Shown piece after piece: positions 1 through 64,000 of a stretch of 64,000 nt of DNA. How positions within the stretch are numbered: position 1 is the first letter of the stretch; each line of letters begins with the position of its first letter. The position numbers and the translations under genes were made by a program. The stretch is from a virus, in the IMG/VR virus record IMGVR_UViG_3300036790_000425, positions 98,436 through 162,435 of that record; one strand, written 5' to 3'. The notes below the pieces were generated by a model, which did not search any database, was not told the origin of the DNA, and saw only the letters and a list, made by a program, of their open reading frames with translations.

Positions 1-1847
1 GCCTGCTGAGCGGTCGGCTGAGCGGCCGACGGCATGAAGGCCGCGGTGACTCCCTGCACCCTCGCGTACTCATACGGCTCGGCCTGGAGGCTGGTGAACT
101 CGAACTTCCAGGCCGAGGCCAGCACCGGGTCGAACTCCACATAGCCGCGGGCCAGCCGGTAGTCGCGCTGCACCGGGATCCAGGAGCAGGCCGCGTAGGC
201 CTGGCCCAGGCCGCCGACGAACCCCCACGGGCAGGTGCCGCCCAGCAGGTACTGCGGGCTGAACCGGATCACCGCGTTGTCGGTGGTGGCGCTCTCGGCG
301 GCCAGCGGGGGGTACACGTAGCCGGTGGCGTCCGCGGCGAAGGCCGCGAAGTCGTCCGGGATCTGCGCCGGGGTACCGGTGGTCGCGGAGATGACCTGCT
401 GCTTCAGCACGAAGGCGGTCAGCGTGTAATTGCCCGCCAGGACCTGGCCGGCAGGGTCCTGGCCCAGCAGGCCGCCGAAGCGGAACTCCGGCGCCGGGGG
501 CACCTCGCCCTGTGCCGGGGCCAGGTACATGGTGGCCTGCGGGGACCAGGCGAAGAAGCTGGCGCCGTCATAGCCGGCCACGAACTGGATCCGGTCCCCG
601 GCCGCGAAATCGAACGCCCAGCTGCCCAGCACCGCGCCGGACGGGGCGTTCGAGGGGCCGCCGGCGGGATCGGCGGCCGGGATGGTGACCTGCCAGGTGC
701 CGGACACGTAGGCGAGCTGGAGTACCCCGGCGTCGGCCACCACGTAAGTGCCGTCATCACCGGATCCGAAGCCGGGCATGATCTCGATGCCGGCCCACCA
801 CGGCTCGCCCGCGGAGGTGCCCGCGCTCTGGTTGGCCAGGGTCAGCCAGCCGGGCTGGTCGGTGAAGACGATGCCCGAGGCGCTGATCGCGGGGAACGTA
901 GTGCCGTCGGCCACGATCAGCTCGGGCAGCAGCGGGTCATCCAGGCCGGCGAAGGACGCCCCGGCGGGCGGCGGCAGCGGAGCGTAGTAGAGGCTGAACC
1001 GGACGCCGCTGGTCACCGGGTTGACGTAGAACCGGTCGATCAGCTGAGCGTTCCCGGCCGGATCCCGGCCGTCCAGGTAGAGATTCACCACGGCATCGGT
1101 GTGGGGCTGCGGGGCGCACCGCCAGACCTCGCCCCGCAGCAGGTCGCAGGCCCGGTTCTCGCGCAGCGCCACCTGGACGGGACTGCCGTTGATGTCCACC
1201 GTGGTGGTGAAGGGCTGGCGCTGGCTGAGGGTGACGGGGTCGCGCGGGGTAGCCGGGACGTCGGAGGACGACAGCATCCGCGAGCCGAAGTCCAGGTTGC
1301 GGACCCCCAGCGGGTACGGGGTGAACTTCTTCTGCGGGCTGACCGGGAACTTCTGGCTGCCGGTGGTCCGGGCCAGCCGCTTCAGCCGCAGCAGCAGCCG
1401 GGTGGTGGTGACCGGGACCACGGACTCATCATGATGCGCCCAGTGGCCGGCGCCATAGTGCCACGGATTGAGCCCGACCGAGCGGGCGGCCGGGTTGTCC
1501 ACCACCGACGGGACCGATCCGGTGGTGATCACCCGGAAGGGCGTGCCCGGGTTGGCCATCAGCGGCGACCAGGCAGCGCCGGTCCACCAGTAGGCCTGGA
1601 GGGTGTGCGGGAAGTGCGCCACGTCGAAGGAGATGTAGTTGATCAGCCGGGCCTGGCCGAGGGTGACCGTCAGCTGCTCGGCATGCGGGTCCCCGGCCTC
1701 CCGGGCGGGGGAGGACCAGAAGTCCGAGGCGCTGATCTTGGGAATCGGCGTCGGGATGATCTTCTCGGCGGGAATGCCGTCCACGTAGAGCGGGGCCACC
1801 GAGGGGATGGCAAAGGCACCCGGGAGCCGGACGGCCGGGGTGGTCAT
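1..1847 (-). CDS. Baseplate or tail-appendage structural protein, C-terminus outside window
   Basis: The reading frame is open on the minus strand from an ATG at 1847 to the left edge of the window, so at least 615 residues are encoded and the C-terminus is missing. The start overlaps the stop of the upstream gene in an ATGA, so the two are translationally coupled. The visible protein is rich in beta-type sequence (many T, V, G, Y, W residues), has no membrane segment and starts MTTPAVRLPGAF. Being last after gp25, J-like and wedge genes, it is most likely another baseplate or fibre component. I do not recognise a family, so the role is inferred from position only. Confidence 0.7.
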   Translation of the reverse strand, partial: MTTPAVRLPGAFAIPSVAPLYVDGIPAEKIIPTPIPKISASDFWSSPAREAGDPHAEQLTVTLGQARLINYISFDVAHFPHTLQAYWWTGAAWSPLMANPGTPFRVITTGSVPSVVDNPAARSVGLNPWHYGAGHWAHHDESVVPVTTTRLLLRLKRLARTTGSQKFPVSPQKKFTPYPLGVRNLDFGSRMLSSSDVPATPRDPVTLSQRQPFTTTVDINGSPVQVALRENRACDLLRGEVWRCAPQPHTDAVVNLYLDGRDPAGNAQLIDRFYVNPVTSGVRFSLYYAPLPPPAGASFAGLDDPLLPELIVADGTTFPAISASGIVFTDQPGWLTLANQSAGTSAGEPWWAGIEIMPGFGSGDDGTYVVADAGVLQLAYVSGTWQVTIPAADPAGGPSNAPSGAVLGSWAFDFAAGDRIQFVAGYDGASFFAWSPQATMYLAPAQGEVPPAPEFRFGGLLGQDPAGQVLAGNYTLTAFVLKQQVISATTGTPAQIPDDFAAFAADATGYVYPPLAAESATTDNAVIRFSPQYLLGGTCPWGFVGGLGQAYAACSWIPVQRDYRLARGYVEFDPVLASAWKFEFTSLQAEPYEYARVQGVTAAFMPSAAQPTAQQ

Positions 1848-3214
1848 GATGCCCTCATGATCGGGACGCGCGGGCCGGAGTACGGCGCGGACTTAACCGT
1901 GACCGGCGAGCTGGTGCGGGCCGAGGCGGCCTGCGGGGGCGGCATGATCGCCTGCGGCGGCAGGTAGGTGACCTTCCGGCCGACCGGGAAGACCACCGTC
2001 TGCCAGTCGGTGCCGTCGGTCACGACGGCGGTGTTGGGATCATCCCCGGTGACCGCCCGGGCCGTCACCGTGGTCACGTTGCCCGAGTAGCTGTACTGGC
2101 TGCCCTGGCTGCGGCTGAGCGGCGGCACGGGAGTCTGGATGGTGGGCCCCGGGGTCCGGCCGCGGCGCTGGTAGGCCGCCAGGGCCATGTCGTAGGCTGC
2201 GTCGTCCGAGGGCGGGGTGACCAGCTGGGTCAGCTCCCAGTACTCGCTGTCGGACCAGGCCGCCGAGACCGGCACCGGGATCACGATTCCGGGCCCCGTC
2301 ATGTCCACCGAGATGATCGAGGCGGCGGGCTTCAGCACCTCGACGACGGACAGGATGCCGTACATGTCCGAGCCCAGCTGAGCCTGGTCGGCGGCCGAGC
2401 CGGAGTAGGTCTTCCTCGGCCGGATGACCACCTCGTTCATCGCCCCGTTACCCAGCAGCCCGGAGTAAGTCACCACGCCCTCGATGCCCTGCCATGTCTC
2501 GGTAGCCGGGATCGAGTCCCAGTTGGCGTAGGTGCTCATCACCTCCGCCCAGGTGTTGAAGCCCGGCGCCGGGCTCAGCGGGTCGGTGACCAGCCGCCAC
2601 ATCTCATACACCTGGCAGGGCACCCCGGTGATCGCCTCCGCCAGGGCCTGCATGCCCGGCGCGGTCGCGCCCAGGGTGATCGCCCGGGCCAGGGCGATCA
2701 CCCGCTCCCGGAAGACCGCGTCAATGGTCTCGATCTCGTCCCAGCCGTCGGGGCTGGCCAGCTCGGTATACGGGTTGACCGGGTTGCCGGTGGACGGGTT
2801 GACCGGCAGCGAGCCGGCCGGCCCGCGGGTTGCGCCGAACAGTGCTCCGTAGAAGCTGTCCAGGTCGTAGAAGTGCGTGCTGGTGACGTCCTGCTGGAGC
2901 CGGGCGATCAGCTGCCGGTTCCGCAGCTGCCCGGTGCCGGCAGCCCCCAGCAGGGCCTGCATGAAGTGCACCAGCACCGAGGTCGGCGCCAGGTCGTAGA
3001 CCGTGGGCGGGAAGTTCCTCAGCTGGTCGGTGACCGACAGCGGCGGGTTGAGCAGGTTGACGGCCGTGCTCGTGCCGGGCGGCAGCGGCGCGGTCGGGTC
3101 AGTCTGGAGACTGATGATCGAGGCTGCCTGGGTGCTCGGGTAGGCGAACAGGTCGATGCCGCCGTTGAGGATGATCCCCGAGGTCTGGCCGGGGTCAGCG
3201 AGTACCTGGGGCAT
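1844..3214 (-). CDS. Baseplate wedge protein, tail protein I-like by position
   Basis: 456 residues, start preceded by GAGGAGG 7 bases upstream of ATG. It directly follows the J-like gene (19-base gap) and overlaps the next gene by ATGA. In contractile phages the gene after J normally encodes the gpI-type wedge partner. The segment around residues 70-230 is helical and polar (TVYDLAPTSVLVHFMQALLG, DEIETIDAVFRERVIALARA), which fits a packing subunit, and the C-terminal third is beta-rich. The family is not recognised from sequence. The assignment is inference from gene order. Confidence 0.65.
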   Translation of the reverse strand: MPQVLADPGQTSGIILNGGIDLFAYPSTQAASIISLQTDPTAPLPPGTSTAVNLLNPPLSVTDQLRNFPPTVYDLAPTSVLVHFMQALLGAAGTGQLRNRQLIARLQQDVTSTHFYDLDSFYGALFGATRGPAGSLPVNPSTGNPVNPYTELASPDGWDEIETIDAVFRERVIALARAITLGATAPGMQALAEAITGVPCQVYEMWRLVTDPLSPAPGFNTWAEVMSTYANWDSIPATETWQGIEGVVTYSGLLGNGAMNEVVIRPRKTYSGSAADQAQLGSDMYGILSVVEVLKPAASIISVDMTGPGIVIPVPVSAAWSDSEYWELTQLVTPPSDDAAYDMALAAYQRRGRTPGPTIQTPVPPLSRSQGSQYSYSGNVTTVTARAVTGDDPNTAVVTDGTDWQTVVFPVGRKVTYLPPQAIMPPPQAASARTSSPVTVKSAPYSGPRVPIMRAS

Positions 3215-3233
3215 CAGGCCACCTCCTCGGTGA

Positions 3234-5054
3234 TCATGCGAATGAGCCCATCGTGTTCCCGGCCTTGGCGATGATGTTGGTGTCCCCGAAGACCGGGATG
3301 GTCATGGCGCCGAACTCGATGTCCACCGGATTGCCGGCGGAGTCCACGTAGGATGTCGTGGCCACGCCATCAAAGGTCTGCTGGATGCCCACCCCGAAGT
3401 CGCTGGCGGCGGCCGGGTTGTAGCCGGGCCAGTCGCTGCCGACCAGGAACCGGGAGGCGATCACGCCCGGTGTGTTCTCCACTACCTGGAGCACGCTGGA
3501 GGGGTACAGCCGCGAGCTGAAGCCGAGCTGACTGAGGTAGGTGGCCAGCGCCGTGTTGATCGCCTGCTGGGTCACCTGCGGCGAGATCGTCGGGTCATAC
3601 ATCACGGCCAGGTTGAATCGCAGGTCCGCGGCTACGCCCTGGTGGGCCTGCACGTCAGTGCCGGCCAGCCGCCAGGACTCCAGGCTGCCCTGGATGGCGT
3701 AGGGCACGTCGTTGTAGGTGTAGTCCTCGCTGATCACCAGCGGGCTGCCCGCACCCGGGCCGAAAGCCATGTCCCACTCCAGGCCGAAGTCGGAGTAGGG
3801 GCTCCAGCCGAAGGCGCCGGTCCGGTGCACGATCTGGTAGGCGTAGGTGACCCCGCCGGTCACGGTGCCCATCGGGTTGGTCAGGCTGGCCAGCCCGTAG
3901 GTGGTGCCGCCGGCCACCAGGGTCGGGGGCACCGTGATGATCGGCCCGTAGGGCAGCGCGATGAAGGCATTGCCGGTGGCCGGGGAGCTGCCGTCGGGCC
4001 GGACGAAGTCGCCCGCGTACCAGCTCGACCCCGGGCTGGCCTGGAACAGCACCGCGTCACTGAACTTCACCGTGGCCGCCGCGTTGACCGCCCGGGTGCC
4101 CTGGCACCAGACGTCCACCCGGGCGTAAATGCCCTGGGCCGGGTTGTTCCGGCTGGCCGTGTCAAGGTACAGGAAGCTCACGTCGATGAGCTGGCCCTCG
4201 GGGAAGTAGGTCGCGTCGATGACCTGCACCTCAGGCGGATTGGCCGCGGAGTCCCAGGTGTACTGGATGCCCGGCGCCGCCACGTCGCCGTCGTCGATGT
4301 TGTTGCCGACCACCTGGCCCGAGGGGTAGGTGTACTGGGCATCGGAGACCGTGCTCGCGGCCGAGCCCGAGCTGATCTGGAGCTGCTCGCGCCGCCGGGT
4401 AGCCGAGTCCACCACGTTGGCCGAGGTGCAGTCCGGGTCGTTCAGCGCGATGCCCAGGAACATCTGGCTGGTCCCGGCCATGTTCTTGAAGACCGTGGCC
4501 TTCCAGCGGGCCTGGAGCTGGGTGTCGGTCTCCTGGTTGGCCCCGCCGCTCAGGGGGCTGACGTTGGTCACCCCGGTCACCTCGCTGACCGGGGTCATCA
4601 GCAGGGTGAGCTGGCCGCTGGCCAGGTCGCCGTCCGGTCCGGCCACCACGGCCTGGACCGGGACGGTTACCGAGAGAGCCCCGGCGTCCATGATCCCGGT
4701 GGTCACCGTCTGCACTACGACAGTCCCGTCAGCGGAGGCGACCTGGGAGTTGACCGGGATGGTCACGGTATCGCTGGCGGCCGAGCGGGTGAAGGTGACC
4801 GTGCCGCCCGCGCGGGTGGCCGGGTAGCGGGTCATCCCGAACAGCTGCACGAAGGCATCCAGGGCGGCGCCCTGCATCGAGTTGATGTCGTACTGGTAGG
4901 CCAGCATCTGGCTGTCCAGGCTGGCGGCCGAGATGCTGGCCGCTACCGCGTCGATGATCTTGCGGGTAACCGAGCCGGTGGTGGTATCCAGGTCGGGCTC
5001 GCTGGCCGCCAGCGCCGCCACGATCTGGCTGGAGATGTCGCTCTGGCTGGCCAC
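3234..5054 (-). CDS. Baseplate J-like protein
   Basis: 606 residues. The N-terminus has the typical J/gp6 layout: helices (DLDTTTGSVTRKIIDAVAAS), then GAALDAFVQLFGMTRYPATR, then the beta domain with VTIPVNSQVASADGTVV and the ANQETDTQLQARWKATVFK segment with GTSQMFLGIAL. These match the Baseplate_J family, which forms the wedge joining the sheath to the hub in contractile tails. The C-terminal part contains a predicted beta insertion (residues about 230-450) before the conserved closing segment. It is adjacent to the gp25-like gene (one base between), the usual order W-J-I. Confidence 0.93.
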   Translation of the reverse strand: MASQSDISSQIVAALAASEPDLDTTTGSVTRKIIDAVAASISAASLDSQMLAYQYDINSMQGAALDAFVQLFGMTRYPATRAGGTVTFTRSAASDTVTIPVNSQVASADGTVVVQTVTTGIMDAGALSVTVPVQAVVAGPDGDLASGQLTLLMTPVSEVTGVTNVSPLSGGANQETDTQLQARWKATVFKNMAGTSQMFLGIALNDPDCTSANVVDSATRRREQLQISSGSAASTVSDAQYTYPSGQVVGNNIDDGDVAAPGIQYTWDSAANPPEVQVIDATYFPEGQLIDVSFLYLDTASRNNPAQGIYARVDVWCQGTRAVNAAATVKFSDAVLFQASPGSSWYAGDFVRPDGSSPATGNAFIALPYGPIITVPPTLVAGGTTYGLASLTNPMGTVTGGVTYAYQIVHRTGAFGWSPYSDFGLEWDMAFGPGAGSPLVISEDYTYNDVPYAIQGSLESWRLAGTDVQAHQGVAADLRFNLAVMYDPTISPQVTQQAINTALATYLSQLGFSSRLYPSSVLQVVENTPGVIASRFLVGSDWPGYNPAAASDFGVGIQQTFDGVATTSYVDSAGNPVDIEFGAMTIPVFGDTNIIAKAGNTMGSFA

Positions 5055-5055
5055 G

Positions 5056-5493
5056 TCAGCTGCTCACCGTCCGGGTCACCGCGACCTGCTGGCCGCCCTG
5101 CGTGGTCAGGATGACCGACACCTGGACGGTGTCCGGGCGCTGGCTCACCGCGGCGCTGACCGAGTCCACCGAGCCGATCACGTCATCAGTGCCGAGCTGG
5201 CTGCGGGTGCCCGCCAGGGCCGCCGCGGTGATCTGCTGCTGCTGGGCTGCCACCAGCTGGGCCAGCACGCGCGAGACCTCCGAGCTGATCAGGGCCGGGG
5301 TCGAGTCGGCGCTCACCGGCATGCCGAGATAGCTCAGCAGTGCCGACCCCCAGTCCGGGTGATAGGGGTCGAAGCCGTAGGGCTCGGCCAGCACAGTCGC
5401 CACGCGCTGCCGGATGTAGTCGGTCCCGGTGACGGTGGCGAATCCGCGGCCGGCCGGGAGGAGATCTCCCCCGGTCAGCTGCAAGTCCTTCAT
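5056..5493 (-). CDS. gp25-like baseplate wedge protein (GPW/gp25 family)
   Basis: 145 residues. I chose the ATG at 5493 because GGGAGGAGG lies 6 bases upstream; a longer open frame to 5592 lacks a ribosome site and overlaps the previous gene. The protein has the GPW/gp25 pattern: early LTGGDLLPAGRGFATVTGTDYIRQRVATVL (split reading), then FDPYHPDWGSALLSYLG. gp25 nucleates sheath polymerisation on the baseplate wedge. The C-terminal strand region ends VTRTVSS. A CCCCGGAAG motif lies in the linker just upstream. Confidence 0.9.
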   Translation of the reverse strand: MKDLQLTGGDLLPAGRGFATVTGTDYIRQRVATVLAEPYGFDPYHPDWGSALLSYLGMPVSADSTPALISSEVSRVLAQLVAAQQQQITAAALAGTRSQLGTDDVIGSVDSVSAAVSQRPDTVQVSVILTTQGGQQVAVTRTVSS

Positions 5494-5525
5494 CGGCCCT
5501 CCTCCCTTCTTCCGGGGCGGCCGAC

Positions 5526-8500
5526 TCAGGGCGTCGTGTAGTTGATCGTGAGGTAGGGCCCCTGGCCGCTGCCGGTGCCTGCGAACGAGCACTGCGCCGA
5601 TCCGGGCTCGCCCTCGCCGCCGATCACCAGGGCGACGGCCGCCCCCGACTGGAAGGCCGTGGCCACCGAGTTGGGCAGCGTGATCGTCTTGGTCTGCCCG
5701 GCGCCGATCGTGAAGGTGCCGACGTGGGTGACCCCGCTGGTCGATGAGGCCTTTTTGGCGCTCGCGCTGTAGCCGACGTACAGGGTGGCGCCGGAGCTGA
5801 ACGCCCCGCCGAAGGCCGAGACGGTGAGCTTGATCGAGTTGATCGTGGCCCCGGCCAGCACCGTGGCCAGGCTGGAGTTGGTGAAATCCAGGTAGCTGTA
5901 GCAGTTGCCCGGCGTGCCGGTCTGGACGCCGCTGCCGACCGGGACCGGGCCCTCATAGAAGACGTTGTTGTGCCGTCGCAGCGAGTTGGGGGCCGCGGCC
6001 GTGGCCTGGGCTCCGTAGTAGCTCCAGGTCGCATCCGCGAAAGTCTTGTCGGTAATGGTCTGGCCGCCGCCGGTACCCGAGGTGCCGGACCCGATGTAGA
6101 CGCCAGTGTTGGGCACTGTGTCGCCCAGGTCGTAAACGATGATCGCGTCCTGCTGGGTGAAGAAATCGCCCGTGTCAGCCGTGCCGTTGATCTGAGCAGT
6201 CGTGCTGGTGGTGGTCCCGTTGATCGTGCCGCTGACCGGCTGGAGGGTGAGCAGCATCCGCAGGGTGACCGGCGATGAGCCGGTCTGGAAGGCCCGCACG
6301 CCGCTGGGCGTGATGCTGAGGTGATTCGAGAACGCGGTATCCGTGTAGAACACCATGAAATTGTCAGAGGACGTCGTCGGAGTCGAGCCGTCGTCAGTGG
6401 CGCGAATCCGGAGCTGCGCGCGGCCGGGATTCGACAGCACGACCAGGAAGCTCGACAGCATGATCATGTAGCAGCGGTCGGGCAGGAGGTCTACGTCCAG
6501 TTCCAGGATCGCCGTCTCGGTCCCGGCCGTGATTGGCGTGGCCGGGGCAGGCAGGTGACCGTCCAGCGACCCGATCGCGATGATGCCCTGGGCCAGTCCG
6601 GGCAGGATCTCGTCCTCGAAGGACTGCCCGGCGATCAGGATGTCCTCTGCCGCCGCGATCACCTGGCCGGCGACGTTGCCGCTGGAGTCGATGGTGGCCA
6701 GGGCCTGCCCGTAGGGCGAGATGACCTGGAAGATGTTCTCCTGGAGCGGCAGCCCGATGAAGCTCGTGCCCGGCGTGTAGATGTTCCCGAACTCATCCAT
6801 CCCGCCGGCGGCGGAGTTGGAGTAGACCAGGCCGCCCGGGGCGACCACGGTGTCCGCGTTCATGATCAGGCCGGACGTGGTCGTGGTGCTGGAGACCACC
6901 ACGGCGGCCTGGGTGGCGCCGACCGGGGCGATCGCGCCGGTCACGGTGAAGATCTGCTCTGCCCCGGCGGCGATCGCCGTGGCGCCCTGGTCGCAGACCG
7001 TGGAGGACAGCAGCGTGCCGGATGAGTTGTACCAGGCCAGCGCGATCTGCGCGGTCAGCGCCGACGGGGCCTGGACGGTAGCCGACATGGTCAGCGGGGA
7101 CCCGGCGGTGACCGGGAACTTGGGCGAGGTGGTGCCCCACGGCTGGGTCGTGTTCGAGTGCGTCACGCCCAGGCTGAAGCTGCCGGTGGAGGACCAGGAC
7201 GCGGTACCCATCAGGGTGGCGTTCTGCGCCGTCCAGGCGGGCACCCCGACCCCGGGGCCCGTGAAGCCGATCATCACCGCTGACCAGGTGCAGGACGCCC
7301 CGAATGCCCCCGATCCGGTCAGCGAGGCCAGCGCCTGCGCCGAGCCGATCAGCACCGAGGTGTACTGGTTACTGCCGCTGTGCACCTGGCTCAGCAGCTC
7401 CCACTGAGCCGGGAACACCGGCACCCCGCCGGCCAGCCCGTTGGCCACGATCAGCACGATCAGGTCGTTGATGTTCGAGGGCACCGCGCTGACCGAGGCG
7501 GCGGCCGAGCTGCCGGAAGCCGGGATGGCGAAGTCCGTGCCGGTGATGCCGGGCATGACCAGGTGGACGATGTTCTTGCACTGGGCGTTGGTGGCCGCGA
7601 AGCCGACGGTGATGGTGTCGGTGCCGAGCACGGTCAGCGCCGTGGTGGTGGCCGCGCAGACCCAGACCTGGACTTCCTCGCCGGAGGTCTCCTGCGTCAG
7701 CAGGCTGTAGAGATTGCCCTTCGAGTCGGTGCAGGAGTTAGCGACCGTGGAGCCGGAGGCGTTGGCGATCACCTGGACGTAGGAGCCGGCCGGGACGTCC
7801 TGGGTAACCGCTGCGGCGTAGCTCGCCGCGCTGGTCGTGGAATTGACCGGGGCGGCGATCAGCTGCGGGATGCCGGGCGGCTCGAAGTCCCAGGACTGGG
7901 GGCCCTGCGGGGACTGGTAGACCAGGAAGTCGCCTGCCGGGGTGATCGCGGCCTGGAGCTGGCCGGTTGAGGAGAACCAGCTCGTGGTGCCATCCGGGCC
8001 GACCTTGAAGATCACCGTGCCGCCGGAGTCGGTGATCGTGATCGAGCCGTCCGGGTGGATGGCGGTGCGCGGGTCGGTGGTCGAGTTCTGGAGGGTGGCG
8101 CCGGTCACCACGGTGCCGTCGATGATCCCGGCCACGACGAGCCCGGCGGCCAGCTGGGCCACCGTGATAGTGCCGGAGGCGATCTGCGTGGCAGTGATCG
8201 TCCCGGCCGCGATCTGGGCTGCCGCGATGGTGCCGGCCTCGATGATCCCGCCGTCCATCGGGCTTAGCACGAGCACGGCCTGGGCCAGCAGGGTGGTGGT
8301 CGGCGGCGGGGTGCCGGACAGGCCGGCCCGGGGGATGCCGAAAGCCGCCCCCGCGGGCGCGGTCTGGATGGTGGACGTCACCGACCAGGTAGCCGGGGTG
8401 ACCGTCTGGGACGGGGCCGAGGTGGACAGGTATGACCCGGCCGAGTTGTACCAGTCGAAGCCGAGCGTGACGGCGCCCGCCGGGGTGTTGACGATGGCCG

Positions 8501-10097
8501 AGACCAGGTAGGGCTGGCCGGGGATGACTGGCACCCAGCCGCTGCCGCTGGTGCCCTCGATCGCCGGGGTTGAGCCGGTCCCTGACGGCGTCAGCTGGGC
8601 TGCCCAGGGGTAGGGCGCCCCGCTGGGCTGGACTGCTGCCAGCGTGCCCTGGAAGGCCGTCCAGCCGGTCAGGGCGCCGCCGGCGAAGTACGGGTTCAGG
8701 TTCGCGTTGCCGCCGATGGCGAGGTTCTTCGCCGTGATCGTCCCGGCGGCGATCTGGGAGGCGGTGATGGTCCCGGCAGCGATCTGCGCGGCCGTGATCG
8801 TGTTGGCAGCGATCAGCGCGGCCGTGATCGTGTTGGCAGCGATCTGGGTGGCCGTGATCGTCCCGGCGGCGATCTGCCCGGCCGTGATGGTGGCCGAGGC
8901 GATCTGGGTGGCGGTGATGGTGCCCGCGGCGATCTGGCTGGCAGTGATGGTGTTGGCCGCGATCAGCGCGGCGGTGACCGAGCCCGCCGCGATCGCCCCG
9001 GTGCCGTACTGGTAGGGATTCCAGGCCGCGCCGTCGAACTGGTTGAGCAGGAAGCCGTTGCTGGCGTCGTACCAGAGGTCCCCGGCCACCGGGGAGGCCG
9101 GCTGGACCGGTCCCACGGTGGTGGTGATGCCACCGATGTCGCGGGCGGTGAAGTCCACGTTCGAGGTGCCGATCGAGTCCGGTGCGATCGCCTGGCCGCC
9201 GAACTGGAAGGGGGCCCAGGCTGAGCCGGTCCACTGCTTCAGCTCGTACTCGCTGGTCCCGTCGAACCACAGGTCCCCGATGACCGGGTCCGCCGGCGGG
9301 GTATCGGAGATCGAGACGCCGACCGCGCCGATGTCGCTGGCGGTGAAGTTCACCTGGGTCGAGCCGATGGTGGGCGCGTCGGAGAGCTGGGCGCCTGTCA
9401 GGCTGCCCGGCTGGATGGCCCCGGCCCCGAACTGGTACGGCACCCAGGCGTTGCCGTTCCAGATGGACATCATGTTCCCGGCGTCCGGGTCGAACCAGAT
9501 GTCCCCGAAGTCCGGGTCACGCGGCTGGGTCGTGCCGGTGGTGACCTTGACCCCGCCGATGTCGGTCACGCTGAAGGCGACCTGCTGAGCGGTGATCCCG
9601 GCGTGCGCGGCAAGCTGGGCCGAGGTGATCGAGCCCGGCAGGATCTTGGGTGCGGTGACGGCCGAGTCCGCCAGCGCCGTGGTGCCCCACTGGGTACCGA
9701 TCCAGGACGATCCGCCCCACCTGAACAGCTCGTTGCCCGCGGCCGAGTTGATCCACAGCTGCCCCGGCACGGGGCTAGCCGGGGGAGCCGGGGCGACGAT
9801 GATCTCGGCCGGCCCGGAGGCTCCCGCGGAGCCGCCGACGAACTGGTCATCGCTGCTGGCGCTGATGGCGGCGAACGTCCAGGCTCCCAGCGCCTGGTCG
9901 ATCAGCCAGGACTCGCCCACCTGCGGCAGCGGCCCCTTCGAGCGCTGCACCAGCATCGGGACCCGGGTCTCGGTGTTCATCCGGTCGGTGGTGAGCGCGG
10001 TCTGGCCGTCCTCGGTGATGGAGCTGACAGTGACCAGCTTGGCCAGGAACCCGACCGAGTTGGTGGCCTTGTTGACGGCCTGCTTGGCGGCGGCCAC
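5526..10097 (-). CDS. Large tail fibre / receptor-binding appendage protein
   Basis: 1523 residues, the largest protein in the window. It starts with GTG in a TAGTG overlap with the stop of the hub gene, so it is coupled to it. The first 110 residues look like a baseplate-anchoring head. Then come four Trp-rich repeats (each with GDxWFD or GQLWIN, then a W-x5-W/F block ending in GxxAI), spaced 60-70 residues apart, followed by a long run of 10-11-residue repeats of the type GTITATQIAA (about residues 360-460, again near 640), a pattern seen in trimeric phage fibre shafts. The rest is beta-rich. Role as host-recognition fibre is inferred from architecture and position. Confidence 0.85.
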   Translation of the reverse strand: MAAAKQAVNKATNSVGFLAKLVTVSSITEDGQTALTTDRMNTETRVPMLVQRSKGPLPQVGESWLIDQALGAWTFAAISASSDDQFVGGSAGASGPAEIIVAPAPPASPVPGQLWINSAAGNELFRWGGSSWIGTQWGTTALADSAVTAPKILPGSITSAQLAAHAGITAQQVAFSVTDIGGVKVTTGTTQPRDPDFGDIWFDPDAGNMMSIWNGNAWVPYQFGAGAIQPGSLTGAQLSDAPTIGSTQVNFTASDIGAVGVSISDTPPADPVIGDLWFDGTSEYELKQWTGSAWAPFQFGGQAIAPDSIGTSNVDFTARDIGGITTTVGPVQPASPVAGDLWYDASNGFLLNQFDGAAWNPYQYGTGAIAAGSVTAALIAANTITASQIAAGTITATQIASATITAGQIAAGTITATQIAANTITAALIAANTITAAQIAAGTITASQIAAGTITAKNLAIGGNANLNPYFAGGALTGWTAFQGTLAAVQPSGAPYPWAAQLTPSGTGSTPAIEGTSGSGWVPVIPGQPYLVSAIVNTPAGAVTLGFDWYNSAGSYLSTSAPSQTVTPATWSVTSTIQTAPAGAAFGIPRAGLSGTPPPTTTLLAQAVLVLSPMDGGIIEAGTIAAAQIAAGTITATQIASGTITVAQLAAGLVVAGIIDGTVVTGATLQNSTTDPRTAIHPDGSITITDSGGTVIFKVGPDGTTSWFSSTGQLQAAITPAGDFLVYQSPQGPQSWDFEPPGIPQLIAAPVNSTTSAASYAAAVTQDVPAGSYVQVIANASGSTVANSCTDSKGNLYSLLTQETSGEEVQVWVCAATTTALTVLGTDTITVGFAATNAQCKNIVHLVMPGITGTDFAIPASGSSAAASVSAVPSNINDLIVLIVANGLAGGVPVFPAQWELLSQVHSGSNQYTSVLIGSAQALASLTGSGAFGASCTWSAVMIGFTGPGVGVPAWTAQNATLMGTASWSSTGSFSLGVTHSNTTQPWGTTSPKFPVTAGSPLTMSATVQAPSALTAQIALAWYNSSGTLLSSTVCDQGATAIAAGAEQIFTVTGAIAPVGATQAAVVVSSTTTTSGLIMNADTVVAPGGLVYSNSAAGGMDEFGNIYTPGTSFIGLPLQENIFQVISPYGQALATIDSSGNVAGQVIAAAEDILIAGQSFEDEILPGLAQGIIAIGSLDGHLPAPATPITAGTETAILELDVDLLPDRCYMIMLSSFLVVLSNPGRAQLRIRATDDGSTPTTSSDNFMVFYTDTAFSNHLSITPSGVRAFQTGSSPVTLRMLLTLQPVSGTINGTTTSTTAQINGTADTGDFFTQQDAIIVYDLGDTVPNTGVYIGSGTSGTGGGQTITDKTFADATWSYYGAQATAAAPNSLRRHNNVFYEGPVPVGSGVQTGTPGNCYSYLDFTNSSLATVLAGATINSIKLTVSAFGGAFSSGATLYVGYSASAKKASSTSGVTHVGTFTIGAGQTKTITLPNSVATAFQSGAAVALVIGGEGEPGSAQCSFAGTGSGQGPYLTINYTTP

Positions 10098-12682
10098 TAC
10101 GACCCCCCGGTGCCCAGGCCGGGAATCGGCAGGTTAGTCCCGCTAGTCAGTCCTCCTGCTATGGGAAGGCCGATCAGCTGGCCGCCGGACTTGTTGCCCT
10201 TGCCCGGCAGCCGGGCCGGGGCCGCGATGTTGATGCTCGTGCTGAAGAAGCCGCCCGGCCCCATCTTGAAGCTGTGCGTGACCGTGGTGACGTAGGCCTG
10301 GAAGCCGAAGGCCGGGATCTGGGCCAGCATCCCGGGCCACAGCTCGGGCATGAAGGTGATCGGGATGTCCGCCGAGTACTGGTAGGCCCAGGACCGCATG
10401 AACAGGAACAGCGCGCTGAAGAACTCGCCCTGCGGGCCGATCACGCCGGGCAGCTGCTGGAGATCCGGGCGGGCGCCGAACCGGTTGTAGATGTAGCTGA
10501 TGAACTTCTGTGCCTGGGCCTTGGTCGGCTCCAGGCCGAATAGCGCGTACATGATCGCCGGGATGTCGATGCTGGCAATCCCGTCGGTGGTCATGGCGAA
10601 GATCACGTCGATCGGCAGCGTCTGGCCGGTGCCGGGGATCGAGATGCCGGAGGTCTGCCCGGTGCCCAGGTCGATCTGCTGGGCCGGCGGCGCCACGGTG
10701 TACTGATGGGTAACCAGGTTGGTGTCGTCCCAGTAGACGGTGAAGTCCTGTAGCTCGATCGGCTCGATCCGCATGATCGCGGCGGTGCCCCAGATCCCGT
10801 AGTAGTCCGGGAACCAGGCGATCAGGTCCCCGTTGGGCGCCGAGGAGTAGCTCCGCATGGTCGAGCCGAACAGGTTCTTCAGGTACGGCAGCAGCGGCTG
10901 GTCGTTGAGCAGGGCGCGCGGGCCGGTGAAGACGGCCGAGATCTGCGCGGCCTCCTCGTCGAAGATCGGGAACCAGGGGTTGTTCCCGAATAGCTTGTCG
11001 AACGGGTCATGCGGGTTGAACCAGGGCTCCTGGCTGGCCGTGGACAGCTGGAGGCCGCTGGCCGCGCCGCCCCCGCCGCCCGATGTCAGGGTGCCGCCGC
11101 CCGGCACCTTCTTGAACGGCGGGGAGTCGCCGTTGTAGCCGGAGTAGTCCACGCCCGGTACCAGGCCCGCGCAGTTCCAGTAGCTCGCGGTGTTGTCCAC
11201 CACGCCGGCGAAGGTGCCGGAGTGATGCGCGCCGACGGTCTGCTTCCCCGTGCCGCAGGAGATCTCCACGTGCGGCGCGGCTCCCGGCGGTCCCATGAAC
11301 ATCAGGGCGCCGGGGATGTTCATGCCCTTCTCGGCGGACACGATCCGGCCGCTGCCCTGGCACCAGGCGCTCTGCTCCTGGCTGGTCCGCGGGCAGCCGT
11401 TCAGCGAGCCCGTAGCGTGGTAGACGGACCACTGCACGAAGCTGGAGCAGTCCAGCAGCTTCGGGTGCGAGCTGTCGGGCGCGGAGTCGCCGCCCTCCTG
11501 GTAGGGGATCTTGAACGACTCGGTGACGCCGAGCGCGGTGCCCAGCAGGTCATTGGCCGTGGCCTTGCCGGACTTCCCGGCGGCGGCGGTCTGGCTGAAG
11601 CCAGCCGAGTTGGAGACCGAGCTGGCCCCCTGGCCGTTAGCCAGGATGTTGACGATCTGCGTGGCGAAGGTGTCGAACCTCTGGTAGTTCGAGCCGTCGG
11701 AGGTGGCGCTGCGCTGGACGGTCTGAGCCTCCATGCCCAGGGTCATCGAGTTGCGGTTCTTAATCGCCAGCAGCCGGCTGTAGAACTCCCTGAAAGCGTG
11801 CGTCGGGTTCATGATCTGGGCCAGCGTGCCCCAGCCCATCCCGGTCTCCTGCTGGAGCACGCCGTGGCTGGTGCCGGTGCCGCCCGCCAGGTTGCGCAGG
11901 CCGGACTCGTCATAGCCGGCCATGATGCCGACCACCGCGTCCCGGGCGGTGCCGCCCATCTGCATCACGATGTTGTAGGCCAGCACCGCCATGTTGGCCT
12001 GGCTCTGGTCGATCGCGAAGCCGGCGTAGGTCCCGGACTTCAGCGCGCCCGTCGGCACCGTGGTGCCGCCGCCCGTGGTGCCGCCGACAGTGCCCCCGGC
12101 ACCGAGCGTGGCGTAGAACTGCTGGGCCAGCTGGTCGGCCTTGGCCGTGTCAGCCTCGACTGCCTTGGCGATCTTGTAGGCCCAGGTCATCCAGGACTGC
12201 GGGATGCCGGCGATGTGCACCTTGCTTGCCGGCCAGCCCACCACGTTCTGGAGGATGGTCAGCACCGCGTTGGTGACCCCGCCGTCGTCGGGGTTCTTCA
12301 CCGCCGCCATCGCCTGGGCCACCAGGTTCTGGGAGGCGGCCAGGCCGGGGTCCCAGTACCACATCTGGAGCCGCTTCAGCGAGCACGAGGCGTTCAGCTT
12401 GACCGTGGATGGCCAGGCCGTGACCAGCGGCACCTGGTTCAGGTAGCCGGTGAAGCAGCGCAGCCAGCTGACCCGCTTCAGCATCACGATGATGCGGTCA
12501 TTGGGGGTGAAGATCCCGTCGTACTTGCGGCGCGGGTTCATCAGGGAGAAGTTGAAAGTCGAGATCCCGTCCGAGCGCCGGACCATGTTGCCCTCGGTCA
12601 GGTCATCGGAGATGTCGATGATCCCGTTGGACTGGGTCGAAATGTACACTTTTATGCCTGGGCTATAGAGAAACACCGCCAC
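10097..12682 (-). CDS. Baseplate hub protein with two peptidoglycan-hydrolase domains
   Basis: 861 residues. The N-terminus (to about 130) resembles gp27/gpD-type hub proteins. Residues about 215-340 look like a lytic-transglycosylase fold: VVGIMAGYDESGLRNL carries the catalytic-type Glu and HGVLQQETG the substrate-groove Gln. Residues about 370-490 form an NlpC/P60-like endopeptidase: LLDCSSFVQWSVYHA contains the catalytic Cys, and PHVEISCGTG the His. The C-terminus returns to hub-type beta sequence. Such fused hubs cut the cell wall during tail penetration. GTG start in a TAGTG overlap with the upstream gene. Confidence 0.88.
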   Translation of the reverse strand: MAVFLYSPGIKVYISTQSNGIIDISDDLTEGNMVRRSDGISTFNFSLMNPRRKYDGIFTPNDRIIVMLKRVSWLRCFTGYLNQVPLVTAWPSTVKLNASCSLKRLQMWYWDPGLAASQNLVAQAMAAVKNPDDGGVTNAVLTILQNVVGWPASKVHIAGIPQSWMTWAYKIAKAVEADTAKADQLAQQFYATLGAGGTVGGTTGGGTTVPTGALKSGTYAGFAIDQSQANMAVLAYNIVMQMGGTARDAVVGIMAGYDESGLRNLAGGTGTSHGVLQQETGMGWGTLAQIMNPTHAFREFYSRLLAIKNRNSMTLGMEAQTVQRSATSDGSNYQRFDTFATQIVNILANGQGASSVSNSAGFSQTAAAGKSGKATANDLLGTALGVTESFKIPYQEGGDSAPDSSHPKLLDCSSFVQWSVYHATGSLNGCPRTSQEQSAWCQGSGRIVSAEKGMNIPGALMFMGPPGAAPHVEISCGTGKQTVGAHHSGTFAGVVDNTASYWNCAGLVPGVDYSGYNGDSPPFKKVPGGGTLTSGGGGGAASGLQLSTASQEPWFNPHDPFDKLFGNNPWFPIFDEEAAQISAVFTGPRALLNDQPLLPYLKNLFGSTMRSYSSAPNGDLIAWFPDYYGIWGTAAIMRIEPIELQDFTVYWDDTNLVTHQYTVAPPAQQIDLGTGQTSGISIPGTGQTLPIDVIFAMTTDGIASIDIPAIMYALFGLEPTKAQAQKFISYIYNRFGARPDLQQLPGVIGPQGEFFSALFLFMRSWAYQYSADIPITFMPELWPGMLAQIPAFGFQAYVTTVTHSFKMGPGGFFSTSINIAAPARLPGKGNKSGGQLIGLPIAGGLTSGTNLPIPGLGTGGS

Positions 12683-13344
12683 TAGAACTCACCCGCCCCG
12701 GGCGGGACCGGGCCGCCGCCGCGCAGCGGCGGGGGCGGGGTGGGCACCACCGGGGTGCCGGGGTCCGGGACCGAGCCCGCCGGCGGGATGACATGCGTGT
12801 AGCTCTGCGGCACCCTGGTGCCCTGGAGCTGGGTGCCGAACGGGTAGAAGTACTGGATCGCCTTGTCCGACCTGAACGCCGTCCACTTGTTGATCACCGT
12901 GCTGACCGGCGGAGTCGGGTCCTGCTGGCTCGGCCCGAAGGCGGCCTCAAACAGGAACACCGGGCTGAACATCATCATCCCGGTGTGGGCGCCCCACTCG
13001 TACCCCTGAAGCGGCACCCCGCGCTGGTAGAAGTCCCGCCGCGGCACGCTGACGGTCAGGTACGGGTACTGGGTACGGACGATGTTCGGATCCAGGGCCC
13101 ACTGCGCGTAGTCGCTCAGCCAGTTGGTGAGGTGCGCCCGCTCGGTCCAGTCCTTCAGCAGGATCTGCACGCTGAACTGCTGGTTCGCGGTCTTGTGCGG
13201 GTAGTAGGACCGGTGGATCCGGGCCACGTCCTCCGCGGCCACCATCTGGGTGCCGAAGGACAGGTCCCCGGCGCGGACCTTGTAGGTGTGCCGGGTGCCG
13301 CCGCGGGCGTAGCCCAGCGTGCAGTTAAGACCGGCCCGGGTCAT
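12682..13344 (-). CDS. Tail/baseplate protein between tape measure and hub
   Basis: 220 residues beginning MTRAGLNCTLGYARGG. Soluble, with a Pro-rich tail (PTPPPPLRGGG). It contains LKDWTERAHLTNWLSDYAQW, which resembles tail proteins found just before the hub in actinobacterial myoviruses. It overlaps the upstream small gene by 20 bases and the hub gene at its stop. Likely a hub or tube-distal component; this is inferred from order and I cannot name a family. Confidence 0.72.
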   Translation of the reverse strand: MTRAGLNCTLGYARGGTRHTYKVRAGDLSFGTQMVAAEDVARIHRSYYPHKTANQQFSVQILLKDWTERAHLTNWLSDYAQWALDPNIVRTQYPYLTVSVPRRDFYQRGVPLQGYEWGAHTGMMMFSPVFLFEAAFGPSQQDPTPPVSTVINKWTAFRSDKAIQYFYPFGTQLQGTRVPQSYTHVIPPAGSVPDPGTPVVPTPPPPLRGGGPVPPGAGEF

Positions 13345-13585
13345 CGGTGCTCACCTGCCCGGCGTCCAGGTCGGAGTCGTCGGCCACGCTGTCTGCCGGG
13401 GCGGCCTCGGGGGCGTAGACGGGCACGCCCAGGGTCTCCAGCTCAGTCGCGGTCACGTCGTGCACGAGCCGGTACTGAGTCATGCCGAAGCCCATCATCG
13501 GCACCATCACGGCCTCGGGGGCCGCGACCGGCATCGAGATCGGCACGTCTGAGCCCCAGACGGGGCGGTCGGTGATCGCCATCAC
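13325..13585 (-). CDS. Small tail-operon protein, unknown function
   Basis: 86 residues starting MMAITDRPVWG; the second Met at 13582 is an alternative start. A CCCCGGAAG motif lies between the stop of the previous gene and the start. The middle is hydrophobic and Met-rich (VMVPMMGFGMTQYRLVHDV) and the C-terminal 35 residues are acidic. It overlaps the next gene by 20 bases. No family recognised. Confidence 0.65.
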   Translation of the reverse strand: MMAITDRPVWGSDVPISMPVAAPEAVMVPMMGFGMTQYRLVHDVTATELETLGVPVYAPEAAPADSVADDSDLDAGQVSTDDPGRS

Positions 13586-13597
13586 TGCTTCCGGGGC

Positions 13598-14263
13598 CTA
13601 CGCATGCGGGGAGAAGTTGCCGGGCGGCGAACCCTTCACGGGATGACCGCCGCCGGTCTTCTTCTTCGGCAGCGTGCCGGTGGCCTGGCCGTTATAAGCC
13701 GTGAAGTGCCAGCCGACGCCGGCCGAGATCCGGGCCATGTACGCGCTGATCGCGTCATAGGCCTTCTGGCTGAACACGCCGTTGGAGCTGCCCGCCTTGA
13801 CCAGCGCGGTGCTGGCGTCCTGGACGATGAACAGGGTCAGCGTGTAGCGCTGGTTGAGCTTGCCCGGGGTCATGATCACCGAGTTGCCGCCGTCGGGGTC
13901 GGTGAGCGCCTTGACATAGACCTGGAAGCGCCAGTTCTTCGGCGGGTAGCTGAAGATCGCAGGCCGGTGCATGACGGCCTGGGCAGTGGCATCCCGGCTC
14001 TGGAACTCCATGATCCGGGTGACCACGTCCAGGAACTGGCTAGCCTGCTGCCAGCTCTCGCCGTGCTTCGCGTCCTGGTGGTCCTGGCCGAGGCTGCCGG
14101 TTACGGTCAGGTCATCGAGATAGGCGCCGATGACCTGGATCACCCGGCCGCCGATGGTCTCGACGACGTTGGTGATCACCTGCCAGTTCCAGCTGATGTT
14201 CTCGGGATCAAGCCGGAAGGCCACCGCGGGGCCGCCGGGGTAACCGAGAGTTGCCGTGCCCAA
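13598..14263 (-). CDS. Tail protein, unknown family
   Basis: 221 residues if started at the TTG at 14263, which follows AGGAGG closely and begins LGTATLGYPGG. A longer open frame upstream runs across a promoter and an opposing gene and is rejected. The body has conserved-looking segments (ENISWNWQVITNVVETIGGRVIQV, read in pieces) and ends in a Lys/Gly-rich tail. Position after the tape measure suggests a distal tail protein, which is inference. A CCCCGGAAG motif and a candidate minus-strand promoter lie just upstream. Confidence 0.72.
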   Translation of the reverse strand: MGTATLGYPGGPAVAFRLDPENISWNWQVITNVVETIGGRVIQVIGAYLDDLTVTGSLGQDHQDAKHGESWQQASQFLDVVTRIMEFQSRDATAQAVMHRPAIFSYPPKNWRFQVYVKALTDPDGGNSVIMTPGKLNQRYTLTLFIVQDASTALVKAGSSNGVFSQKAYDAISAYMARISAGVGWHFTAYNGQATGTLPKKKTGGGHPVKGSPPGNFSPHA

Positions 14264-14338
14264 CCTGCCTCCTCGCCTCACGCCTTCCGGGGCCGGGACA
14301 GGTAGCACGTTAGTAAGAAACCCTGTTATGATGAGGTC

Positions 14339-14752
14339 ATGAGCAGACGAGGCACCCACCGCAGCGGTCACGAGAAGGACCTGAAGGCACTCGCCGGCGT
14401 CACCTCGTTCTGCCTGGGGGTGCCCCTGCTGATCTCCAGCGTCACCGAGCTGCTGCGGTACTCCCCCTACGAGGACCCGGGCGCCGGGACCGCCGGCCTG
14501 TGGCTGGGCATCGCCGCGGTGCTGGCCATCTGCATCCCGGTGCTCGCGCTGGTCATCCTGATCGTCCGGCTGGCCGCGGCGGACTACCTGGCCTGGAGGC
14601 GGTCGCTGTCTCCCGTGCAGCGGGCCCTGGTCGGCTGGGGCGAGTTCGCTGCCCTGCTGGGCGCGCACCTGCTCATCCGGCACCACCACCGCGAGACCAG
14701 CGCGCGGCTGACCGCCAGCGTCATGGGCGACACGCCCGAGGTGCCCTCTTGA
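14339..14752 (+). CDS. Two-helix membrane protein
   Basis: 137 residues on the opposite strand to the tail operon. Two membrane segments are clear: about residues 18-40 (TSFCLGVPLLISSVTEL) and 52-80 (GLWLGIAAVLAICIPVLALV). The N-terminus is basic. A TATGAT box sits exactly 6 bases upstream of the ATG, so the mRNA may be leaderless. Four bases after its stop comes the SLOG-type gene. Function unknown. Confidence 0.75.
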   Translation: MSRRGTHRSGHEKDLKALAGVTSFCLGVPLLISSVTELLRYSPYEDPGAGTAGLWLGIAAVLAICIPVLALVILIVRLAAADYLAWRRSLSPVQRALVGWGEFAALLGAHLLIRHHHRETSARLTASVMGDTPEVPS

Positions 14753-14757
14753 CCAGC

Positions 14758-15261
14758 ATGCGGGTCCTGGTCTTCGGCTCGCCCGGCTACGACGATGAGC
14801 TGTCGCTGCGGGCTGCGCTGGACGAGCTGTTCGACAAGGCGCCGATGAACGGGGACCTGGTCGTGCTGGCCGGGCGTGAGGGGTGCGAGGGACCTGAGGC
14901 GATCGCCAGGTCCTGGGCTCAGGAGATGATCGCGGACAAGATGCCGGTACTCCTGGAGGACCGCCCGGAGATCCCGGAGGCGACCTTCGCGGAGGGCTGC
15001 CTGGTGGCAATCCGGACCGGGGACCCGATGCTGGACCCGGCCTCCCGGCGCGAGCTGACCGAGCTGGCCCGGATCCTGATGGCCCGGGGCCTCCGGGTGC
15101 GGGTCGTGGTCCAGGGACACGCCCAGGGGCTGCCGGAGGACCTGGCCGGCGGACCGGGCGGGCGCGTCCTGGGTACCGTTACCCGGCGCAGCGGGATGAA
15201 CCGCGGAAACGATGCCAGTCCCGGCCGTCCCGGCTCAAAGCCACCGCATCACGGGCGCTAG
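14758..15261 (+). CDS. SLOG/DUF2493-like putative nucleotide-binding protein
   Basis: 167 residues from ATG 14758; a TTG at 14749, overlapping the previous stop and better spaced from GAGG, is an alternative. MRVLVFGSPGYDDELSLRAAL followed by VVLAGREGCEGPEAIARSWA matches the Rossmann-type pattern of DUF2493/YspA-like SLOG proteins, where the GxGxGAD-like loop binds a nucleotide-derived ligand. SLOG proteins occur in anti-phage and stress signalling, so a counter-defence or signalling role is possible but not shown. The 3' end overlaps the convergent gene by 83 bases. Confidence 0.7.
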   Translation: MRVLVFGSPGYDDELSLRAALDELFDKAPMNGDLVVLAGREGCEGPEAIARSWAQEMIADKMPVLLEDRPEIPEATFAEGCLVAIRTGDPMLDPASRRELTELARILMARGLRVRVVVQGHAQGLPEDLAGGPGGRVLGTVTRRSGMNRGNDASPGRPGSKPPHHGR

Positions 15262-15676
15262 CCGACGGGCTGCCGCTGATCAGGATCTGAGTGCCGCCGA
15301 TCGTCCTCCCGTCGTCGGCCGCCGGGATCCGCCACAGCCCGCGGGCCGGCACGTCCCGCGACTCATACCACGCGATGCACTCGGCGGTCGCCTGTGCCGC
15401 GGCGGATCCCCCGGCAGCGATCCACAGGGCGCCGATCTGAGCGGCGCTGAGAGGCACGGAGAGAGCCGGGATACCCGGCAGTGCCAGCGGAGCACGGTCA
15501 TGGCCGTGGCGCGCCGGGGAGAGCGCCACGGAGGCACTCAGGGCGGGCAGCGCTGCTGCTGCCGCGGACGGGCGGGCAGCTGGCGGGGAGCCCGGGACGA
15601 TGACCAGGATGGCGGACGCGATGGCGAGGAAGGCCAGGACGGCCGCCTTCCTGCGCCAGGTGACCTGAGGGAGCAT
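15179..15676 (-). CDS. Secreted lytic transglycosylase-like protein
   Basis: 165 residues. The N-terminus is a signal peptide or anchor (WRRKAAVLAFLAIASAILVIV). The second half, SAAQIGALWIAAGGSAAAQA then CIAWYESRDVPARGLWRI, resembles the transglycosylase core of actinobacterial resuscitation-type proteins in which ESGG...GLWQI holds the catalytic Glu and the groove; here it reads YESRD...GLWRI. It may help lysis or wall remodelling. Convergent with, and overlapping, the SLOG-type gene. A Shine-Dalgarno is weak (GGAG). Confidence 0.6.
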   Translation of the reverse strand: MLPQVTWRRKAAVLAFLAIASAILVIVPGSPPAARPSAAAAALPALSASVALSPARHGHDRAPLALPGIPALSVPLSAAQIGALWIAAGGSAAAQATAECIAWYESRDVPARGLWRIPAADDGRTIGGTQILISGSPSASARDAVALSRDGRDWHRFRGSSRCAG

Positions 15677-15787
15677 GAGTCTCCAGAGCTGGCAGGAGCG
15701 CCCTCGGGCAGTACGTACAGGCCTGTGCCTAGGCGCCTGGCATCCCGGAAAGTAACACGATGGTCACGCCGGGAAGTGCGATTCACA

Positions 15788-18160
15788 TCACCTCGAAGCC
15801 TGGGCCGGGTAGGGGTTGGCCGGGGCCGAGCTGGTCGCCGCAGCCTCGTCGTTGTAGTCCGGCAGCAGCTTCAGCAGCTTCTGGGCCTCGCTGTTCAGGC
15901 CGATCGTGACGGACTTGCCGCCGCCCGCCGGGGTCGTGACCGCGCCGGGGTGCGACTTCTGGAACTGCTGGAGTGAGGTGCCGAGCTGGCCGGGGGCCTT
16001 GCGCTTCTTCTCGGCCGCGGTCTGCGCGCCGGAGTTGATCAGGCCGTGCGTGATGGCGGAGGTGTCCCCGATCGCGGTGCCCTTGGAGTTGTAGAACTCG
16101 ACCTGGCCGGCCTCCAGCTCGTTCGGGTAGTAGCGCATCGCGTCGGCCAGCGACATCACCCGCGAGCCGTTGCTGGTGGACACCTTCACCGAGTCGGCCT
16201 GGCCGGTGTTCTGGAGCAGGGCCTCCAGCACGGGGCTGCGCTGGCCGGCCGTCTTCTCGTTGCGCAGGTAAGCCGAGGCCGCCGTGCCGCCGGAGGACAT
16301 CAGGTTCTGCTGCCAGGTCCGGCCCGGGGTCATCATCCCGGTGTGAACTCCCTGACCCGAGGAGGTCGGCCCGGTCGGCAGCGCCAGGCCGTACCGCCCG
16401 GTCGGGGCGCCGCCCTGGCCGGGACGGACGTTCGCCCCGGACGGGGTGCCCAGCGCGGAGTTGTGGCTGGCCTCGTTCACGCCCGCGGACTGGCTGACGA
16501 TCCACTGGAACGCCTGGTCCGGGTTCATGCTGACGCCGGTCAGCCCGGAAATCTCCTGGGCCCACAGCTGCTCGTTGATGTTGCCCTTCAGCTGCCACTG
16601 GTTCAGGAACTGCTGGGCCACCTGGTCGCGGATGGTCGGGTTCGACATGATCGCCTTGCCGCCGCCGACGCCGGAGATCATCTGGTTCAGCGAGGACTGC
16701 ATCTGCTGGGTCATCAGCCCGCCGGCGGACAGGAACTGCATGTTCTGGCCGGCCAGCAGCTGGTTGTAGGCCTTCGGGTTGTTCCGGGCGGTGTACTGGA
16801 GCTGGGACGGGTTGATCCCGCTCATCCCGCTCAGCAGGTACTGGCGGGCGCTGGACAGCTCGCCGCTGAAGTTGACCCCGGAGAACTCCTTACCCATCGA
16901 GGCCTGCATCGAGGCGACCCCGCCGGCGATCGCGGGAGACCCGCCCCCGGCGCCCATCTGCTGGGCCCCGGCGAAGTACTGGATGAAGTTCTGCCGGGCG
17001 GCGTTGGCGTTGGTGCCCGCCTGGCCGGCCGTGTCAGACACCGACTTGAGCGCGTCAGACACGTTATTCAGGTTGGTCACCGCGTTCTGGCTGGCCACCT
17101 GGAGTGCCTGCGCCGACTGGTTCACGTCCATGCCCGTGGAGGTGTAGTTGTGGTAGATGAAGTCCAGGGCGCTCTGCCGGTTCTGCATCTGCCCGGACTC
17201 ACCCACGGCCGCCTGGTTGTAGCCCATCGAGGTGACCGCCCCGAAGGCAGCCGAGGCAGCCCCCTCGGGCATCCGGCCGAACATGGACAGCCCGTAGGCC
17301 GCCGCATGCAGCCGCTCGGTCTGGGCGCCCAGGTTCGAGCCGCCCTCGATCTCCTGGTAGGTCCGCCCGGCCTCGCGCTGGTTCAGGTAGAAGTTGGCGA
17401 TCCCGCTGCCAGCGTCGGCCGCCAGGCCGATCACCGGGAGCTGGCGCAGCTGGCTGCCCAGCCCGCTGAGGCCGCCGGACATGGCAACCCGGGCGCCGAC
17501 CTGCTGGAGCACCGCGGCACTCTGGAGTCCGCCGCGGCCGGGCGTGGCATGGCGGCCGGTACCGGAGATGAGCCCGGCCAGTCCGGTCCGGCCGGCGATC
17601 GGGTTGACGGGGGCGTTCGCGGCCGGGGCCCCGGCGGAGGCCGAGCCCGCGGCGGCGGCAGCGGCAGCACCCGAGCCAGCCGGTGCCGAGGCTGACGACG
17701 GCGTGCCAGCGGGGGTGCCGCCGGGCGGCTGCGCGGGGGTGGCCCCGGCCGAGGAGGGAGTTCCGGCCGGGGTCCCGCCGCCCCCGGAGCCGCCGCCGGG
17801 AGTCTCGTAGAGCGGCATGCCGGCTACCCACTGGCCGAGCTTCTGGGCGCCGTATGCCTGGAGGTTCTGCATGCTCGACAGCGCGCCCATCGGGGACACC
17901 TGGGTCTGCCGGGTGCCGTGCAGGCTGCCGCCCGCCCCGGCGACCTGCTGGAGCACGTCCTGGCGCAGCTGCGGCTGGCCCGCCATCTGGTAGCGCGAGT
18001 CAGCGCTGATGATGCGCTCCTGCATCGCGGTCTGGGCCTGGATGACCCGCTCCAGGCTGGCGATCGAGCGCGCCATGACCTGGAAGCCCTGAGTCATCTG
18101 CACGCCGGGATCCTGCCGGACCGACTGGTCCGGCTGGCCGTCGGGGAACGGGATCGTCAT
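15788..18160 (-). CDS. Tape measure protein
   Basis: 790 residues. Long Gln/Ala-rich helices (SIASLERVIQAQTAMQERI), a low-complexity Pro/Gly/Ala stretch (about 120-180), a hydrophobic central part, and Asn/Ser-rich helices (SQNAVTNLNNVSDALKSVS). It follows the frameshifted chaperone pair, the canonical place of the tape measure. At about 1.5 angstrom per residue the length would suit a tail of roughly 120 nm. Start ATG at 18160 overlaps the stop of the small upstream gene and has GCGGAGG before it. Confidence 0.85.
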   Translation of the reverse strand: MTIPFPDGQPDQSVRQDPGVQMTQGFQVMARSIASLERVIQAQTAMQERIISADSRYQMAGQPQLRQDVLQQVAGAGGSLHGTRQTQVSPMGALSSMQNLQAYGAQKLGQWVAGMPLYETPGGGSGGGGTPAGTPSSAGATPAQPPGGTPAGTPSSASAPAGSGAAAAAAAGSASAGAPAANAPVNPIAGRTGLAGLISGTGRHATPGRGGLQSAAVLQQVGARVAMSGGLSGLGSQLRQLPVIGLAADAGSGIANFYLNQREAGRTYQEIEGGSNLGAQTERLHAAAYGLSMFGRMPEGAASAAFGAVTSMGYNQAAVGESGQMQNRQSALDFIYHNYTSTGMDVNQSAQALQVASQNAVTNLNNVSDALKSVSDTAGQAGTNANAARQNFIQYFAGAQQMGAGGGSPAIAGGVASMQASMGKEFSGVNFSGELSSARQYLLSGMSGINPSQLQYTARNNPKAYNQLLAGQNMQFLSAGGLMTQQMQSSLNQMISGVGGGKAIMSNPTIRDQVAQQFLNQWQLKGNINEQLWAQEISGLTGVSMNPDQAFQWIVSQSAGVNEASHNSALGTPSGANVRPGQGGAPTGRYGLALPTGPTSSGQGVHTGMMTPGRTWQQNLMSSGGTAASAYLRNEKTAGQRSPVLEALLQNTGQADSVKVSTSNGSRVMSLADAMRYYPNELEAGQVEFYNSKGTAIGDTSAITHGLINSGAQTAAEKKRKAPGQLGTSLQQFQKSHPGAVTTPAGGGKSVTIGLNSEAQKLLKLLPDYNDEAAATSSAPANPYPAQASR

Positions 18161-18333
18161 GGTGCCTCCGCATCTTCCGGGGGCCAGCCGTCGGAGTTAT
18201 CAGTGGCCAGGTCAGCCAGCGGGTCGGCGCCCTGGTCCCGGTCGCTGCGGTAGCCGAGCCGCTGGCGCAGCCACCAGGCGTCCCGGCACGAGTTATAGCC
18301 CTGGCAGCGCAGGTGATCGCAGTCCGTGTTCAC
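18157..18333 (-). CDS. Small Cys-containing protein upstream of tape measure
   Basis: 58 residues from GTG 18333 with GGGAG upstream; the stop overlaps the tape-measure ATG (ATGA). The N-terminus has four residues that could bind metal (CDHLRC, then CRDAWW). The C-terminus is acidic. Reading frame, ribosome site and coupling support it as real. No family recognised. Confidence 0.65.
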   Translation of the reverse strand: MNTDCDHLRCQGYNSCRDAWWLRQRLGYRSDRDQGADPLADLATDNSDGWPPEDAEAP

Positions 18334-18425
18334 TGGTCCGGGACTCCCGTCCGCGAGGGGTTCTGTTAATCCCTCATATGCGAAGAGAGTCCGGTTACCC
18401 CACGCGGCGTGAGGCCACGGTCTGG

Positions 18426-19360
18426 TTACGTCCAGTTCACGTCGGGCAGGTCCCGGTCCATGCCGGGCGGCGGCTCGGGGTCAGGCTCCTCGCGGACACT
18501 GACCCGGGCGTACGCGGCGGCCATCGCCTCCATGTCCGCCTCGAAGGAGGACGCGGTCGCCTCCTCCAGCCGGAAGCCGCTCATGTCCGCGCCGGCTGAG
18601 GGGAAGGCCGGGTCGCCCTCGTCACCGATCGCGAAGTACTCCGGCCAGGCGTCCGCCGGAGTCTGCCAGCCGGCGGCGACAGCAGCAGCCCGGGCGGCAT
18701 CGCGGCGCCGGGCGCGCTGCGCCTGGCCGTCCAGGAAGTACAGGATCTCCAGGCCCGCCTGCGCGGGCGCCGACAGTGACGGGCCGGTCAGGAGTCCCCT
18801 GCGCTCGGCAAGCCGGAGCTGGCGCTCCACCCAGGGATCGCAGGTCCCCCCGGGCCCGAGGCTTTTCCCAGGCCGTCCATGACAGCCCGCTGCCGGACCT
18901 CCAGCTGGAAGTAGGCGTCCATGATCGCGTCGATGGTGGGCGGGTACCAGCGCTGGGCGTAGTTGAACCGCTCCAGGGCCCACTTCCACGGCCGGGCCGG
19001 GTCCTCCCCGAGCGGGACGGGCATCGGCTGGCCGTCGATGCCGGTAACAGCCAGCGCCGCAGTCGCCGTGGCATAGGCCTTCATGCCTCCCATCGAGCCC
19101 TCGTACTCCTTGATCAGGGCGGCGACCAGCAGCTCCTCATTGGTGCGCAGGGTCCTCAGCGCGACCCGGTGGCCGCACCAGCTGAACGAGGCATGCAGCT
19201 CACCGAGTTTCAGCAGGCCGATGAAGTCATCCCGCCAGGGGCCGGTGTCGGGATCCTCGATATCGAGATCAACGCTCTCCCGGCTGCCCTGGAGCGTGCT
19301 GGCAGCCGGGACAGCCTCGTCCGGGAACGGGGCCGGGGTCTCCTGTTCCGCGGTAGTCAC
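18426..19360 (-). CDS. Tape-measure chaperone, -1 frameshift product (gpGT-type)
   Basis: The upstream frame (from GTG 19360) shifts by -1 at the slippery heptamer GGGAAAA at 18869-18863 and continues in the second frame to the stop at 18426. The codons GGA AAA slip, and reading resumes at AGC with SLGPGGTCDPWVERQL. The added part is about 145 residues, acidic at the end. This G/GT arrangement upstream of the tape measure is conserved in long-tailed phages; the long form recruits tail-tube protein to the tape measure. Confidence 0.88.
18788..19360 (-). CDS. Tape-measure chaperone, unshifted product (gpG-type)
   Basis: 190 residues from GTG 19360, coupled by GTGA overlap to the gene before it. 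The body contains FIGLLKLGELHASFSWCGHRV and WKWALERFNYAQRWYPPTID, similar in layout to tail-assembly chaperones of actinophages. Terminates 75 bases after the slippery site, so both products share the first 166 residues. Confidence 0.85.
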   Translation of the reverse strand: MTTAEQETPAPFPDEAVPAASTLQGSRESVDLDIEDPDTGPWRDDFIGLLKLGELHASFSWCGHRVALRTLRTNEELLVAALIKEYEGSMGGMKAYATATAALAVTGIDGQPMPVPLGEDPARPWKWALERFNYAQRWYPPTIDAIMDAYFQLEVRQRAVMDGLGKASGPGGPAIPGWSASSGLPSAGDS

Positions 19361-19533
19361 TTCTCGGGGATCTCCTCGCGCTGGCCGTCGGCGGCCTCCT
19401 CCATCACCTCGGTGATCACGTCATGACCGGTGAAGATGACGACGGCATGCTGGCCGTTGCAGCGGATCTTGCACTCAACATGGCCCCGCTGAGTGCGCCT
19501 CGCCTCAACCCTGACATTGATCTGACCGCTCAT
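19357..19533 (-). CDS. Small tail-operon protein, unknown
   Basis: 58 residues from ATG 19533 with AGGAGG 5 bases upstream. Sequence has a Cys pair (CKIRCNG), the strand-like AVVIFTGHDVI, and an acidic end. Its stop overlaps the chaperone start (GTGA), and its start overlaps the stop of the previous gene (ATGA), so it is a link in a tightly coupled four-gene chain. No family recognised. Confidence 0.68.
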   Translation of the reverse strand: MSGQINVRVEARRTQRGHVECKIRCNGQHAVVIFTGHDVITEVMEEAADGQREEIPEK

Positions 19534-19724
19534 CGGGTCCTCCTGCGTGCCTGCGCTCGCTGCCGGGCACGCCGGGCGGCCAGGTCAGGTCCGGCCGCCG
19601 GAGCGGGGGCAGGAGCTGCCGCGAGGGCAGCCTGCTGCTCAGGCGGGTCGTTGACGATAACGGACACGGAGCCGGTCAGCACCTGACCCGGCCCCGTGAC
19701 CGTCACGTCGATCTGAAGGATCAC
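19530..19724 (-). CDS. Small basic/Ala-rich protein of tail operon
   Basis: 64 residues: a short beta part (MILQIDVTVTGPGQVLTGSV) then Ala/Pro and an Arg-rich tail. GTG start overlapping the stop of the Ig-like gene. Its first half resembles the end of the preceding protein's beta domain, so the two may be a split or duplicated unit. Function unknown. Confidence 0.6.
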   Translation of the reverse strand: MILQIDVTVTGPGQVLTGSVSVIVNDPPEQQAALAAAPAPAPAAGPDLAARRARQRAQARRRTR

Positions 19725-20032
19725 GCGCCCGGCGGGGTCCCGACCGTGCCGGTGAACACGGCGGTGCCGGGCTCGCTGCTGGACTGGGTGTACTGGTCAC
19801 CCAGGCCGTCGGTCACCGCGACATTGAGCGGCGCAGCCGGGGTGCCGCCGACTGTCACGTCCACCGTGCCCTCGGCGGTTGAGCCGTCGGGGTTGGTGAC
19901 CACGGCGGTCACGGTCAGGGTGGTCCCCGGGTTGTCGGGGTCCTGGTACTCCACCGTGACCGTGATCGGGTCGCCGGGGTTGTAGTTGCTCTTGTCGGTC
20001 GTGACTACGACCGGCGGAGTGGGGCTGCTCAA
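19721..20032 (-). CDS. Ig-like domain protein
   Basis: 103 residues from a TTG at 20032 with CGGGAGGAA upstream. The whole protein is one predicted immunoglobulin-like or big-1-like beta sandwich (NYNPGDPITVTVEYQDPDN, TAEGTVDVTVGG). Such domains decorate phage tails and capsids and bind carbohydrate weakly. Lies between Lsr2 and the chaperones. Confidence 0.72.
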   Translation of the reverse strand: MSSPTPPVVVTTDKSNYNPGDPITVTVEYQDPDNPGTTLTVTAVVTNPDGSTAEGTVDVTVGGTPAAPLNVAVTDGLGDQYTQSSSEPGTAVFTGTVGTPPGA

Positions 20033-20089
20033 GGCGGTTCCTCCCGGAAGTCAGAGTGGTCCTCTCACCTTCCGGGGGCCGCCGGGCGG

Positions 20090-20455
20090 TCAGGCAGCGA
20101 GGCCGGGCTTGCCAGCCTTCTCCCAGTCCTCCAGCGCCTGCTCCGGGATGCGGCCCCGGTCCTTGACCCGGTAGCCCTGGCTCCGGGCCCAGGCCCGGGC
20201 GGCGGCGCGCTCCTCGCGCTGCGCCTGCGGGCGCTTCCTGGCCTTCCCGGTGCGCGTGGCGGGGATGCGCCGGGCAACCTCGCTGAAGGGCTCCAGGGCA
20301 CCCCGCATGAGGTCCAGGTGCTGCTGGCTCAGGTCGATCTCGTACTCCTGGCCGTCCAGGGCGAAGGAGACGGTGGCCACGGCCCCGGTCTCCCGGGGCG
20401 GGGTGAGGCCAAGATCCAGGTCATCGAGCATCTGAATTTCCACGTGCCGGGCCAT
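20090..20455 (-). CDS. lsr2: Lsr2-family nucleoid-associated protein
   Basis: 121 residues. The N-terminal oligomerisation domain (MARHVEIQMLDDLD, then FALDGQEYEIDLSQ) and the C-terminal DNA-binding domain with RGRIP (at about 100-104, the AT-minor-groove motif) and WARSQGYRV match Lsr2. Lsr2 bridges and silences AT-rich foreign DNA in actinobacteria. A phage copy could silence other phages, regulate its own AT-poor genome, or interfere with host Lsr2. It sits oddly between tail tube and Ig-like genes and has its own upstream AT-rich leader (20456-20519) with a TTATCGT box, so it may have a separate promoter. Confidence 0.95.
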   Translation of the reverse strand: MARHVEIQMLDDLDLGLTPPRETGAVATVSFALDGQEYEIDLSQQHLDLMRGALEPFSEVARRIPATRTGKARKRPQAQREERAAARAWARSQGYRVKDRGRIPEQALEDWEKAGKPGLAA

Positions 20456-20519
20456 TATCGGTCCTTCTGATCCGGGGATTGGACGAAAGGAACGATAACA
20501 TGCTCAGTCGTTTATTGGA

Positions 20520-21047
20520 TCACTTGCTGGCCTTGTTGCTGTTCAGCGGAACGTAGTGCGTATAGGCGAAGGTAATGCCCTTGGTGACGGCCAGGGCGCC
20601 CACGGTCACGGTCTCGCCGTCGTTGATGTCCACCACGGTGACGTTCTGGTAGGCCTTCCCGCGCCACTTCGAGGGGGTGCTCTCGGTGCCCGGCGGCTTG
20701 ATCACCATGCTGGCCGTGACGTAGTTCGGGTCAGCGGCCAGGGCCTTGAAGATGTCCACCATGTTCCAGGTGCCGGTCAGCCCGGCCAGCTGCCACCACA
20801 CCGGCTGGTTCCACAGCTCCCGGATGGTGATCATCACGGTGCCGCCGCTGATCACGCGCGAGGTGGCGATCTCGGCCGGCCGGGTCCAGCCGATCGGCTG
20901 GATGAACTGGTACGGCTGGCCGATATCGGAGAACGCCCGCTGGCCGCTGTCCTCCCAGCCCTCGCAGTAGGCGATGGGCTTCTTGTTATAGCTCAGGACG
21001 GTATAACCCGAGCCAACTACCCTGGCCTTGGTGGCCGCCATGATCAT
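20520..21047 (-). CDS. Tail tube protein
   Basis: 175 residues, start MIMAATKARVVGSGY (the Met at 21041 is an alternative). Follows the sheath gene by 11 bases. Length and the mixed beta pattern with ITIRELWNQPVWWQLAG fit tube proteins of contractile phages. Family not named with certainty, assignment rests on order sheath-tube-chaperone-tape measure. Confidence 0.82.
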   Translation of the reverse strand: MIMAATKARVVGSGYTVLSYNKKPIAYCEGWEDSGQRAFSDIGQPYQFIQPIGWTRPAEIATSRVISGGTVMITIRELWNQPVWWQLAGLTGTWNMVDIFKALAADPNYVTASMVIKPPGTESTPSKWRGKAYQNVTVVDINDGETVTVGALAVTKGITFAYTHYVPLNSNKASK

Positions 21048-21058
21048 TTACCTCTCGG

Positions 21059-22594
21059 TCAGGTCCCGGTCGCAGAAGCGTTCTGCTGCGACTGAGCGGC
21101 CACCAGGCCGGTGGACAGGTCCACCGACATCTGCACGGTGATGTAGTTCAGCGGCGCCGCCGGCAGGTACTGGAAGGTGACGGAGATCACCGTCGGGTTG
21201 CCAGTCGGGTAGGTCTGCTGGATCACGGACAGATTCGTGTAATCCACGATCACGTCATTGCTGATCGCGGCCTCCAGGATGCCGAGCACGGCCTCCTGAA
21301 CGGTGGTGACGGTATTGGCGGTGATCGGCTGGCCGATGAGCCCGGACCCCTGGAGGCCCTGCTTCACCGCGACCAGGAGCGTGTCCGACTGGCGGACCAG
21401 GGAGATCTCCTGGAAATTCAGCGCGCTCATATCGGTCGTGAGTCCCTGCCGGCAGGCCAGGGCCCCGGCGAAGTTGATGTAGCAGATGCTCACGCCCGAG
21501 GACGCCAGGCTGTTCATGAAGGCGTTGGTCATCCGGGCGATGTCAGCCTGGGCCAGCCCGGGGAAGCCCGACAGCGGCTGGTTGGTCAGGCCGGTGTTGA
21601 CCGGCAGCGAGGTCAGGATGGCGCCCAGGGCGACAGCCAGGTAACAGCCGGCCGCCTGGAAGGTCTGGCCGGTGACCGAGTTGAACATCGGCACGACCTC
21701 GGGGAAGGCCAGGATCGTGCGCCGGCTGGCCAGCCCGGCCGCGAACGTCGGGACCGACTCGTCAGTCTCGGAGTAGTTCCGGGGGAAGCCGAAGAAGCCC
21801 TGCCGGGGGAAGCCGTCGCTGTAGGCGCTCCACATGGCCGCGTCCAGGCCGGCCGCCAGGCTCGATGCCAGCGCGGCCACGGTGCCGGAATTGACGGTCA
21901 GGTCGTCAGTGAAGACCGGGACCACCACGGTGGCAGCGCCCTGGGTGGCAACCCGGCTATAGGCCGCGCTGAACTGCTCAGGCAGGCCCCCGTCAGCCGG
22001 GTTGAGCGCCACGCAGATCAGGGTGGTCGCCCCGTTGGTGAAAGCCACCAGCGCGGCAGCCGTCAGCGGGTTGTCGATCTGGGAGGCGTTCGCCGCGCCC
22101 GGCGCCGTGGCCAGGAAGGCCTGGCCGTAGGCGGTCACCACCGACTGGTAGTCAGTGAAGACCTGCGGCTGGTAGTAGCCCGAGTCAGCGTAGTTGTAGG
22201 TGACCGTGACCTGCTGGCCGTCGGAGACCGCCGTGGAGTCGCTGACCCGCACGATGCTCGTGGTGGCCAGGCCGGGATCGCCTGAGGGATCAGTGACCGT
22301 GGTCAGGCTGTAGTCCGTGCCGGGAGTCAGCACCGTGCCGTCCAGCAGGGTCACCACCGGGGCCGTGATCAGCGGCGGGCCGGATACCTCGGTGGTGAAC
22401 ACGCCCATGTAGGTCAGCGGCACCGAGGACGCGGCCGAGATCAGCAGGCCCTGCACGGCGGTCCGGAAGCCCAGGGCCGGGCCCACCAGGGTGAGCACCT
22501 GGGATGGCACCAGGGTCGGCACCACGATAGGCGTGCTGACGTCCTCCACAAAGACGCCCGGAGGCTGGTATGTGCTGAAAGACGGGATGGTCAC
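21059..22594 (-). CDS. Tail sheath protein
   Basis: 511 residues. The start TYQPPGVFVEDVSTPI is the usual sheath opening (YxxPGVYxxE). The C-terminus carries QTYPTGNPTVISVTFQYLPAAPLNYITVQM (in parts), the strand donated to neighbouring subunits, and a mid segment DVSICYINFAGAL-like before it. The sheath contracts to drive the tube through the envelope. AGAGGAG lies upstream of the ATG, and the linker has a CCCCGGAAG motif right after the stop of the previous gene. Confidence 0.92.
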   Translation of the reverse strand: MTIPSFSTYQPPGVFVEDVSTPIVVPTLVPSQVLTLVGPALGFRTAVQGLLISAASSVPLTYMGVFTTEVSGPPLITAPVVTLLDGTVLTPGTDYSLTTVTDPSGDPGLATTSIVRVSDSTAVSDGQQVTVTYNYADSGYYQPQVFTDYQSVVTAYGQAFLATAPGAANASQIDNPLTAAALVAFTNGATTLICVALNPADGGLPEQFSAAYSRVATQGAATVVVPVFTDDLTVNSGTVAALASSLAAGLDAAMWSAYSDGFPRQGFFGFPRNYSETDESVPTFAAGLASRRTILAFPEVVPMFNSVTGQTFQAAGCYLAVALGAILTSLPVNTGLTNQPLSGFPGLAQADIARMTNAFMNSLASSGVSICYINFAGALACRQGLTTDMSALNFQEISLVRQSDTLLVAVKQGLQGSGLIGQPITANTVTTVQEAVLGILEAAISNDVIVDYTNLSVIQQTYPTGNPTVISVTFQYLPAAPLNYITVQMSVDLSTGLVAAQSQQNASATGT

Positions 22595-22624
22595 GCTGGC
22601 TCCTCTGCCTCGTTTCTTCCGGGG

Positions 22625-23251
22625 CTAGCTGGTGATGTCGATGACCGAGGTCTCATCCGGGGCGCCGCCGTTGGTGGCGACCACCTGGATCTCGGTCAGG
22701 TTGACCAGCTCGGTGCTGTTCGGGTCGGACACGAACTCCCCGATGACCTGGATGGCGAAGCCGCGCTCGTAGATCACGTCCATCGTGGCCCAGGGCGTCC
22801 CCGGGGCGGCGGCGGACGGCCGGTCTTCCACGGTGTCAAAGGACCAGACGCTGGCGATCAGCGGCGCAGCCTCGACCACCTGGCGGAACTTCGAGGGGAA
22901 CTCCGACTGGGCCGCGTAGGCCGTCATCGCGATCAGCTGGTCATAGATCAGGTCGCGCTCGTTCGAGCTGAGCGCCACCACGGTGAAGGTCACGTGCCCG
23001 GCGAACCGCCAGCGCGCGTAGGCGTTGCCGTCGGCGTCCATCTCGGTGTAGGCGATGCCGACCGTGCGCAGCTCGCTGCCCTCGTAATCCACCCAGACGG
23101 CCGGGTAGCTGGCCTCCTCGACCGGGTACTCGATCGAGACGTAGACGGGCTTCTGGCCGCCGTCAGCATCAGGCGCGGGGTAGCGGGCCAGGAACGACTG
23201 CTGGATGGCATCGACAGCCGTCGTCTTGATCGTCCGGAGAAACCCGCTCAC
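22625..23251 (-). CDS. Tail terminator/neck protein
   Basis: 208 residues from GTG 23251 (VSGFLRTIKTTAVDAIQQ). The longer open frame to 23356 has no ribosome site. Located immediately before the sheath, where tail-completion or neck proteins lie. Contains PVYVSIEYPVEEASYPAVWVD and an NERDLIYDQLIAM helix, similar to structural neck proteins of Bxz1-like phages. Only GGAAG serves as a possible Shine-Dalgarno, part of the CCCGGAAG motif. Confidence 0.72.
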   Translation of the reverse strand: MSGFLRTIKTTAVDAIQQSFLARYPAPDADGGQKPVYVSIEYPVEEASYPAVWVDYEGSELRTVGIAYTEMDADGNAYARWRFAGHVTFTVVALSSNERDLIYDQLIAMTAYAAQSEFPSKFRQVVEAAPLIASVWSFDTVEDRPSAAAPGTPWATMDVIYERGFAIQVIGEFVSDPNSTELVNLTEIQVVATNGGAPDETSVIDITS

Positions 23252-23450
23252 ACTACTTCCGGGCCGGGCATGCAGAAGGGCCCTCGGCAGGCAGTGTCCG
23301 GATACACACCGGGCATGCAGGAGGCCCGGCACTCGCGCACCGGGCCGTCCCGTCACTGGCGGAGCAACGGCATGTGACTCCGCTGATCAGGGTAACCCGG
23401 GAGAGCGCGGCTGAGTAGTCTGTGCGATTGCGGCAGCAGAAGGGTGACTC

Positions 23451-24866
23451 TTGAGCCAGCGTTCCCGCGCGCCAGTGCACAGAGACCGCTCGGGCCCCGC
23501 TGCCTGGTGGCGGGCCCGCACGTCGGCCATCGACCTGTCTCTCCTGGAGCGCGTCCTAGGCGGCCTGCGGCGGATCCCGGAGGACCCGCCCCCGGCACAG
23601 TCCAACGGTCATGTCCCGCTGCCCCGGAGGCAGCTGTCCAGGGCAGCGCCGCGAGGGGAGCACGCCCGGCTGCCCGTGAGCACCCCGGAGCCGCCGCTCC
23701 CGCCGGAGCCCGGGCCCGCGGACCCGGCTATCGTCGCGGTGCGCGCCTCGTTCGACGCCCTGGGCGATAACGAGGACAAGGCGACCAACTACTTCTACAG
23801 CTGCCTGTTCGTCGCCCACCCCGAGCTGCGGCAGATGTTCCCGCCCGCGATGGATGAGCAGCGGGACCGGCTGTTCCGGGCCATCCGCAAGATCGTGGAC
23901 ACGATGAGCACGCCCGCCGAGCTGGCGGACTACCTGGCGCAGCTCGGCCGCGATCACCGCAAGTACGGGGTCACCCCGCAGATGTACGGCGCCCTGGGCG
24001 AGGCATTCAACCAGGCGCTGCGCAGGTACGCCGGGGCAGTGTTCACCCCGGCCGCGGAGGAGGCCTGGACGCAGGCTTACCTGGCGGCCTCCTCGATCAT
24101 GATCCGGGCAGCCGAGTCCGATCCGGGGCCGGCATCCGTGACCGGGTACGTGATCGAGCACAGCTACCGGGGCAACGGGATCGCGACCATGACCGTGGCC
24201 CCGGCCGGGCCGCTGCCCTACCTGGCCGGCCAGCACGTCACGATTGAGCACCCGCGCTGGCCGCGGGTGTGGCGGCCGTACTCGATCGCCAACCGGCCGC
24301 GCGACGACGGGATGCTGACCTTCCACGTCAGGGCGGTGTCCGGCGGCTGGGTCAGCAGCTCCCTGGTGCACTACACCAGCCCCGGCATGCAGCTGACCCT
24401 CGGGCCGGCGCTCGGCGGCATGACCCTGGGCCGGGCCGCCAGCCGGGATCTGGTGTGCATCGCCGGCGGCACCGGGCTGAGCCCGGTGAAGGCCATCGTG
24501 GAGCAAGCCGTCCGGGACTCCCTGAGCCGCGGGGAGGCCCGCTCGGTGCACCTGTACTGCGGTGCCCGGCACCGCGAGGAGCTGTACGACCTGGAGGGGC
24601 TGTGGAAGATCTCCGACGCCTATCCGGGCCTGATCGTCACCCCTGTCACCTCCGACGACGTGCTGTTCGAGGGCATGCAGGGCAACGTCGGCCGGGTGGC
24701 AGCCCGGTACCTGCCGCACGGTGACTGCGAGGTCTACGTGGCCGGCCCGGAGAAGATGGTCCGGGAGACGATCATCCTGCTGGCTGCTGCGGGAGTGCCG
24801 CCGGACCGGGTGCACTACGATGACGCGCTGCTGGCCGGGCGCGAGCGCGTCGGCTCAGGTACCTGA
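23451..24866 (+). CDS. Flavohaemoglobin-type protein (globin + FAD/NAD reductase)
   Basis: 471 residues from TTG 23451 (AGAAGGG upstream). After a 90-residue Pro/Arg-rich extension comes a globin (about 92-225): NYFYSCLF with the B10-type Tyr, PELRQMFP, and LGRDHRKYGV with the proximal haem His. Then an FAD domain with RPYSIAN (RxYS) and an NAD domain with GGTGLSP and YVAGPEKMV. Flavohaemoglobins oxidise nitric oxide to nitrate. It faces the tail operon and converges on a PPOX gene. Its GC is as high as its neighbours. Very unusual for a phage. Confidence 0.92.
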   Translation: MSQRSRAPVHRDRSGPAAWWRARTSAIDLSLLERVLGGLRRIPEDPPPAQSNGHVPLPRRQLSRAAPRGEHARLPVSTPEPPLPPEPGPADPAIVAVRASFDALGDNEDKATNYFYSCLFVAHPELRQMFPPAMDEQRDRLFRAIRKIVDTMSTPAELADYLAQLGRDHRKYGVTPQMYGALGEAFNQALRRYAGAVFTPAAEEAWTQAYLAASSIMIRAAESDPGPASVTGYVIEHSYRGNGIATMTVAPAGPLPYLAGQHVTIEHPRWPRVWRPYSIANRPRDDGMLTFHVRAVSGGWVSSSLVHYTSPGMQLTLGPALGGMTLGRAASRDLVCIAGGTGLSPVKAIVEQAVRDSLSRGEARSVHLYCGARHREELYDLEGLWKISDAYPGLIVTPVTSDDVLFEGMQGNVGRVAARYLPHGDCEVYVAGPEKMVRETIILLAAAGVPPDRVHYDDALLAGRERVGSGT

Positions 24867-25517
24867 CACCCCGAAGAAGTCGCCGCCCTTGTGCCGGGGA
24901 TTGTCGGTGCCCCAGTGCCGGACGCGAGGCCCGGGGACCAGCTTGGGGATGTGCTTGGAGCAGTGCACGTAGGCCTCCTCGACGCGCACCGCCACCCAGT
25001 GCTCGGCCCGCCGGCCGGGGCTCGTCTCATCCGGCACGCCCGGGTCCAGGAGCTGCATCTCCTGGCGGGTCAGGATGCGGGCCTCGCCGTTCACGTGCAG
25101 GCCGATCAGGTCCCGGGTGAAGTCCACCAGGAAGATTCCGATATGCGGGTTCTCCGCGATGTTCCCGAGGCTGGCCAGGACTCCGTTGCCCCGGTACTCG
25201 GGGTAGGCCAGCGTGCTGGTGCCGAGCACCCGGATGAAGCCTGGCGCTCCTGCCCGCATGCTGGAGTCGCACTCGCCCCGGGAGTCGGAGGTGGCGATGA
25301 AGGCCAGCTCCATCCGGCTGATGAACTCGATCATCCGCGGAGTCAGCGCGGTGGCGAACTGGGTCCGGTAGAAGCGCTCGGCCCGGTCCCGGGTATCGTC
25401 CCGGTCCTGGATCAGGTGCTCCCCGGCGGACCCGGGGCGGGTGTCCTGAGGCGATGCCGCGGGCGCGGCCAGGTGCTTAGGGGCACGGGTCCGCCGGAAC
25501 GGGGAGAGCAGAGACAC
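24855..25517 (-). CDS. Pyridoxamine 5'-phosphate oxidase family flavoprotein
   Basis: 220 residues from GTG 25517 (GGAAGG upstream). The split-barrel core is clear: MELAFIATSDSRGECDSS, FIRVLGTSTLAYPEYRGN, GVLASLGNIAENPHIGIFLVDF. This matches PPOX-family proteins of actinobacteria which bind FMN or F420; the substrate is unknown. Some bacterial relatives are fused to an FNR-type reductase, and here the partner gene is a globin-FNR protein, so the two may work together. 12-base convergent overlap with the flavohaemoglobin. Confidence 0.9.
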   Translation of the reverse strand: MSLLSPFRRTRAPKHLAAPAASPQDTRPGSAGEHLIQDRDDTRDRAERFYRTQFATALTPRMIEFISRMELAFIATSDSRGECDSSMRAGAPGFIRVLGTSTLAYPEYRGNGVLASLGNIAENPHIGIFLVDFTRDLIGLHVNGEARILTRQEMQLLDPGVPDETSPGRRAEHWVAVRVEEAYVHCSKHIPKLVPGPRVRHWGTDNPRHKGGDFFGVSGT

Positions 25518-25563
25518 GGGGATACCTTCCGCTTCCGGGCAATCCGGTCAGCGTAGCCCAGTA

Positions 25564-26265
25564 TCAGAAGCGGGCTCTCCAGCTGCGGTCGGCAGCGTAG
25601 ATCCGCAGCGGGATGATCCCGGCCCGCTGGGCAGCCAGGGACATGGCATGATTCAGGAACAGCCGGGGGGCCAGCCCGGGGTGCCGCCAGCGGACCCCGA
25701 TATTGCCTCTCGCCACTGCCCCGCCTGAGCGACCCGGGGTGGTGCCCGGGCGGCCGGCCTCACGGCGCCCGACCCGGCCGGGGGCACCGGGGTAGCTCGC
25801 CGGGACGGTGTACTCCTGGTAGGTCCCGTCCGCCACCTTGCGCCGCACCGTCCGGCGGGTGCCTGGCATCGCGGCCCGCCGGAAGATCAGGATCTGGGTC
25901 TTGCCCGAGAGGGTGAGCCGGGTCCGGGCCCTCGGGTTCTTCTGGCGCTCCTCGCCGGTCGGGTCGTCGATCCACATCGGGATCGTCTTGCCGGCCAGGG
26001 CGAACATCGTGAACGGCCGGATGCCCTGCTCCTGGAACCACACGTACGAATCCTGGAACCCGACCCCGAAGAAGCCGGTGCCGTACAGCGGGAACAGCCG
26101 GGAGGCGGCCGTGCCGGACAGTTTCGGCATCACCCGCCGGGCCTCCCGGACGGCCTCGTTGGCCATCATCCGGGCCCGCTTCCCGGACAGTCCCGGGACT
26201 TTCATGATCAGCCGGTCAGGGTGCGGGCTGATCATCATCTCCTGGGTCTCCAGGAGCCCGGGCAC
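25564..26265 (-). CDS. Head-tail connector or minor tail protein
   Basis: 233 residues, very basic (many RR pairs). GTG start (26265) three bases after the previous stop. The N-terminus KVPGLSGKRARMMANEAVREARRVMP resembles HK97 gp10-type connector proteins, followed by SYVWFQEQGIRPFTM. Position between the Ala-repeat protein and neck gene supports a connector role. Inferred. Confidence 0.68.
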   Translation of the reverse strand: MPGLLETQEMMISPHPDRLIMKVPGLSGKRARMMANEAVREARRVMPKLSGTAASRLFPLYGTGFFGVGFQDSYVWFQEQGIRPFTMFALAGKTIPMWIDDPTGEERQKNPRARTRLTLSGKTQILIFRRAAMPGTRRTVRRKVADGTYQEYTVPASYPGAPGRVGRREAGRPGTTPGRSGGAVARGNIGVRWRHPGLAPRLFLNHAMSLAAQRAGIIPLRIYAADRSWRARF

Positions 26266-26268
26266 GAG

Positions 26269-28293
26269 TCAGCTCCCGGGCGGCAGGGAAGCCGGCGGCT
26301 GGTAGCTGCCCGATGCCGCCGGGGGCGGGCTCTCCTGCGGGATCAGCGGCCCGTTCAGCTGCTCGATCCAGGCATAGCTCACCGGTACCCGGGTGTAAGT
26401 GCCGAGCGCGACGGCCAGCAGCTCTCCCGGCGGCGGGATGACGTAGGCCACCGAGGCGCGCGGATCCTCCAGGCTGGCGTTCATCAGGTTGTAGGCGATG
26501 GCCGCCGTCTGCTGCCACGGCGTGGCGAAGCCGGTCCGCAGGGTGACCCGGCCGGGCACCGCGAGCTGGTAGCGGCGGCCGTCGGAGCGGAACATGTAGT
26601 CCAGTGTGTGAGCCCGGAAGTCCGGGGTGGCCTGGATGGAGACCGTGCCGGGATTGACCACGCCCTTGCGGCTGCGCTGGAGGTTCTGCTCGGTGTCGGT
26701 CAGGATGGCCGGCCGGATGATCAGCGCCCGCACGCCGGGAACCTGGACCGTGGCCGCCGCGATGATCTGGGTGCCGAAGCACAGCGTGCACCGGTACTGG
26801 TTACCCTGCCCGTAGGCGGCAGCGATCGCTGCCTCCGGGCCGGTACCGTAATCGGGCTGGGCCGGGCTCAGCGGGATGACCCGGCCCGGCTCGAAGCACC
26901 TGGTGCAGCGCTGCGCGATGCCCGCGGCCAGGTCCTCGGGCCGCCACAGCAGGCAGAACATGACCAGCTCCCCGTACTGCCACAGGGCCTGGGCGTGCCG
27001 CTGCCGCTCCTGCTCGATCGTGAAGTGCTGGACGTCGCGCTGCCAGGCCGGCTGCTCGCGCGGCGGCGGCGCGGACCAGGGGGTGATCCGGGTCTCCGCG
27101 ACCGTGGTCATCGAGGCGCTGGCGGCCATCACGGCCTGAGTGACGACAGTATTAAGCGGCACGGCGCTGAGAGCCGCCGCAGCGCTCAGCGGGGCACGGG
27201 CCAGGGCATCACCCGTGGCCGTCGCCCGCAGCGTCATGGCGGCCCGCAGGGACGCGCGGGCGGCCCTTGAGACGCCGGCCGCGGCGGCGAGGTGCGGGCT
27301 GGCGGCCAGGTGCGCCGCCGGGTGCACCAGCGGGATGGCCTGGAGGACCGGGGAGGCACTCAGGTGGGCGGCCGTGACAGCGGTCCGGCGTGCTGCCGCC
27401 TGGACGGCCGCAGCTGCGCTCAGGTGGGCCGCGGCGGGGATGACGCGGCCTCCGGTGACGGTCAGCCGGGGCTGGGCGCTCAGGCCCGCTGAGGCCCGCT
27501 GGGACCGGAAGCCGTCAGCTGTCAGCAGGGCGTGCGCCGTGAGCGCGGCAGCGGCCCGCCCGGTGACCGAGGCAGCGCCCGCGAGGTGAGCCGAGGCGGC
27601 CAGGGCAGCGCGGGCCGCCCGGAGCGCGATCGCCGGGGCAGTCAGGACCGGGATGGCGGCCAGGTGCACCGCAGACTGGGAGGTCGCGGCCGTCAGGACA
27701 GGGACCGCGGCCAGGTGAGCCGAGACCCGGACGGTCAGCAGCGGGACGGCACCGAGGGCGGGCGCGGCGGCCAGCGGGATGACTGCGAAGTGGCTCACCA
27801 GCGCGCCGGCTTGCAGTACCGGGCTGGCGGCGAGCGCGGCGGCCCCGGCGCGGGCCGTGCTGGCCGAGGCGGTCAGCTGGCTGCCGGCTGCGAGCACCGC
27901 GCCGGCGGACTGGCCGGGGACCAGCAGGACAGGATCAGCGGCCAGGTGCACGCTGACGGCCGACACCGATGCGGTCAGGACCGGCAGGGCATGCAGCGCG
28001 GCGGCGGCCTGCGCGGTGACCAGGGCCCCGGCGGTGAGCTGCGGGTCGGCTGACAGCGTCGGGACGAAGGCGCTGGCGGTCAGCACCGGGCTGGCGGCCA
28101 GGGCGGCCCGGGCGTTCTTGATGACCCGGGCCTGGGCGGTCAGTCTCGGGGCGGCGGCCAGCGCGGTCGCGGTGCCGCCGACACCCAGGGTGAAGGCGGC
28201 GGCCAGCGGGGCCGCGCCGCGCTGGGTGAAGGACCCGGCGGCAGCCAGCCGGAATCCGGCGGAGAGCGCCGCGGCAGCGTTCACGGTGGCCAC
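26269..28293 (-). CDS. Alanine-rich repeat protein with Cys4 C-terminal domain
   Basis: 674 residues. The first 400 are about 18 tandem copies of a 20-23-residue unit of the type AALAASPVLTAxAxV, giving extremely Ala-rich sequence. The C-terminal 250 residues are a separate domain with two CxxC knuckles (RCTRCFE, YRCTLCFG) that probably bind zinc, followed by beta sequence, similar in layout to neck or connector proteins. A second protein with the same repeats is encoded at 60070-62454 on the other strand. Function of the repeats unknown. Confidence 0.8.
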   Translation of the reverse strand: MATVNAAAALSAGFRLAAAGSFTQRGAAPLAAAFTLGVGGTATALAAAPRLTAQARVIKNARAALAASPVLTASAFVPTLSADPQLTAGALVTAQAAAALHALPVLTASVSAVSVHLAADPVLLVPGQSAGAVLAAGSQLTASASTARAGAAALAASPVLQAGALVSHFAVIPLAAAPALGAVPLLTVRVSAHLAAVPVLTAATSQSAVHLAAIPVLTAPAIALRAARAALAASAHLAGAASVTGRAAAALTAHALLTADGFRSQRASAGLSAQPRLTVTGGRVIPAAAHLSAAAAVQAAARRTAVTAAHLSASPVLQAIPLVHPAAHLAASPHLAAAAGVSRAARASLRAAMTLRATATGDALARAPLSAAAALSAVPLNTVVTQAVMAASASMTTVAETRITPWSAPPPREQPAWQRDVQHFTIEQERQRHAQALWQYGELVMFCLLWRPEDLAAGIAQRCTRCFEPGRVIPLSPAQPDYGTGPEAAIAAAYGQGNQYRCTLCFGTQIIAAATVQVPGVRALIIRPAILTDTEQNLQRSRKGVVNPGTVSIQATPDFRAHTLDYMFRSDGRRYQLAVPGRVTLRTGFATPWQQTAAIAYNLMNASLEDPRASVAYVIPPPGELLAVALGTYTRVPVSYAWIEQLNGPLIPQESPPPAASGSYQPPASLPPGS

Positions 28294-28296
28294 TGG

Positions 28297-28551
28297 CTAC
28301 TCCCCCGCTGGCGCGTGCTCGTGCTCCCGGCCGGTGGTCTCCCGGTACAGGTCGGCCGCGATCTTGCGGGCCAGGCGGGCCTCCAGGAGCGCATCCTGGG
28401 CCGCCTTGCTGCTCTCCCGCCGCATCCAGCTGACGGCGCGCGACAAGGGCCTGCGGGCCAGGTAGGCGGCGACCACGGTGATCAGGGCCTCCAGGGGCAT
28501 CGCGCCGATGTTGCCGCCAACCCAGGTCCAGTAGCGACCGAACACCGGCAC
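28297..28551 (-). CDS. Small membrane-associated protein
   Basis: 84 residues from GTG 28551; a GTG at 28545 is better spaced from GGGAGG. One hydrophobic helix (MPLEALITVVAAYLARRP) followed by a charged helix (SSKAAQDALLEARLARKIAADL). Three bases before the Ala-repeat gene, so probably co-translated. No family recognised. Confidence 0.68.
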   Translation of the reverse strand: MPVFGRYWTWVGGNIGAMPLEALITVVAAYLARRPLSRAVSWMRRESSKAAQDALLEARLARKIAADLYRETTGREHEHAPAGE

Positions 28552-28585
28552 CTCCCGGGCTGCTCACATCTTCTGTGGGCAACGG

Positions 28586-28623
28586 CAGAGCCCCTGGCGC
28601 CGGGGGCGAGTCCAGGGGCTCTG
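28586..28623 (-). terminator. Rho-independent-type hairpin
   Basis: Perfect 12-bp stem (CAGAGCCCCTGG) with a 14-base loop, between the small accessory genes and the connector genes. No T-run; actinobacterial terminators often lack it. Confidence 0.7.
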
Positions 28624-28752
28624 ATGCAGGAACACGGGGGCAGAACCTGCTGTGGCGGGAGGCCGGGGGTTGCATTCCCGCCGGGGTCAAGATTACCCCC
28701 GGGCGGACTGTTTACTCGGACCTGGCGATCCAGGCGATTCCGCCTGCAACCT

Positions 28753-28974
28753 CTAGCCCGTGAGCGGCCCCAGCACCAGGGGAGCCGGGTGGCGCACCTG
28801 CATGCCGAGCATCTCATCAAGAAGCAGCTGCCGGCGGAACCGGCTCAGGTCCTCCTGCTCGGTGAAGTAGACCATCAGCTCGCGCCGCAGGACACGGCCC
28901 TGGCGACTCCGCCGGCTCCGGGCAGCGCGATCGGGGCTGCGGAGGGAATGCCGGAGACGCTGATGCCGGCTCAT
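28753..28974 (-). CDS. Small basic protein, unknown
   Basis: 73 residues, MSRHQRLRHSLRSPDRAARS then a helical EDLSRFRRQLLLDEMLGM part. ATGA overlap with the upstream gene. The 180 bases after its stop hold only a terminator hairpin. Unknown function. Confidence 0.62.
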   Translation of the reverse strand: MSRHQRLRHSLRSPDRAARSRRSRQGRVLRRELMVYFTEQEDLSRFRRQLLLDEMLGMQVRHPAPLVLGPLTG

Positions 28975-29312
28975 CCCGGCAGGAACTCCAGCATCAGCTT
29001 CCCGTCGGTGATCCTGGCGCGATACCGGCCCGTCTGATCATCTGGCGGCCCCGGCAGGGCATGGACCAGCAGGTGCACCGGGCAGGAGAACAGGTCACCC
29101 AGCCGGTCGCGCAGCGGGTGCCGGACGGTGTAGCTGTCGGCTCCGAAGACCACGACGTGCTCGGTCTCCCGGTCGGACAGGATCTTCTGGGCTGCGCCCT
29201 GGTCAGGGCAGTCCGGGCCCAGGCAGGAGATCATCCCGCCGGCCATCAGGTGCAGGGTCTCTCCGCAGCCCATCGGGCAGCAGGCGCCGGCAATATCACG
29301 GATCGGTGGCAT
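28971..29312 (-). CDS. Small Cys-rich actinophage protein (DUF6085-like)
   Basis: 113 residues. CCPMGCGETLHLMAGGMISC and CPDQGAAQKILSD form a two-knuckle zinc-binding-like domain, and HVVVFGADSYTVRHPLRDRLGDLF is a conserved signature of a small family common in Streptomyces phages (I believe DUF6085). Function unknown. A TAGGAT box lies exactly 6 bases before the ATG, so it is likely transcribed as a leaderless mRNA together with the next gene. Confidence 0.8.
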   Translation of the reverse strand: MPPIRDIAGACCPMGCGETLHLMAGGMISCLGPDCPDQGAAQKILSDRETEHVVVFGADSYTVRHPLRDRLGDLFSCPVHLLVHALPGPPDDQTGRYRARITDGKLMLEFLPG

Positions 29313-29331
29313 GCGGGAATCCTAGCTAAGG

Positions 29332-29529
29332 CTAGATGTTGTTGTCCCAGCCGTGATTGATCTGGTCCGCCGGGCGCGGGGTCCCGGCGGCGAGAACATC
29401 CCACAGCATGCCGGGGTCCTCGCTGTTCTTCAGGGTCACCCTGTCACCGATCCTTACCCGCGCCTCAATCCAGCAGGTCCGGACGGTGGTGCCCGAGCGC
29501 AGGAACGCCTGGGTCAGCAGCTTCGCCAT
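29332..29529 (-). CDS. Small conserved actinophage protein
   Basis: 65 residues, with CWIEARVRIGDRVTLKNSED and the C-terminus DQINHGWDNNI. Similar short proteins with a VGxxVTLKxS core and ending in NNI occur in Streptomyces phages; function unknown. TAGTAT lies exactly 6 bases upstream of the ATG (leaderless type). Confidence 0.75.
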   Translation of the reverse strand: MAKLLTQAFLRSGTTVRTCWIEARVRIGDRVTLKNSEDPGMLWDVLAAGTPRPADQINHGWDNNI

Positions 29530-29613
29530 GCGCCGATACTAGCTGGGCGTTCTCTCCCGGCTCGATCACCAGGGCGATGTCGCCGGGTGACCTCCAGGCG
29601 CAGCGCGTTATCC

Positions 29614-30513
29614 CTAATACCACCTTGCCCACATCCGGGGGCGGGCGGCAACCGAGCCCGCCACACGGGTGGGGGCGTACCGGCCGTAGGTGCCGCCGGA
29701 GACCAGGACCCGGGGGCTGCCCGTCATGATGTGGCGGATCTTGAACACGTCCAGCATCGACTTCAGCTCGGCCTGCTCGTCCTGGAGGACCTGGCGCCAC
29801 CGGTCGGTGTAGTCGCGGCGGTCCTGGCGGGCGATGCCGGGTCCCTGGAAGGCCGGCTGCTCGGTGTAGGCCCGGATCAGCTGCTTGACGCCCTCGACAT
29901 AGGTGTAGCTGGCCAGCAGGCCGCCCCAGAACTCGACCGGGTAGAGCGACCCGCCCGCGCCGTCCAGGGTGTAGCTGGACCACGGCTGGGCCGCCGCGTT
30001 GATCTTGCCCAGGGCGATGGCCATCAGCTGGGCGACCCGGCCGCGCGACCAGTGCGCCTGGAAGTAGCTCTGGAGGTTGGGGCCGCCGCCCGCCGAGTCG
30101 AACAGGTCAGCGAACCGGACCCACACCTGGTCGTTCAGGAAGTCCTGCATGGGCAGCGACAGCGCGTCGTAGTGCGGGTTGGCCGGGCCGATCACCAGGT
30201 AGGCCGCGTACTGCTGCGGCTGGGAGCTGATCTCGTAGCTCCAGTCCAGCTCAGCCTGGCAGGGCTGCCGGGTGTCGGCGCTGGACGGGGTCACCTGGTA
30301 GGTCCCGGCACTCAGCCGCTCGGCCGCGTAGGACTGGATCACCGCGGTGGTGCCGTCCGGGTTCTGGGCCAGCAGCCGGGCCGCCACTGACTGGCCGTCC
30401 GGGTCAGCCAGCTGCCCGCCGATGTAGACCGTGAAGCCGAGCGGCGGCTGGCTGAACTGGCTGATGTACTGCCGCTCGCGCCAGTCCACCAGGTCCGCAT
30501 CGACGATGGTCAT
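29614..30513 (-). CDS. Neck/connector structural protein
   Basis: 299 residues. Begins MTIVDADLVDWRERQYISQF, middle helices (NLQSYFQAHWSRGRVAQLMAIALGKI), then VEFWGGLLASYTYVEGVKQLI. Layout resembles structural proteins lying after the capsid region of Bxz1-type myoviruses. Role inferred from position. Confidence 0.7.
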   Translation of the reverse strand: MTIVDADLVDWRERQYISQFSQPPLGFTVYIGGQLADPDGQSVAARLLAQNPDGTTAVIQSYAAERLSAGTYQVTPSSADTRQPCQAELDWSYEISSQPQQYAAYLVIGPANPHYDALSLPMQDFLNDQVWVRFADLFDSAGGGPNLQSYFQAHWSRGRVAQLMAIALGKINAAAQPWSSYTLDGAGGSLYPVEFWGGLLASYTYVEGVKQLIRAYTEQPAFQGPGIARQDRRDYTDRWRQVLQDEQAELKSMLDVFKIRHIMTGSPRVLVSGGTYGRYAPTRVAGSVAARPRMWARWY

Positions 30514-30522
30514 GCAGCCTCC

Positions 30523-31182
30523 CTACAGAACATTGCCCGAGCTGTAGGTCGATACCAGCGCGATCGCCTTGGCGCCCTTCACCTGGATGGCCGTGGAGTA
30601 GTCGCTGGTGACGTTGATCCGCAGGCCGATCTTGTGCTGGCCGGCCGCGACGTTCGGCACCACGGCGATCGAGGTGGCATTCTCCCCGGCCGTGTGAGCC
30701 GCGTCCGAGGCGTTGCCGGAGAACCGGATCTGCTCGGCGTAGCCGCCGATCAGCTGCTCCACGCCGTCGAAGACGATCGACTGGTAGGCGTCCTGGCTCT
30801 GCTTGTTGGGGTACTGGTAGGTAGCACTCAGGATGACCGTCAGCGCGCACGGCCGGGGCGTGGTGAAGGTCAGGATATTGAAGTTGGGCTGCGCGCCCGG
30901 ATTCACCGCCGTGTTGACGAAGTTCCCGCCTGCGAAGACCGGCACCGAGTCCCGCAGGTCGGCCCAGGCCGTCCCGGTCCAGTAGCTCAGCTGCTTCAGG
31001 TCCGTCATGAAGATCATGCGGCCCTTCTGCGCCGTGCCCCAGTTCGGCCGGGACGTGCTGGTGCAGATGAAGGTGCCGGGACTGGCGTCCAGGATCTCGA
31101 AATTCGAGACGAAGTCACTCAGCTGGAACGGGTCCGACGGGTCGTTCAGCTTGAGATTCTGGACGGACGAGAACGTCGCCAA
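30523..31182 (-). CDS. Virion protein with C-terminal jelly-roll-like domain
   Basis: 219 residues from TTG 31182 (GGGAGG 8 bases upstream, beginning LATFSSVQNLKLNDP). The open frame extends upstream into the previous gene and is rejected. Contains MIFMTDLKQLSYWTGTAWADL, the T/W motif common at fibre junctions, then a beta sandwich with PCALTVILSATYQY. Could be a head fibre or decoration. Confidence 0.68.
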   Translation of the reverse strand: MATFSSVQNLKLNDPSDPFQLSDFVSNFEILDASPGTFICTSTSRPNWGTAQKGRMIFMTDLKQLSYWTGTAWADLRDSVPVFAGGNFVNTAVNPGAQPNFNILTFTTPRPCALTVILSATYQYPNKQSQDAYQSIVFDGVEQLIGGYAEQIRFSGNASDAAHTAGENATSIAVVPNVAAGQHKIGLRINVTSDYSTAIQVKGAKAIALVSTYSSGNVL

Positions 31183-31186
31183 GAGG

Positions 31187-33493
31187 TCAGCCTCCCAGTC
31201 CCGTGCCGGCCTTGACCGTGCCGTCCGGGAGGTAGATCGGGTTGATCGAGTTGGCGGGGTCAAGCGATCCGGTGCCAGACCCGGTCGAGCCCTCATGACC
31301 CGGCTGCGGCGCGTTATAGTTCAGCGGCACCGCGTAGGAGCTGTAGGCCGAGAAGGGACCCAGGCCGGCCTTGTTCCCGGCCGCGGCCCGGAACCGGTAG
31401 CCCTGGCTGTAGGGAGTCGTGCCGTCCGGCTTGTAGATCACCGGGGTGTTCGGGGTCAGGCCCTGAGTGAACACCGCGGTGACCGAGGACGGGTCGGCGC
31501 CGTACCAGTACTCGACGATGATGGTGTCCCCGGCCTTGACGTTCTGCGAGGTGCCCGCGATCGCGATCTGGTACTGGGTCCAGGGACCGGTGCCCACCTG
31601 GGTCACGGTGTAGTCGTAGCCCAGCTCCAGGACCGTGCCGTCCGGCTGCATCGGGTCGTTCTCGGTGCCGCTGATGTTCCGGACGATGACCTGGCCGGGC
31701 GGGGTCACCACGCCGGCCCTGGTGGTCACCGGCAGCGAGGTGTTGGCCGCGGGGGCCTGCGGTCCGGTGCTGGACGGCGGGGCGGTGATGATCAGGGACG
31801 TGCCGACCGGGGTCGGGTGCCCGGCCGCCTGCTGGCGGGTCAGGGTGGAGCCGCCGACCTGGCTGACGTAGGCGTACCAGCCGGTGGCGCCCACGGCGGC
31901 GGCCGGGCTCGGCACCGTGATGGTGGAAGCCGCGCCGGTCGTGGTGACGGAGCCCTGGGAGCTGGCCACGGTCTCGCCGCTGCCGTTGACGTAGGTCCTG
32001 GTCACCTTGTAGACGCCCGCCGCCACGGTGCCGCCCGAGGTAGCCGTGGTCGGCGTCGGCGCTGACGGCGCTGCCAGGGCCGTGGCCAGCGCCCTGAAGG
32101 TGTCAGCCTGGTAGGCCGGCTCGCCCGCTGACGCGCCGCCGGAGGGCGCCGGCTGGCCGTCCAGGACCGGCTGGCCCGAGGCCGGCACGTACAGGGTGCC
32201 CCGGTCCTCGGCCTCCAGCAGGTAGTAGTCCACCGGGATGATGCCCGACGGCACGTCCCAGGTGCAGGACACGCCCCGGTTGACGGCCGTCACTGCCGGG
32301 GTGCCCGGCGCCGCCGGGACCGATGCCGGGATGTTCGAGCCGTAGTAGGTCGCATCGCCGTAGCTGTAGGCCACCGAGATGTCATCGCCGGCCGTGAAGG
32401 CGCCGCCCTCAGCCGGGGTGATGAAGGCCGTGGTCTCCTCGCCGTTCCCGGCGGTGGTCAGCGAGTAGTCGGTGTCCAGCACCATCGCGGCCGGGACGGT
32501 GGTGTCGGTCACCACGATGGTGGACGGGACCAGGCCCTTCTGGCTCAGGTACAGCGGCACGTCCGCGGCAGCCGCGCTGAAGGCGTCGGCCTGGCTGCCC
32601 AGGGCAGTCGGCGCGGCCGGGGCGCCGGAGTACTCGGTGTCAATGTTGCCTGCCGCGTAGGAAGTGTCCACCGGCAGCGGGTTGGCGTTCACCTGGTTGC
32701 CCAGGATGTCGGTCAGCGTGGTGTCCTTGGTGCTGCCCGCCACGCCCGAGGACGGCGCCCGGTACCCGTTCAGGGAGCTGTAGCTGGCCGGCTGGAGGTT
32801 CTCGCCGCCGCCCGTGGTGGTGTCCAGGGTTCCGGACAGGCCGGTGCTCACCGGGGTGAAGTCTTCCGGGGTGCCGCCGCCGTAGACGCCCTCAGTGTCC
32901 GGCGAGCCGAGCGGGGAGCCGAAGGTACCCGGGGAGGTCCCGGTGACCGCGTACTCGGAGCCGGGGGCGCCGGTCTCGGAGCTGGACTGGCTGCCCGCCG
33001 CGGGGTCGGTCAGCGACCCGTACCCGGCCGCTGAGCCCAGGCCGCCCGCGGACGCGCCCTCGGTGTCGGCGTTGGCGGCCTGGCCCTGGGTCCCGGCCGG
33101 GGCCGCGCCGGGCTCGCCCTGGAACTCCCCGAAGTTCCGGGCCTGGTCCTGCTGCATGCCGTACCGGTAGGTGACCCGCGCGGAGTCGCTGTCGGACGAC
33201 GCGGACGAGGAGTTCACCCGGGTTACCGAGTAGGTCAGCGACTCCGGCCCGGCGCCCGAGGGCGTCAGCACGTAGTCGGTGCCCTGGACCAGCGCGGTGG
33301 AGGTGGTCACGTCGAAGACGGTGATCACGTCGGCCGTCGGCGCGTTCCCGGCGGTCTCCTTCGCGGGCACTGAGACGATGCCTGCCTTGCTGAGCGCGGC
33401 CGGGGCGGTGTGGCTCAGCGTGATGGTGTCTACCTGCTCGACGACGCCCTGGGCCGGGACGCCGTAGAAGTCGGGAACGCTGCTGGCGGTCAT
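31187..33493 (-). CDS. Large virion appendage protein with fibronectin III-like domains
   Basis: 768 residues. Beta-rich throughout, with repeats containing TDYxLT (TDYVLTPSGAG, TDYSLTTAGNG) and YRYG/YSYG strand ends, each a separate module. Fibronectin III-like parts occur near residue 400 (VTAVNRGVSCTWDVPSG) and 730 (YRFRAAAGNKAGLGPFSAYS). A Gly/Thr/Ser linker lies at 120-260. Probably a head or neck decoration that binds cell-surface carbohydrate. Overlaps the preceding stop by 4 bases. Confidence 0.78.
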   Translation of the reverse strand: MTASSVPDFYGVPAQGVVEQVDTITLSHTAPAALSKAGIVSVPAKETAGNAPTADVITVFDVTTSTALVQGTDYVLTPSGAGPESLTYSVTRVNSSSASSDSDSARVTYRYGMQQDQARNFGEFQGEPGAAPAGTQGQAANADTEGASAGGLGSAAGYGSLTDPAAGSQSSSETGAPGSEYAVTGTSPGTFGSPLGSPDTEGVYGGGTPEDFTPVSTGLSGTLDTTTGGGENLQPASYSSLNGYRAPSSGVAGSTKDTTLTDILGNQVNANPLPVDTSYAAGNIDTEYSGAPAAPTALGSQADAFSAAAADVPLYLSQKGLVPSTIVVTDTTVPAAMVLDTDYSLTTAGNGEETTAFITPAEGGAFTAGDDISVAYSYGDATYYGSNIPASVPAAPGTPAVTAVNRGVSCTWDVPSGIIPVDYYLLEAEDRGTLYVPASGQPVLDGQPAPSGGASAGEPAYQADTFRALATALAAPSAPTPTTATSGGTVAAGVYKVTRTYVNGSGETVASSQGSVTTTGAASTITVPSPAAAVGATGWYAYVSQVGGSTLTRQQAAGHPTPVGTSLIITAPPSSTGPQAPAANTSLPVTTRAGVVTPPGQVIVRNISGTENDPMQPDGTVLELGYDYTVTQVGTGPWTQYQIAIAGTSQNVKAGDTIIVEYWYGADPSSVTAVFTQGLTPNTPVIYKPDGTTPYSQGYRFRAAAGNKAGLGPFSAYSSYAVPLNYNAPQPGHEGSTGSGTGSLDPANSINPIYLPDGTVKAGTGLGG

Positions 33494-33909
33494 CCTGCAC
33501 TCCGGTCTGTGTCGTCTTCCACGGTCGTCATCGGGCCCAGGCTGGCAGCCTGGTTAGACCAGGGCTGGCTGTGGTCCCGGGTGCGCACCGCCCCGGTCTG
33601 CGCATCCACTTCCATGCCCTGGGCCTCCAGGCGCTCGCGCGCCCGCCGGGCCGCCGCCGTGACCCGCTCCTTATCGCCGTCCGGGTCACCCCGGTTGACG
33701 GTCAGGCCGGGCGAGGTCTGCACCACGTTGGGCGAGACAGCCTCGTCATCGGGGTCCATCGCCCGCAGCGCCCACGCGAGATCCCCGGCCGCGGCCACGT
33801 CGAACGCCTCGGTGACGCCCCGCAGTTCGGTGTGAGCGGCCTGCGGGCCGGCGGTGTCCGAGGTGTCGTAGGTGCCGGTCATGGCGGAGGTATCGCGCGG
33901 GCGCTGCAC
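33490..33909 (-). CDS. Structural-operon protein, unknown
   Basis: 139 residues from GTG 33909, ATGA overlap with the next gene. Charged and helical (KERVTAAARRARERLEAQGMEV). Alternative internal ATG at 33882. Position suggests a scaffold-like or connector-associated protein. Not recognised. Confidence 0.65.
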   Translation of the reverse strand: MQRPRDTSAMTGTYDTSDTAGPQAAHTELRGVTEAFDVAAAGDLAWALRAMDPDDEAVSPNVVQTSPGLTVNRGDPDGDKERVTAAARRARERLEAQGMEVDAQTGAVRTRDHSQPWSNQAASLGPMTTVEDDTDRSAG

Positions 33910-33913
33910 CGGC

Positions 33914-34432
33914 CTAGTCCTCCAGCGTCCAGGGTCCGCTGCCGCGCCGCACGCAGCGCTCAGCCAGGCCGGCGTGCCGCGCGCACAGCGGGGGTCCGTT
34001 GTCCTTCTCCCTTGCCCGGACCGGGATCTGCTCGCCGCAGGGCGCCTCCGGGCGGGTGCCCGGGCCGATGCAGGTGACCACGATCATGTCGTTGTCGGAG
34101 GCCTCGTCGATGCTCTCCCGGACGGTCAGCTCCTCAGCCGCCATCCGGTCGCGGAAGTTACTGGTCTGCCTGGCTAGCGCGGACTGCACGAGCGGGTCTT
34201 CCTCGCCCTCGATCACCTTCAGGACGCCCTGCCGCAGCGAGCGGGCGAAGGCCGGCGCGGCCAGCATCTCGCGCGGGATGGGCTGCACGTCGTCACCGCT
34301 GCGGTCGCCCCGGCCGGCGAAGGTGACCGCGTAGGTCTCCTTCGGGTCCGAGGCGATCACCGTCGGCCCGGACATCATGTTCTGGCACATCACGGGCGCC
34401 TGAACGCCGTAGCTGGCGAGGTCGGCAGTCAT
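33914..34432 (-). CDS. Structural-operon protein with Cys pairs
   Basis: 172 residues: MTADLASYGVQAPVMCQN, then TYAVTFAGRGD, and a C-terminal CIGPGTRPEAPCGEQ...CARHAGLAERC set that may bind zinc. First or second gene after the tRNA array in the direction of transcription. Function unknown. Confidence 0.68.
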   Translation of the reverse strand: MTADLASYGVQAPVMCQNMMSGPTVIASDPKETYAVTFAGRGDRSGDDVQPIPREMLAAPAFARSLRQGVLKVIEGEEDPLVQSALARQTSNFRDRMAAEELTVRESIDEASDNDMIVVTCIGPGTRPEAPCGEQIPVRAREKDNGPPLCARHAGLAERCVRRGSGPWTLED

Positions 34433-34469
34433 GGGTCCTCCTGATCCTTCTGGGCTCCGGGGATAGGTA

Positions 34470-34799
34470 CTAGCCGAGGATGAGGTAGGCGACCACCGAG
34501 GCGTCCGAGGACGAGCTGGAGGAGATCGTGAAGCCGCTCCCCGGGCTCTGCGACGGCACCGACAGATGGCCGGCCGTACCGGAGAGTGCCATGCGGCTCA
34601 CCAGGATGACGGAATCAGCCGTGACCGCCCCGGCCGATACGTTCACCGTGCCGGCAGTCAGGGTCACGGTACCCCAGGACATCGCCGGCAGGCCGCCCAG
34701 CTGCTCATCGTGAGCGGTCAGGGCGTCGGAGATCTGGCCGTGAGCCAGGATGTGCCCGGGCTGCCCGGCAGCAGGATCGTCAGGCGGGATTGTCGTCAT
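34470..34799 (-). CDS. Small virion-type protein
   Basis: 109 residues from ATG 34799 (GGGAGG 6 bases upstream). After a polar start, the C-terminal half is strand-rich (GTVTLTAGTVNVSAGAVTAD, then SSSSSSDASVVAYLILG), typical of head decoration or fibre tips. A CGGAAG junction motif lies upstream. First protein gene after the tRNA array. Confidence 0.65.
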   Translation of the reverse strand: MTTIPPDDPAAGQPGHILAHGQISDALTAHDEQLGGLPAMSWGTVTLTAGTVNVSAGAVTADSVILVSRMALSGTAGHLSVPSQSPGSGFTISSSSSSDASVVAYLILG

Positions 34800-34860
34800 G
34801 CGCACCTCCCTCACTTCTTCCGTGGCGGGAGGCCGGCTCGATAGCGGTGAACACGCATGC

Positions 34861-34935
34861 TGGAGGCCCCTCCGGGAGTTGAACCCGGCTGCGCGGTTTT
34901 GCGGACCGCTACCTTGGCCGCTCGGTCAAGGGACC
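34861..34935 (-). tRNA. tRNA-Cys (GCA)
   Basis: Full cloverleaf with encoded CCA. Anticodon loop CCGCAAA has C at position 33 instead of U. Confidence 0.88.
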
Positions 34936-34936
34936 C

Positions 34937-35013
34937 TGGTGAGCCTGGACGGACTCGAACCGCCGACCTTCTCCTTAGGAGGGAGTAGCTCTGTCCGCTG
35001 AGCTACAGGCTCA
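34937..35013 (-). tRNA. tRNA-Arg (CCT)
   Basis: Acceptor TGAGCCT/AGGCTCA, loop CTCCTAA, encoded CCA. Confidence 0.93.
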
Positions 35014-35019
35014 CGGTGC

Positions 35020-35092
35020 ACCTCCGGTCCGACTCGAACGGACGACCTCTTGGTTCGGAACCAAGTGCGCTATCCACCTGCGCTACGGAGGC
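35020..35092 (-). tRNA. tRNA-Arg (CCG)
   Basis: Acceptor GCCTCCG/CGGAGGT, loop TTCCGAA, no encoded CCA. Confidence 0.92.
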
Positions 35093-35159
35093 TAGACGGC
35101 AAATGCCGCGTATTTCTCATCTAGGACTACCTGGCATACAGCGCCCAAAATGCTACATG

Positions 35160-35208
35160 CTACCTCCAGACCGGAGGCGGTCGCTCTATCCGCTGAGCTA
35201 CGGGTGCT
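35160..35208 (-). pseudogene. tRNA-Arg 5' half
   Basis: Acceptor 5' strand and D-arm (TAGCTCAGCGGATAGAGC) followed by CTCCGGT (a CCG anticodon), but no T-arm or 3' acceptor follow. A truncated copy of an Arg tRNA. Confidence 0.55.
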
Positions 35209-35218
35209 TGATGGTGCG

Positions 35219-35300
35219 TGGCGGAACCAGGTGCCGACCCTGGCCTGTCCGAAGACGACGGTTTTACAGACCGCTGAGCGCGCCGGCGCTCACTTCCGCC
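35219..35300 (-). tRNA. tRNA-Tyr (GTA)
   Basis: Class II variable arm, loop CTGTAAA, acceptor GGCGGAA/TTCCGCC. T-loop is GTCGGCA, lacking the usual T54 and A58. Confidence 0.9.
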
Positions 35301-35376
35301 TGGGGAGGATGACGGGACTCGAACCCGCTCCTACTGGGTCCACAACCCAGCCCTTCGACGCTTCGGGCTCATCCTC
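35301..35376 (-). tRNA. tRNA-His (GTG)
   Basis: Loop TTGTGGA, acceptor GAGGATG/CATCCTC, C73 and encoded CCA. Position -1 is T, so the G-1 identity base is not templated. Confidence 0.9.
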
Positions 35377-35378
35377 AG

Positions 35379-35450
35379 TAGCCGCTGGAGGTACCGATCC
35401 TCCGGCCCCCGCCGTGTGAAAGCGGTGCTCTGCCATTGAGCTAAGCGGCC
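35379..35450 (-). tRNA. tRNA-Val (CAC)
   Basis: Loop TTCACAC, acceptor GGCCGCT/AGCGGCT. T-loop ATCGGTA is non-canonical. No CCA. Confidence 0.9.
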
Positions 35451-35454
35451 ATGC

Positions 35455-35513
35455 TGGCGAGTGGGGATTCGAACCACCGGGGGCCGTCGCCCTTCCGCTC
35501 CGTGCTCTCGCCA
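35455..35513 (-). pseudogene. D-arm-less tRNA-like element
   Basis: 59 nt with a perfect 7-bp acceptor stem (TGGCGAG/CTCGCCA) and a TTCGAAT T-loop, but only 27 nt between them, too little for both D- and anticodon arms. Either a decayed tRNA or a minimal tRNA-like RNA. Confidence 0.5.
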
Positions 35514-35517
35514 GTCG

Positions 35518-35589
35518 TGCGCCCGAGAGGACTCGAACCTCCATCGCCAGCTCCGCAAGCTGGTGTCCTGTCCGTTGAACGACAGGCGC
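35518..35589 (-). tRNA. tRNA-Arg (GCG)
   Basis: Loop TTGCGGA gives anticodon GCG, rare in bacteria, where ACG normally reads CGN. Acceptor GCGCCTG/CGGGCGC. Confidence 0.9.
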
Positions 35590-35590
35590 G

Positions 35591-35662
35591 TGGTCGCTCC
35601 AGGTGCTGACCCTGGGGCCTCCGCCGTGTCAGGACGGCGCTCTCCCGCTGAGCTAAGCGACC
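35591..35662 (-). tRNA. tRNA-Val (GAC)
   Basis: Loop CTGACAC, acceptor GGTCGCT/AGCGACC. T-loop GTCAGCA non-canonical. Confidence 0.92.
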
Positions 35663-35765
35663 CTGCCCGGAGTCTTCCGCATCCCCGCCCGGTCACCCGG
35701 GCTCTCCGAATCAGCCGGGGCGCCGCGGACGCCCGGTGACTGCCACCCTGTGATGGGGGGACTCG

Positions 35766-35840
35766 CGGTCCAGACGGGATTCGAACCCGCGGTCTCCAGC
35801 TTGACGGGCTGGCGGGGACGGCCGGCTCCCCTACAGGACC
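35766..35840 (-). tRNA. tRNA-Asp (GTC)
   Basis: Loop CCGTCAA with C33. Acceptor has a T6-T67 mismatch. T-arm normal. Confidence 0.85.
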
Positions 35841-35899
35841 TTGGTGACCCTTGCGGGCCGGTGTTACCTTGAAAACTCACTAACGGGAAGGACCGGGCA

Positions 35900-36013
35900 A
35901 TGCGCGACAAGCTTCGCATGACTCTCTACGCCCTGGCCGGAGGCGGCGGCTTCTTCGCCATCGGCGGCATCTTCTACCACACGGTCAAGCCGCTGATCTT
36001 CTATCACACCTGA
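35900..36013 (+). CDS. 37-residue membrane peptide within tRNA array
   Basis: ATG 35900 preceded by GGGAAGG. Sequence starts MRDKLRMTLYALAGGGGFFA and continues with IGGIFYHTVKP, one hydrophobic span of about 20 residues with a basic N-terminus. Encoded opposite to the tRNA genes in a gap of about 220 bases. Possibly a small membrane toxin or regulator; unknown. Confidence 0.62.
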   Translation: MRDKLRMTLYALAGGGGFFAIGGIFYHTVKPLIFYHT

Positions 36014-36030
36014 TCTGTGCTCCCGAGGGC

Positions 36031-36056
36031 GCAGGCCAGTGCTGACCGAGGCCTGC
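36031..36056. other. Short hairpin in tRNA array
   Basis: 7-bp stem GCAGGCC/GGCCTGC with 12-base loop after the small plus-strand ORF. May end that transcript. A 14-base copy of the tRNA-Asn 3' end (CTGTGCTCCCGAGG) precedes it at 36015-36028. Confidence 0.45.
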
Positions 36057-36065
36057 TGGCCTGTG

Positions 36066-36139
36066 CTCCCGAGGAGGGACTCGAACCCCCAACCATCGCC
36101 TTAACAGGGCGCCGCTGCTGCCAATTGAGCTACCCGGGA
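36066..36139 (-). tRNA. tRNA-Asn (GTT)
   Basis: Loop CTGTTAA, acceptor TCCCGGG/CTCGGGA, G73, no CCA. Confidence 0.92.
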
Positions 36140-36178
36140 CCGGGGGCCGGCCACCTGCCAGGCGGCCGGCCTCTTGCG

Positions 36179-36252
36179 TAGCGGGGGCGGGATTCGAACC
36201 CGCGGTCTCCGGATTATGAGCCCGGCGTGCTTCCTAGCTGCACTACCCCGCA
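36179..36252 (-). tRNA. tRNA-Met (CAT), initiator-like
   Basis: Loop CTCATAA. Position 1 pairs T with T72 (mismatch), and the anticodon stem has GGG at 29-31, both reminiscent of initiator tRNA, which has an unpaired 1-72. Confidence 0.85.
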
Positions 36253-36253
36253 G

Positions 36254-36326
36254 TAGCCCCAGCCGGTGCTGACCCGGCGCCTCCGGATTGAAAGTCCGGC
36301 CACCTGACCGTTAGTGAGATGGGGCC
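36254..36326 (-). tRNA. tRNA-Glu (TTC)
   Basis: Loop CTTTCAA, acceptor GGCCCCA/TGGGGCT. T-loop GTCAGCA. One base from the previous tRNA. Confidence 0.92.
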
Positions 36327-36331
36327 TTGCG

Positions 36332-36403
36332 TAGCCTCACGGAGAGTTGAACTCCGCCCTGCTGACTGAGAACCAGCTGTCCTTGCCGCTAGACGATGAG
36401 GCC
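36332..36403 (-). tRNA. tRNA-Glu (CTC)
   Basis: Loop TTCTCAG, acceptor GGCCTCA/TGAGGCT. Confidence 0.92.
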
Positions 36404-36431
36404 ATGAGCCCGGCTTGACCGACCAGGCAGA

Positions 36432-36455
36432 GACCCTGCTGCATGCCGCAGGGTC
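36432..36455. other. Hairpin between tRNAs
   Basis: Perfect 8-bp stem GACCCTGC with 8-base loop; spacer structure or weak terminator. Confidence 0.45.
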
Positions 36456-36485
36456 ACGGGGCCCGTCTGAAGTGGGCCGGTCTCG

Positions 36486-36558
36486 CGCGCCATCAGGGTC
36501 TCGAACCCCGGGCCTGCTGCTTAGAAGGCAGCCGCTCTATCCGCTGAGCTAATGGCGC
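36486..36558 (-). tRNA. tRNA-Arg (TCT)
   Basis: Loop CTTCTAA, acceptor GCGCCAT/ATGGCGC. Confidence 0.94.
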
Positions 36559-36562
36559 AGAG

Positions 36563-36637
36563 TGCCCCCGCCAGGATTTGAACCCGGGACCCTCGCATTA
36601 AAAGTGCGCAACTCTGACCAGGCTGAGTTACAGAGGC
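36563..36637 (-). tRNA. tRNA-Lys (TTT)
   Basis: Loop CTTTTAA, acceptor GCCTCTG/CGGGGGC with wobble pairs. Confidence 0.92.
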
Positions 36638-36638
36638 G

Positions 36639-36713
36639 TGGCGGGGGTGGGACTTGAACCCACGTCCTGCTGCTTATGAGGCAGCCGCTTGTACTCAGCT
36701 CAGCTACCCCGCC
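36639..36713 (-). tRNA. tRNA-Met (CAT), second copy
   Basis: Loop CTCATAA, acceptor GGCGGGG/CCCCGCC fully paired, so elongator Met or an Ile-CAU type. Confidence 0.9.
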
Positions 36714-36783
36714 GGGGAGGCATCGCGGCCCGGTACAGCCGTGTCCCCGGGTGTGACCTGGCTAGGCTGCTCCGCGATGCCAG

Positions 36784-36857
36784 TGGGCCGAGGAGGACTT
36801 GAACCTCCGACCGTTTCCTTATCAGGGAACCGCACCAACCTGCTGTGCTACCGGCCC
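36784..36857 (-). tRNA. tRNA-Ile (GAT)
   Basis: Loop CTGATAA, acceptor GGGCCGG/TCGGCCC. Confidence 0.93.
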
Positions 36858-36893
36858 GTGGTTGAACTGATGCGCCCGGGGAAGCTGGGGCGC

Positions 36894-37055
36894 ATGGTTA
36901 TCATCATTGCCCTTCTTGCCTTCGCGATCGCCGCGCTGATCGCGTTCACCTCGCTGAACGGGATCTCGGTCATCGGCCTCGGCATGGTCGGGCTGTTCTT
37001 CCTCACGCTGCACTTCGTCGTGCCGGAGCGCTATGGCGTGCCCTGGAGGCGGTGA
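36894..37055 (+). CDS. 53-residue two-span membrane protein within tRNA array
   Basis: ATG 36894 (GGGG upstream). Two hydrophobic spans: VIIIALLAFAIAALIAF and GISVIGLGMVGLFFLTLHFV, ending in a basic tail ERYGVPWRR. A longer open frame to the left crosses two tRNA genes and is not coding. Encoded opposite to the tRNAs. Unknown, possibly holin-like in size. Confidence 0.65.
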   Translation: MVIIIALLAFAIAALIAFTSLNGISVIGLGMVGLFFLTLHFVVPERYGVPWRR

Positions 37056-37061
37056 CCTGAG

Positions 37062-37148
37062 AGGCGGGAGTGGGATTCGAACCCACGAGACCGTGAGGCC
37101 TGGCTGTTTTCGAGACAGCTGCACTAATCCGGACTATGCGACCCCGCC
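37062..37148 (-). tRNA. tRNA-Ser (CGA)
   Basis: Class II, 87 nt, loop CTCGAAA, acceptor GGCGGGG/TCCCGCC. Confidence 0.92.
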
Positions 37149-37162
37149 GGAGTTGGATCTTG

Positions 37163-37251
37163 CGGAGGAACCGGGATTCGAACCCGGGAGGGGATCTCTC
37201 CCCTACTGCCTTAGCAGGACAGCGCCATCAGCCAGACTCGGCCATCCCTCC
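37163..37251 (-). tRNA. tRNA-Ser (GCT)
   Basis: Class II with long paired variable arm (AGGGGAGAGATCCCCT), loop CTGCTAA, G73. Confidence 0.93.
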
Positions 37252-37336
37252 AGGTGGCGCCGCGGATTGCCGTCTCCCGCGCCTCTGCACCCGCGTGTCC
37301 TCCTAACGGACTTGGATTCGTATCCAGTGCAGCTTG

Positions 37337-37420
37337 TGTCCCAGGAGGGAGTCGAACCCTCACGCCCTCTCGGGCGCCGCGCTCTGAACGCGGTGCGTCT
37401 ACCTGTTTCACCACCGGGAC
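37337..37420 (-). tRNA. tRNA-Leu (CAG)
   Basis: Class II, variable arm GCCCGAGAGGGC, loop TTCAGAG, acceptor GTCCCGG/CTGGGAC. Confidence 0.93.
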
Positions 37421-37424
37421 AGGT

Positions 37425-37448
37425 CCCGGCCTGAGCAGGCAGGCCGGG
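37425..37448 (-). terminator. Hairpin after rtcB
   Basis: 8-bp stem CCCGGCCT/AGGCCGGG just beyond the rtcB stop, before the next tRNA. Confidence 0.55.
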
Positions 37449-37454
37449 GTCTTG

Positions 37455-38639
37455 CTAGCCCTTGACGCACACCACCTGCTTGATGTGGTGACGGACCTCG
37501 ACCAGGTCCGTCTGCGCCGCGATCACCTCACCGATGTCCTTGTAGGCACCCGGGATCTCATCCAGCACGCCCCGGTCCTTCCGGCACTCGACCCCGTCGG
37601 TCTGGGCCGCCAGGTCGGCCTCGGTGAAGGCCCGCTTCGCCGCGCCGCGCGACATCCGCCGCCCGGCGCCGTGCGAGGCCGAGCACATCGAGTCCCGGCT
37701 GCCGAGCCCGGCCACGATGAAACTGCCGGTGCCCATCGAACCCGGGATGATGCCCAGCTCGCCCAGGCCGGCCCGGATGGCGCCCTTGCGGGTGACCATC
37801 ACCTCAGTGCCGCCCCAGTTCTCCTCCGCCACGTAATTGTGGTGGCAGGAGATCGGCTCGTCCCAGCTGACCGGCCGGCTAAGCGCGGTGTCCAGGGCGC
37901 CCATCGCCAGGCCGAGCATCACCTGGCGGTTGCGCCGGGCGTAGTCCTGGGCCCAGTACAGGTCCCGCCGGTAGGCGTCCATCTCGGGGGTCCCGGTCAG
38001 GAACACCGCCAGGTCCCGGTCCGGCAAGCCGGCATTGTGCGGCAGCGCCCGGGCCGCCTCCATGTGCCGCTCGGCCAGCTCCTTGCCGATGTTTCGCGAG
38101 CCCGAGTGCAGCATCAGCCACACGCGGCCAGCGTCATCGCCACCCTGCTCGGTGCACAGCTCGATGAAGTGGTTCCCTCCGCCGAGCGTGCCCATCTGGC
38201 TGCGGGCCCGGCCGTGCCGGTACTGGACTCCCTCGTGCAGAGCGGCGAAGCCGCCCCAGAACGACTTCCAGGTACCGCCGGTCATCCGGATCGCATGCTC
38301 GTGCGAGCTGAAGCCAACCGGGATGGCCATCTCCAGCTCGATCCGGACCTCGTGCAGGTCATCCGGCAGGTCGCTGGCTGTGAGGTGACTGCGGACTGCT
38401 GTCATCCCGCAGCCGATGTCCACGCCGACCGCCGCCGGGCAGACCGCCTGACGCATCGCGATAACCGAGCCGACGGTGGCGCCCTTGCCGTAGTGAACGT
38501 CCGCCATGACGGCGACCTCGGTGGTCCAGGGGAGGCTCGCCACGTTCCGAAGCTGCTGCTGCGCGGAGGGCTCGATCGTCCAGGGGTCAATCCACACGCG
38601 CACTGGTGCCCGGGTGCCGGGCAGCATCTGGTAAGCCAT
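37455..38639 (-). CDS. rtcB: RtcB-type RNA ligase (RNA repair)
   Basis: 394 residues. All core motifs are present in order: VMADVHYGKGATVG (about 44-57), GVDIGCGM (about 72), GTLGGGNHFIE, LHSGSRNIG, CHHNY, GSMGTGSFIVAG, and CSASHGAGRRMSR containing the His that is guanylylated. The Asp, Cys and His ligands for Mn2+ are intact. RtcB joins RNA 2',3'-cyclic phosphate to 5'-OH ends, for example repairing cleaved tRNAs. Here it sits inside the tRNA array, which fits repair of phage and host tRNAs cut by anticodon-nuclease defences. GGAGGAAA precedes the start. Confidence 0.96.
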   Translation of the reverse strand: MAYQMLPGTRAPVRVWIDPWTIEPSAQQQLRNVASLPWTTEVAVMADVHYGKGATVGSVIAMRQAVCPAAVGVDIGCGMTAVRSHLTASDLPDDLHEVRIELEMAIPVGFSSHEHAIRMTGGTWKSFWGGFAALHEGVQYRHGRARSQMGTLGGGNHFIELCTEQGGDDAGRVWLMLHSGSRNIGKELAERHMEAARALPHNAGLPDRDLAVFLTGTPEMDAYRRDLYWAQDYARRNRQVMLGLAMGALDTALSRPVSWDEPISCHHNYVAEENWGGTEVMVTRKGAIRAGLGELGIIPGSMGTGSFIVAGLGSRDSMCSASHGAGRRMSRGAAKRAFTEADLAAQTDGVECRKDRGVLDEIPGAYKDIGEVIAAQTDLVEVRHHIKQVVCVKG

Positions 38640-38675
38640 CAGGGTTTCCTCCTTTGATGGTCTGAATCAATGACG

Positions 38676-38749
38676 AGCGGATGACCGGGATCGAACCGGC
38701 GACCTCGACGTTGGCAACGTAGCGCTCTAGCCAGCTGAGCTACATCCGC
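38676..38749 (-). tRNA. tRNA-Gly (GCC)
   Basis: Loop TTGCCAA, acceptor GCGGATG/CATCCGC. Starts 4 bases after the end of the RNase P RNA. Confidence 0.94.
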
Positions 38750-38753
38750 ATGT

Positions 38754-39097
38754 GAGCCGGCCTGTAAGCCGGGTTCTGTACCCGCCAGGGGCGGGCGACG
38801 GCCATCCATCTGGGACCGCCATCGCTGACGGCCTCGTGCGGCCTACCAGCCGGCACCGGGCGGGCCGCCCGCCAGCTTCTGGCCTTGCTCCGGGTGGGGC
38901 TTGCCGAGCCGCCCCGGTCACCCGGGACGCTGGTGGTCTCTTACACCACCGTTTCACCCTTACCCCCGAGGGGGCGGTCTGTTCTCTGCGGCGCTTTCCC
39001 GTGGGTCACCCCAGGTTGCCGTTAGCAACCACCCTGCCCTGCGGAGCCCGGACTTTCCTCGGCACCCCGGAAGGTGACGCGGCCGTCCAGCCGGCTC
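38754..39097 (-). ncRNA. rnpB: RNase P RNA, bacterial type A
   Basis: About 344 nt. All universally conserved blocks are present in order: GAGGAAAGTCCGGGCTCC (5' P4 strand), GGGCAGGGTGGTTGC, GGTAAGGGTGAAACGGTG, GTAAGAGACCACCAGC, CACCCGGAGCAAGGCCA, GGTAGGC, AGATGGATG, and ACAGAACCCGGCTTA (3' P4 strand). P1 is formed by GAGCCGGC/GCCGGCTC at the two ends. RNase P RNA cuts 5' leaders from tRNA precursors. It is squeezed between tRNA-Thr (2 bases) and tRNA-Gly (4 bases), so it must be released from the same precursor. No RNase P protein gene is seen in the window. Confidence 0.97.
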
Positions 39098-39099
39098 AG

Positions 39100-39173
39100 A
39101 GCCCCGAATCGGATTCGAACCGATGACCTTCTCCGTACCGAGGAGATGCTCTGCCGGGCTGAGCCATCGGGGC
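39100..39173 (-). tRNA. tRNA-Thr (GGT)
   Basis: Loop TCGGTAC with C33, acceptor GCCCCGA/TCGGGGC. Confidence 0.88.
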
Positions 39174-39192
39174 AGGCCCGGCCGGAGCCGGG

Positions 39193-39408
39193 TCAGGCAG
39201 CGCCGAACCGGTCGAACTCGCCGTTCCGGACGCCGCCGATGAAGGCCTCCCACTCGGAGGCCGTGAAGACCAGGTGCGGCCTGGCCGGGTGCTTGCTGTC
39301 GCGCACGCCGACCTCGCCGCGCGGCAGGCTGGCTACCTCGACGCAGTTGCCGTTGGCGAAGCTGAGTGATGACTTGACCCACTTAACCGGCAGCTCTTTC
39401 ATGGTCAT
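39193..39408 (-). CDS. DUF397 domain protein
   Basis: 71 residues from ATG 39408. KWVKSSLSFANGNCVEVASL, then VRDSKHPARPHLVFTASEWEAFI, is the classic DUF397 pattern of actinobacteria (W-KSS-S---G-CVEVA ... VRDSK ... F---W-AF). These small proteins usually partner Xre-family HTH regulators in Streptomyces, sometimes acting as antitoxin-like or developmental regulators. No HTH partner of that kind is adjacent. TATCAT lies exactly 6 bases upstream of ATG, so it may be leaderless with its own promoter inside the tRNA array. Confidence 0.9.
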   Translation of the reverse strand: MTMKELPVKWVKSSLSFANGNCVEVASLPRGEVGVRDSKHPARPHLVFTASEWEAFIGGVRNGEFDRFGAA

Positions 39409-39428
39409 ACCGGGATGATATCCGTAAG

Positions 39429-39500
39429 CTGAGGGAGCGGGCTTCGATCCCGCGTTGCCCGGGCCAAAACCGAGTGTCCTGCCAGCTAGACGATCCCCCA
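39429..39500 (-). tRNA. tRNA-Gln (TTG)
   Basis: Loop TTTTGGC, acceptor TGGGGGA/TCCCTCA. T-loop ATCGAAG. Confidence 0.9.
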
Positions 39501-39505
39501 CCGCG

Positions 39506-39578
39506 AGCCCCCGGCCGGAACCGAGCCGGCGACCTCCTGATTACAAGTCAGGCGCTCTGCCAGCTGAGCTACGGAGGC
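39506..39578 (-). tRNA. tRNA-Thr (TGT)
   Basis: Loop CTTGTAA, acceptor GCCTCCG/CGGGGGC. T-loop CTCGGTT. Confidence 0.92.
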
Positions 39579-39676
39579 AGGCCCCGGGCCGGGGCACCGC
39601 GCAGGGCGCCCTGGGGTGCCGCGGCACCGGGGGTTGCAGGTGCCCTCGCCTCCGGGCTGCGCGCCTCCCTCGCGGG

Positions 39677-39715
39677 CTGCGCGGCGGGACTCGAACCCGC
39701 GATCTGTCCTGCTCG
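39677..39715 (-). pseudogene. tRNA 3'-half fragment
   Basis: A clean T-arm (GCGGG TTCGAGT CCCGC) without anticodon or D-arm, abutting tRNA-Leu. A recombination remnant. Confidence 0.5.
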
Positions 39716-39801
39716 TGTCCGGGGCGGGACTCGGACCCGCACGCCCTTGGTAGGGCACAGCCACCTCAAGGCTGCGCGTCTGCCATTTCCGCCACCCGGA
39801 C
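39716..39801 (-). tRNA. tRNA-Leu (GAG)
   Basis: Class II, loop TTGAGGT, acceptor GTCCGGG/CCCGGAC. T-loop TCCGAGT (C55). Confidence 0.9.
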
Positions 39802-39802
39802 G

Positions 39803-39876
39803 AGCCCCGACCCAGAATCGAACTGGGGACCTGCTCATTACGAGTGAGCCGCTCTATCCGCCTGAGCTATCGGGGC
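39803..39876 (-). tRNA. tRNA-Thr (CGT)
   Basis: Loop CTCGTAA, acceptor GCCCCGA/TCGGGGC. One base from tRNA-Leu. Confidence 0.94.
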
Positions 39877-39979
39877 AAGATGTGCCAGGCCTCCGCCGTT
39901 GGCGGGCTTCGCATCCTGGCTTGACGGTGGCTGGCCGCCAGGCCGGGACACTCGGAGGGAGCCACCCTCACCTGGGCTG

Positions 39980-40054
39980 CTGACCACCCTGGACTCGAAC
40001 CAGGAAGTGTCCCGGACCAGAACCGGGCGGGTCTGCCATTTCCCCTAGTGGTCA
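39980..40054 (-). tRNA. tRNA-Gln (CTG)
   Basis: Loop TTCTGGT, acceptor TGACCAC/GTGGTCA, G73. Confidence 0.9.
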
Positions 40055-40087
40055 TTGTCGGCGGATTGACGCGCTCCGGCCGGGCGC

Positions 40088-40164
40088 TGGTGGGCGAGGC
40101 GGGAATCGAACCCGCGCCTGTGGCGTTTTTGACGCGCTGCCTCTGCCTGCTGGGCTACTCGCCC
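40088..40164 (-). tRNA. tRNA, anticodon apparently AAA (Phe?), degenerate stem
   Basis: Acceptor GGGCGAG/CTCGCCC, D- and T-arms and encoded CCA are good. The anticodon stem has only three pairs and loop TCAAAAA with C33. Isotype uncertain. Confidence 0.6.
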
Positions 40165-40176
40165 CAGATGATCTGT

Positions 40177-40283
40177 GACCGGCCGCGAGGGGGATACGGC
40201 GCACCCGGTAGCCCGGTAGCCCTATCCGCGCGATGCCCTTCGCGCGAGCCGCTGACTTTCGTACTGACCCCTCGCGGCCGGTC
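40177..40283. ncRNA. Candidate structured RNA
   Basis: A perfect 16-bp outer stem (GACCGGCCGCGAGGGG with its complement at 40268-40283) encloses 75 bases with an inner CGCGCG hairpin and two copies of CGGTAGCC. It lies between tRNA genes. I do not recognise it as a known family. Confidence 0.45.
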
Positions 40284-40390
40284 AGGCTGAAGGTGCGGGT
40301 GCCCGGACCGGCTACCCCTTGTCAGGGTCGGAGGACACGAGCCTCCTGGCCGTCAGCCGGGCGCCTTCCGGAGCTTTCAGGCCGCCCGCT

Positions 40391-40454
40391 AGCCCGGGAC
40401 TGAGAATCCCGTTCCGCTGCTTCCCGAGGGCCCCGGGATTCTCAGTCCCGGGCT
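40391..40454. repeat. Perfect 21-bp inverted repeat
   Basis: Arms 40391-40411 and 40434-40454 are exactly complementary, with a 22-base loop. A very stable hairpin in a gap between tRNAs; could be a terminator, processing site or mobile remnant. Confidence 0.75.
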
Positions 40455-40519
40455 CCGAGGCCAGCACCCTGGCCTGCCCTGCACTCAGTACATTACAGGG
40501 TTTCCAGCTAACGGTCAAG

Positions 40520-40597
40520 TGGTACGCCGCCACGGGCTCGAACCGTGCACCCCCGGATTAAGAGTCCGGTGCTCTACCAGCGATGAGCTAGCGGCGC
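40520..40597 (-). tRNA. tRNA-Lys (CTT)
   Basis: Loop CTCTTAA, acceptor GCGCCGC/GCGGCGT, encoded CCA. Confidence 0.94.
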
Positions 40598-40601
40598 TCA
40601 G

Positions 40602-40674
40602 AGCGGACGACGGGAGTCGAACCCGCAACAACCAGCTTGGAGGGCTGGTACCCGGCCAGTTGGGACTCGTCCGC
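40602..40674 (-). tRNA. tRNA-Gly (TCC)
   Basis: Loop CCTCCAA with C33, acceptor GCGGACG/CGTCCGC. Confidence 0.88.
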
Positions 40675-40844
40675 ATGATGCCCCGCCACCGTGACGCCGT
40701 GGCCGGCAACCCGTTCACGCGCCGGCCCGGAATGCACTTGCGGGCCGGCAGGCATGAGACCAGAGTCGTGCACGACCCTGGCTGGCCCGGGGAGCGTCCT
40801 CCCCGGGGCGGGCTACCGGCTGGTTACGGCCTGCCCGTCATGCC

Positions 40845-40925
40845 ATCGCACAACCCCGGGAATCGAACCCGGCCTACCGGTGCTCCCGGCAGGGCAACCC
40901 ATGCTGCTGCTTTACCCGGGGCGCA
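40845..40925 (-). pseudogene. Degenerate tRNA-like segment
   Basis: Good T-arm (CCGGG TTCGATT CCCGG) but acceptor strands do not pair and no convincing anticodon stem is found. Confidence 0.4.
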
Positions 40926-40998
40926 GGGCCCGGCGGCCGATCGCGTCCGCCAGGATGCGTGATCCCGGGTGCCCGGGCCCGTCGATCGTCAGGCCCAG

Positions 40999-41088
40999 CG
41001 GAGCACCGGGAGTCGAACCCGGGCCATCCCGGCTGGACCGCGCCGTAGCGCGCCAGTCCCGGTCTGCTGACCAGCTCAGTTACTCCTG
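40999..41088 (-). pseudogene. tRNA-like element with extended arm
   Basis: Six-pair acceptor (GGAGTA/TGCTCC), normal T-arm, D-arm CTG/CAG, but in place of a 7-base anticodon loop there is a long hairpin through CTGG...CCAG. Isotype not readable. Confidence 0.4.
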
Positions 41089-41137
41089 CACGCGAGGTGC
41101 CCCTCGCGCTCCAGCATGCTGGTGCGCACCAGCATCG

Positions 41138-41211
41138 TGGTCCCGCCTGGTTTCGGGCCAGGGGCCTCCGGGTCTTCACTCCGGCGCTCTTACCTACTGA
41201 GCTACAGGACC
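41138..41211 (-). tRNA. tRNA-Phe (GAA)
   Basis: Loop GTGAAGA, acceptor GGTCCTG/CGGGACC. T-loop CCCGAAA. Confidence 0.88.
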
Positions 41212-41220
41212 TCGTTCCTG

Positions 41221-41330
41221 GGGAGGCGGCCGGGCTCGGACCCCTCCGTGTGGTTCCCCGCCGGGGGTTCCTCCCCGTGATCTTCAAGTCTGAGGGGCGC
41301 TCTGCCATTGAGCTACCCGGACGGCTAAGC
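41221..41330 (-). pseudogene. Broken tRNA halves
   Basis: A good 5' half (GTCCGGGTAGCTCAATGGCA, GAGC) is followed by unpaired GC-rich sequence and an unrelated 3' half. Acceptor strands do not match. Confidence 0.4.
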
Positions 41331-41332
41331 CC

Positions 41333-41396
41333 AGGCCGGGACTCGAACCCGGATCTCCCCGCGGGCTGCTCTGCCGCCTGAGCTACCCGCCAGGAG
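41333..41396 (-). pseudogene. tRNA-like element with shortened anticodon arm
   Basis: D-arm (TAGCTCAGGCGGCAGAGC) and T-arm (CCGGG TTCGAGT CCCGG) are intact but only about 15 bases separate them and the acceptor is mismatched. Confidence 0.4.
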
Positions 41397-41400
41397 CGAC

Positions 41401-41475
41401 CTGGCGGGGCGGGACTCGAACCCGCGACCTGCCCTGCTGACGGTGGCGTCCTGCCGATTGGACGACTGGCCACCA
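41401..41475 (-). tRNA. tRNA-like, anticodon unclear
   Basis: Acceptor TGGTGGC/CCCGCCA nearly pairs, T-arm is normal, D-arm GTCC/GGAC good. The anticodon stem is weak; frames give CAG or TCA. Probably decaying. Confidence 0.45.
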
Positions 41476-41579
41476 GGGAGTACTCCCCGGCTCCGGGTCT
41501 CCGGCATCAGGGAGCGCTCCCCTCGGCCGTCCTCCCGGACATAAGACCAGGCGGGACTCGAACCCGCATTACCACCAGG

Positions 41580-41654
41580 TCGGGATGGCCAGATTCGAAC
41601 TGGCGACCCCCTGCTCCCGAAGCAGGTGCTCTAGCCAAGCTGAGCCACATCCCG
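41580..41654 (-). tRNA. tRNA-Pro (CGG)
   Basis: Loop TTCGGGA, acceptor CGGGATG/CATCCCG. An extra T-arm fragment abuts its 3' side (41546-41579). Confidence 0.94.
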
Positions 41655-41843
41655 TTTAGCGCCGGTACTTCCCCGGTGGTGATAAAGATCCTCCTCCGGT
41701 TCACTCTCAGCCAGCTATCCCGCCCCGGGCGCGGGCGGCCGGTCCCGGGGCGCGTGGCCATCACGCTCGGGTGCCTGCACGATTCTGTCCCTTCCGGGAT
41801 TTTCGGCGGCCTCGTGCTATGGCCACGCCGGTCACTGACATCC

Positions 41844-41898
41844 CTGGCGATACGGATTTGAACCGCGAGGTCCCTCTTGCGGAGGTCCTGGTCGCCAG
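41844..41898 (-). pseudogene. D-arm-less tRNA-like element
   Basis: 55 nt: perfect 7-bp acceptor CTGGCGA/TCGCCAG, T-loop TTCAAAT, and between them only about 24 bases with a CCTC/GAGG hairpin. Same architecture as 35455-35513. Confidence 0.5.
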
Positions 41899-42119
41899 CC
41901 CTACCCAGGGCCGTGTGCCGGAACTCGGTGATGCTGTCACATCGGGGCACAGAGCATCGTCCTCGGTGAGCTGCTCCGTGGTCTCGACCACACAGGACTG
42001 GCTCGTGCCTGTGCCCCTCCGCCGGGCGGCCAAGCCCGGTCTCCCTGCCCTTCCCGGAAACGACCGGGGTGGCTGGGGCCTGCCGTCGGGAGGATCTCCC
42101 GGTGTGACGGCACCATCGG

Positions 42120-42193
42120 TCGGGGTGGCGGGATTCGAACCCGCGTCCTCCTGATCCCAAATCAGGCGCGCTGCCAGGCTGCGCTACACCCTG
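42120..42193 (-). tRNA. tRNA-Pro (TGG)
   Basis: Loop TTTGGGA, acceptor CAGGGTG/CACCCCG with an A-C mismatch at 2-71. Confidence 0.9.
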
Positions 42194-42244
42194 TGAATCC
42201 GGGGACGGCAAGGTTACCCGCCTTGAGGCTTCCGAGCCCCGGAG

Positions 42245-42319
42245 TGGACCACCCGGGGATCGAACCCGGTGCCTTCCGCTTGCGAGGCGGACGCTCTACC
42301 TACCATGAGCTAGCAGCCC
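42245..42319 (-). tRNA. tRNA-Ala (CGC)
   Basis: Loop CTCGCAA, acceptor GGGCTGC/GTGGTCC with G-T pairs. The Ala G3-T70 pair is present. Confidence 0.92.
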
Positions 42320-42486
42320 TTGCGGCGGGATTCCGGTGACGCGAGCGTTTCCCGCCTGGCTCCCGGCTGGCTCAGCCGGTCAGTTACGGCACTACTCGCG
42401 GCCGGGAGAGGGCAACCCTTCCCTTAGCCTGATCTCTCATTTACTCCAGGCGGCTGCCGCTGCCACGCGGCTGCCGGACTGTCCTG

Positions 42487-42560
42487 TGGAGCTGAAGGGG
42501 CTCGAACCCCCGGCCTCCTGCGTGCCACGCAGGCGCTCTACCAAGCTGAGCTACAGCCCC
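42487..42560 (-). tRNA. tRNA-Ala (GGC)
   Basis: Loop GTGGCAC, acceptor GGGGCTG/CAGCTCC with the G3-T70 identity pair. Confidence 0.93.
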
Positions 42561-42902
42561 TCGGCACCTGTGTACTGCCGCCACCCTGGCCGAGGCCAGG
42601 GCCGCCACCCCTGCGGTGCGATGCGAGTCCCGCTCTCGTGGGGGACCGGCAGCAGCACGGTGCTTGCCACGGACGCGGCAGAACCGCGCACTGGGCGTCT
42701 TGCTCCCTCCCCGGCCCGCCGGGCTCGGTCCCCGCTGACACGGGGAGCTGGCCACCTGGACCAGGGAGGGAAGAACTGGCGGCCGGGCCTGAATGGACGC
42801 TGGCAACGTCCGGCCAGGCCGCCTCGTGTTCACACGCTATTGAGCTGTCAATTTACGAGCCGGTTGCCCCGCCGTTGCTCTCGCTCGGGCCGGGTGGCTG
42901 CG
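42561..42902. other. Gap of about 340 bases without a recognised gene
   Basis: Lies between tRNA-Ala and tRNA-Trp. It has several GC-rich hairpins (for example CCTGGCCGAGGCCAGG near 42585) but no convincing ORF, tRNA or known RNA. Could hold a structured RNA or be tRNA spacer. Confidence 0.5.
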
Positions 42903-42970
42903 CACGAGTACTAGGTTCCGATCCCAGCCCACCGGTTTTGGAGACCGGTGGCCGCCCAGCGGCTACTCGC
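42903..42970 (-). tRNA. tRNA-Trp (CCA)
   Basis: 68 nt with a very short D-arm, loop CTCCAAA, acceptor GCGAGTA/TACTCGT, T-loop ATCGGAA. First tRNA of the array in the direction of transcription. Confidence 0.82.
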
Positions 42971-42999
42971 TAGATTCAGTTGTCCCCGGGTAACACGAG

Positions 43000-43029
43000 A
43001 GCCGCCGGCAGGTCTTCCTGCGGGCGGCT
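43000..43029 (-). terminator. Strong GC hairpin upstream of the tRNA array
   Basis: Stem AGCCGCC...GCAGG/CCTGC...GGGCGGCT with loop TCTT. It separates the small ORF from the tRNAs. Confidence 0.6.
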
Positions 43030-43055
43030 CCTGGGCTCAGGTCCGGGTTGTCCCC

Positions 43056-43157
43056 TTACCCAGGGCGCCGCTGCTTCCCCTGCTCCGGCAGGCAGCTGAC
43101 ATCATGCGATGCCAGCCAGCCCGCGGGCTGGTTCCTGGTGAAGCTGTGGTGCGTCAT
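43056..43157 (-). CDS. 33-residue small protein
   Basis: ATG 43157, TAAGAT exactly 6 bases upstream with GGAG between. Begins MTHHSFTRNQPAGWLASHD. Short and without a recognised family, but promoter spacing matches other accessory genes here. May be a leader peptide of the tRNA transcript. Confidence 0.45.
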   Translation of the reverse strand: MTHHSFTRNQPAGWLASHDVSCLPEQGKQRRPG

Positions 43158-43198
43158 GTCTCCATCTTAGCTCGCTGCCCTCGCCGAGGGCAACGGTT

Positions 43199-43223
43199 TT
43201 CTACAACTTTTATTGCTAGCGCT
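43199..43223 (+). promoter_or_regulatory. Plus-strand copy of the phage promoter-like motif
   Basis: CTACAACTTTTATTGCTAGC matches the minus-strand motif TTACAAGGTTTCTTGCTATC in 13 of 20 positions. No plus-strand gene follows, so its use is unclear. Confidence 0.4.
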
Positions 43224-43267
43224 CTGACCAGGTCCGGAGCCCCCTCAGCAAGCCCCCGGCCTGGCCT

Positions 43268-43477
43268 TCAGGGTCCGTACTGCTCGGGCAGCCCGTTGTT
43301 GAGCAGCCTGCGCACCTCGTCCTCCCGGTACCGGCGGTGGCCGCCCATCGTCCGGATCGAGCGCAGCTTGCCGGACTTGGCCCAGCGGGTCACCGTCTTG
43401 GGGTCTACCCGGAACAGCGCGGCCACCTCCCGGGGGGTGAGCAGGGCGGGTGCCTCGGGGTGAGCTGTCATGGGCAT
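43268..43477 (-). CDS. BldC-like MerR-family DNA-binding protein
   Basis: 69 residues. LLTPREVAALFRVDPKTVTRWAK followed by GKLRSIRTMGGHRRYREDEV is almost the sequence of Streptomyces BldC, a small MerR-type winged-helix protein that binds DNA repeats cooperatively and delays development. The wing motif GGHRRY is intact. As the gene nearest to the tRNA array and the repeat locus, it may control them or host sporulation. A promoter motif lies at about 43613-43640. Confidence 0.95.
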   Translation of the reverse strand: MPMTAHPEAPALLTPREVAALFRVDPKTVTRWAKSGKLRSIRTMGGHRRYREDEVRRLLNNGLPEQYGP

Positions 43478-43612
43478 GGCCTCTCTCGGTGGTTCGGGGA
43501 CGGAAGGCCCTCTACCTTGTGGTTAGCGCGCATGCGCCGGGTTCCGTCACCCCGGGCCAGGGTCCGGGGGGCGGCGGGGGCGATGCAGAAGACGCCTGAA
43601 GTGGCAGGTGAT

Positions 43613-43640
43613 CACAAACTATAGCAAGGAAAGCCATACC
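43613..43640 (-). promoter_or_regulatory. Candidate promoter for the BldC-like gene
   Basis: Minus-strand TATGGCTTTCCTTGCTATAG, with -10-like TATAGT and TTGTTG 16 bases before it. Same motif as several other sites. Confidence 0.55.
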
Positions 43641-43707
43641 AACAACCTCGCGACCCGCGCATCCCAGGCATCAGTACTGAGACGTCACGCAGGCCGCAGG
43701 GGTTTAC

Positions 43708-44001
43708 CTATGTACCGGTACCTGCCGGGCCGCCGCGAAAGCGCTCCGGGCGCCGCACCTCGGGCGGGACGGAACGCCGGGGGGCGAAGCCGGCGCCGCC
43801 GGGCTCGTTGAGCCAGGACGGGTCCTCGGCCGCGGGGTAATCAGCGGGGAAGCCGGGCACCTGGACGACCTCGACGGCCACCACCCCCGCCGGCGGCGTG
43901 AATCCCGGCTGCACCACATACCAGGCCGATACCGTTCCGTCGTCCCGGGTGAACCTCGCCACCGGGACCCTGGGGGCTGGCCCCAGGTGCACCTCCCCCA
44001 T
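43708..44001 (-). CDS. Small protein, unknown
   Basis: 97 residues from ATG 44001 with AGGAGGGG 7 bases upstream; a longer frame would cross the repeat region. MGEVHLGPAPRVPVARFTRD then AWYVVQPGFTPPAGVVAVEV and a basic Pro-rich end. Lies next to the GTGCAC palindrome cluster, so a role in replication or partition is possible but only by location. Confidence 0.65.
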   Translation of the reverse strand: MGEVHLGPAPRVPVARFTRDDGTVSAWYVVQPGFTPPAGVVAVEVVQVPGFPADYPAAEDPSWLNEPGGAGFAPRRSVPPEVRRPERFRGGPAGTGT

Positions 44002-44061
44002 GCGGACTCCCCTCCTGAAGGTGCCGCTGAGCCTAGCAAGAGAGGCCGCAGCGAGGGGTCC

Positions 44062-44404
44062 GTGCACAACAGGACGGGTTCCGTGCACTAGCCGTGCACA
44101 AAAAGTGCGGAACGAGTGTTCGATATATCTTGCTGACCTTGTGTTGTGCACTACGTGCACAAAAAACAGCGATTTTGGCGATCTGGATTCACGGCGGGGT
44201 CTCGTAGATCATTCCGGCCCGGCCGCGTAGGGCTCTGGCCGTGTGTCCGCGTTGTCGCGTTTGTCTCCCTCGCGTGACCAGAACCTCGATTTTGGCGATT
44301 TCTTGTGCACGTAGTGCACAACCCCAGGTCAGAGGCCCTTTTCCTGCGTCCCGTTGTGCACTTCCTTGTGCACGGCTAGTGCACGGGGCCCCGCCGTTGT
44401 GCAC
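44062..44404. repeat. Cluster of 11 GTGCAC palindromes
   Basis: GTGCAC at 44062, 44083, 44094, 44146, 44155, 44305, 44314, 44356, 44368, 44379 and 44399, several paired as TTGTGCAC-N3-GTGCAC. A 13-base direct repeat CGATTTTGGCGAT occurs at 44170 and 44287. No ORF crossing this block is convincing. Iteron or operator array for replication initiation, partition or repression. Confidence 0.8.
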
Positions 44405-44436
44405 GGACCGGCCGCGAGGCGGCCTCTGAACCAACC

Positions 44437-44520
44437 CTTACTAGTCCTTAGTAGATTTAACTTCTTTAATTATTATTATTAGCTCTAAAAAGAATTAAGT
44501 ATTAGTAGTTATCAGTTACA
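44437..44520. other. AT-rich block (candidate DNA unwinding element)
   Basis: 84 bases, over 75% A+T, including ATTATTATTATTAG and CTAAAAAGAATTAAG, in a window of very high GC. Directly beside the GTGCAC cluster, as in origins where iterons flank an unwinding element. Confidence 0.6.
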
Positions 44521-44614
44521 GGCAGGAACCAGGACATACATGATCCGCACTGTTCACGAAGTTACCGGTCAGTAATCTGCACAGCGCACTCATGGCCAGC
44601 CCTACCCTGGCGTC

Positions 44615-44980
44615 ATGGGCAGCACCCGCTTCACGTTCCGGATGACGCTGGCCGCCTTCGAGTCCCTGGATCCGGCCGCCGGCCGCGCCCTGGTCGGCCA
44701 GCAGGTTCCGGTCCGCTGGGGCGATGCCGAGGCCGGCGCGCTGATCGAGGAGGCCCAGGCCGACGGCAGCGGCGATGTCGTCATCACGATGCTGATCGAC
44801 GAGGAGATGCCCGGCCCGGACGAGATGATCGTGCCGTGCTGCGCCGAGGGAGCCTGCTGCTGCCTGGCCGGCCCGACCGGTGAGCCGTGCGGCTGCACGC
44901 ACCTCAGCCGAGAACTGTCCGGAGTGCCTGCTGCCGCCGCTGGTCGGCCCGGCGCCGGTCAGCATCCCGGTACTCCCTGA
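44615..44980 (+). CDS. Small protein with Cys-rich C-terminal motif
   Basis: 121 residues. MGSTRFTFRMTLAAFESLDP start, then VPCCAEGACCCLAGPTGEPC in the second half. TACCCT is 6 bases before ATG. Convergent overlap of 77 bases with the next minus gene. Function unknown; Cys cluster may bind metal. Confidence 0.62.
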   Translation: MGSTRFTFRMTLAAFESLDPAAGRALVGQQVPVRWGDAEAGALIEEAQADGSGDVVITMLIDEEMPGPDEMIVPCCAEGACCCLAGPTGEPCGCTHLSRELSGVPAAAAGRPGAGQHPGTP

Positions 44981-45260
44981 TCTGCTGCACGCCCAGCCGG
45001 GTCTCGGACCGCACCTGGTCCTCTCGTAGCGGCCAGCGCGGGACGAACTCGCGAGCCGCCCGCAGGCAGCCGCCGCCCATCGTCTGATAGGCCCGCTCGA
45101 CCAGCAGGATGAGGATCTCGAAGTACTCCATGTCCGCGGTCCCGGTCACCTGGCGCAGCTCGACCCAGTAGCCGATGTCCAGGCCGTCACCGGGACGCTC
45201 ACCCGCCTCCAGCGCGACCCAGGTGCTTACCTGCTCGCGCATGTCGTGGGTGATCCCCAT
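44904..45260 (-). CDS. Soluble protein, unknown
   Basis: 118 residues from ATG 45260, chosen because TAGGGT is 7 bases upstream (leaderless type); GTG 45269 is an alternative. MGITHDMREQVSTWVALEAG, LILLVERAYQTMGGG, and a basic helical C-terminus (RDADRRRADQRRQQ). Not recognised. Confidence 0.65.
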   Translation of the reverse strand: MGITHDMREQVSTWVALEAGERPGDGLDIGYWVELRQVTGTADMEYFEILILLVERAYQTMGGGCLRAAREFVPRWPLREDQVRSETRLGVQQIREYRDADRRRADQRRQQALRTVLG

Positions 45261-45330
45261 GCTGCGCACCCTACGTCTCTCCTCCGGTCTTGTCCCGGTC
45301 CCTGCACATTGATGTCCTGCCGTCCGGTGA

Positions 45331-45645
45331 CTACGAGGACCGGCTCCCGGCCTGGTCCAGGCAGACCCGATCGACCTCGATCAGGCCGTCCGCCTCCCTG
45401 GCCAGCAGCGCGTCCATGAAGCCGATCACGAACGGGGTGATGGACATGATCAGCACCACCTGGCCGCGCAGGCCGTTCAGGTGCCGGGTCTCCCAGATCC
45501 AGGGCGCCTGCCTGCTGTCCAGGCCGTGCCGGGCGCAGTAGATGTCCAGCTCCCGCCACGTCGGGCAGGCGATGTGAGGAGCCGTCCTGATGGACAGCTC
45601 CCCCTGGCCCCCCAGTGGTCCGCTGCTCAACGGGCCTCCCGGCAC
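45331..45645 (-). CDS. Small protein, unknown
   Basis: 104 residues; a TTG at 45630 with GGGAGG nearby is an alternative start. CPTWRELDIYCARHGLDS and a hydrophobic VVLIMSITPFVIGFMDALL stretch suggest one membrane-associated helix. Not recognised. Confidence 0.55.
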   Translation of the reverse strand: MPGGPLSSGPLGGQGELSIRTAPHIACPTWRELDIYCARHGLDSRQAPWIWETRHLNGLRGQVVLIMSITPFVIGFMDALLAREADGLIEVDRVCLDQAGSRSS

Positions 45646-45808
45646 GACGGGCTCACCCCGTGATCGTCATCTTCTGGTCGGCTGCGGAGGGCATACCCGC
45701 CAAATTACCCAACAGTAACCAATAGGGCTACATCACCCGATGGCTAAAGGCCGGCTGACTGCCCCCGCACGGTCTTGCCCCGGACCCGGGAGTCTACCGA
45801 ACAGTCAG

Positions 45809-46078
45809 TCAGCGGCGGCGATGATCCATGCTCTCGGTATGCTCCCCGCTGCGCAGGGCCGCCCGGTACTGCCGCTCCAGCGGCTCCGGGAGGGGCCGCG
45901 GGGCCAGCAGGAGGATGTCGTCCTCAGTGTGCCACCGGAAGTGCTCCAGGGCCTTCCAGTCGCGCTCAGAGACGCGCTCGTCCAGCCACCTCTCCCGGGC
46001 TCTCCGGTCGTGCACCCGGGCCAGCACGTAGAGGACGGCGCAGACGACCAGGATGACCGTCAGGAGGGTCCAGCGCAC
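45809..46078 (-). CDS. Small membrane-anchored protein
   Basis: 89 residues. MRWTLLTVILVVCAVLYVLA forms an N-terminal membrane helix, followed by a charged cytoplasmic part. GTG start with GGAGG. Unknown. Confidence 0.65.
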   Translation of the reverse strand: MRWTLLTVILVVCAVLYVLARVHDRRARERWLDERVSERDWKALEHFRWHTEDDILLLAPRPLPEPLERQYRAALRSGEHTESMDHRRR

Positions 46079-46105
46079 CCCTCCAGGCTATACGGGGGAA
46101 GCCAG

Positions 46106-46140
46106 AGGGCCCGTCGCCGGTATGAGCGGCGGCGGGCCCT
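46106..46140 (-). terminator. GC-rich terminator after the VWA gene
   Basis: 13-bp stem AGGGCCCGTCGCC/GGCGGCGGGCCCT with 9-base loop, just beyond the stop at 46155. Confidence 0.75.
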
Positions 46141-46154
46141 CCTGAGGGAGACGG

Positions 46155-47180
46155 CTACTTCAGGATCAGCGCCGTGGTGCCGCCGATCATCTTGCGGTTC
46201 ATCGAGGTGGACTGGATGAAGATCACGGTGCCGGGCTGGGTCGCCGGGGCGATCTTCACGTCGAACTCGGGCAGGCCCAGGAGCTGGCGGGCGGCCGGGC
46301 CGGTGTAGACCTTGCTGGTGCCCCGGGCCAGCACCATCACGTCCTTGTAGCTCTGGACGGTGACCGGCCTGGTGAGCTGGTAGAAGACCTTGCCCTTGCG
46401 GTACGGCCGGCCGGTGACCATCGCGGCGAACTCGCTGACCGGCATATCGCAGGGCACGTCAGCCAGGATGTAGGAGCTGGCCGGCAGCGGGTCCAGGACG
46501 GCGGCGGCGGCCTGCGGCGAGACCTGGGCGGCCTGGAACAGGTTCCGGGTGCCCCGGACGCCCGTGGCGGCCCGGGCCTCCATGAAGTCCGTGGTGGCAG
46601 TCCGGATGCGGTCGCCCATCTCCGCGAAGCCGCGCGAGGAGGTGGTGTTCCACTTCTCGATGTTCCCGGCCGGGAAGCCAGCCTGCTTGGCGTGAGAGAC
46701 GCCCATCGCGTTCGGGACCAGGGCAGCCACCGTCCAGTTGCCCGGCAGGCCCGCGATGCGGCTGGCCAGCTGGTGCGGGCGGGCGGCGGACTCGTTCTCG
46801 ATGCCGTCGGTGATGACGAACACCAGGATGGAGTGCTCGCCGTAGCGCTCGGAGGTGTCCTCGGACACCTCGCTGATGACCTGGAGCGCGGAGTCGATGA
46901 GCGGAGTGCGGGCGGCCGGGTGGAACATGCTCTTGATCGAGGGCCGCCGGAGCACGTCCATGTCGCAGACCAGGCAGCGGGTGCCGGTCGCGGAGTTGAA
47001 CAGGTAGATGGTGATCCGGGTCTCCTGCTCCAGCCGCTGGGAGCTGGCGATCAGGTCCTCGATCAGGGCGTCTACGACCCTGGGGACGGACTCTGCGTGA
47101 TCCCACATCGAGCTGGTCTCGTCGATGTCGAGCACGATGTGATTAATGCGGTTGGCGGGGCGGGTCTGGGTGTGCTGCAC
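46155..47180 (-). CDS. von Willebrand factor A domain protein
   Basis: 341 residues from GTG 47180 (CCGGAGG upstream). INHIVLDIDETSSMW is a MIDAS-like metal site, HSILVFVITDGIENES the second and third strands of the VWA fold. The C-terminal 120 residues are a separate beta-rich domain (KVFYQLTRPVTVQSYKDVMV). VWA proteins bind partners through Mg2+; actinophage copies have no established role. Promoter-like motif at 47196-47220. Confidence 0.85.
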   Translation of the reverse strand: MQHTQTRPANRINHIVLDIDETSSMWDHAESVPRVVDALIEDLIASSQRLEQETRITIYLFNSATGTRCLVCDMDVLRRPSIKSMFHPAARTPLIDSALQVISEVSEDTSERYGEHSILVFVITDGIENESAARPHQLASRIAGLPGNWTVAALVPNAMGVSHAKQAGFPAGNIEKWNTTSSRGFAEMGDRIRTATTDFMEARAATGVRGTRNLFQAAQVSPQAAAAVLDPLPASSYILADVPCDMPVSEFAAMVTGRPYRKGKVFYQLTRPVTVQSYKDVMVLARGTSKVYTGPAARQLLGLPEFDVKIAPATQPGTVIFIQSTSMNRKMIGGTTALILK

Positions 47181-47195
47181 GTCTGCCTCCGGGTA

Positions 47196-47220
47196 GCTGT
47201 TTGGCAAGCTACCTTGTATT
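47196..47220 (-). promoter_or_regulatory. Candidate promoter for the VWA gene
   Basis: AATACAAGGTAGCTTGCCAA on the minus strand, a variant of the repeated phage motif. Confidence 0.5.
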
Positions 47221-47241
47221 CTACCGAGAGGGTCTGACAGT

Positions 47242-47445
47242 TCAGCCCCGGTGCGCCGGTCCCCTGCGCTCGAAGTCGCGGGCCTCGGAGGCCAGGTACT
47301 CGCTGGTCCGGGCGAGGCCTGTTTCCCAGCGCACCCAGAACCGCGTCAGCCGGCCCAGGTGCGGGGTGCGCTCGGTCCTGACGATCGTGCCGGCATTAGG
47401 TCCCAGGCGCACCCTGATCCGGACGCCGATCTCGGACCGCTTCAC
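47242..47445 (-). CDS. Small basic protein, unknown
   Basis: 67 residues from GTG 47445; TATCTT is exactly 6 bases upstream and TGC precedes it. VKRSEIGVRIRVRLGPNAGT, then RFWVRWETGLARTSEYL. Could be an SH3-like fold; not recognised. Confidence 0.62.
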   Translation of the reverse strand: MKRSEIGVRIRVRLGPNAGTIVRTERTPHLGRLTRFWVRWETGLARTSEYLASEARDFERRGPAHRG

Positions 47446-47476
47446 GGGCTGAAGATAGCAGAGTGACGGCCGTCCC

Positions 47477-47502
47477 TGGTTAGCAAGGAAACTGTGTAAT
47501 CT
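47477..47502 (-). promoter_or_regulatory. Copy of the promoter-like motif
   Basis: Minus-strand ATTACACAGTTTCCTTGCTA between two divergent small genes; may serve the minus gene at 47445. Confidence 0.5.
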
Positions 47503-47533
47503 AAAGGCCGAAGATCTACGAGGAGGAGCCTGC

Positions 47534-47836
47534 ATGGGCTACGACGGCAAGTACGGACTAATTACCACCCAGTACGGCGATATCCCCCCTGATGAGCCGG
47601 TAATCGTGTTCCGGGGCCGGGATGCGCTGGTGCCGAAGCTGCTGCGGCTCTACGCAGGCCTGTGCGAGCAGGCAGGTTCCCCGCAGCGGCACATCGAGCT
47701 GGTCGAGGGAACCGGCGGCGAGATGCTGGGGTGGCAGGCACGCAACCCGGACCAGGTCCGGAAGCCGGACAGCGAGCGGTCGCGCAAGTGGCTGGGCGAG
47801 GCAGGCCGGGTCGGCGCCGACGGTCAGGTCCGCTAG
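47534..47836 (+). CDS. Small conserved actinophage protein
   Basis: 100 residues, GAGGAGGAG upstream. MGYDGKYGLITTQYGDIPPD then VIVFRGRDALVPKLLRLYA matches a small family frequent in Streptomyces phages. Function unknown. Ends at a shared terminator with the next, convergent gene. Confidence 0.75.
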   Translation: MGYDGKYGLITTQYGDIPPDEPVIVFRGRDALVPKLLRLYAGLCEQAGSPQRHIELVEGTGGEMLGWQARNPDQVRKPDSERSRKWLGEAGRVGADGQVR

Positions 47837-47840
47837 ATAG

Positions 47841-47883
47841 CAGGGAGCCCCGCCGCTATCCCCGGATGCGGCAGGGCTCCCTG
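47841..47883. terminator. Bidirectional terminator
   Basis: Stem CAGGGAGCCC.../...GGGCTCCCTG between two convergent genes. Confidence 0.75.
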
Positions 47884-47898
47884 TGCGACTGTGAGCCG

Positions 47899-48594
47899 CT
47901 AGTCCTTCTGGGGCGAGTCCCCGTCCCCGGAGTCCCCGTCGCCAGACTCATCCGCGTCCCGGGCTCGCTCGCCCTCGGCCTGCGCCGCCGCCTCGGCCTC
48001 CGGGTCCCGGTCAGCCGGGTGCACCCAGCCGGCGCCCTCGTCACCCTGGACATGGCTGACCTGGCTGCCGTCACCCTCCAGGAGCTGGACGGTAGCACCG
48101 ATCTCCTCGCACTGGGCCAGGAAGTTGACGCGGTCGGCATAGCCCACCGTCACCAGCCAGGTGGTCCCGTTCGGGCCCTCGCGGGACTCCAGCCAGCTGG
48201 CGTAGGGCGTGGCCCCGGTCAGGTCCGCGGAGGCATCTGCGTTCTCGCCCGGGGAGGTAACCAGCAGCCGGTGGCTGGCAGCGCGCTCAGCCACCGGGGG
48301 CCAGGCTGCCATCGGGGCCTCCCCGGTAATCGCAGCCGAGCCCGGCAGGCCCTCCAGCGGCGCGGCCTGCCCCGGCTCGCCCTCGGCCCCGTCGGGGTAC
48401 CGGGGGCCGGTGACAGCCTCGCCCTCGCGCTCGCCCGCGGCCCGCCGGGAGGGCCGGCCCTCCAGGTCACCCGCCGGGTCGGTGTCCTCCCCGGCCGGGT
48501 GGACCGACATCGAGCCGCTGACCTCGTACTCGCGCTCGCGCTCGGTGTCAGCGCGGCGCTGAGCTGCACCCTTGCCGTTCTTCTTCGCCGTCAT
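47899..48594 (-). CDS. Acidic low-complexity protein, unknown
   Basis: 231 residues. Charged N-terminus (NGKGAAQRRADTEREREYEV), a small folded centre (WLVTVGYADRVNFLAQCEEI), and a highly acidic end (DADESGDGDSGDGDS). GGAAGG precedes the start. Acidic tails are common in DNA-mimic or chaperone-like phage proteins, but function cannot be told. Confidence 0.7.
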   Translation of the reverse strand: MTAKKNGKGAAQRRADTEREREYEVSGSMSVHPAGEDTDPAGDLEGRPSRRAAGEREGEAVTGPRYPDGAEGEPGQAAPLEGLPGSAAITGEAPMAAWPPVAERAASHRLLVTSPGENADASADLTGATPYASWLESREGPNGTTWLVTVGYADRVNFLAQCEEIGATVQLLEGDGSQVSHVQGDEGAGWVHPADRDPEAEAAAQAEGERARDADESGDGDSGDGDSPQKD

Positions 48595-48661
48595 GTCTGG
48601 CCTTCCGTCGGTGACCTGGGTCCAGGGTCCTCGCTACCCCTTCCGGGGGCACCGGAACACG

Positions 48662-48698
48662 CAGAGGCCCGCTCCGCGGGGGCGGGAGCGGGCCTCTG
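48662..48698 (-). terminator. Terminator hairpin
   Basis: 14-bp stem CAGAGGCCCGCTCC/GGAGCGGGCCTCTG after the stop of the secreted-protein gene. Confidence 0.8.
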
Positions 48699-48719
48699 GG
48701 TCTGTGCCGGGAGCGATGC

Positions 48720-49430
48720 CTACCGGGCGCCCAGGCTTACCGGGCCGCAGAAGTCGGCCGTCCAGGTCTGCGCGTCAGCCAGGTTGCCCAGCCCGCCCTG
48801 CTGCTGGGCGCCCTCGGCGTACAGGCGCCAGCGGCCCTTATTCGGGCCCGAGGTGTACTTGTTGTCCGCGATGGTCAGCAGCGTCGGGGCCAGCGGGTTG
48901 GCGGAGGCACCGTTGATCATGGCGCCGCTGCCGTCGATGATCCACAGCGCGTGCGGGTCCAGCGGGTTGCCCTCCAGGTGGATGCCGTGATTCGGCACCC
49001 AGGTCACGTAGAGCGGGTAGACGTGGCCCAGCGGGGCGAAGGCGTCCGTCAGCACGAAGTCGAACTTGTACTTGCCGACCATCGCGGCCGACAGCACGCC
49101 CGGGTTGTCCAGGCTGAACTGGTACACCGACTCGTACGGCTGGCCGGCCAGGCCCAGGTTCTGGTTGACCTCGTCCTCGTTGGCGTAGTTGACCGAGTAG
49201 GTCCGGCCGTCCGCCAGGCTGCCCGGGACGTGGCTGCCGAAGACGTTGACGGCACGGGTGCCGTCGCCCAGGGCGAAGTTCTGGAGCGACAGCGCCGCGC
49301 GGCCGTTGACCGCGCAGTTCTGCGTGGTCACCGCCGGGCGGACGCTGGCGCTCGCGGCGGCAGCTGGCAGCGCCAGCGTGCACACGGCGGCAGCGGCGGT
49401 GACCGCTGCGAGGATGCGGGTTCTGCGCAT
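48720..49430 (-). CDS. Secreted protein with signal peptide
   Basis: 236 residues. MRRTRILAAVTAAAAVCTLA and AAASAS form a clear signal peptide with cleavage near residue 28. The mature part is soluble and beta-rich (YPLYVTWVPNHGIHLEG, ALWIIDGSGAMI) with two Cys (one near the start, one in ADFCGP). GAGAAGGAG precedes the ATG. Secretion of a phage protein suggests an effect on the cell surface, superinfection or the environment. Not recognised. Confidence 0.78.
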   Translation of the reverse strand: MRRTRILAAVTAAAAVCTLALPAAAASASVRPAVTTQNCAVNGRAALSLQNFALGDGTRAVNVFGSHVPGSLADGRTYSVNYANEDEVNQNLGLAGQPYESVYQFSLDNPGVLSAAMVGKYKFDFVLTDAFAPLGHVYPLYVTWVPNHGIHLEGNPLDPHALWIIDGSGAMINGASANPLAPTLLTIADNKYTSGPNKGRWRLYAEGAQQQGGLGNLADAQTWTADFCGPVSLGAR

Positions 49431-49619
49431 GCTGGTGTGGCTCCTTCTCAGGATGATCTGGTGCCCCGGCCGCCTCAGGGCCCCCGGCGGGTCAAGACTG
49501 CGCAGCCGAATGGCCGCTAACCCTTCCCGGCTCCGGGAGGGTAAGGGGGCATCGTAGCGGGACGGGAGGGTCCGGGGGAGGTCAATGAGGGAGGAGCGGT
49601 CTCCTATGCATTCGCGGGA

Positions 49620-49979
49620 CTAGGCCTCCGGGCGGAGCACGACCTCCGAATGCCGCGCTCCCACGGTCTCTCCGCTGAAGTCGCTGCCGTCCCGCAGCTC
49701 GTAGCTCACGGAGTAGGAGACGATCTTGTTCTCCCAGCCCTCCCCGGACCTCAGGTGGCCTGAGCTGTAGCGCAGGTGCACGGCCCTGATGAGCGCAGGC
49801 CACATCCGGGTCTTGCCGAACAGCATCCTGGGGACCAGCACGACCGTGCCCTCCGGGTAGCGCGGCACGCCCCGGAACCGCTCCTCCAGCAGCTCCTCGC
49901 GAGCGGCCTCCAGCCGGGCGCTCAGGGCAGCGATCTCGGACATGAGTTCCTCGATGCGCCTGGTCTGTGATGTCGTCAT
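49620..49979 (-). CDS. Coiled-coil protein, unknown
   Basis: 119 residues. N-terminal coiled coil (RRIEELMSEIAALSARLEAA), then a beta domain (EGTVVLVPRMLFGKTRMWPA). TATGAT is exactly 6 bases before the ATG and lies within the repeated promoter motif at 49985-50009. Confidence 0.7.
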   Translation of the reverse strand: MTTSQTRRIEELMSEIAALSARLEAAREELLEERFRGVPRYPEGTVVLVPRMLFGKTRMWPALIRAVHLRYSSGHLRSGEGWENKIVSYSVSYELRDGSDFSGETVGARHSEVVLRPEA

Positions 49980-49984
49980 GAGAG

Positions 49985-50009
49985 CATCATAGCAAGAAAG
50001 GCTGTAATG
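49985..50009 (-). promoter_or_regulatory. Promoter-like motif with TATGAT
   Basis: Minus-strand ATTACAGCCTTTCTTGCTAT, immediately before a leaderless-type gene. Confidence 0.65.
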
Positions 50010-50084
50010 CGAAAGGTTGCGGGAAGCAGTGGAACGGGGGCGTCTGCCCGCATCAGCAGCAGGTGAATGAATTGCTTTCGAAAT

Positions 50085-50125
50085 AATCGAACACCCGTCC
50101 AGGTTGCCCGGACGGGTGTTCGATT
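50085..50125 (-). terminator. Terminator-like perfect 16-bp hairpin
   Basis: AATCGAACACCCGTCC and its exact complement around a 9-base loop. A related TCGAACACGC hairpin follows the capsid gene. Confidence 0.75.
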
Positions 50126-50132
50126 TGAGCCC

Positions 50133-50148
50133 CTGACCTGTGTTAACT
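50133..50148. repeat. Direct repeat, left copy
   Basis: CTGACCTGTGTTAACT, 15 of 16 bases identical to 51780-51795 at the end of the major capsid gene. The pair brackets the endonuclease cassette. Confidence 0.8.
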
Positions 50149-50155
50149 ACTGATC

Positions 50156-50377
50156 TTATCCCGGGCTTTCACGCCATGTCGGGTCACAGAACCTCCTCGC
50201 GACCGGGGTGCTGCACCAGGTGCAGGTGCTCTCCCGGTTGCCGCGATTCCAGTCCTCAGCCTCCGGCCGGTGCCACCCGGTCGGGCCGGAGCACCTCTCG
50301 GACGGCTCGGCGCTCGGCGGGGGGTACGGGGGCCGCTCCTGCGCCAGTCGGTCGGCCTGATCGACGGTGAGGATCAT
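50156..50377 (-). CDS. Small protein coupled to the endonuclease gene
   Basis: 73 residues; ATGA overlap with the endonuclease stop. STCTWCSTPVARRFCDP has a CxxC-type pair. Part of the mobile cassette, perhaps an accessory DNA-binding piece. Confidence 0.55.
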   Translation of the reverse strand: MILTVDQADRLAQERPPYPPPSAEPSERCSGPTGWHRPEAEDWNRGNRESTCTWCSTPVARRFCDPTWRESPG

Positions 50378-51618
50378 GGCCGCGCGGCCTTATATGCCAG
50401 GTCCTCCAGGTAGGCGACCGCCTGGGTACCCTGGGCTAGCACCCGCAGCACGTCCAGGTGCTCGCGGCGGAGCACCGCGAGCGTCCGCCCGGCCGCACGC
50501 CAGGAGGCATACCGGCCGCGATCGTCCTCGTCCTCGTAGCCCTTGACCTCGACCCAGAGCTGCGGGCCGGTCAGGTAGAAGTCGGGGCAGTACCAGCCGT
50601 CACCGCTGACCTGGACGGCCATCTCCCGGTCGGCGCGCTCGACCGGGATCTTCCACATCCGCAGCAGGCCCCAGATCAGGGCCTCCCAGGGCGAGTCGAG
50701 CACGATGGCGTCATCGACCACGATGTGCTGCTTGGTCCGGTTGTGCTTAGCCGAGCACTCGTTCGAGCAGTACTTCTTGGCCGAGGCGTAGCTCCTGGGC
50801 ACTGTCATCACCTTGCCGCAGGCTGGCCTGGCACAGATGAAGGTGATCTGGTTATCCGGATCGGCCTGGCGCTTCACCCCGTACTCCCTGCGGTGCTCGG
50901 GCGAACAGTAGGCACGGCCGGGGTGGCCGGTCTTCTTGCCGCACGTGCACCAGACATCCGGCTTTTCGTCGTCCGGGTAAGGCAGTGCCCCGGCCTCGTC
51001 CAAGGCCATCCGAACCTGGTAGAAGTCCAGGCGAGACCCGCTCTCGCGCGATGCCGCGATGATCGCCGCGATGCCCTCGCCTGCTCGGTACCTGCGGACC
51101 GCCTCGACCGAGGCCTCCTGCTGGCGCTTACGGATGCCCCCCTGGCCCCAGACGCCGTCCTGCTTGGCCCAGTACTCCACGGTGCGCTCGGACAGTTCGA
51201 GGGACTTAGACACAGCGGGCCCGGTCTCGCCGTCCAGGTAACGCCTGATGGCCTGCTTGCGCATTGGGTGATCCTCGACCCGAGCCGGGACGCGCATGTC
51301 TCCGTCGTACCTCGGTGTGCGGCCGGATTCCCTGAGCCACTCGCCCGCTGTGCTGGAGTGGATGTCTCCGACCTCATCGACGATCTGACCGACCGTGCTG
51401 CCGCCGTCATGCAACTCCAGCACCCGGGTCAGGTACTGCGGCTTCTTGCCGATCTTCTTGCCGCCGGGGATCTTCACCCTGGCCCCGCCTGCCTTTACGA
51501 GACGGCCGGCGGTCTGCGTGGACACCTGGAACTCTGCGGCGATATCAGCGCGCGAGGCGCCCGCTCGCGCCATCGCTGCGGCCCTGGGCGTGCGGGGGTC
51601 CTGGGTATAGTCCGTCAT
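50374..51618 (-). CDS. PD-(D/E)XK-type homing endonuclease-like protein
   Basis: 414 residues, AAGGAG upstream. The first 190 residues are three or four HTH units (ASRADIAAEFQVSTQTAGRL; GSTVGQIVDEVGDIHSSTA; LELSERTVEYWAK). Then two zinc-binding parts (CTCGKK...CSPEHRR; CARPACGK...CSNECSAKH). The C-terminus has SPWEALIWGLL and WYCPDFYLTGPQLWVEVKGY, a PD-(D/E)XK nuclease core (D...ExK). Such fused proteins act as free-standing homing nucleases; target is probably the adjacent capsid region. Confidence 0.78.
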   Translation of the reverse strand: MTDYTQDPRTPRAAAMARAGASRADIAAEFQVSTQTAGRLVKAGGARVKIPGGKKIGKKPQYLTRVLELHDGGSTVGQIVDEVGDIHSSTAGEWLRESGRTPRYDGDMRVPARVEDHPMRKQAIRRYLDGETGPAVSKSLELSERTVEYWAKQDGVWGQGGIRKRQQEASVEAVRRYRAGEGIAAIIAASRESGSRLDFYQVRMALDEAGALPYPDDEKPDVWCTCGKKTGHPGRAYCSPEHRREYGVKRQADPDNQITFICARPACGKVMTVPRSYASAKKYCSNECSAKHNRTKQHIVVDDAIVLDSPWEALIWGLLRMWKIPVERADREMAVQVSGDGWYCPDFYLTGPQLWVEVKGYEDEDDRGRYASWRAAGRTLAVLRREHLDVLRVLAQGTQAVAYLEDLAYKAARP

Positions 51619-51734
51619 GGAAGCTCCTTGCCTGGGTGACGTGAGATATCACCACGGTAAGGGGCTTCCTTACTATTTGCAAATCGTAGTCAGAGCACTT
51701 ATGGAAGGGCTGGGTTTTCTGCGACATGAGAAAG

Positions 51735-51770
51735 TCGAACACGCCCCCGCCGAAGCGAGAGCGTGTTCGA
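51735..51770 (-). terminator. Hairpin after major capsid gene
   Basis: 10-bp stem TCGAACACGC/GCGTGTTCGA, 16-base loop, 20 bases past the capsid stop. Confidence 0.7.
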
Positions 51771-51779
51771 AAACTGCTT

Positions 51780-51795
51780 CTGACCTGCGTTAACT
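51780..51795. repeat. Direct repeat, right copy
   Basis: CTGACCTGCGTTAACT spans the capsid gene stop codon. See the left copy at 50133-50148. Confidence 0.8.
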
Positions 51796-52818
51796 CTTGG
51801 TGATACTTGCGAGTCCGCGCGGGTTCAGGATGTTCATGGCCACCATCTCGTCGAAGACCCATCCCTTCCAGAAGGCCTCGACGGTGTGGTTCTCCTCTAC
51901 GTCAAGTGAATAGAGGATGGGGAACACGCCCAGGAAGTTGGGCTCCGGGGCCAGGAAGATCTTCGCCTGCGGGACGATGATCGAGCGCTGGATCTGGAAC
52001 TCGCCGAAGCTGGTGATGGTCTCGCCCGCGACCACCCGGTCCTTGAAGGCCCAGCCGGTCTGGTTGATGTCCCACCGGAACATGTCCCGGTAGTCGAACG
52101 GGTTGATCAGGATGCGCGAGCTGGGCAGCTCGTGCAGGTCGGTCATGGCCACGGCCGAGTACAGCGAGCCGGGGGTCAGGTAGCCCGACGCCTCGGTGAT
52201 GTTGTGGTTCGGGGTGACCACGTGGTCGGGCCGCGTTGCGTAGTCGGTGATCGCCGCCTGGATCAGCACCAGCAGCCGGGCGTCCTCCTGCTTCAGGATC
52301 GCCTGCTTGGTCTCGTCCTGGGCCTGCTCGACCGCGTTGATCCGGAGGTAGAACAGGTCCTCCTTGCGGATCGCCGGGCGGCTCGCGATCCGGAAGAACC
52401 GGACCGGGATGCGCTTGCCCTCGAACGGGGTCACGCGGACCTCGCCCTCGGTGCCGCTCAGGATGTAGGCCTGGCCCAGGTCATCCCAGACGTCGTACTC
52501 GACCGGGGTGCCGGGCGTGACCGGGTCCTCGACCAGGACGTTCCGGACGATCCCCTGGTAGCGCAGCTTCAGCTGGATCGGCCCGACCATGCCGACGCCC
52601 AGCCGGCGGAAGCCGTGCATCTCATCGCTGAGGATGAGGGCCATCTTGCGGACCTTGGCCTCGCGCGTGAGCCCTACGCCGCCGGTCCTGGCCCGGCGGG
52701 CCTCGATCTGCGAGACGTAGTCGTCGCTCTTGCGGGAGGCCACTCGCGGACGCAGGCCGCCGCCTTGCGGCGCCAGCGCCAGCTGCCCGCCAGCCGAAAC
52801 GGTGGCCAGCTCGTTCAT
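51790..52818 (-). CDS. Major capsid protein
   Basis: 342 residues. Soluble, with an E-loop-like N-terminal segment and the HK97-type pattern of a spine helix (LRINAVEQAQDETKQAILKQ) and P-domain; HELPSSRILINPFDYRDMFRW and GWVFDEMVAMNILNPRGL resemble capsid proteins of actinobacterial myoviruses. Directly follows the protease and decoration genes, the standard order. Gene is intact and not interrupted by the nearby nuclease. Confidence 0.85.
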   Translation of the reverse strand: MNELATVSAGGQLALAPQGGGLRPRVASRKSDDYVSQIEARRARTGGVGLTREAKVRKMALILSDEMHGFRRLGVGMVGPIQLKLRYQGIVRNVLVEDPVTPGTPVEYDVWDDLGQAYILSGTEGEVRVTPFEGKRIPVRFFRIASRPAIRKEDLFYLRINAVEQAQDETKQAILKQEDARLLVLIQAAITDYATRPDHVVTPNHNITEASGYLTPGSLYSAVAMTDLHELPSSRILINPFDYRDMFRWDINQTGWAFKDRVVAGETITSFGEFQIQRSIIVPQAKIFLAPEPNFLGVFPILYSLDVEENHTVEAFWKGWVFDEMVAMNILNPRGLASITKS

Positions 52819-52857
52819 CTGGGTTCCTTTCCTGCGTACCGCGTTTGGTGGTCGTGG

Positions 52858-53493
52858 CTAGTTCTTGAGGGACGCCGGGGAGGCGTTGTACCAGGCCGGG
52901 GACAGGCCGCCGATGGTGAGCTTGGTGGCGCTGTTCACCTTGAGCAGCCGGGCCACCGGCTGGCTGATGGCCGTGTCCGTGCCTCCGGACTGGGCATAAG
53001 GCACGAGCATCCCCTGGTTGGCGCCGGCCGTGGAGACCGCGACCAGGGCCGACCCCGAGCCATCCGACGGGTCCGTCCAGGTGGCGGTGGCGTCGAACGC
53101 GGGAGCCAGGATCTCGAACTCGCTGTCGGGGCCGAGCACCCACACCGCGAAGGCGTTGATGCCGGCGTAGAGCAGCTCGTCGATGCCGTCGCCGCCGACG
53201 TACAGCGCGCCCAGGCCGTAGATCGGCGGGCCCTCGTTGGCGGTGAAGTCTGACCCGGCGTTCCCCGAGTGGGCGGATCCGGTCATCGTCTTGGTGCCCA
53301 TCTGGGTCGAGTTGGCGCCGGCCAGGCTCACCAGGTCGCCACCCGTGCGGACGAAGCCCATGCCGGGCCAGATCGGGACGGCGCGGGTCCAGGCCGGGTC
53401 CAGGAAGCAGGGCTTCGGGGTGGCCTGGGTCCAGGCGTACAGCGGCCGGATCGTCCGCTTGACGTAGTCATTGGAAAGGTAAGTACGGATCAT
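52858..53493 (-). CDS. Head protein between protease and capsid (decoration or vertex)
   Basis: 211 residues from ATG 53493, with GGAGGAGAT upstream; a longer frame lies in the flanking remnant. MIRTYLSNDYVKRTIRPLYA then FLDPAWTRAVPIWPGMGFVR; the rest is beta-rich. Probably a capsid decoration protein. A broken copy of its N-terminal region lies upstream (53522-53602). Confidence 0.72.
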   Translation of the reverse strand: MIRTYLSNDYVKRTIRPLYAWTQATPKPCFLDPAWTRAVPIWPGMGFVRTGGDLVSLAGANSTQMGTKTMTGSAHSGNAGSDFTANEGPPIYGLGALYVGGDGIDELLYAGINAFAVWVLGPDSEFEILAPAFDATATWTDPSDGSGSALVAVSTAGANQGMLVPYAQSGGTDTAISQPVARLLKVNSATKLTIGGLSPAWYNASPASLKN

Positions 53494-53521
53494 GGCCTTT
53501 AATCTCCTCCATTTTCGCTGG

Positions 53522-53602
53522 TCATAGCGCCGACCATGCATAGAGCGGCCGGATGATCCGTTTGAGATCCGCCGCGCGTAAAAAGGACTTTCCGTCCGCT
53601 GT
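53522..53602 (-). pseudogene. Fragment of a second head-protein gene
   Basis: In one frame this reads DLKRIIRPLYAWSAL then stop, close to DYVKRTIRPLYAWTQ of the intact protein downstream; DNA identity over about 32 bases is also clear. A remnant beside the endonuclease VII gene. Confidence 0.7.
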
Positions 53603-53636
53603 ATGCGTTTAGAACGCATCTGCTAGACTCGTCCTC

Positions 53637-54434
53637 ATGGATGAACCACGACTCTGCGCATGCGAGCCCGGCTGCCAGATTTTCCGCGGGCTCTGTCACT
53701 GCGGCTGCGGGACGAAGACCTCGATCGTCACTCACACCGTCAGGGCCCGCGGCCAGATCGCCGGTGAGCCCATGAGGTACATCCGCGGGCACGCCAGGGG
53801 CGCTCATCACGACCTCACCGAGATCAATGAGGAGCACCGCACCGCGCGGTGCTCCCGCTGCGGCGAGATCACCGTCAAGCGCGACGGCGACCGCTGGAAG
53901 TGCACGACCAGGCTCCAGGCCCGGCACCGGATCAGCAGCATTGACCCGGATGCGCGCACCGCGTGGTGCGGAGCCTGCGGTCAGGTCGTTGACATCGTGC
54001 GGCACAAGCGCGGCGGAGAGCGCCAGGGCAAGGACTGGCTGTGCGGCCCGGAGAGTCGCCGGCGCGCTCAGGAATACAAGGACGCCAACCGGGAGAGAAT
54101 CCGCGAGGGACATAAGACCTGGCGCGCTCAGAACCGCCGCCAGCTCCAGAATGCTCATCTGGTCCGGACCTACGGCATCACCATCCAGGACTACGAGCGC
54201 ATGCTCGTCCTCCAGGGCGGCCACTGCGCCCTGTGCCCGGCCACCCGGGGCAACGCCCGCAGCGAGCTGCTCTTTGTCGATCACGACAAGGAGACAGGCC
54301 TGATCCGGGACTGGCTGCTGTGCGGCAGCTGCAACATCGGGATCGGCTGCCTCGGCCACGATCCTGTGCGCCTGCGCCTGGCAGCTGACTACCTGGAGGA
54401 CGTGCAGCAGCGAGCCGTGCATGCGCTCGTATAG
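53637..54434 (+). CDS. Endonuclease VII-like nuclease with zinc fingers
   Basis: 265 residues. Several CxxC pairs (CACEPGCQIF, CHCGCGTK, CSRCGEI, CGACGQ) precede a C-terminal endonuclease VII domain: YGITIQDYERMLVLQGGHCA, LCPA, FVDHDKETG and LLCGSCNIGIGCLGHD, i.e. the HNH-type Cys4/His core of T4 gp49 relatives. Many such genes act as homing endonucleases. Encoded opposite to the capsid genes with TAGACT 7 bases before ATG, so it has its own promoter. Confidence 0.88.
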   Translation: MDEPRLCACEPGCQIFRGLCHCGCGTKTSIVTHTVRARGQIAGEPMRYIRGHARGAHHDLTEINEEHRTARCSRCGEITVKRDGDRWKCTTRLQARHRISSIDPDARTAWCGACGQVVDIVRHKRGGERQGKDWLCGPESRRRAQEYKDANRERIREGHKTWRAQNRRQLQNAHLVRTYGITIQDYERMLVLQGGHCALCPATRGNARSELLFVDHDKETGLIRDWLLCGSCNIGIGCLGHDPVRLRLAADYLEDVQQRAVHALV

Positions 54435-54539
54435 CGGGCTGCTCACTGGCTGCACCTCCTCTCGGGGCTCATCGGGGTCCTGCTACTCCTTCTGGGGCGG
54501 GGAGGCCGGAAAGCTGCATCGCAGTCGTCTTGTCTGGGG

Positions 54540-57500
54540 CTAGTCGATGAACAGGTCAGAGTCGTCGGACCCGCCGAGCGAGGCCGAGGCCGCGCTCGCG
54601 TAGTGCGCCGCGCCCACCGAGGCGAGCGAGGGGGCCGACCGGGTGGCCGTCCGCTGCTGCGGCCGGGGGGCCGGCTGACGGGGCGCCACCGCGGACAGGG
54701 TCCGGATCTCGTGCTCGATCAGCGCGTCCGGCAGCGCGGCGTCCCGCTCGATCGAGGCGGCAACCGCCAGCTCGTCACCCTGGGCCAGCCCGGCGGTGAC
54801 CCGCAGCTTGGCCAGGCGGATCGAGGCGAACGTCCGGGTAGCCGCCTGGTCCTGGAGGGAGGCCGCCTTCTGCTGGCCGCCCTGGCCCTGGCCCAGCAGC
54901 CACGGGAAGGCGGCGCCGTTGTCGCCCTGGCCGCCGATGCCGGGGCCGTGGGCCTTCAGCGGGTCCGGGTCGATACGGACGTCAGTCTCGATGCGGCGCT
55001 GCTCCAGCGGGACCCCGCCGTCCTGTGACGGGTTGGTGCCCTGCACGGGCGCCGTCACGTCGATCAGGTTGGTGGCCGGGGGCGTCTGGATCTCCACGCC
55101 CGGGGTGATCGCCGTGGTGGTCTGCGCGGCCGGCACGCCGCCTACCGAGCCGGGCGTGGTGCCCGGCCGCGACGGGTCATCCATCGTCTCCGGGTTCAGC
55201 GCCTGCTCGGTGGTCTCGGTCGCCGGGGCCTCCGGCGGGTCCGGGACCGGGCTGGCCGGGTTGAGCACGTCCGCGTGCCGCTGCATGACCTGCGCCCGGA
55301 TCGCCGCCAGGTGCTGGTCAGCGCCGGCGGCCCTGGCCAGGAAGGCCAGCTGGGCGGTCAGCACCTCGTTGTCGGCCGTCAGGGCCGCGATGTGGCGCGC
55401 CTGCGCCTGAGCCACGGCTGCGGCCGTCTTGCCTCCAGGCATGTCATCCCTCTCAGACGGGTCGTCCTGTACCTTCTGGGGGCCGCCGGCAGGTTCGAGC
55501 GATCCCTGGCGGCAGGCCGGGCACGGCACGCCCGGCTGCGCGGCCACGTCGGGGGCGAATGTCTGGCCGCAGGCAGGGCAGGCGAGCTGTCCCTGGGGCG
55601 CCGGCGCGAGCTGGTCCTCGTTGCCCTGGTTCTCCAGCTCCTGCCCCTCGCCCTGCTCCTCCTGGCCGGCCTCGGCATCCTCGGCGCCCTGGTCCTGCTC
55701 CTCCTCGCCCGCGGCCTGCTCCTCCTGGCCGGGGAGCTGCGCCGGGGGCTGGCCGGGGACGCCCTGGGCGACAGGCACGCCGTCGGGGGTGAGCTGGTCG
55801 GGGTGCTGGAGCTGGGCGTCGGCGTCCGGGTCGGAGCCCATCGCGTTATCCGGGCCGGTGGTGACCTCGCCGGTCTGGTCCAGCTGGTCGCGGACCTCCT
55901 GGGCCTTGCCGGTGTCCGGGTCCCGGAACAGGCTCGGCGGCACGGTGAATCCGCATACCGGGCAGCGGTCGCCGGACCACACGTCGTGCTCGCCGCAGAC
56001 GGGGCACTCCTCCATCCGCAGGGTGTCCACCTGGGGCGGCACCCGCTCCTCGCCGTAGGCGGTCACGCGGCGGCCGTGGTAGTGCATGTTCTGCTCGTCG
56101 ATGCCGCCGGGGTGGTGCTCCCGGTGGTGCTGCTGCCAGCGCTCCTGGCCGTTGGTGAAGGTCTTCACCCGGCCCTTGCTGGCCCCGGCGCCGCCGCCGC
56201 CCGCGCCGGCCGAGTCCTCCGCCTGGTTCATGCGCTGCTGGCGCAGCCAGGTGGCGGCCTGGACCTCGTGCGGCTTGATCTCGCGGCCGTAGTGCGTGCT
56301 CAGGGTCTTCGCCGCGTCCCGGTACATGTGCGAGACGTGCTCATAGTGCTGCGACTGGCTGGCGGGGAACTTCCCGCCCTCGTCCTTGCTCAGCCGGCGG
56401 CCCGCGGCCACGGACAGGGCGTGCCGGTCCACCACCACCTGGTGATTGCCGCTGGCCTTGTCCTCGGGCGTGTCGTCGCCGTGCTCGATCAGCTTGGCGA
56501 ACGCCCGGGTCTTGGGGCCGTTGAGCACCTTGGAGTGGTGCTCCCCGGCCAGCATCCGCAGGGCGGGCTTCTGCTGACTGCCCATCGCGCCGGAGCCGGG
56601 GCCTGGCGGCTCGCCCCGGGCGGCACTGGAGGCGTTGAACATGTTGATCGGCCAGGCGGTCTGCGGGCTGTAGGCGCTCAGCAGGCCGGCGCCCAGGGCG
56701 TGATTACCCCCGGCGATCGCCCCGGCCACGTGGTGGGCATCGGAGTACCAGCGGCTGCCCAGGTGCTTCTCGTCGTCGTTGGTCTGGTGGTAGGCGTCCA
56801 CGATCTTGTCGGCGTGCAGCGCGTGATCCCGGAAGAACGGGTGATCTCCGGCTTCCTTCTTGCGGGACGGCTTGGCTGCCGGAGCCCCGCCGCCTTCCCC
56901 GGCGGCCGTCCTGGGCAGGAAATGCTCGTCCTGGATCTCCAGCTCGGGCATGTAGTAGACCGGGGTGCTGGCCTGGCTGCGGCCGGCGGTCATCTTCATG
57001 CCGCGGTCATCCACCAATCCGAGGACGCTAGAATGTAGGGCATGGTCAGCAGGTCCGAACTGGACGGACGCTTCATCCGAATAGCTACTGAAGTCGAGCG
57101 CTACATCGCCTCGATCGACATCACTGCCGGACCCACGGCGTGCAACCCGTGGACGGGCGGAACGTTCGATAGCGGGTACCCCCGCTTCTCCCTGGCGGAC
57201 GCGAAGCGATCGAGTGTCCGGGCTCATCGCTGGGGGTGGAAACTGCTGCGAGGCCCGATTGCGCCCGGTCTGGCGGTCTGCCACTCGTGTGACTTCCTGA
57301 TCTGCATGAACCCGATGCACTGGTTCCTGGGCACCAGCGCGGTCAACTCCGCCGACATGGTGGCCAGGGGGCGCAGCCTGCCGGGGGTCAGGAACCCGGT
57401 CGCCAAGCTCACCGAGGCGGACGTTCGGGTCATCAAGTCCGTACTTCTCCCTCAGGTCGCGACCGGCCGGGGCAGTACGCGCAGAGGTCAGCTCACCCTG

Positions 57501-58262
57501 GGAGGCATCGCCGGGCGATACGGCGTCAGCGAAGCGGCCATTGCCTCGATTCGCGCTAGCCGAACGTGGGGACACGTGTAGCCCCCTGCCGTCTGGCTGA
57601 CCGAGCACATAGCACGTCGGGTCGGCCGGGTCCTCGACCAGCAGGCTGTTCTCGAAGAACGACAGCCCGGCGCAGATCTCGTGGATCAGGGTCTCCTCGA
57701 CCCGGCCGGTGCTCTTGTTGCGCTGCCGGATCTTCTTGCCCTTCAGGGCGGGCAGGTGCTTGCAGTACTCGGCCGGGTTGGTGGCCCTGTTGCCGCAGGC
57801 CGAGCACTTCGACCACTCGACATCGACACCCATCGAGGTCCGGTTGACCTTGCCTGCCAGCAGCGCGCCGGCCAGCTTCGGGAAGCGGAGCGCGTCCACT
57901 TCCATCAGGCCCTCGGCCCAGGTGTCCGGGGTGCCGTCCGGGTTGCGGTCCCGGTGCAGGGCGACCGCCACGATCACGCCGCGCGCCCGGCGGTGGCTGG
58001 CGTTGTGGTGGTTGACGAAGACCGGCTTGCCCAGGAAGGTCCGGTAGCCCTTCTCGATCTCGTCCGCCGGGAAGGTGTCGTGGTTGTCGTTGGTCCGGGA
58101 AGAGATCATCCTCGACCGGACGTAGATGAAGCCGGGCCGGGGCTCGTAGTCGAAGGCCACCCGGTGAGCTGACTTGCGCAGGCCCTGATCCTGGCTGCCG
58201 GACCAGGCCTCCAGCACGTTCAGGCTGGCGTACTTACGAATCACCTGAGCCCTCCGTCTCAT
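54540..58262 (-). CDS. Capsid maturation protease / DUF7178-like / scaffold fusion, interrupted by HNH gene
   Basis: The frame is open for 1240 codons. Residues 1-220 are a prohead protease (SRTNDNHDTFPADEIEKGYR, VFVNHHNASHRRARGVIV, SMGVDVEWSKCSACG). Residues about 222-413 are the reverse strand of the HNH gene at 57042-57581 and look like non-native sequence. After GLVDDRGMKM the protein resumes: a domain like DUF7178 of actinophages (HHVAGAIAGGNHALGAGLLS), two CPxCG zinc parts, an acidic Gln-rich linker, and an Ala-rich coiled-coil scaffold end. The start lies inside a hairpin. Confidence 0.75.
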   Translation of the reverse strand: MRRRAQVIRKYASLNVLEAWSGSQDQGLRKSAHRVAFDYEPRPGFIYVRSRMISSRTNDNHDTFPADEIEKGYRTFLGKPVFVNHHNASHRRARGVIVAVALHRDRNPDGTPDTWAEGLMEVDALRFPKLAGALLAGKVNRTSMGVDVEWSKCSACGNRATNPAEYCKHLPALKGKKIRQRNKSTGRVEETLIHEICAGLSFFENSLLVEDPADPTCYVLGQPDGRGLHVSPRSASANRGNGRFADAVSPGDASQGELTSARTAPAGRDLREKYGLDDPNVRLGELGDRVPDPRQAAPPGHHVGGVDRAGAQEPVHRVHADQEVTRVADRQTGRNRASQQFPPPAMSPDTRSLRVRQGEAGVPAIERSARPRVARRGSGSDVDRGDVALDFSSYSDEASVQFGPADHALHSSVLGLVDDRGMKMTAGRSQASTPVYYMPELEIQDEHFLPRTAAGEGGGAPAAKPSRKKEAGDHPFFRDHALHADKIVDAYHQTNDDEKHLGSRWYSDAHHVAGAIAGGNHALGAGLLSAYSPQTAWPINMFNASSAARGEPPGPGSGAMGSQQKPALRMLAGEHHSKVLNGPKTRAFAKLIEHGDDTPEDKASGNHQVVVDRHALSVAAGRRLSKDEGGKFPASQSQHYEHVSHMYRDAAKTLSTHYGREIKPHEVQAATWLRQQRMNQAEDSAGAGGGGAGASKGRVKTFTNGQERWQQHHREHHPGGIDEQNMHYHGRRVTAYGEERVPPQVDTLRMEECPVCGEHDVWSGDRCPVCGFTVPPSLFRDPDTGKAQEVRDQLDQTGEVTTGPDNAMGSDPDADAQLQHPDQLTPDGVPVAQGVPGQPPAQLPGQEEQAAGEEEQDQGAEDAEAGQEEQGEGQELENQGNEDQLAPAPQGQLACPACGQTFAPDVAAQPGVPCPACRQGSLEPAGGPQKVQDDPSERDDMPGGKTAAAVAQAQARHIAALTADNEVLTAQLAFLARAAGADQHLAAIRAQVMQRHADVLNPASPVPDPPEAPATETTEQALNPETMDDPSRPGTTPGSVGGVPAAQTTTAITPGVEIQTPPATNLIDVTAPVQGTNPSQDGGVPLEQRRIETDVRIDPDPLKAHGPGIGGQGDNGAAFPWLLGQGQGGQQKAASLQDQAATRTFASIRLAKLRVTAGLAQGDELAVAASIERDAALPDALIEHEIRTLSAVAPRQPAPRPQQRTATRSAPSLASVGAAHYASAASASLGGSDDSDLFID
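57042..57581 (+). CDS. HNH homing endonuclease, antisense within the protease gene
   Basis: 179 residues. CNPWTGGTFDSGYPRF, AHRWGWKLLRGPI and VCHSCDFLICMNPMHWFLGT with SADMVARGR form the phage HNH pattern (His, Asn, His and CxxC residues present). The C-terminal half has an HTH-like segment (IAGRYGVSEAAIASI). TAGAAT is 7 bases before ATG. Inserted in the opposite strand with only about 20 flanking bases on each side, so there is no room for a group I intron. Confidence 0.9.
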   Translation: MVSRSELDGRFIRIATEVERYIASIDITAGPTACNPWTGGTFDSGYPRFSLADAKRSSVRAHRWGWKLLRGPIAPGLAVCHSCDFLICMNPMHWFLGTSAVNSADMVARGRSLPGVRNPVAKLTEADVRVIKSVLLPQVATGRGSTRRGQLTLGGIAGRYGVSEAAIASIRASRTWGHV

Positions 58263-58305
58263 CTCCCCTTCTGCGGGGAGGAGGCGGAGGGCTCAGTGCG
58301 TCAGG

Positions 58306-58383
58306 TCAGATGCCGGCGTTGCACCGGTCGATCTCCTCGTTGCAGGCGTCGATCCTGCCCGGGTCGCGGATGCGCCCGGTCAT
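58306..58383 (-). CDS. 25-residue small ORF
   Basis: ATG 58383 with GAGGAG upstream, starting just after the previous gene's stop. MTGRIRDPGRIDACNEEIDR then CNAGI, with a Cys-x7-Cys spacing. May be a leader for the protease gene. Weak support by length. Confidence 0.45.
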   Translation of the reverse strand: MTGRIRDPGRIDACNEEIDRCNAGI

Positions 58384-58384
58384 C

Positions 58385-58993
58385 TCACTCCTCGTCGAAT
58401 CCGGGCAGCGGGGGCTTCCTGGCCATCACCGCGCGCAGCCCGCGGATCACGGTGGGCGGATCGTCGTCCGGGGGCGGGACGGGCTCCGGCTCGTGGTCCG
58501 GGCCGTGCGTGACCGGGCCCTCGTAGCGCGTCTCCCAGCCGAACCCGGGCGGCGGCGCGGACTCAGTCGCCAGCGGCAGGGCGGGCACGCCCTCATAAGT
58601 CAGCCAGACGGTCTCTGCCGGGCGCGGCGCGTACTGGCCGGCCCAGGCCTCGACCTCCCGGAGCTGAGCCTCCTCATCCTGCGCCGGCACGAAATGCGGG
58701 TCCGGGGGCGGCGGGCGGCGGGGCGGCGCGGGGACGTCCCTCGGGCGGCGGTGCGCGCCCCTGCCCCGGGCGGGCGTGGCCGCCACCGAGCCCGGGACCA
58801 GACCGCGCGACTGGCGGAGCGTGTTCACCCAGCCGTCCGGGTCAGTGTTGTGGTCTCCCAGGCCGTCATGGGCCAGCCGCCAGCGGCGGAGGCCGCGCCA
58901 GCCGGGATCAGGGGCCAGGAGGAGCGGCTCTGCCGGCCACAGCACGACACACAGCGCTATGGCCAGAGCGACCGCCCAGGCAGCGTCTTGCAT
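58385..58993 (-). CDS. Membrane-anchored Pro-rich protein
   Basis: 202 residues. An N-terminal helix (AWAVALAIALCVVLWPAEPL) anchors a Pro/Arg-rich body (PPRRPPPPDP) that ends with an acidic tail. GAGAGGG before the ATG. Unknown function, and composition prevents family assignment. Confidence 0.65.
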   Translation of the reverse strand: MQDAAWAVALAIALCVVLWPAEPLLLAPDPGWRGLRRWRLAHDGLGDHNTDPDGWVNTLRQSRGLVPGSVAATPARGRGAHRRPRDVPAPPRRPPPPDPHFVPAQDEEAQLREVEAWAGQYAPRPAETVWLTYEGVPALPLATESAPPPGFGWETRYEGPVTHGPDHEPEPVPPPDDDPPTVIRGLRAVMARKPPLPGFDEE

Positions 58994-59004
58994 AAGGACC
59001 CTCT

Positions 59005-59556
59005 CTACTTGTTGGCGCAGACCGGGCCCTTGCGGCGGGCCCGGGACTCGTCGGTCTCCAGCGGGAGGCCGCAGTCGATGCAGATCGCGACGTCATACAG
59101 CCGCTCGAACCTGACGCTGTCCTCGGCCGTCATCCGGTCCTCGGCCCTCAGGAATCCCAGCGCCGCCGGGAGCTGAGACCACACGCCCCGCCGCCCGGTG
59201 CGCGGGTTGACGGCGACCGGGTCGAGCACCTTGGCCCTCAGTGAATGGTTGTTGTACTGCGATCGGTAGACGAGGATCGCCCGGTCACCGTTGAAGTACA
59301 TGCCCGCCTCGGTGATCCGGGGGCCGGGCCGGTAGCCGCGCGGCCGGGCCGGGCGCTCAGCCGCGGCCGGGCCCCGGGCAGGAGCCGGGCGGGAGGCCTC
59401 GCCCCCGATCACCGGACAGCTGCGCAGCTTGCGCAGGATGGCCTCCTGCTGGGCGGGGGCCAGCGGCCTGCCGTCGAGCTGCCGGGGGTCCAGCGGGTGC
59501 CTGCGCTCGCGGGCCAGCCGGCGGATCTCGTCCATCGGGGTCTCGGTGCTGCTCAT
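59005..59556 (-). CDS. Protein with C-terminal DUF6011-like zinc motif
   Basis: 183 residues. The end, VAICIDCGLPLETDESRARR with GPVCANK, matches a small Cys motif common in actinophage proteins (DUF6011-like, CxxCGxxLxxxxSxxxGxGPxC). The middle has an RSQYNNHSLRAKVLDP segment. A promoter motif lies 35 bases upstream. Function unknown. Confidence 0.75.
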   Translation of the reverse strand: MSSTETPMDEIRRLARERRHPLDPRQLDGRPLAPAQQEAILRKLRSCPVIGGEASRPAPARGPAAAERPARPRGYRPGPRITEAGMYFNGDRAILVYRSQYNNHSLRAKVLDPVAVNPRTGRRGVWSQLPAALGFLRAEDRMTAEDSVRFERLYDVAICIDCGLPLETDESRARRKGPVCANK

Positions 59557-59590
59557 CTCGTCCCGGCTCTCTGCTCGTCGTCTGCTAAGG

Positions 59591-59615
59591 CAACGATAGC
59601 AAGAAACCTTGTAAC
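59591..59615 (-). promoter_or_regulatory. Promoter-like motif, best copy
   Basis: Minus-strand GTTACAAGGTTTCTTGCTAT, followed by a 60-base leader with an AG-rich stretch before the DUF6011-like gene. Confidence 0.6.
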
Positions 59616-59621
59616 GAGCAA

Positions 59622-59945
59622 CTAGCGGCCGATGGTGATGCCCGTGGCCTGCTGGAGCAGGTCCCGCGAGGTCGGCGGGATCAGCCGGTCGTCGATGTTC
59701 TCCATGACCTTGACCGGCTTACCGCCCGGGCCGCACCGGCAGTAGTTCTCCTGGCCGGGCCGGTCGTGCTCGATGTCCCAGGCGAAGTCCAGCCGGACCA
59801 GCAGCCCCTCCGGGTCACCGTTCCCCTCCGGCAGCCCCTCGTTGGACTCGATCTCGGCCTCGAAGCTGGGCCGCCATCCGTGCAGGAAATGCTCCGGCGA
59901 CAGCAGCCGCGCGACCCTCTCCGACACTTCACTTGCAAGCGCCAT
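59622..59945 (-). CDS. Small protein, unknown
   Basis: 107 residues, GGGAGGG upstream. MALASEVSERVARLLSPEHF start, then DFAWDIEHDRPGQENYCRCG. Divergent from the plus-strand repeat protein. Not recognised. Confidence 0.65.
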   Translation of the reverse strand: MALASEVSERVARLLSPEHFLHGWRPSFEAEIESNEGLPEGNGDPEGLLVRLDFAWDIEHDRPGQENYCRCGPGGKPVKVMENIDDRLIPPTSRDLLQQATGITIGR

Positions 59946-59986
59946 GTTTCCCTCCCTTCACCCACAGTAGGCGAGTTTGCACGGGC

Positions 59987-60009
59987 CTACTACCTTCCTT
60001 GCCAACTCA
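59987..60009 (+). promoter_or_regulatory. Plus-strand promoter-like motif for the repeat protein
   Basis: CTACTACCTTCCTTGCCAAC, the same TTCCTTGC(C/T)A core as the minus-strand sites, 60 bases before the GTG start. Confidence 0.45.
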
Positions 60010-60069
60010 GGGTCCGGCGCAGGAGGCCGGCACGGAAGGAGTGCAGGTCCGGCAGCGGGAGGTGATCGG

Positions 60070-62454
60070 GTGACCACGGTCACCAACAGCGCAGAGGGCG
60101 GCACTAACGGCACCAGCGCATCCACCGGCAACAGCGGCGGGGCCAGCGGGAATGCCTGGAACACCGTCACCGGGTCGGGCGGCGGAACGGTCCCGTTCTA
60201 CTCAGCCTCAGCCGCCTACCACGGCAGCCTCGGCTACCGGCTGGAGACCGCTGCCGTCGGCACCTGCGTCCTGGTGTGGAACACGGCGATCGGGACCAGC
60301 TTCACCGACGTCTACCTGCGGGCCTACGTCAATCTCGACCAGTTCCCGCAGGGTAACGCCCGCCTGTTCCGGCTGCTGCTGTCCAGTACCTTCGCCGGGG
60401 CCCTGGATATCACCAACGCCGGCAAGATCCAGATGATCAGCTCCACCGGGGCCACGACTGGCAGCGCCAGCACTAACGCCGTCACGCCCGGCAGCTGGTT
60501 CCGCCTGGAGTGCCACTTCCATGCCAGCGCATCAGCCGGTACGGCCAACTGGCAGCTGTACCTCACCAACCCGGACGGCACGACCCCGGACGAGACCGGG
60601 TCGCTCACCGGGATCAACTTCCTGAGCAGCAACTTCACCCAGATCAGCTTCGGCAACCCCAGCTCGTCTGCCAGCTGGGAGATGAGCCTGGATGACCTGG
60701 GCGCCTCGACCACCGGCTTCCTGGGCCCGGCGATCAGCACGCAGTCCGGGGCGGCAGCGCTGTCGGCCTCGCCCGGCCTGACAGTGGCCGGCATCCGGGG
60801 ACTAAGCGGGGTCGCAGCCCTGGCGGCCGTCCCGGCGCTGACCACGGCGGGCGTCGTGTCCCGGCGGGGAGCCTCCGCCCTGAGCGCCGTCCCTGCGCTG
60901 GCGGTCACGGGCACCGTATCCCGGCGGGGTGCCGCAGCGCTGAGCACCGTGCCGGTCCTGACGGCCGGGGCTGCCATCACCGAGAAGGCAGCGGGGGCGC
61001 TGTCCGCCAGCCCGGTACTGTCAGCCGCTGCCACGCTGGCCCGGCACGGCGCCGCCGCCCTGAGCACGATCCCGCACCTGACCGCAGGCGCGCTGGTCAC
61101 CGAGAAGGCCGCTGGTGCCCTGTCCGCGCTGCCGGTCCTGCACGCCGCAGCGCTGGTCACCGAGAAGGCCGCAGACGCGCTCACGGCAGCCCCGGTGCTG
61201 TCGGCCGCTGCGGTCCTGACCCGTACCGGAGCGGCGCACCTGGCCGCTGGCCCGGTCCTGGCCGCCAGCGGGCGCGCCACCGCGCTCGCCTCATCCCACC
61301 TGGCTGCTGGCACAGCGCTCTCCGCTGCTGGCACGCGAGAGGTGCCAGGGGCGGCGCACCTGAGCACCGCGCCAGCCCTGTCCGCGGCCGGGACCCGGGG
61401 CGTGCCAGGAGCGGCGCACCTCAGTGCCAGCCCGGCTCTGACTGCTGCTGGCACGGTGGCGCGCCCTGGCGCAGCGCACCTGAGCACCGTCCCGGCACTG
61501 ACCGCCGGGGCCCTGGTCACCGAGCGCGCGAGCGCGGCCCTGAGCGCCCCCGGGCAGCTCACCGCCGCCGCGGTCATCTCCCGTGCTGGGACTGCCGCGC
61601 TCAGCGCCGCCTGCGTGCTCTCCGCCCCGGCCAGCGTCACTGAGCTGGCCTCGGCTCACCTGAGCACGACTCCGGCCCTGGGCGCGGCCGGGAGCATCAT
61701 CGGCAGCACCGGGGCCATCCTGACGGCCGCGCCGGCGCTGTCCGCCACGGCCGGGGTGGCGCGCGCCGGGGCAGCGCACCTGGCGGCGCAGCCATCACTG
61801 GGAGCTGGCGCAGTCGTGACCGCGCGTGCCAGCGCGGCCCTGGCGGCGGTGGCGCAGCTGACCGCGTCAGGGGCACCCGCCCGGGCGGGGGTGGCGCACC
61901 TCGCGGCCGTGCCAGCACTCGGTGCCACGGCGCTGCGGGGGCAGTTCTCCGGGGCCGCGCTCAGCGCCGCCATGACCCTGGCCGCGGCCGGGAGCACCGA
62001 GCCGCCGGCGGGCTCGGGCCTGTCGGCATCGCCCGTGCTGACGGCGGGCGCCGTAGTAGCCAGGGCGGGCGCGGCGAGCCTGGCTGCGGTGCCCGCGCTC
62101 GGCACGGTGCCAGCGATCGGGAAGCCTGGCTCGGCCGCCCTCAGCGCAGAGGCCCTGCTGACCGCAGCGGGCGATGTCGCGGTAACCCGCCAGGGGACGG
62201 CGCTCCTGACGGCATCCGCCCGGATGACGGTCGCAGCCGGGACCCAGGCCGGCCGCCAGGAGCAGCTGTGGCTGGCCTACACCGCCGCCGACGCGATCGC
62301 CAGCAATGCCGAGCGGCTGTGGGACGAGGCGATCCTGGCGGGCGGCCGGTCACTGGTGGCCGGCCTGTACTACACCCGGGCCTACGAGAGCCGGATGCAG
62401 GCCAGCGCGGCCTACGACGCCTGGCTGGCCTACTACGACACCGTCAGTAGGTGA
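60070..62454 (+). CDS. Secreted-type or virion repeat protein with LamG-like domain
   Basis: 794 residues from GTG 60070 (GGGAGGTGA upstream). Residues 1-230 form a concanavalin/LamG-like beta domain (YHGSLGYRLETAAVGTCVLV, WFRLECHFHASASAGTANWQ, WEMSLDDLGAST). Residues about 235-720 are about 22 tandem 20-23-residue units such as GAAALSTVPVLTAGA, nearly identical in type to 26269-28293. The end is helical with several W and Y (LWLAYTAADAIASNAERLW). Probably a surface-binding virion appendage; GC very high. Confidence 0.8.
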   Translation: MTTVTNSAEGGTNGTSASTGNSGGASGNAWNTVTGSGGGTVPFYSASAAYHGSLGYRLETAAVGTCVLVWNTAIGTSFTDVYLRAYVNLDQFPQGNARLFRLLLSSTFAGALDITNAGKIQMISSTGATTGSASTNAVTPGSWFRLECHFHASASAGTANWQLYLTNPDGTTPDETGSLTGINFLSSNFTQISFGNPSSSASWEMSLDDLGASTTGFLGPAISTQSGAAALSASPGLTVAGIRGLSGVAALAAVPALTTAGVVSRRGASALSAVPALAVTGTVSRRGAAALSTVPVLTAGAAITEKAAGALSASPVLSAAATLARHGAAALSTIPHLTAGALVTEKAAGALSALPVLHAAALVTEKAADALTAAPVLSAAAVLTRTGAAHLAAGPVLAASGRATALASSHLAAGTALSAAGTREVPGAAHLSTAPALSAAGTRGVPGAAHLSASPALTAAGTVARPGAAHLSTVPALTAGALVTERASAALSAPGQLTAAAVISRAGTAALSAACVLSAPASVTELASAHLSTTPALGAAGSIIGSTGAILTAAPALSATAGVARAGAAHLAAQPSLGAGAVVTARASAALAAVAQLTASGAPARAGVAHLAAVPALGATALRGQFSGAALSAAMTLAAAGSTEPPAGSGLSASPVLTAGAVVARAGAASLAAVPALGTVPAIGKPGSAALSAEALLTAAGDVAVTRQGTALLTASARMTVAAGTQAGRQEQLWLAYTAADAIASNAERLWDEAILAGGRSLVAGLYYTRAYESRMQASAAYDAWLAYYDTVSR

Positions 62455-62836
62455 TCCTCACGCCGTACTTGGCGCCGAGCCGGACCAGCGCCGGGCCCGG
62501 TGGCGGCAGCTGCCTGCGGCAGCCCAGGTCGTGCACGATGATCCGGGAGTTCTCGACCAGGGTCACGCCCAGCTTGCTGGTGGTCTTCGGGTCCGGCGGG
62601 ATCGAGCCCAGCAGCGAGTAGAACGAGCACTGGCTGGACTCGAACTGAGCCACGACGTGCTCGATCCGGGTCCGCTCGTCCAGCTGCCGCAGGCCCAGGT
62701 ATCCCGACAGCGTGGCCACCAGGACCAGCAGGATGCCCTGGATGATGACGATGGACCAGATCGTCCTTCTGCTGGTGCCCAGGAATCCTGAGAGATCAGC
62801 ATCCAGGTCGGAAGTCGGGGCCGGGTCCTCGGCCAT
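62444..62836 (-). CDS. Membrane protein
   Basis: 130 residues, one strong membrane helix (TIWSIVIIQGILLVLVATLS) after an acidic N-terminus; the rest is soluble. Overlaps the repeat-protein stop by 11 bases. First of three small membrane proteins; a holin or spanin role is possible but no lysin is adjacent. Confidence 0.68.
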   Translation of the reverse strand: MAEDPAPTSDLDADLSGFLGTSRRTIWSIVIIQGILLVLVATLSGYLGLRQLDERTRIEHVVAQFESSQCSFYSLLGSIPPDPKTTSKLGVTLVENSRIIVHDLGCRRQLPPPGPALVRLGAKYGVRITY

Positions 62837-63229
62837 TTAGCCGCCCTCAATCTTCTTGGCGATGTTGTCGAATGACGTGCGCATCTCAGCGGCCAGCCTC
62901 TCGATCGCCGGATGACCGCTGGCCATGTCCATCAGGGCCGCATTCTTGGCATGCAGCTCGGTGATGCTCGCGGTCATCGTCTGGATCTGCTCGTCCTTAG
63001 TGTTCTTCTCGGCTTCCAGGGCGCGGGCGCGGGCTTCCCAGGAGTCGGCCGCGGTCTTGTAGTTGGACAGCACCTGGGTGTTCTTGCTGACCCGCAGCGC
63101 AGCCCAGGTGCCGATGCCGCCGGCGATGACGATGAGCACGGCGATCAGCCCGCCCAGGATGGACAGGATGCCGAAGGGGTCTGACCCCGATGCGGCGGTC
63201 AGGCCCGCGAGGTCCGGGGGGATCATCAT
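62837..63229 (-). CDS. Membrane protein with coiled coil
   Basis: 130 residues. One membrane helix (ILSILGGLIAVLIVIAGGIG) and a long coiled coil (ARALEAEKNTKDEQIQTMTA). One base from the next gene. Spanin-like or tail-tube anchoring features are possible; unassigned. Confidence 0.7.
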   Translation of the reverse strand: MMIPPDLAGLTAASGSDPFGILSILGGLIAVLIVIAGGIGTWAALRVSKNTQVLSNYKTAADSWEARARALEAEKNTKDEQIQTMTASITELHAKNAALMDMASGHPAIERLAAEMRTSFDNIAKKIEGG

Positions 63230-63237
63230 GGAGGCGC

Positions 63238-63621
63238 CTACTCACGTCCCGGCGCGGGCGGCAGGTCACCCGGCGAGCCGGAGTAAATGATCCGGATCTG
63301 CTCCAGCATGAAATTCATCTGCTTCTGCTGGCTCAGCCGGGACCGGGCCATCAGGATGAACACCAGGCCCTGGAATGCGCAGAAAAGTCCGGTGAACAAG
63401 ATCATGAAAGTGATCCGGCTCTCATTGCTGACCGCGTAAAGCCGGAGCAGGAAAAAGGCGATGAAGATGCCGGCGAATGAAATAGTCCCGGCTGCGTAGA
63501 GAATGATCCCGATGATCAGCGCCGACCGGTGCAGCACGCGGTCGGGATCAAGGGGAGCGCGGGCGCGGGAGCGCGGCGGAGCGGAGATGGGCGGGATCAC
63601 CTCCGGGACAGGCCCGGGCAC
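63238..63621 (-). CDS. Two-helix membrane protein
   Basis: 127 residues with two membrane segments (LIIGIILYAAGTISFAGIFI and FMILFTGLFCAFQGLVFILM) and a basic/Pro-rich N-terminus. Start GTG 63621 is uncertain. Holin-like topology, but function is not shown. Confidence 0.65.
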   Translation of the reverse strand: MPGPVPEVIPPISAPPRSRARAPLDPDRVLHRSALIIGIILYAAGTISFAGIFIAFFLLRLYAVSNESRITFMILFTGLFCAFQGLVFILMARSRLSQQKQMNFMLEQIRIIYSGSPGDLPPAPGRE

Positions 63622-64000
63622 GGGGATGCCAGGACAGCGGGGGCCGGCAGCATGCAGCTGGCCGCGGGGGACGCCTGCGGCCCGGCCGTGATGACCAGGA
63701 ACGGCAGGACGGGCAGGCTTGCTGACACTGAGATATGCAGCGGCAGTGGCACCGGGATGGTGATGCGCAGTCCCGGCGGGGGCTGCGGTGACGGTGTCGG
63801 CGTGACTGGCAGTGAGACTGGCGGCGTCGGGTGCACGGGCGTGGTGACGGGCGGCGGCGACGGGTGGCCGCCTCCGCCTCCGCCTCCGCCTCCGCCTCCG
63901 CCTCCGCCTCCGCCTCCGCCTCCGCCTCCGGAGCCGCCGGAACCCCCCGGAGTGCCTCCGGAAGCACTGCCACCCTGACCCGGGGAAACGCTGATACCCG
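63597..64000 (-). CDS. Gly/Pro-rich protein, 5' end outside window
   Basis: The minus-strand frame stays open to the right edge. The visible part has a Gly-rich run encoded by ten CCTCCG repeats (63871-63930), then HPSPPPVTTPVHPTPP and a short hydrophobic tail. The frame in which the repeat would read Glu-Ala is less natural. Coding strand and frame remain uncertain. Confidence 0.45.
   Translation of the reverse strand, partial: GISVSPGQGGSASGGTPGGSGGSGGGGGGGGGGGGGGGGGGGGGHPSPPPVTTPVHPTPPVSLPVTPTPSPQPPPGLRITIPVPLPLHISVSASLPVLPFLVITAGPQASPAASCMLPAPAVLASPCPGLSRR
63871..63930. repeat. Hexanucleotide repeat (CCTCCG)10
   Basis: Ten perfect tandem CCTCCG units, a likely phase-variable or expandable tract. 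Confidence 0.95.

Follow-up and report, generated by a model that had tools for sequence, protein, structure and literature searches.

Phages with many tRNA genes are assumed to borrow the RNase P of their host. The locus described here raises the question of whether such a phage can carry an RNase P RNA of its own and what that RNA would be for. A sequence-only reading of the window (the whole 64,000-nucleotide stretch analyzed, positions 98,436 to 162,435 of IMG/VR record IMGVR_UViG_3300036790_000425) had proposed that a complete, phage-encoded type A RNase P RNA occupies positions 38754-39097 within a tRNA array, 2 bases from tRNA-Thr and 4 bases from tRNA-Gly. The covariance score, helix P4, comparative covariation, and the myophage context all support this proposal, and the junctions, which we read directly, agree with its coordinates and distances to the base.

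The Rfam class A model RF00010 (gathering score, 100 bits) matched the window from 39098 to 38749 on the minus strand with 280 bits (E = 2.1e-90) and over model positions 1-367; the match is full length, and the low score that would have refuted the proposal was not obtained. Based on this score and on covariation in related phages, an rnpB-like RNase P RNA of bacterial class A was annotated at 38750..39097 (minus strand, as are the elements that follow). Helix P1 joins the first base of the RNA to the last, from G39097 at the 5′ end to C38754 at the end of the 3′ strand. The conserved regions CRI, CRII-IV, and CRV are all intact: CRI (GAGGAAAGUCCGGGC, 39046..39060) includes the 5′ strand of P4 with its bulged U, and CRV (ACAGAACCCGGCUUA, 38765..38779) forms the 3′ strand. 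P4, whose loss would likewise have spoken against the proposal, is canonical, with AAG-U-CCGGG pairing with CCCGGCUU around the bulged U, and is kept in five phages. The GGU of L15 was placed at 38845..38847 by the RF00010 alignment, and we presume that it pairs with the CCA end of the pre-tRNA. Such a pairing site has been described for the L15 GGU of type A RNase P RNAs (PMC11143913). Both the specificity domain and the catalytic domain are present and, as far as sequence and predicted structure tell, this is an ordinary type A RNase P RNA. The single-sequence folding z-score was modest (-2.3), as expected because the RNA is pseudoknotted and has 71% GC; folding of the single strand was uninformative, and the case rests on the covariance score and comparative covariation. 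A search of the whole 162,435-bp record found no second RNase P RNA.

The record carries phage structural genes (tail sheath, baseplate wedge, tape-measure/lysin, tail fibre, and cement protein) together with genes for replication and recombination (DNA polymerase, primase, helicases, exonuclease, and RecA). The tail sheath (21059..22594, minus strand; phrog_2839, E = 7e-45) is distantly similar, at ~28% in tblastn, to the tail sheaths of Mycobacterium, Gordonia, and Rhodococcus phages. From this gene content, we infer that the record is a 162-kb contractile-tailed myophage of an actinobacterium. A plasmid or chromosomal element, suggested by DUF397, was ruled out by the tail sheath, baseplate, polymerase, primase, and cement protein. 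The window also encodes an Lsr2 nucleoid protein (20090-20455, minus strand) and a flavohaemoprotein-like gene with globin, FAD-, and NAD-binding domains (23451-24866, plus strand) that adjoins a pyridoxamine-phosphate-oxidase-like gene (24855-25517, minus strand); nitric-oxide detoxification in the phage is a possible role of this pair. Locus L004:11877-16628 (record 51874-56628, minus strand) encodes a 1584-aa protein with a rifampin ADP-ribosyltransferase-like domain.

The tRNA array (34861..42970, minus strand) comprises 33 tRNA genes of 18 amino-acid types within 8.1 kb, all on one strand, with phage genes on either side and an order common to related phage contigs. No tRNA and no Rfam match was found in the other 98 kb of the record. 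Directly upstream of the RNA lies tRNA-Thr(GGU), which has no encoded CCA (39099..39173, minus strand), and directly downstream lies tRNA-Gly(GCC) (38675..38749, minus strand), both identified with ARAGORN and Rfam. At the 5′ junction, the tRNA-Thr(GGU) end UCGGGGCU is followed by CU and then by P1 at G39097; at the 3′ junction, C38754 is followed by ACAU and then by G+1 of tRNA-Gly(GCC) at G38749. A CCA near the 3′ end was found in only 10 of the 33 tRNAs of the window. An RtcB RNA ligase gene (37455..38639, minus strand; PF01139, 391 bits) and one or more DUF397 genes also lie within the array, and a short ORF with a K1-lyase C-terminal domain (PF24146; 34470-34814, minus strand) lies just past it.

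The closest relatives among viral contigs reproduce this arrangement in part. The window, L052, L007, and L053 have their tRNAs in the same order and the RNA next to tRNA-Thr(ggt). The tRNA order of L013 is very similar, but there the RNA is found between tRNA-Arg(acg) and tRNA-Val(cac). In L007 and L052, 60-61 nt separate the RNA from tRNA-Gly, and the tight 3′ adjacency is lost in these close relatives. This spacer is conserved between the two, contains GGATGTGCGGCGTAAG, and is absent in the window. The earlier inference that the RNA must be cut out of a precursor agrees with the window's spacings of 2 and 4 nt, but even the close relatives L007 and L052 do not share the short 3′ spacing. 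The window-type tail sheath had no match in the five relatives searched; L052 (G012) nevertheless carries major head, portal, and terminase genes and L007 (G013) a portal gene, and both are phages. Because relatives without this tail sheath have phage genes all the same, the tRNA array seems to be common to different phage types. Locus L004:11877-16628 (record 51874-56628, minus strand) encodes a 1584-aa protein with a rifampin ADP-ribosyltransferase-like domain.

Covariation was assessed in an alignment of five phage contigs (the window, L052, L007, L053, and L013) using the Rfam structure plus P4. Two-sided changes were found in 34 of 106 base pairs, compared with 14.6 ± 2.6 in shuffled alignments, none of which (0 of 500) reached 34; on this ground, we conclude that the RNA structure is under selection. 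Across the five sequences, 95.0% of the cells pair, and sliding the partners abolishes the signal. CRI to CRV are nearly invariant and the core is fixed, while the lengths of P3, P12, and P18 vary, P12 strongly so; P18 is missing from L007 and L053. The P4 pairs are conserved in all five phages, one of them with a compensatory GC/AU change.

In a tree built from the phage copies and 53 bacterial sequences, the phage copies fall within Actinobacteria, and the window, L052, L007, and L053 group together (UFBoot 91, SH-aLRT 80); the position of L013 is unresolved. Given a bootstrap that is not fully settled and several long branches, we take this grouping as moderate evidence of relatedness, and the gene order common to the same four contigs independently supports it. 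In a blast comparison whose bacterial part consisted of two trimmed sequences only, the window RNA had at most 76% identity to a bacterial sequence, so it is not a recent copy from any host sampled there. One entry among the sequences, L201 (WNZI01000002.1), is filed as Vibrio cholerae 35D; its rnpB is actinobacterial and groups with Arthrobacter and Micrococcaceae, which makes contamination probable.

To look for further phage copies, we ran three motif scans of IMG/VR followed by RF00010 searches and counted only RNase P RNAs lying no more than 7 nt from a tRNA on at least one side. Including the window, 26 contigs qualified, 10 of them with 0-6 nt on both sides, although some contigs, such as L007 and L036, are identical or nearly identical phages recovered from separate samples. 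The RNA occupies about 12 array positions, with neighbors Thr/Gly, Arg/Val, Cys/Gly, Leu/Arg, Trp, Ser/Arg, Asp/Ser, Ala/Met, Gly/Thr, Arg/Leu, Arg/Arg, and Val. RNase P RNAs away from tRNAs were present in records of 267-497 kb (L010, L033, L051, L073, L074, and L092), and a terminase family was found in 17 of 40 viral records carrying the RNA. Short IMG/VR contigs on which an RNase P RNA was found without any tRNA were numerous; they probably represent prophage or host flanks and were excluded from the counts. No RNase P RNA match was found in the mycobacteriophages with tRNA arrays that were matched through tRNA-Gly, nor in many other array-bearing phages. Candidates outside IMG/VR were also discarded: a Tsukamurella plasmid match has chromosome-type genes around it and no tRNA at the locus (ARAGORN), an S. 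globisporus plasmid match lies in an unannotated record, again with no tRNA at the locus (ARAGORN), and the INPHARED matches MaAM05 and Acinetobacter MD-2021a are surrounded by host-type genes. In the record named Microcystis phage MaAM05 (L278; MW495066.1 111323-119417), these are fabI, engB, mtgA, and glyS, and the record is probably misfiled bacterial DNA.

An RNA of this kind is present in many other large phages, cultured ones included, where it is usually unannotated. A reduced copy, L153, matches the Microbacterium foliorum phages A3Wally (99.5%), Zooman (91.4%), and Big4 (91.0%) and one further record. In the three named phages, the reduced RNA exactly occupies an unannotated gap between two tRNA genes; the RF00010 scores of the cultured-phage copies (51-72 bits) are under the cut-off of 100. 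The P4 letters of A3Wally are canonical. In Zooman (L296:3001-3221) and Big4 (L298:1001-1221), near-universal P4 letters are altered on both strands, AAGUUCCGGG facing CCCGGGCU, and a G-C pair and a U-G pair preserve the pairing. As far as can be told from the letters alone, this suggests that the structure of P4 is under selection, but it leaves catalysis uncertain in that branch. A recognizable catalytic domain with a lost or rebuilt specificity domain was also seen in L121:5635-5877, L016:4368-4594, L153:2248-2468, L099:3884-4149, L137:1748-2055, L109:6440-6751, and L048:1206-1465. In the specificity-domain region, L121, L016, and L153 have the common motif CCGUGUGG...ACUAAGC, which may mark a phage-specific domain. 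In the A3Wally annotation (L297), tRNA names were apparently read from the anticodon as codon, for example tRNA-Val(gtt) and tRNA-Pro(ccg); Zooman and Big4 name the same tRNA genes differently.

No RnpA gene (PF00825) was found in the record of the window or in the 40 other viral records with the RNA, some of which may be incomplete; the same model detected RnpA in 10 bacteria used as a positive control. As no rnpA was detected, the phage RNA would use host RnpA in a host-phage hybrid holoenzyme. We propose, with a probability of roughly 0.7, that this hybrid RNase P matures the phage tRNAs. The gene, the conservation of its fold, its placement, and its recurrence were observed; transcription, catalysis, and any fitness benefit are inferred and have not been demonstrated. 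According to this proposal, rnpB would have been acquired from an actinobacterial host and retained in the phage lineage as a member of the tRNA array. The RNA would be cotranscribed with the array tRNAs, its 5′ end arising from 3′-end processing of tRNA-Thr and its 3′ end from the RNase P cut at the 5′ end of tRNA-Gly, possibly made by the RNA itself in cis. Once freed, it would bind host RnpA, and the hybrid enzyme would trim the 33 phage pre-tRNAs. The benefit would be that tRNA maturation continues even if a large burst of precursors is more than the host can process, or while host RNAs are degraded or attacked. Such a use under limiting or attacked host RNase P, already suggested by the sequence-only reading, is plausible and not shown. 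Since host RNase P RNA remains stable in T4-infected E. coli (PMC9697503), the need for a phage copy is not general. Also weighing against the proposal are the lack of transcript or activity data, the lost 3′ adjacency in L007 and L052, the different location in L013, the scarcity of encoded CCA, and the array-bearing phages without an RNase P RNA.

Two alternatives are the strongest. The phage RNA could bind host RnpA with no need to cleave anything, so that host RNase P acts less on host substrates or is diverted to phage precursors. We consider this unlikely, even though the phage copies examined retain the RnpA-binding catalytic domain, the specificity domain is lost or rebuilt in several of them, P4 letters are altered with pairing kept in Zooman and Big4, and no phage rnpA was found. 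A pure sponge would not need what the window and its relatives keep, namely both domains, the GGU loop, a canonical P4, and strong covariation, and the position within a tRNA array points to tRNA processing; a sponge fits the reduced, P4-altered copies better than it fits the window. The RNA could also mainly cut the adjacent tRNA or tRNAs on its own transcript and do little in trans. Such a role would suit the 10 contigs in which both junctions measure 0-6 nt, and also the copies of L099, L153, and Zooman, in which a reduced specificity domain sits directly between tRNAs, since that domain would be less necessary with a tethered substrate. Pre-tRNA-RNase P RNA conjugates that cleave themselves have been engineered, as far as the citing account goes (Frank, Harris and Pace 1994, cited in PMC11143913). 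In our estimate, a mainly local role is improbable in view of the full-length copies whose specificity domain is intact, the 60-61-nt 3′ spacer in close relatives, and RNase P RNAs far from tRNAs in the large phage records L010, L033, L073, and L092.

That a host rnpB was swept into a recombination-prone tRNA array and retained by chance, without benefit, would be in keeping with arrays that differ among relatives and with the different placement in L013. This idea is already strained by the covariation that diverged phages show around a core that does not vary, and the same position in four relatives and about 12 array positions across many phage contigs leave it very improbable. We give next to no credence to an artefact in which mis-assembly or contamination placed bacterial rnpB in phage DNA. 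The record is metagenomic, MaAM05 and Acinetobacter MD-2021a look bacterial, and many of the short tRNA-less IMG/VR matches could be host flanks; against this, the tRNA-RNA-tRNA order is repeated in several independent contigs, phage genes flank both sides, and the reduced form is present in cultured phages. The relatives and the cultured phages effectively refute mis-assembly at the window locus.

Our preferred reading thus remains that of a hybrid RNase P formed by phage RNA and host RnpA. What is new is the repeated carriage of RNase P RNA in phage tRNA arrays without RnpA. A wider reading, to which we give somewhat less than an even chance, is that large phages with tRNA arrays have acquired RNase P RNA repeatedly and independently as a module that forms a hybrid with host RnpA and excises itself by cleaving its tRNA neighbor, and that in some lineages it has become a phage-specific reduced form, with the specificity domain rebuilt and even P4 letters altered. 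If this holds, phages would control tRNA maturation in the infected cell. A phage catalytic RNA without its protein implies that the enzyme is a hybrid and that there is a new point at which a phage takes over its host or counters its defences. The copies also provide natural examples of substrate-fused RNase P RNA and of a reduced specificity domain. With the reduced form present in cultured Microbacterium foliorum phages, direct experiment in laboratory strains is now possible.

The sequence-only reading doubted that such a gene had been described in a myophage. In keeping with this, we found no description of a phage-encoded RNase P RNA in open full text (subscription papers and most preprints lay outside the search), even though such genes are found repeatedly in large phages; a gap in the open literature does not prove novelty. 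The accessible part of a huge-phage survey lists tRNAs, synthetases, and tRNA ligation and does not name RNase P RNA (PMC7162821). The window RNA resembles actinobacterial type A rnpB (RF00010) in its full secondary structure, CRI to CRV, bulged U of P4, L15 GGU, and specificity domain. Unlike bacterial rnpB, it is encoded by a phage without rnpA and sits between tRNA genes, and none of the actinobacterial rnpB loci compared has more than one tRNA. Extra, possibly horizontally acquired RNase P RNAs with a divergent specificity domain are known from Mycobacterium austroafricanum but are on bacterial genomes, and the portion of that report available to us ties them to neither phages nor tRNA arrays (PMC9569102). 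The array itself resembles the tRNA array units of Mycobacterium phages and plasmids in being dense, covering most amino acids, and residing on an actinobacterial mobile element, but the reports on those units mention neither RNase P RNA nor rnpB (PMC5966550, PMC12803027). T4 likewise makes multimeric pre-tRNAs with very short spacers (tRNAs <5 nt apart) that are RNase P substrates (PMC11143913), but, unlike the phage described here, it depends on host RNase P (PMC11143913, PMC9697503). Theta ribozymes, too, are encoded by phages next to tRNA genes, and it has been proposed that they make the phage independent of certain host nucleases that process tRNAs; they are small, HDV-like, self-cleaving, and proposed to act on 3′ trailers (PMC10879173), whereas the window RNA is an RNase P RNA, a class that acts on 5′ ends.
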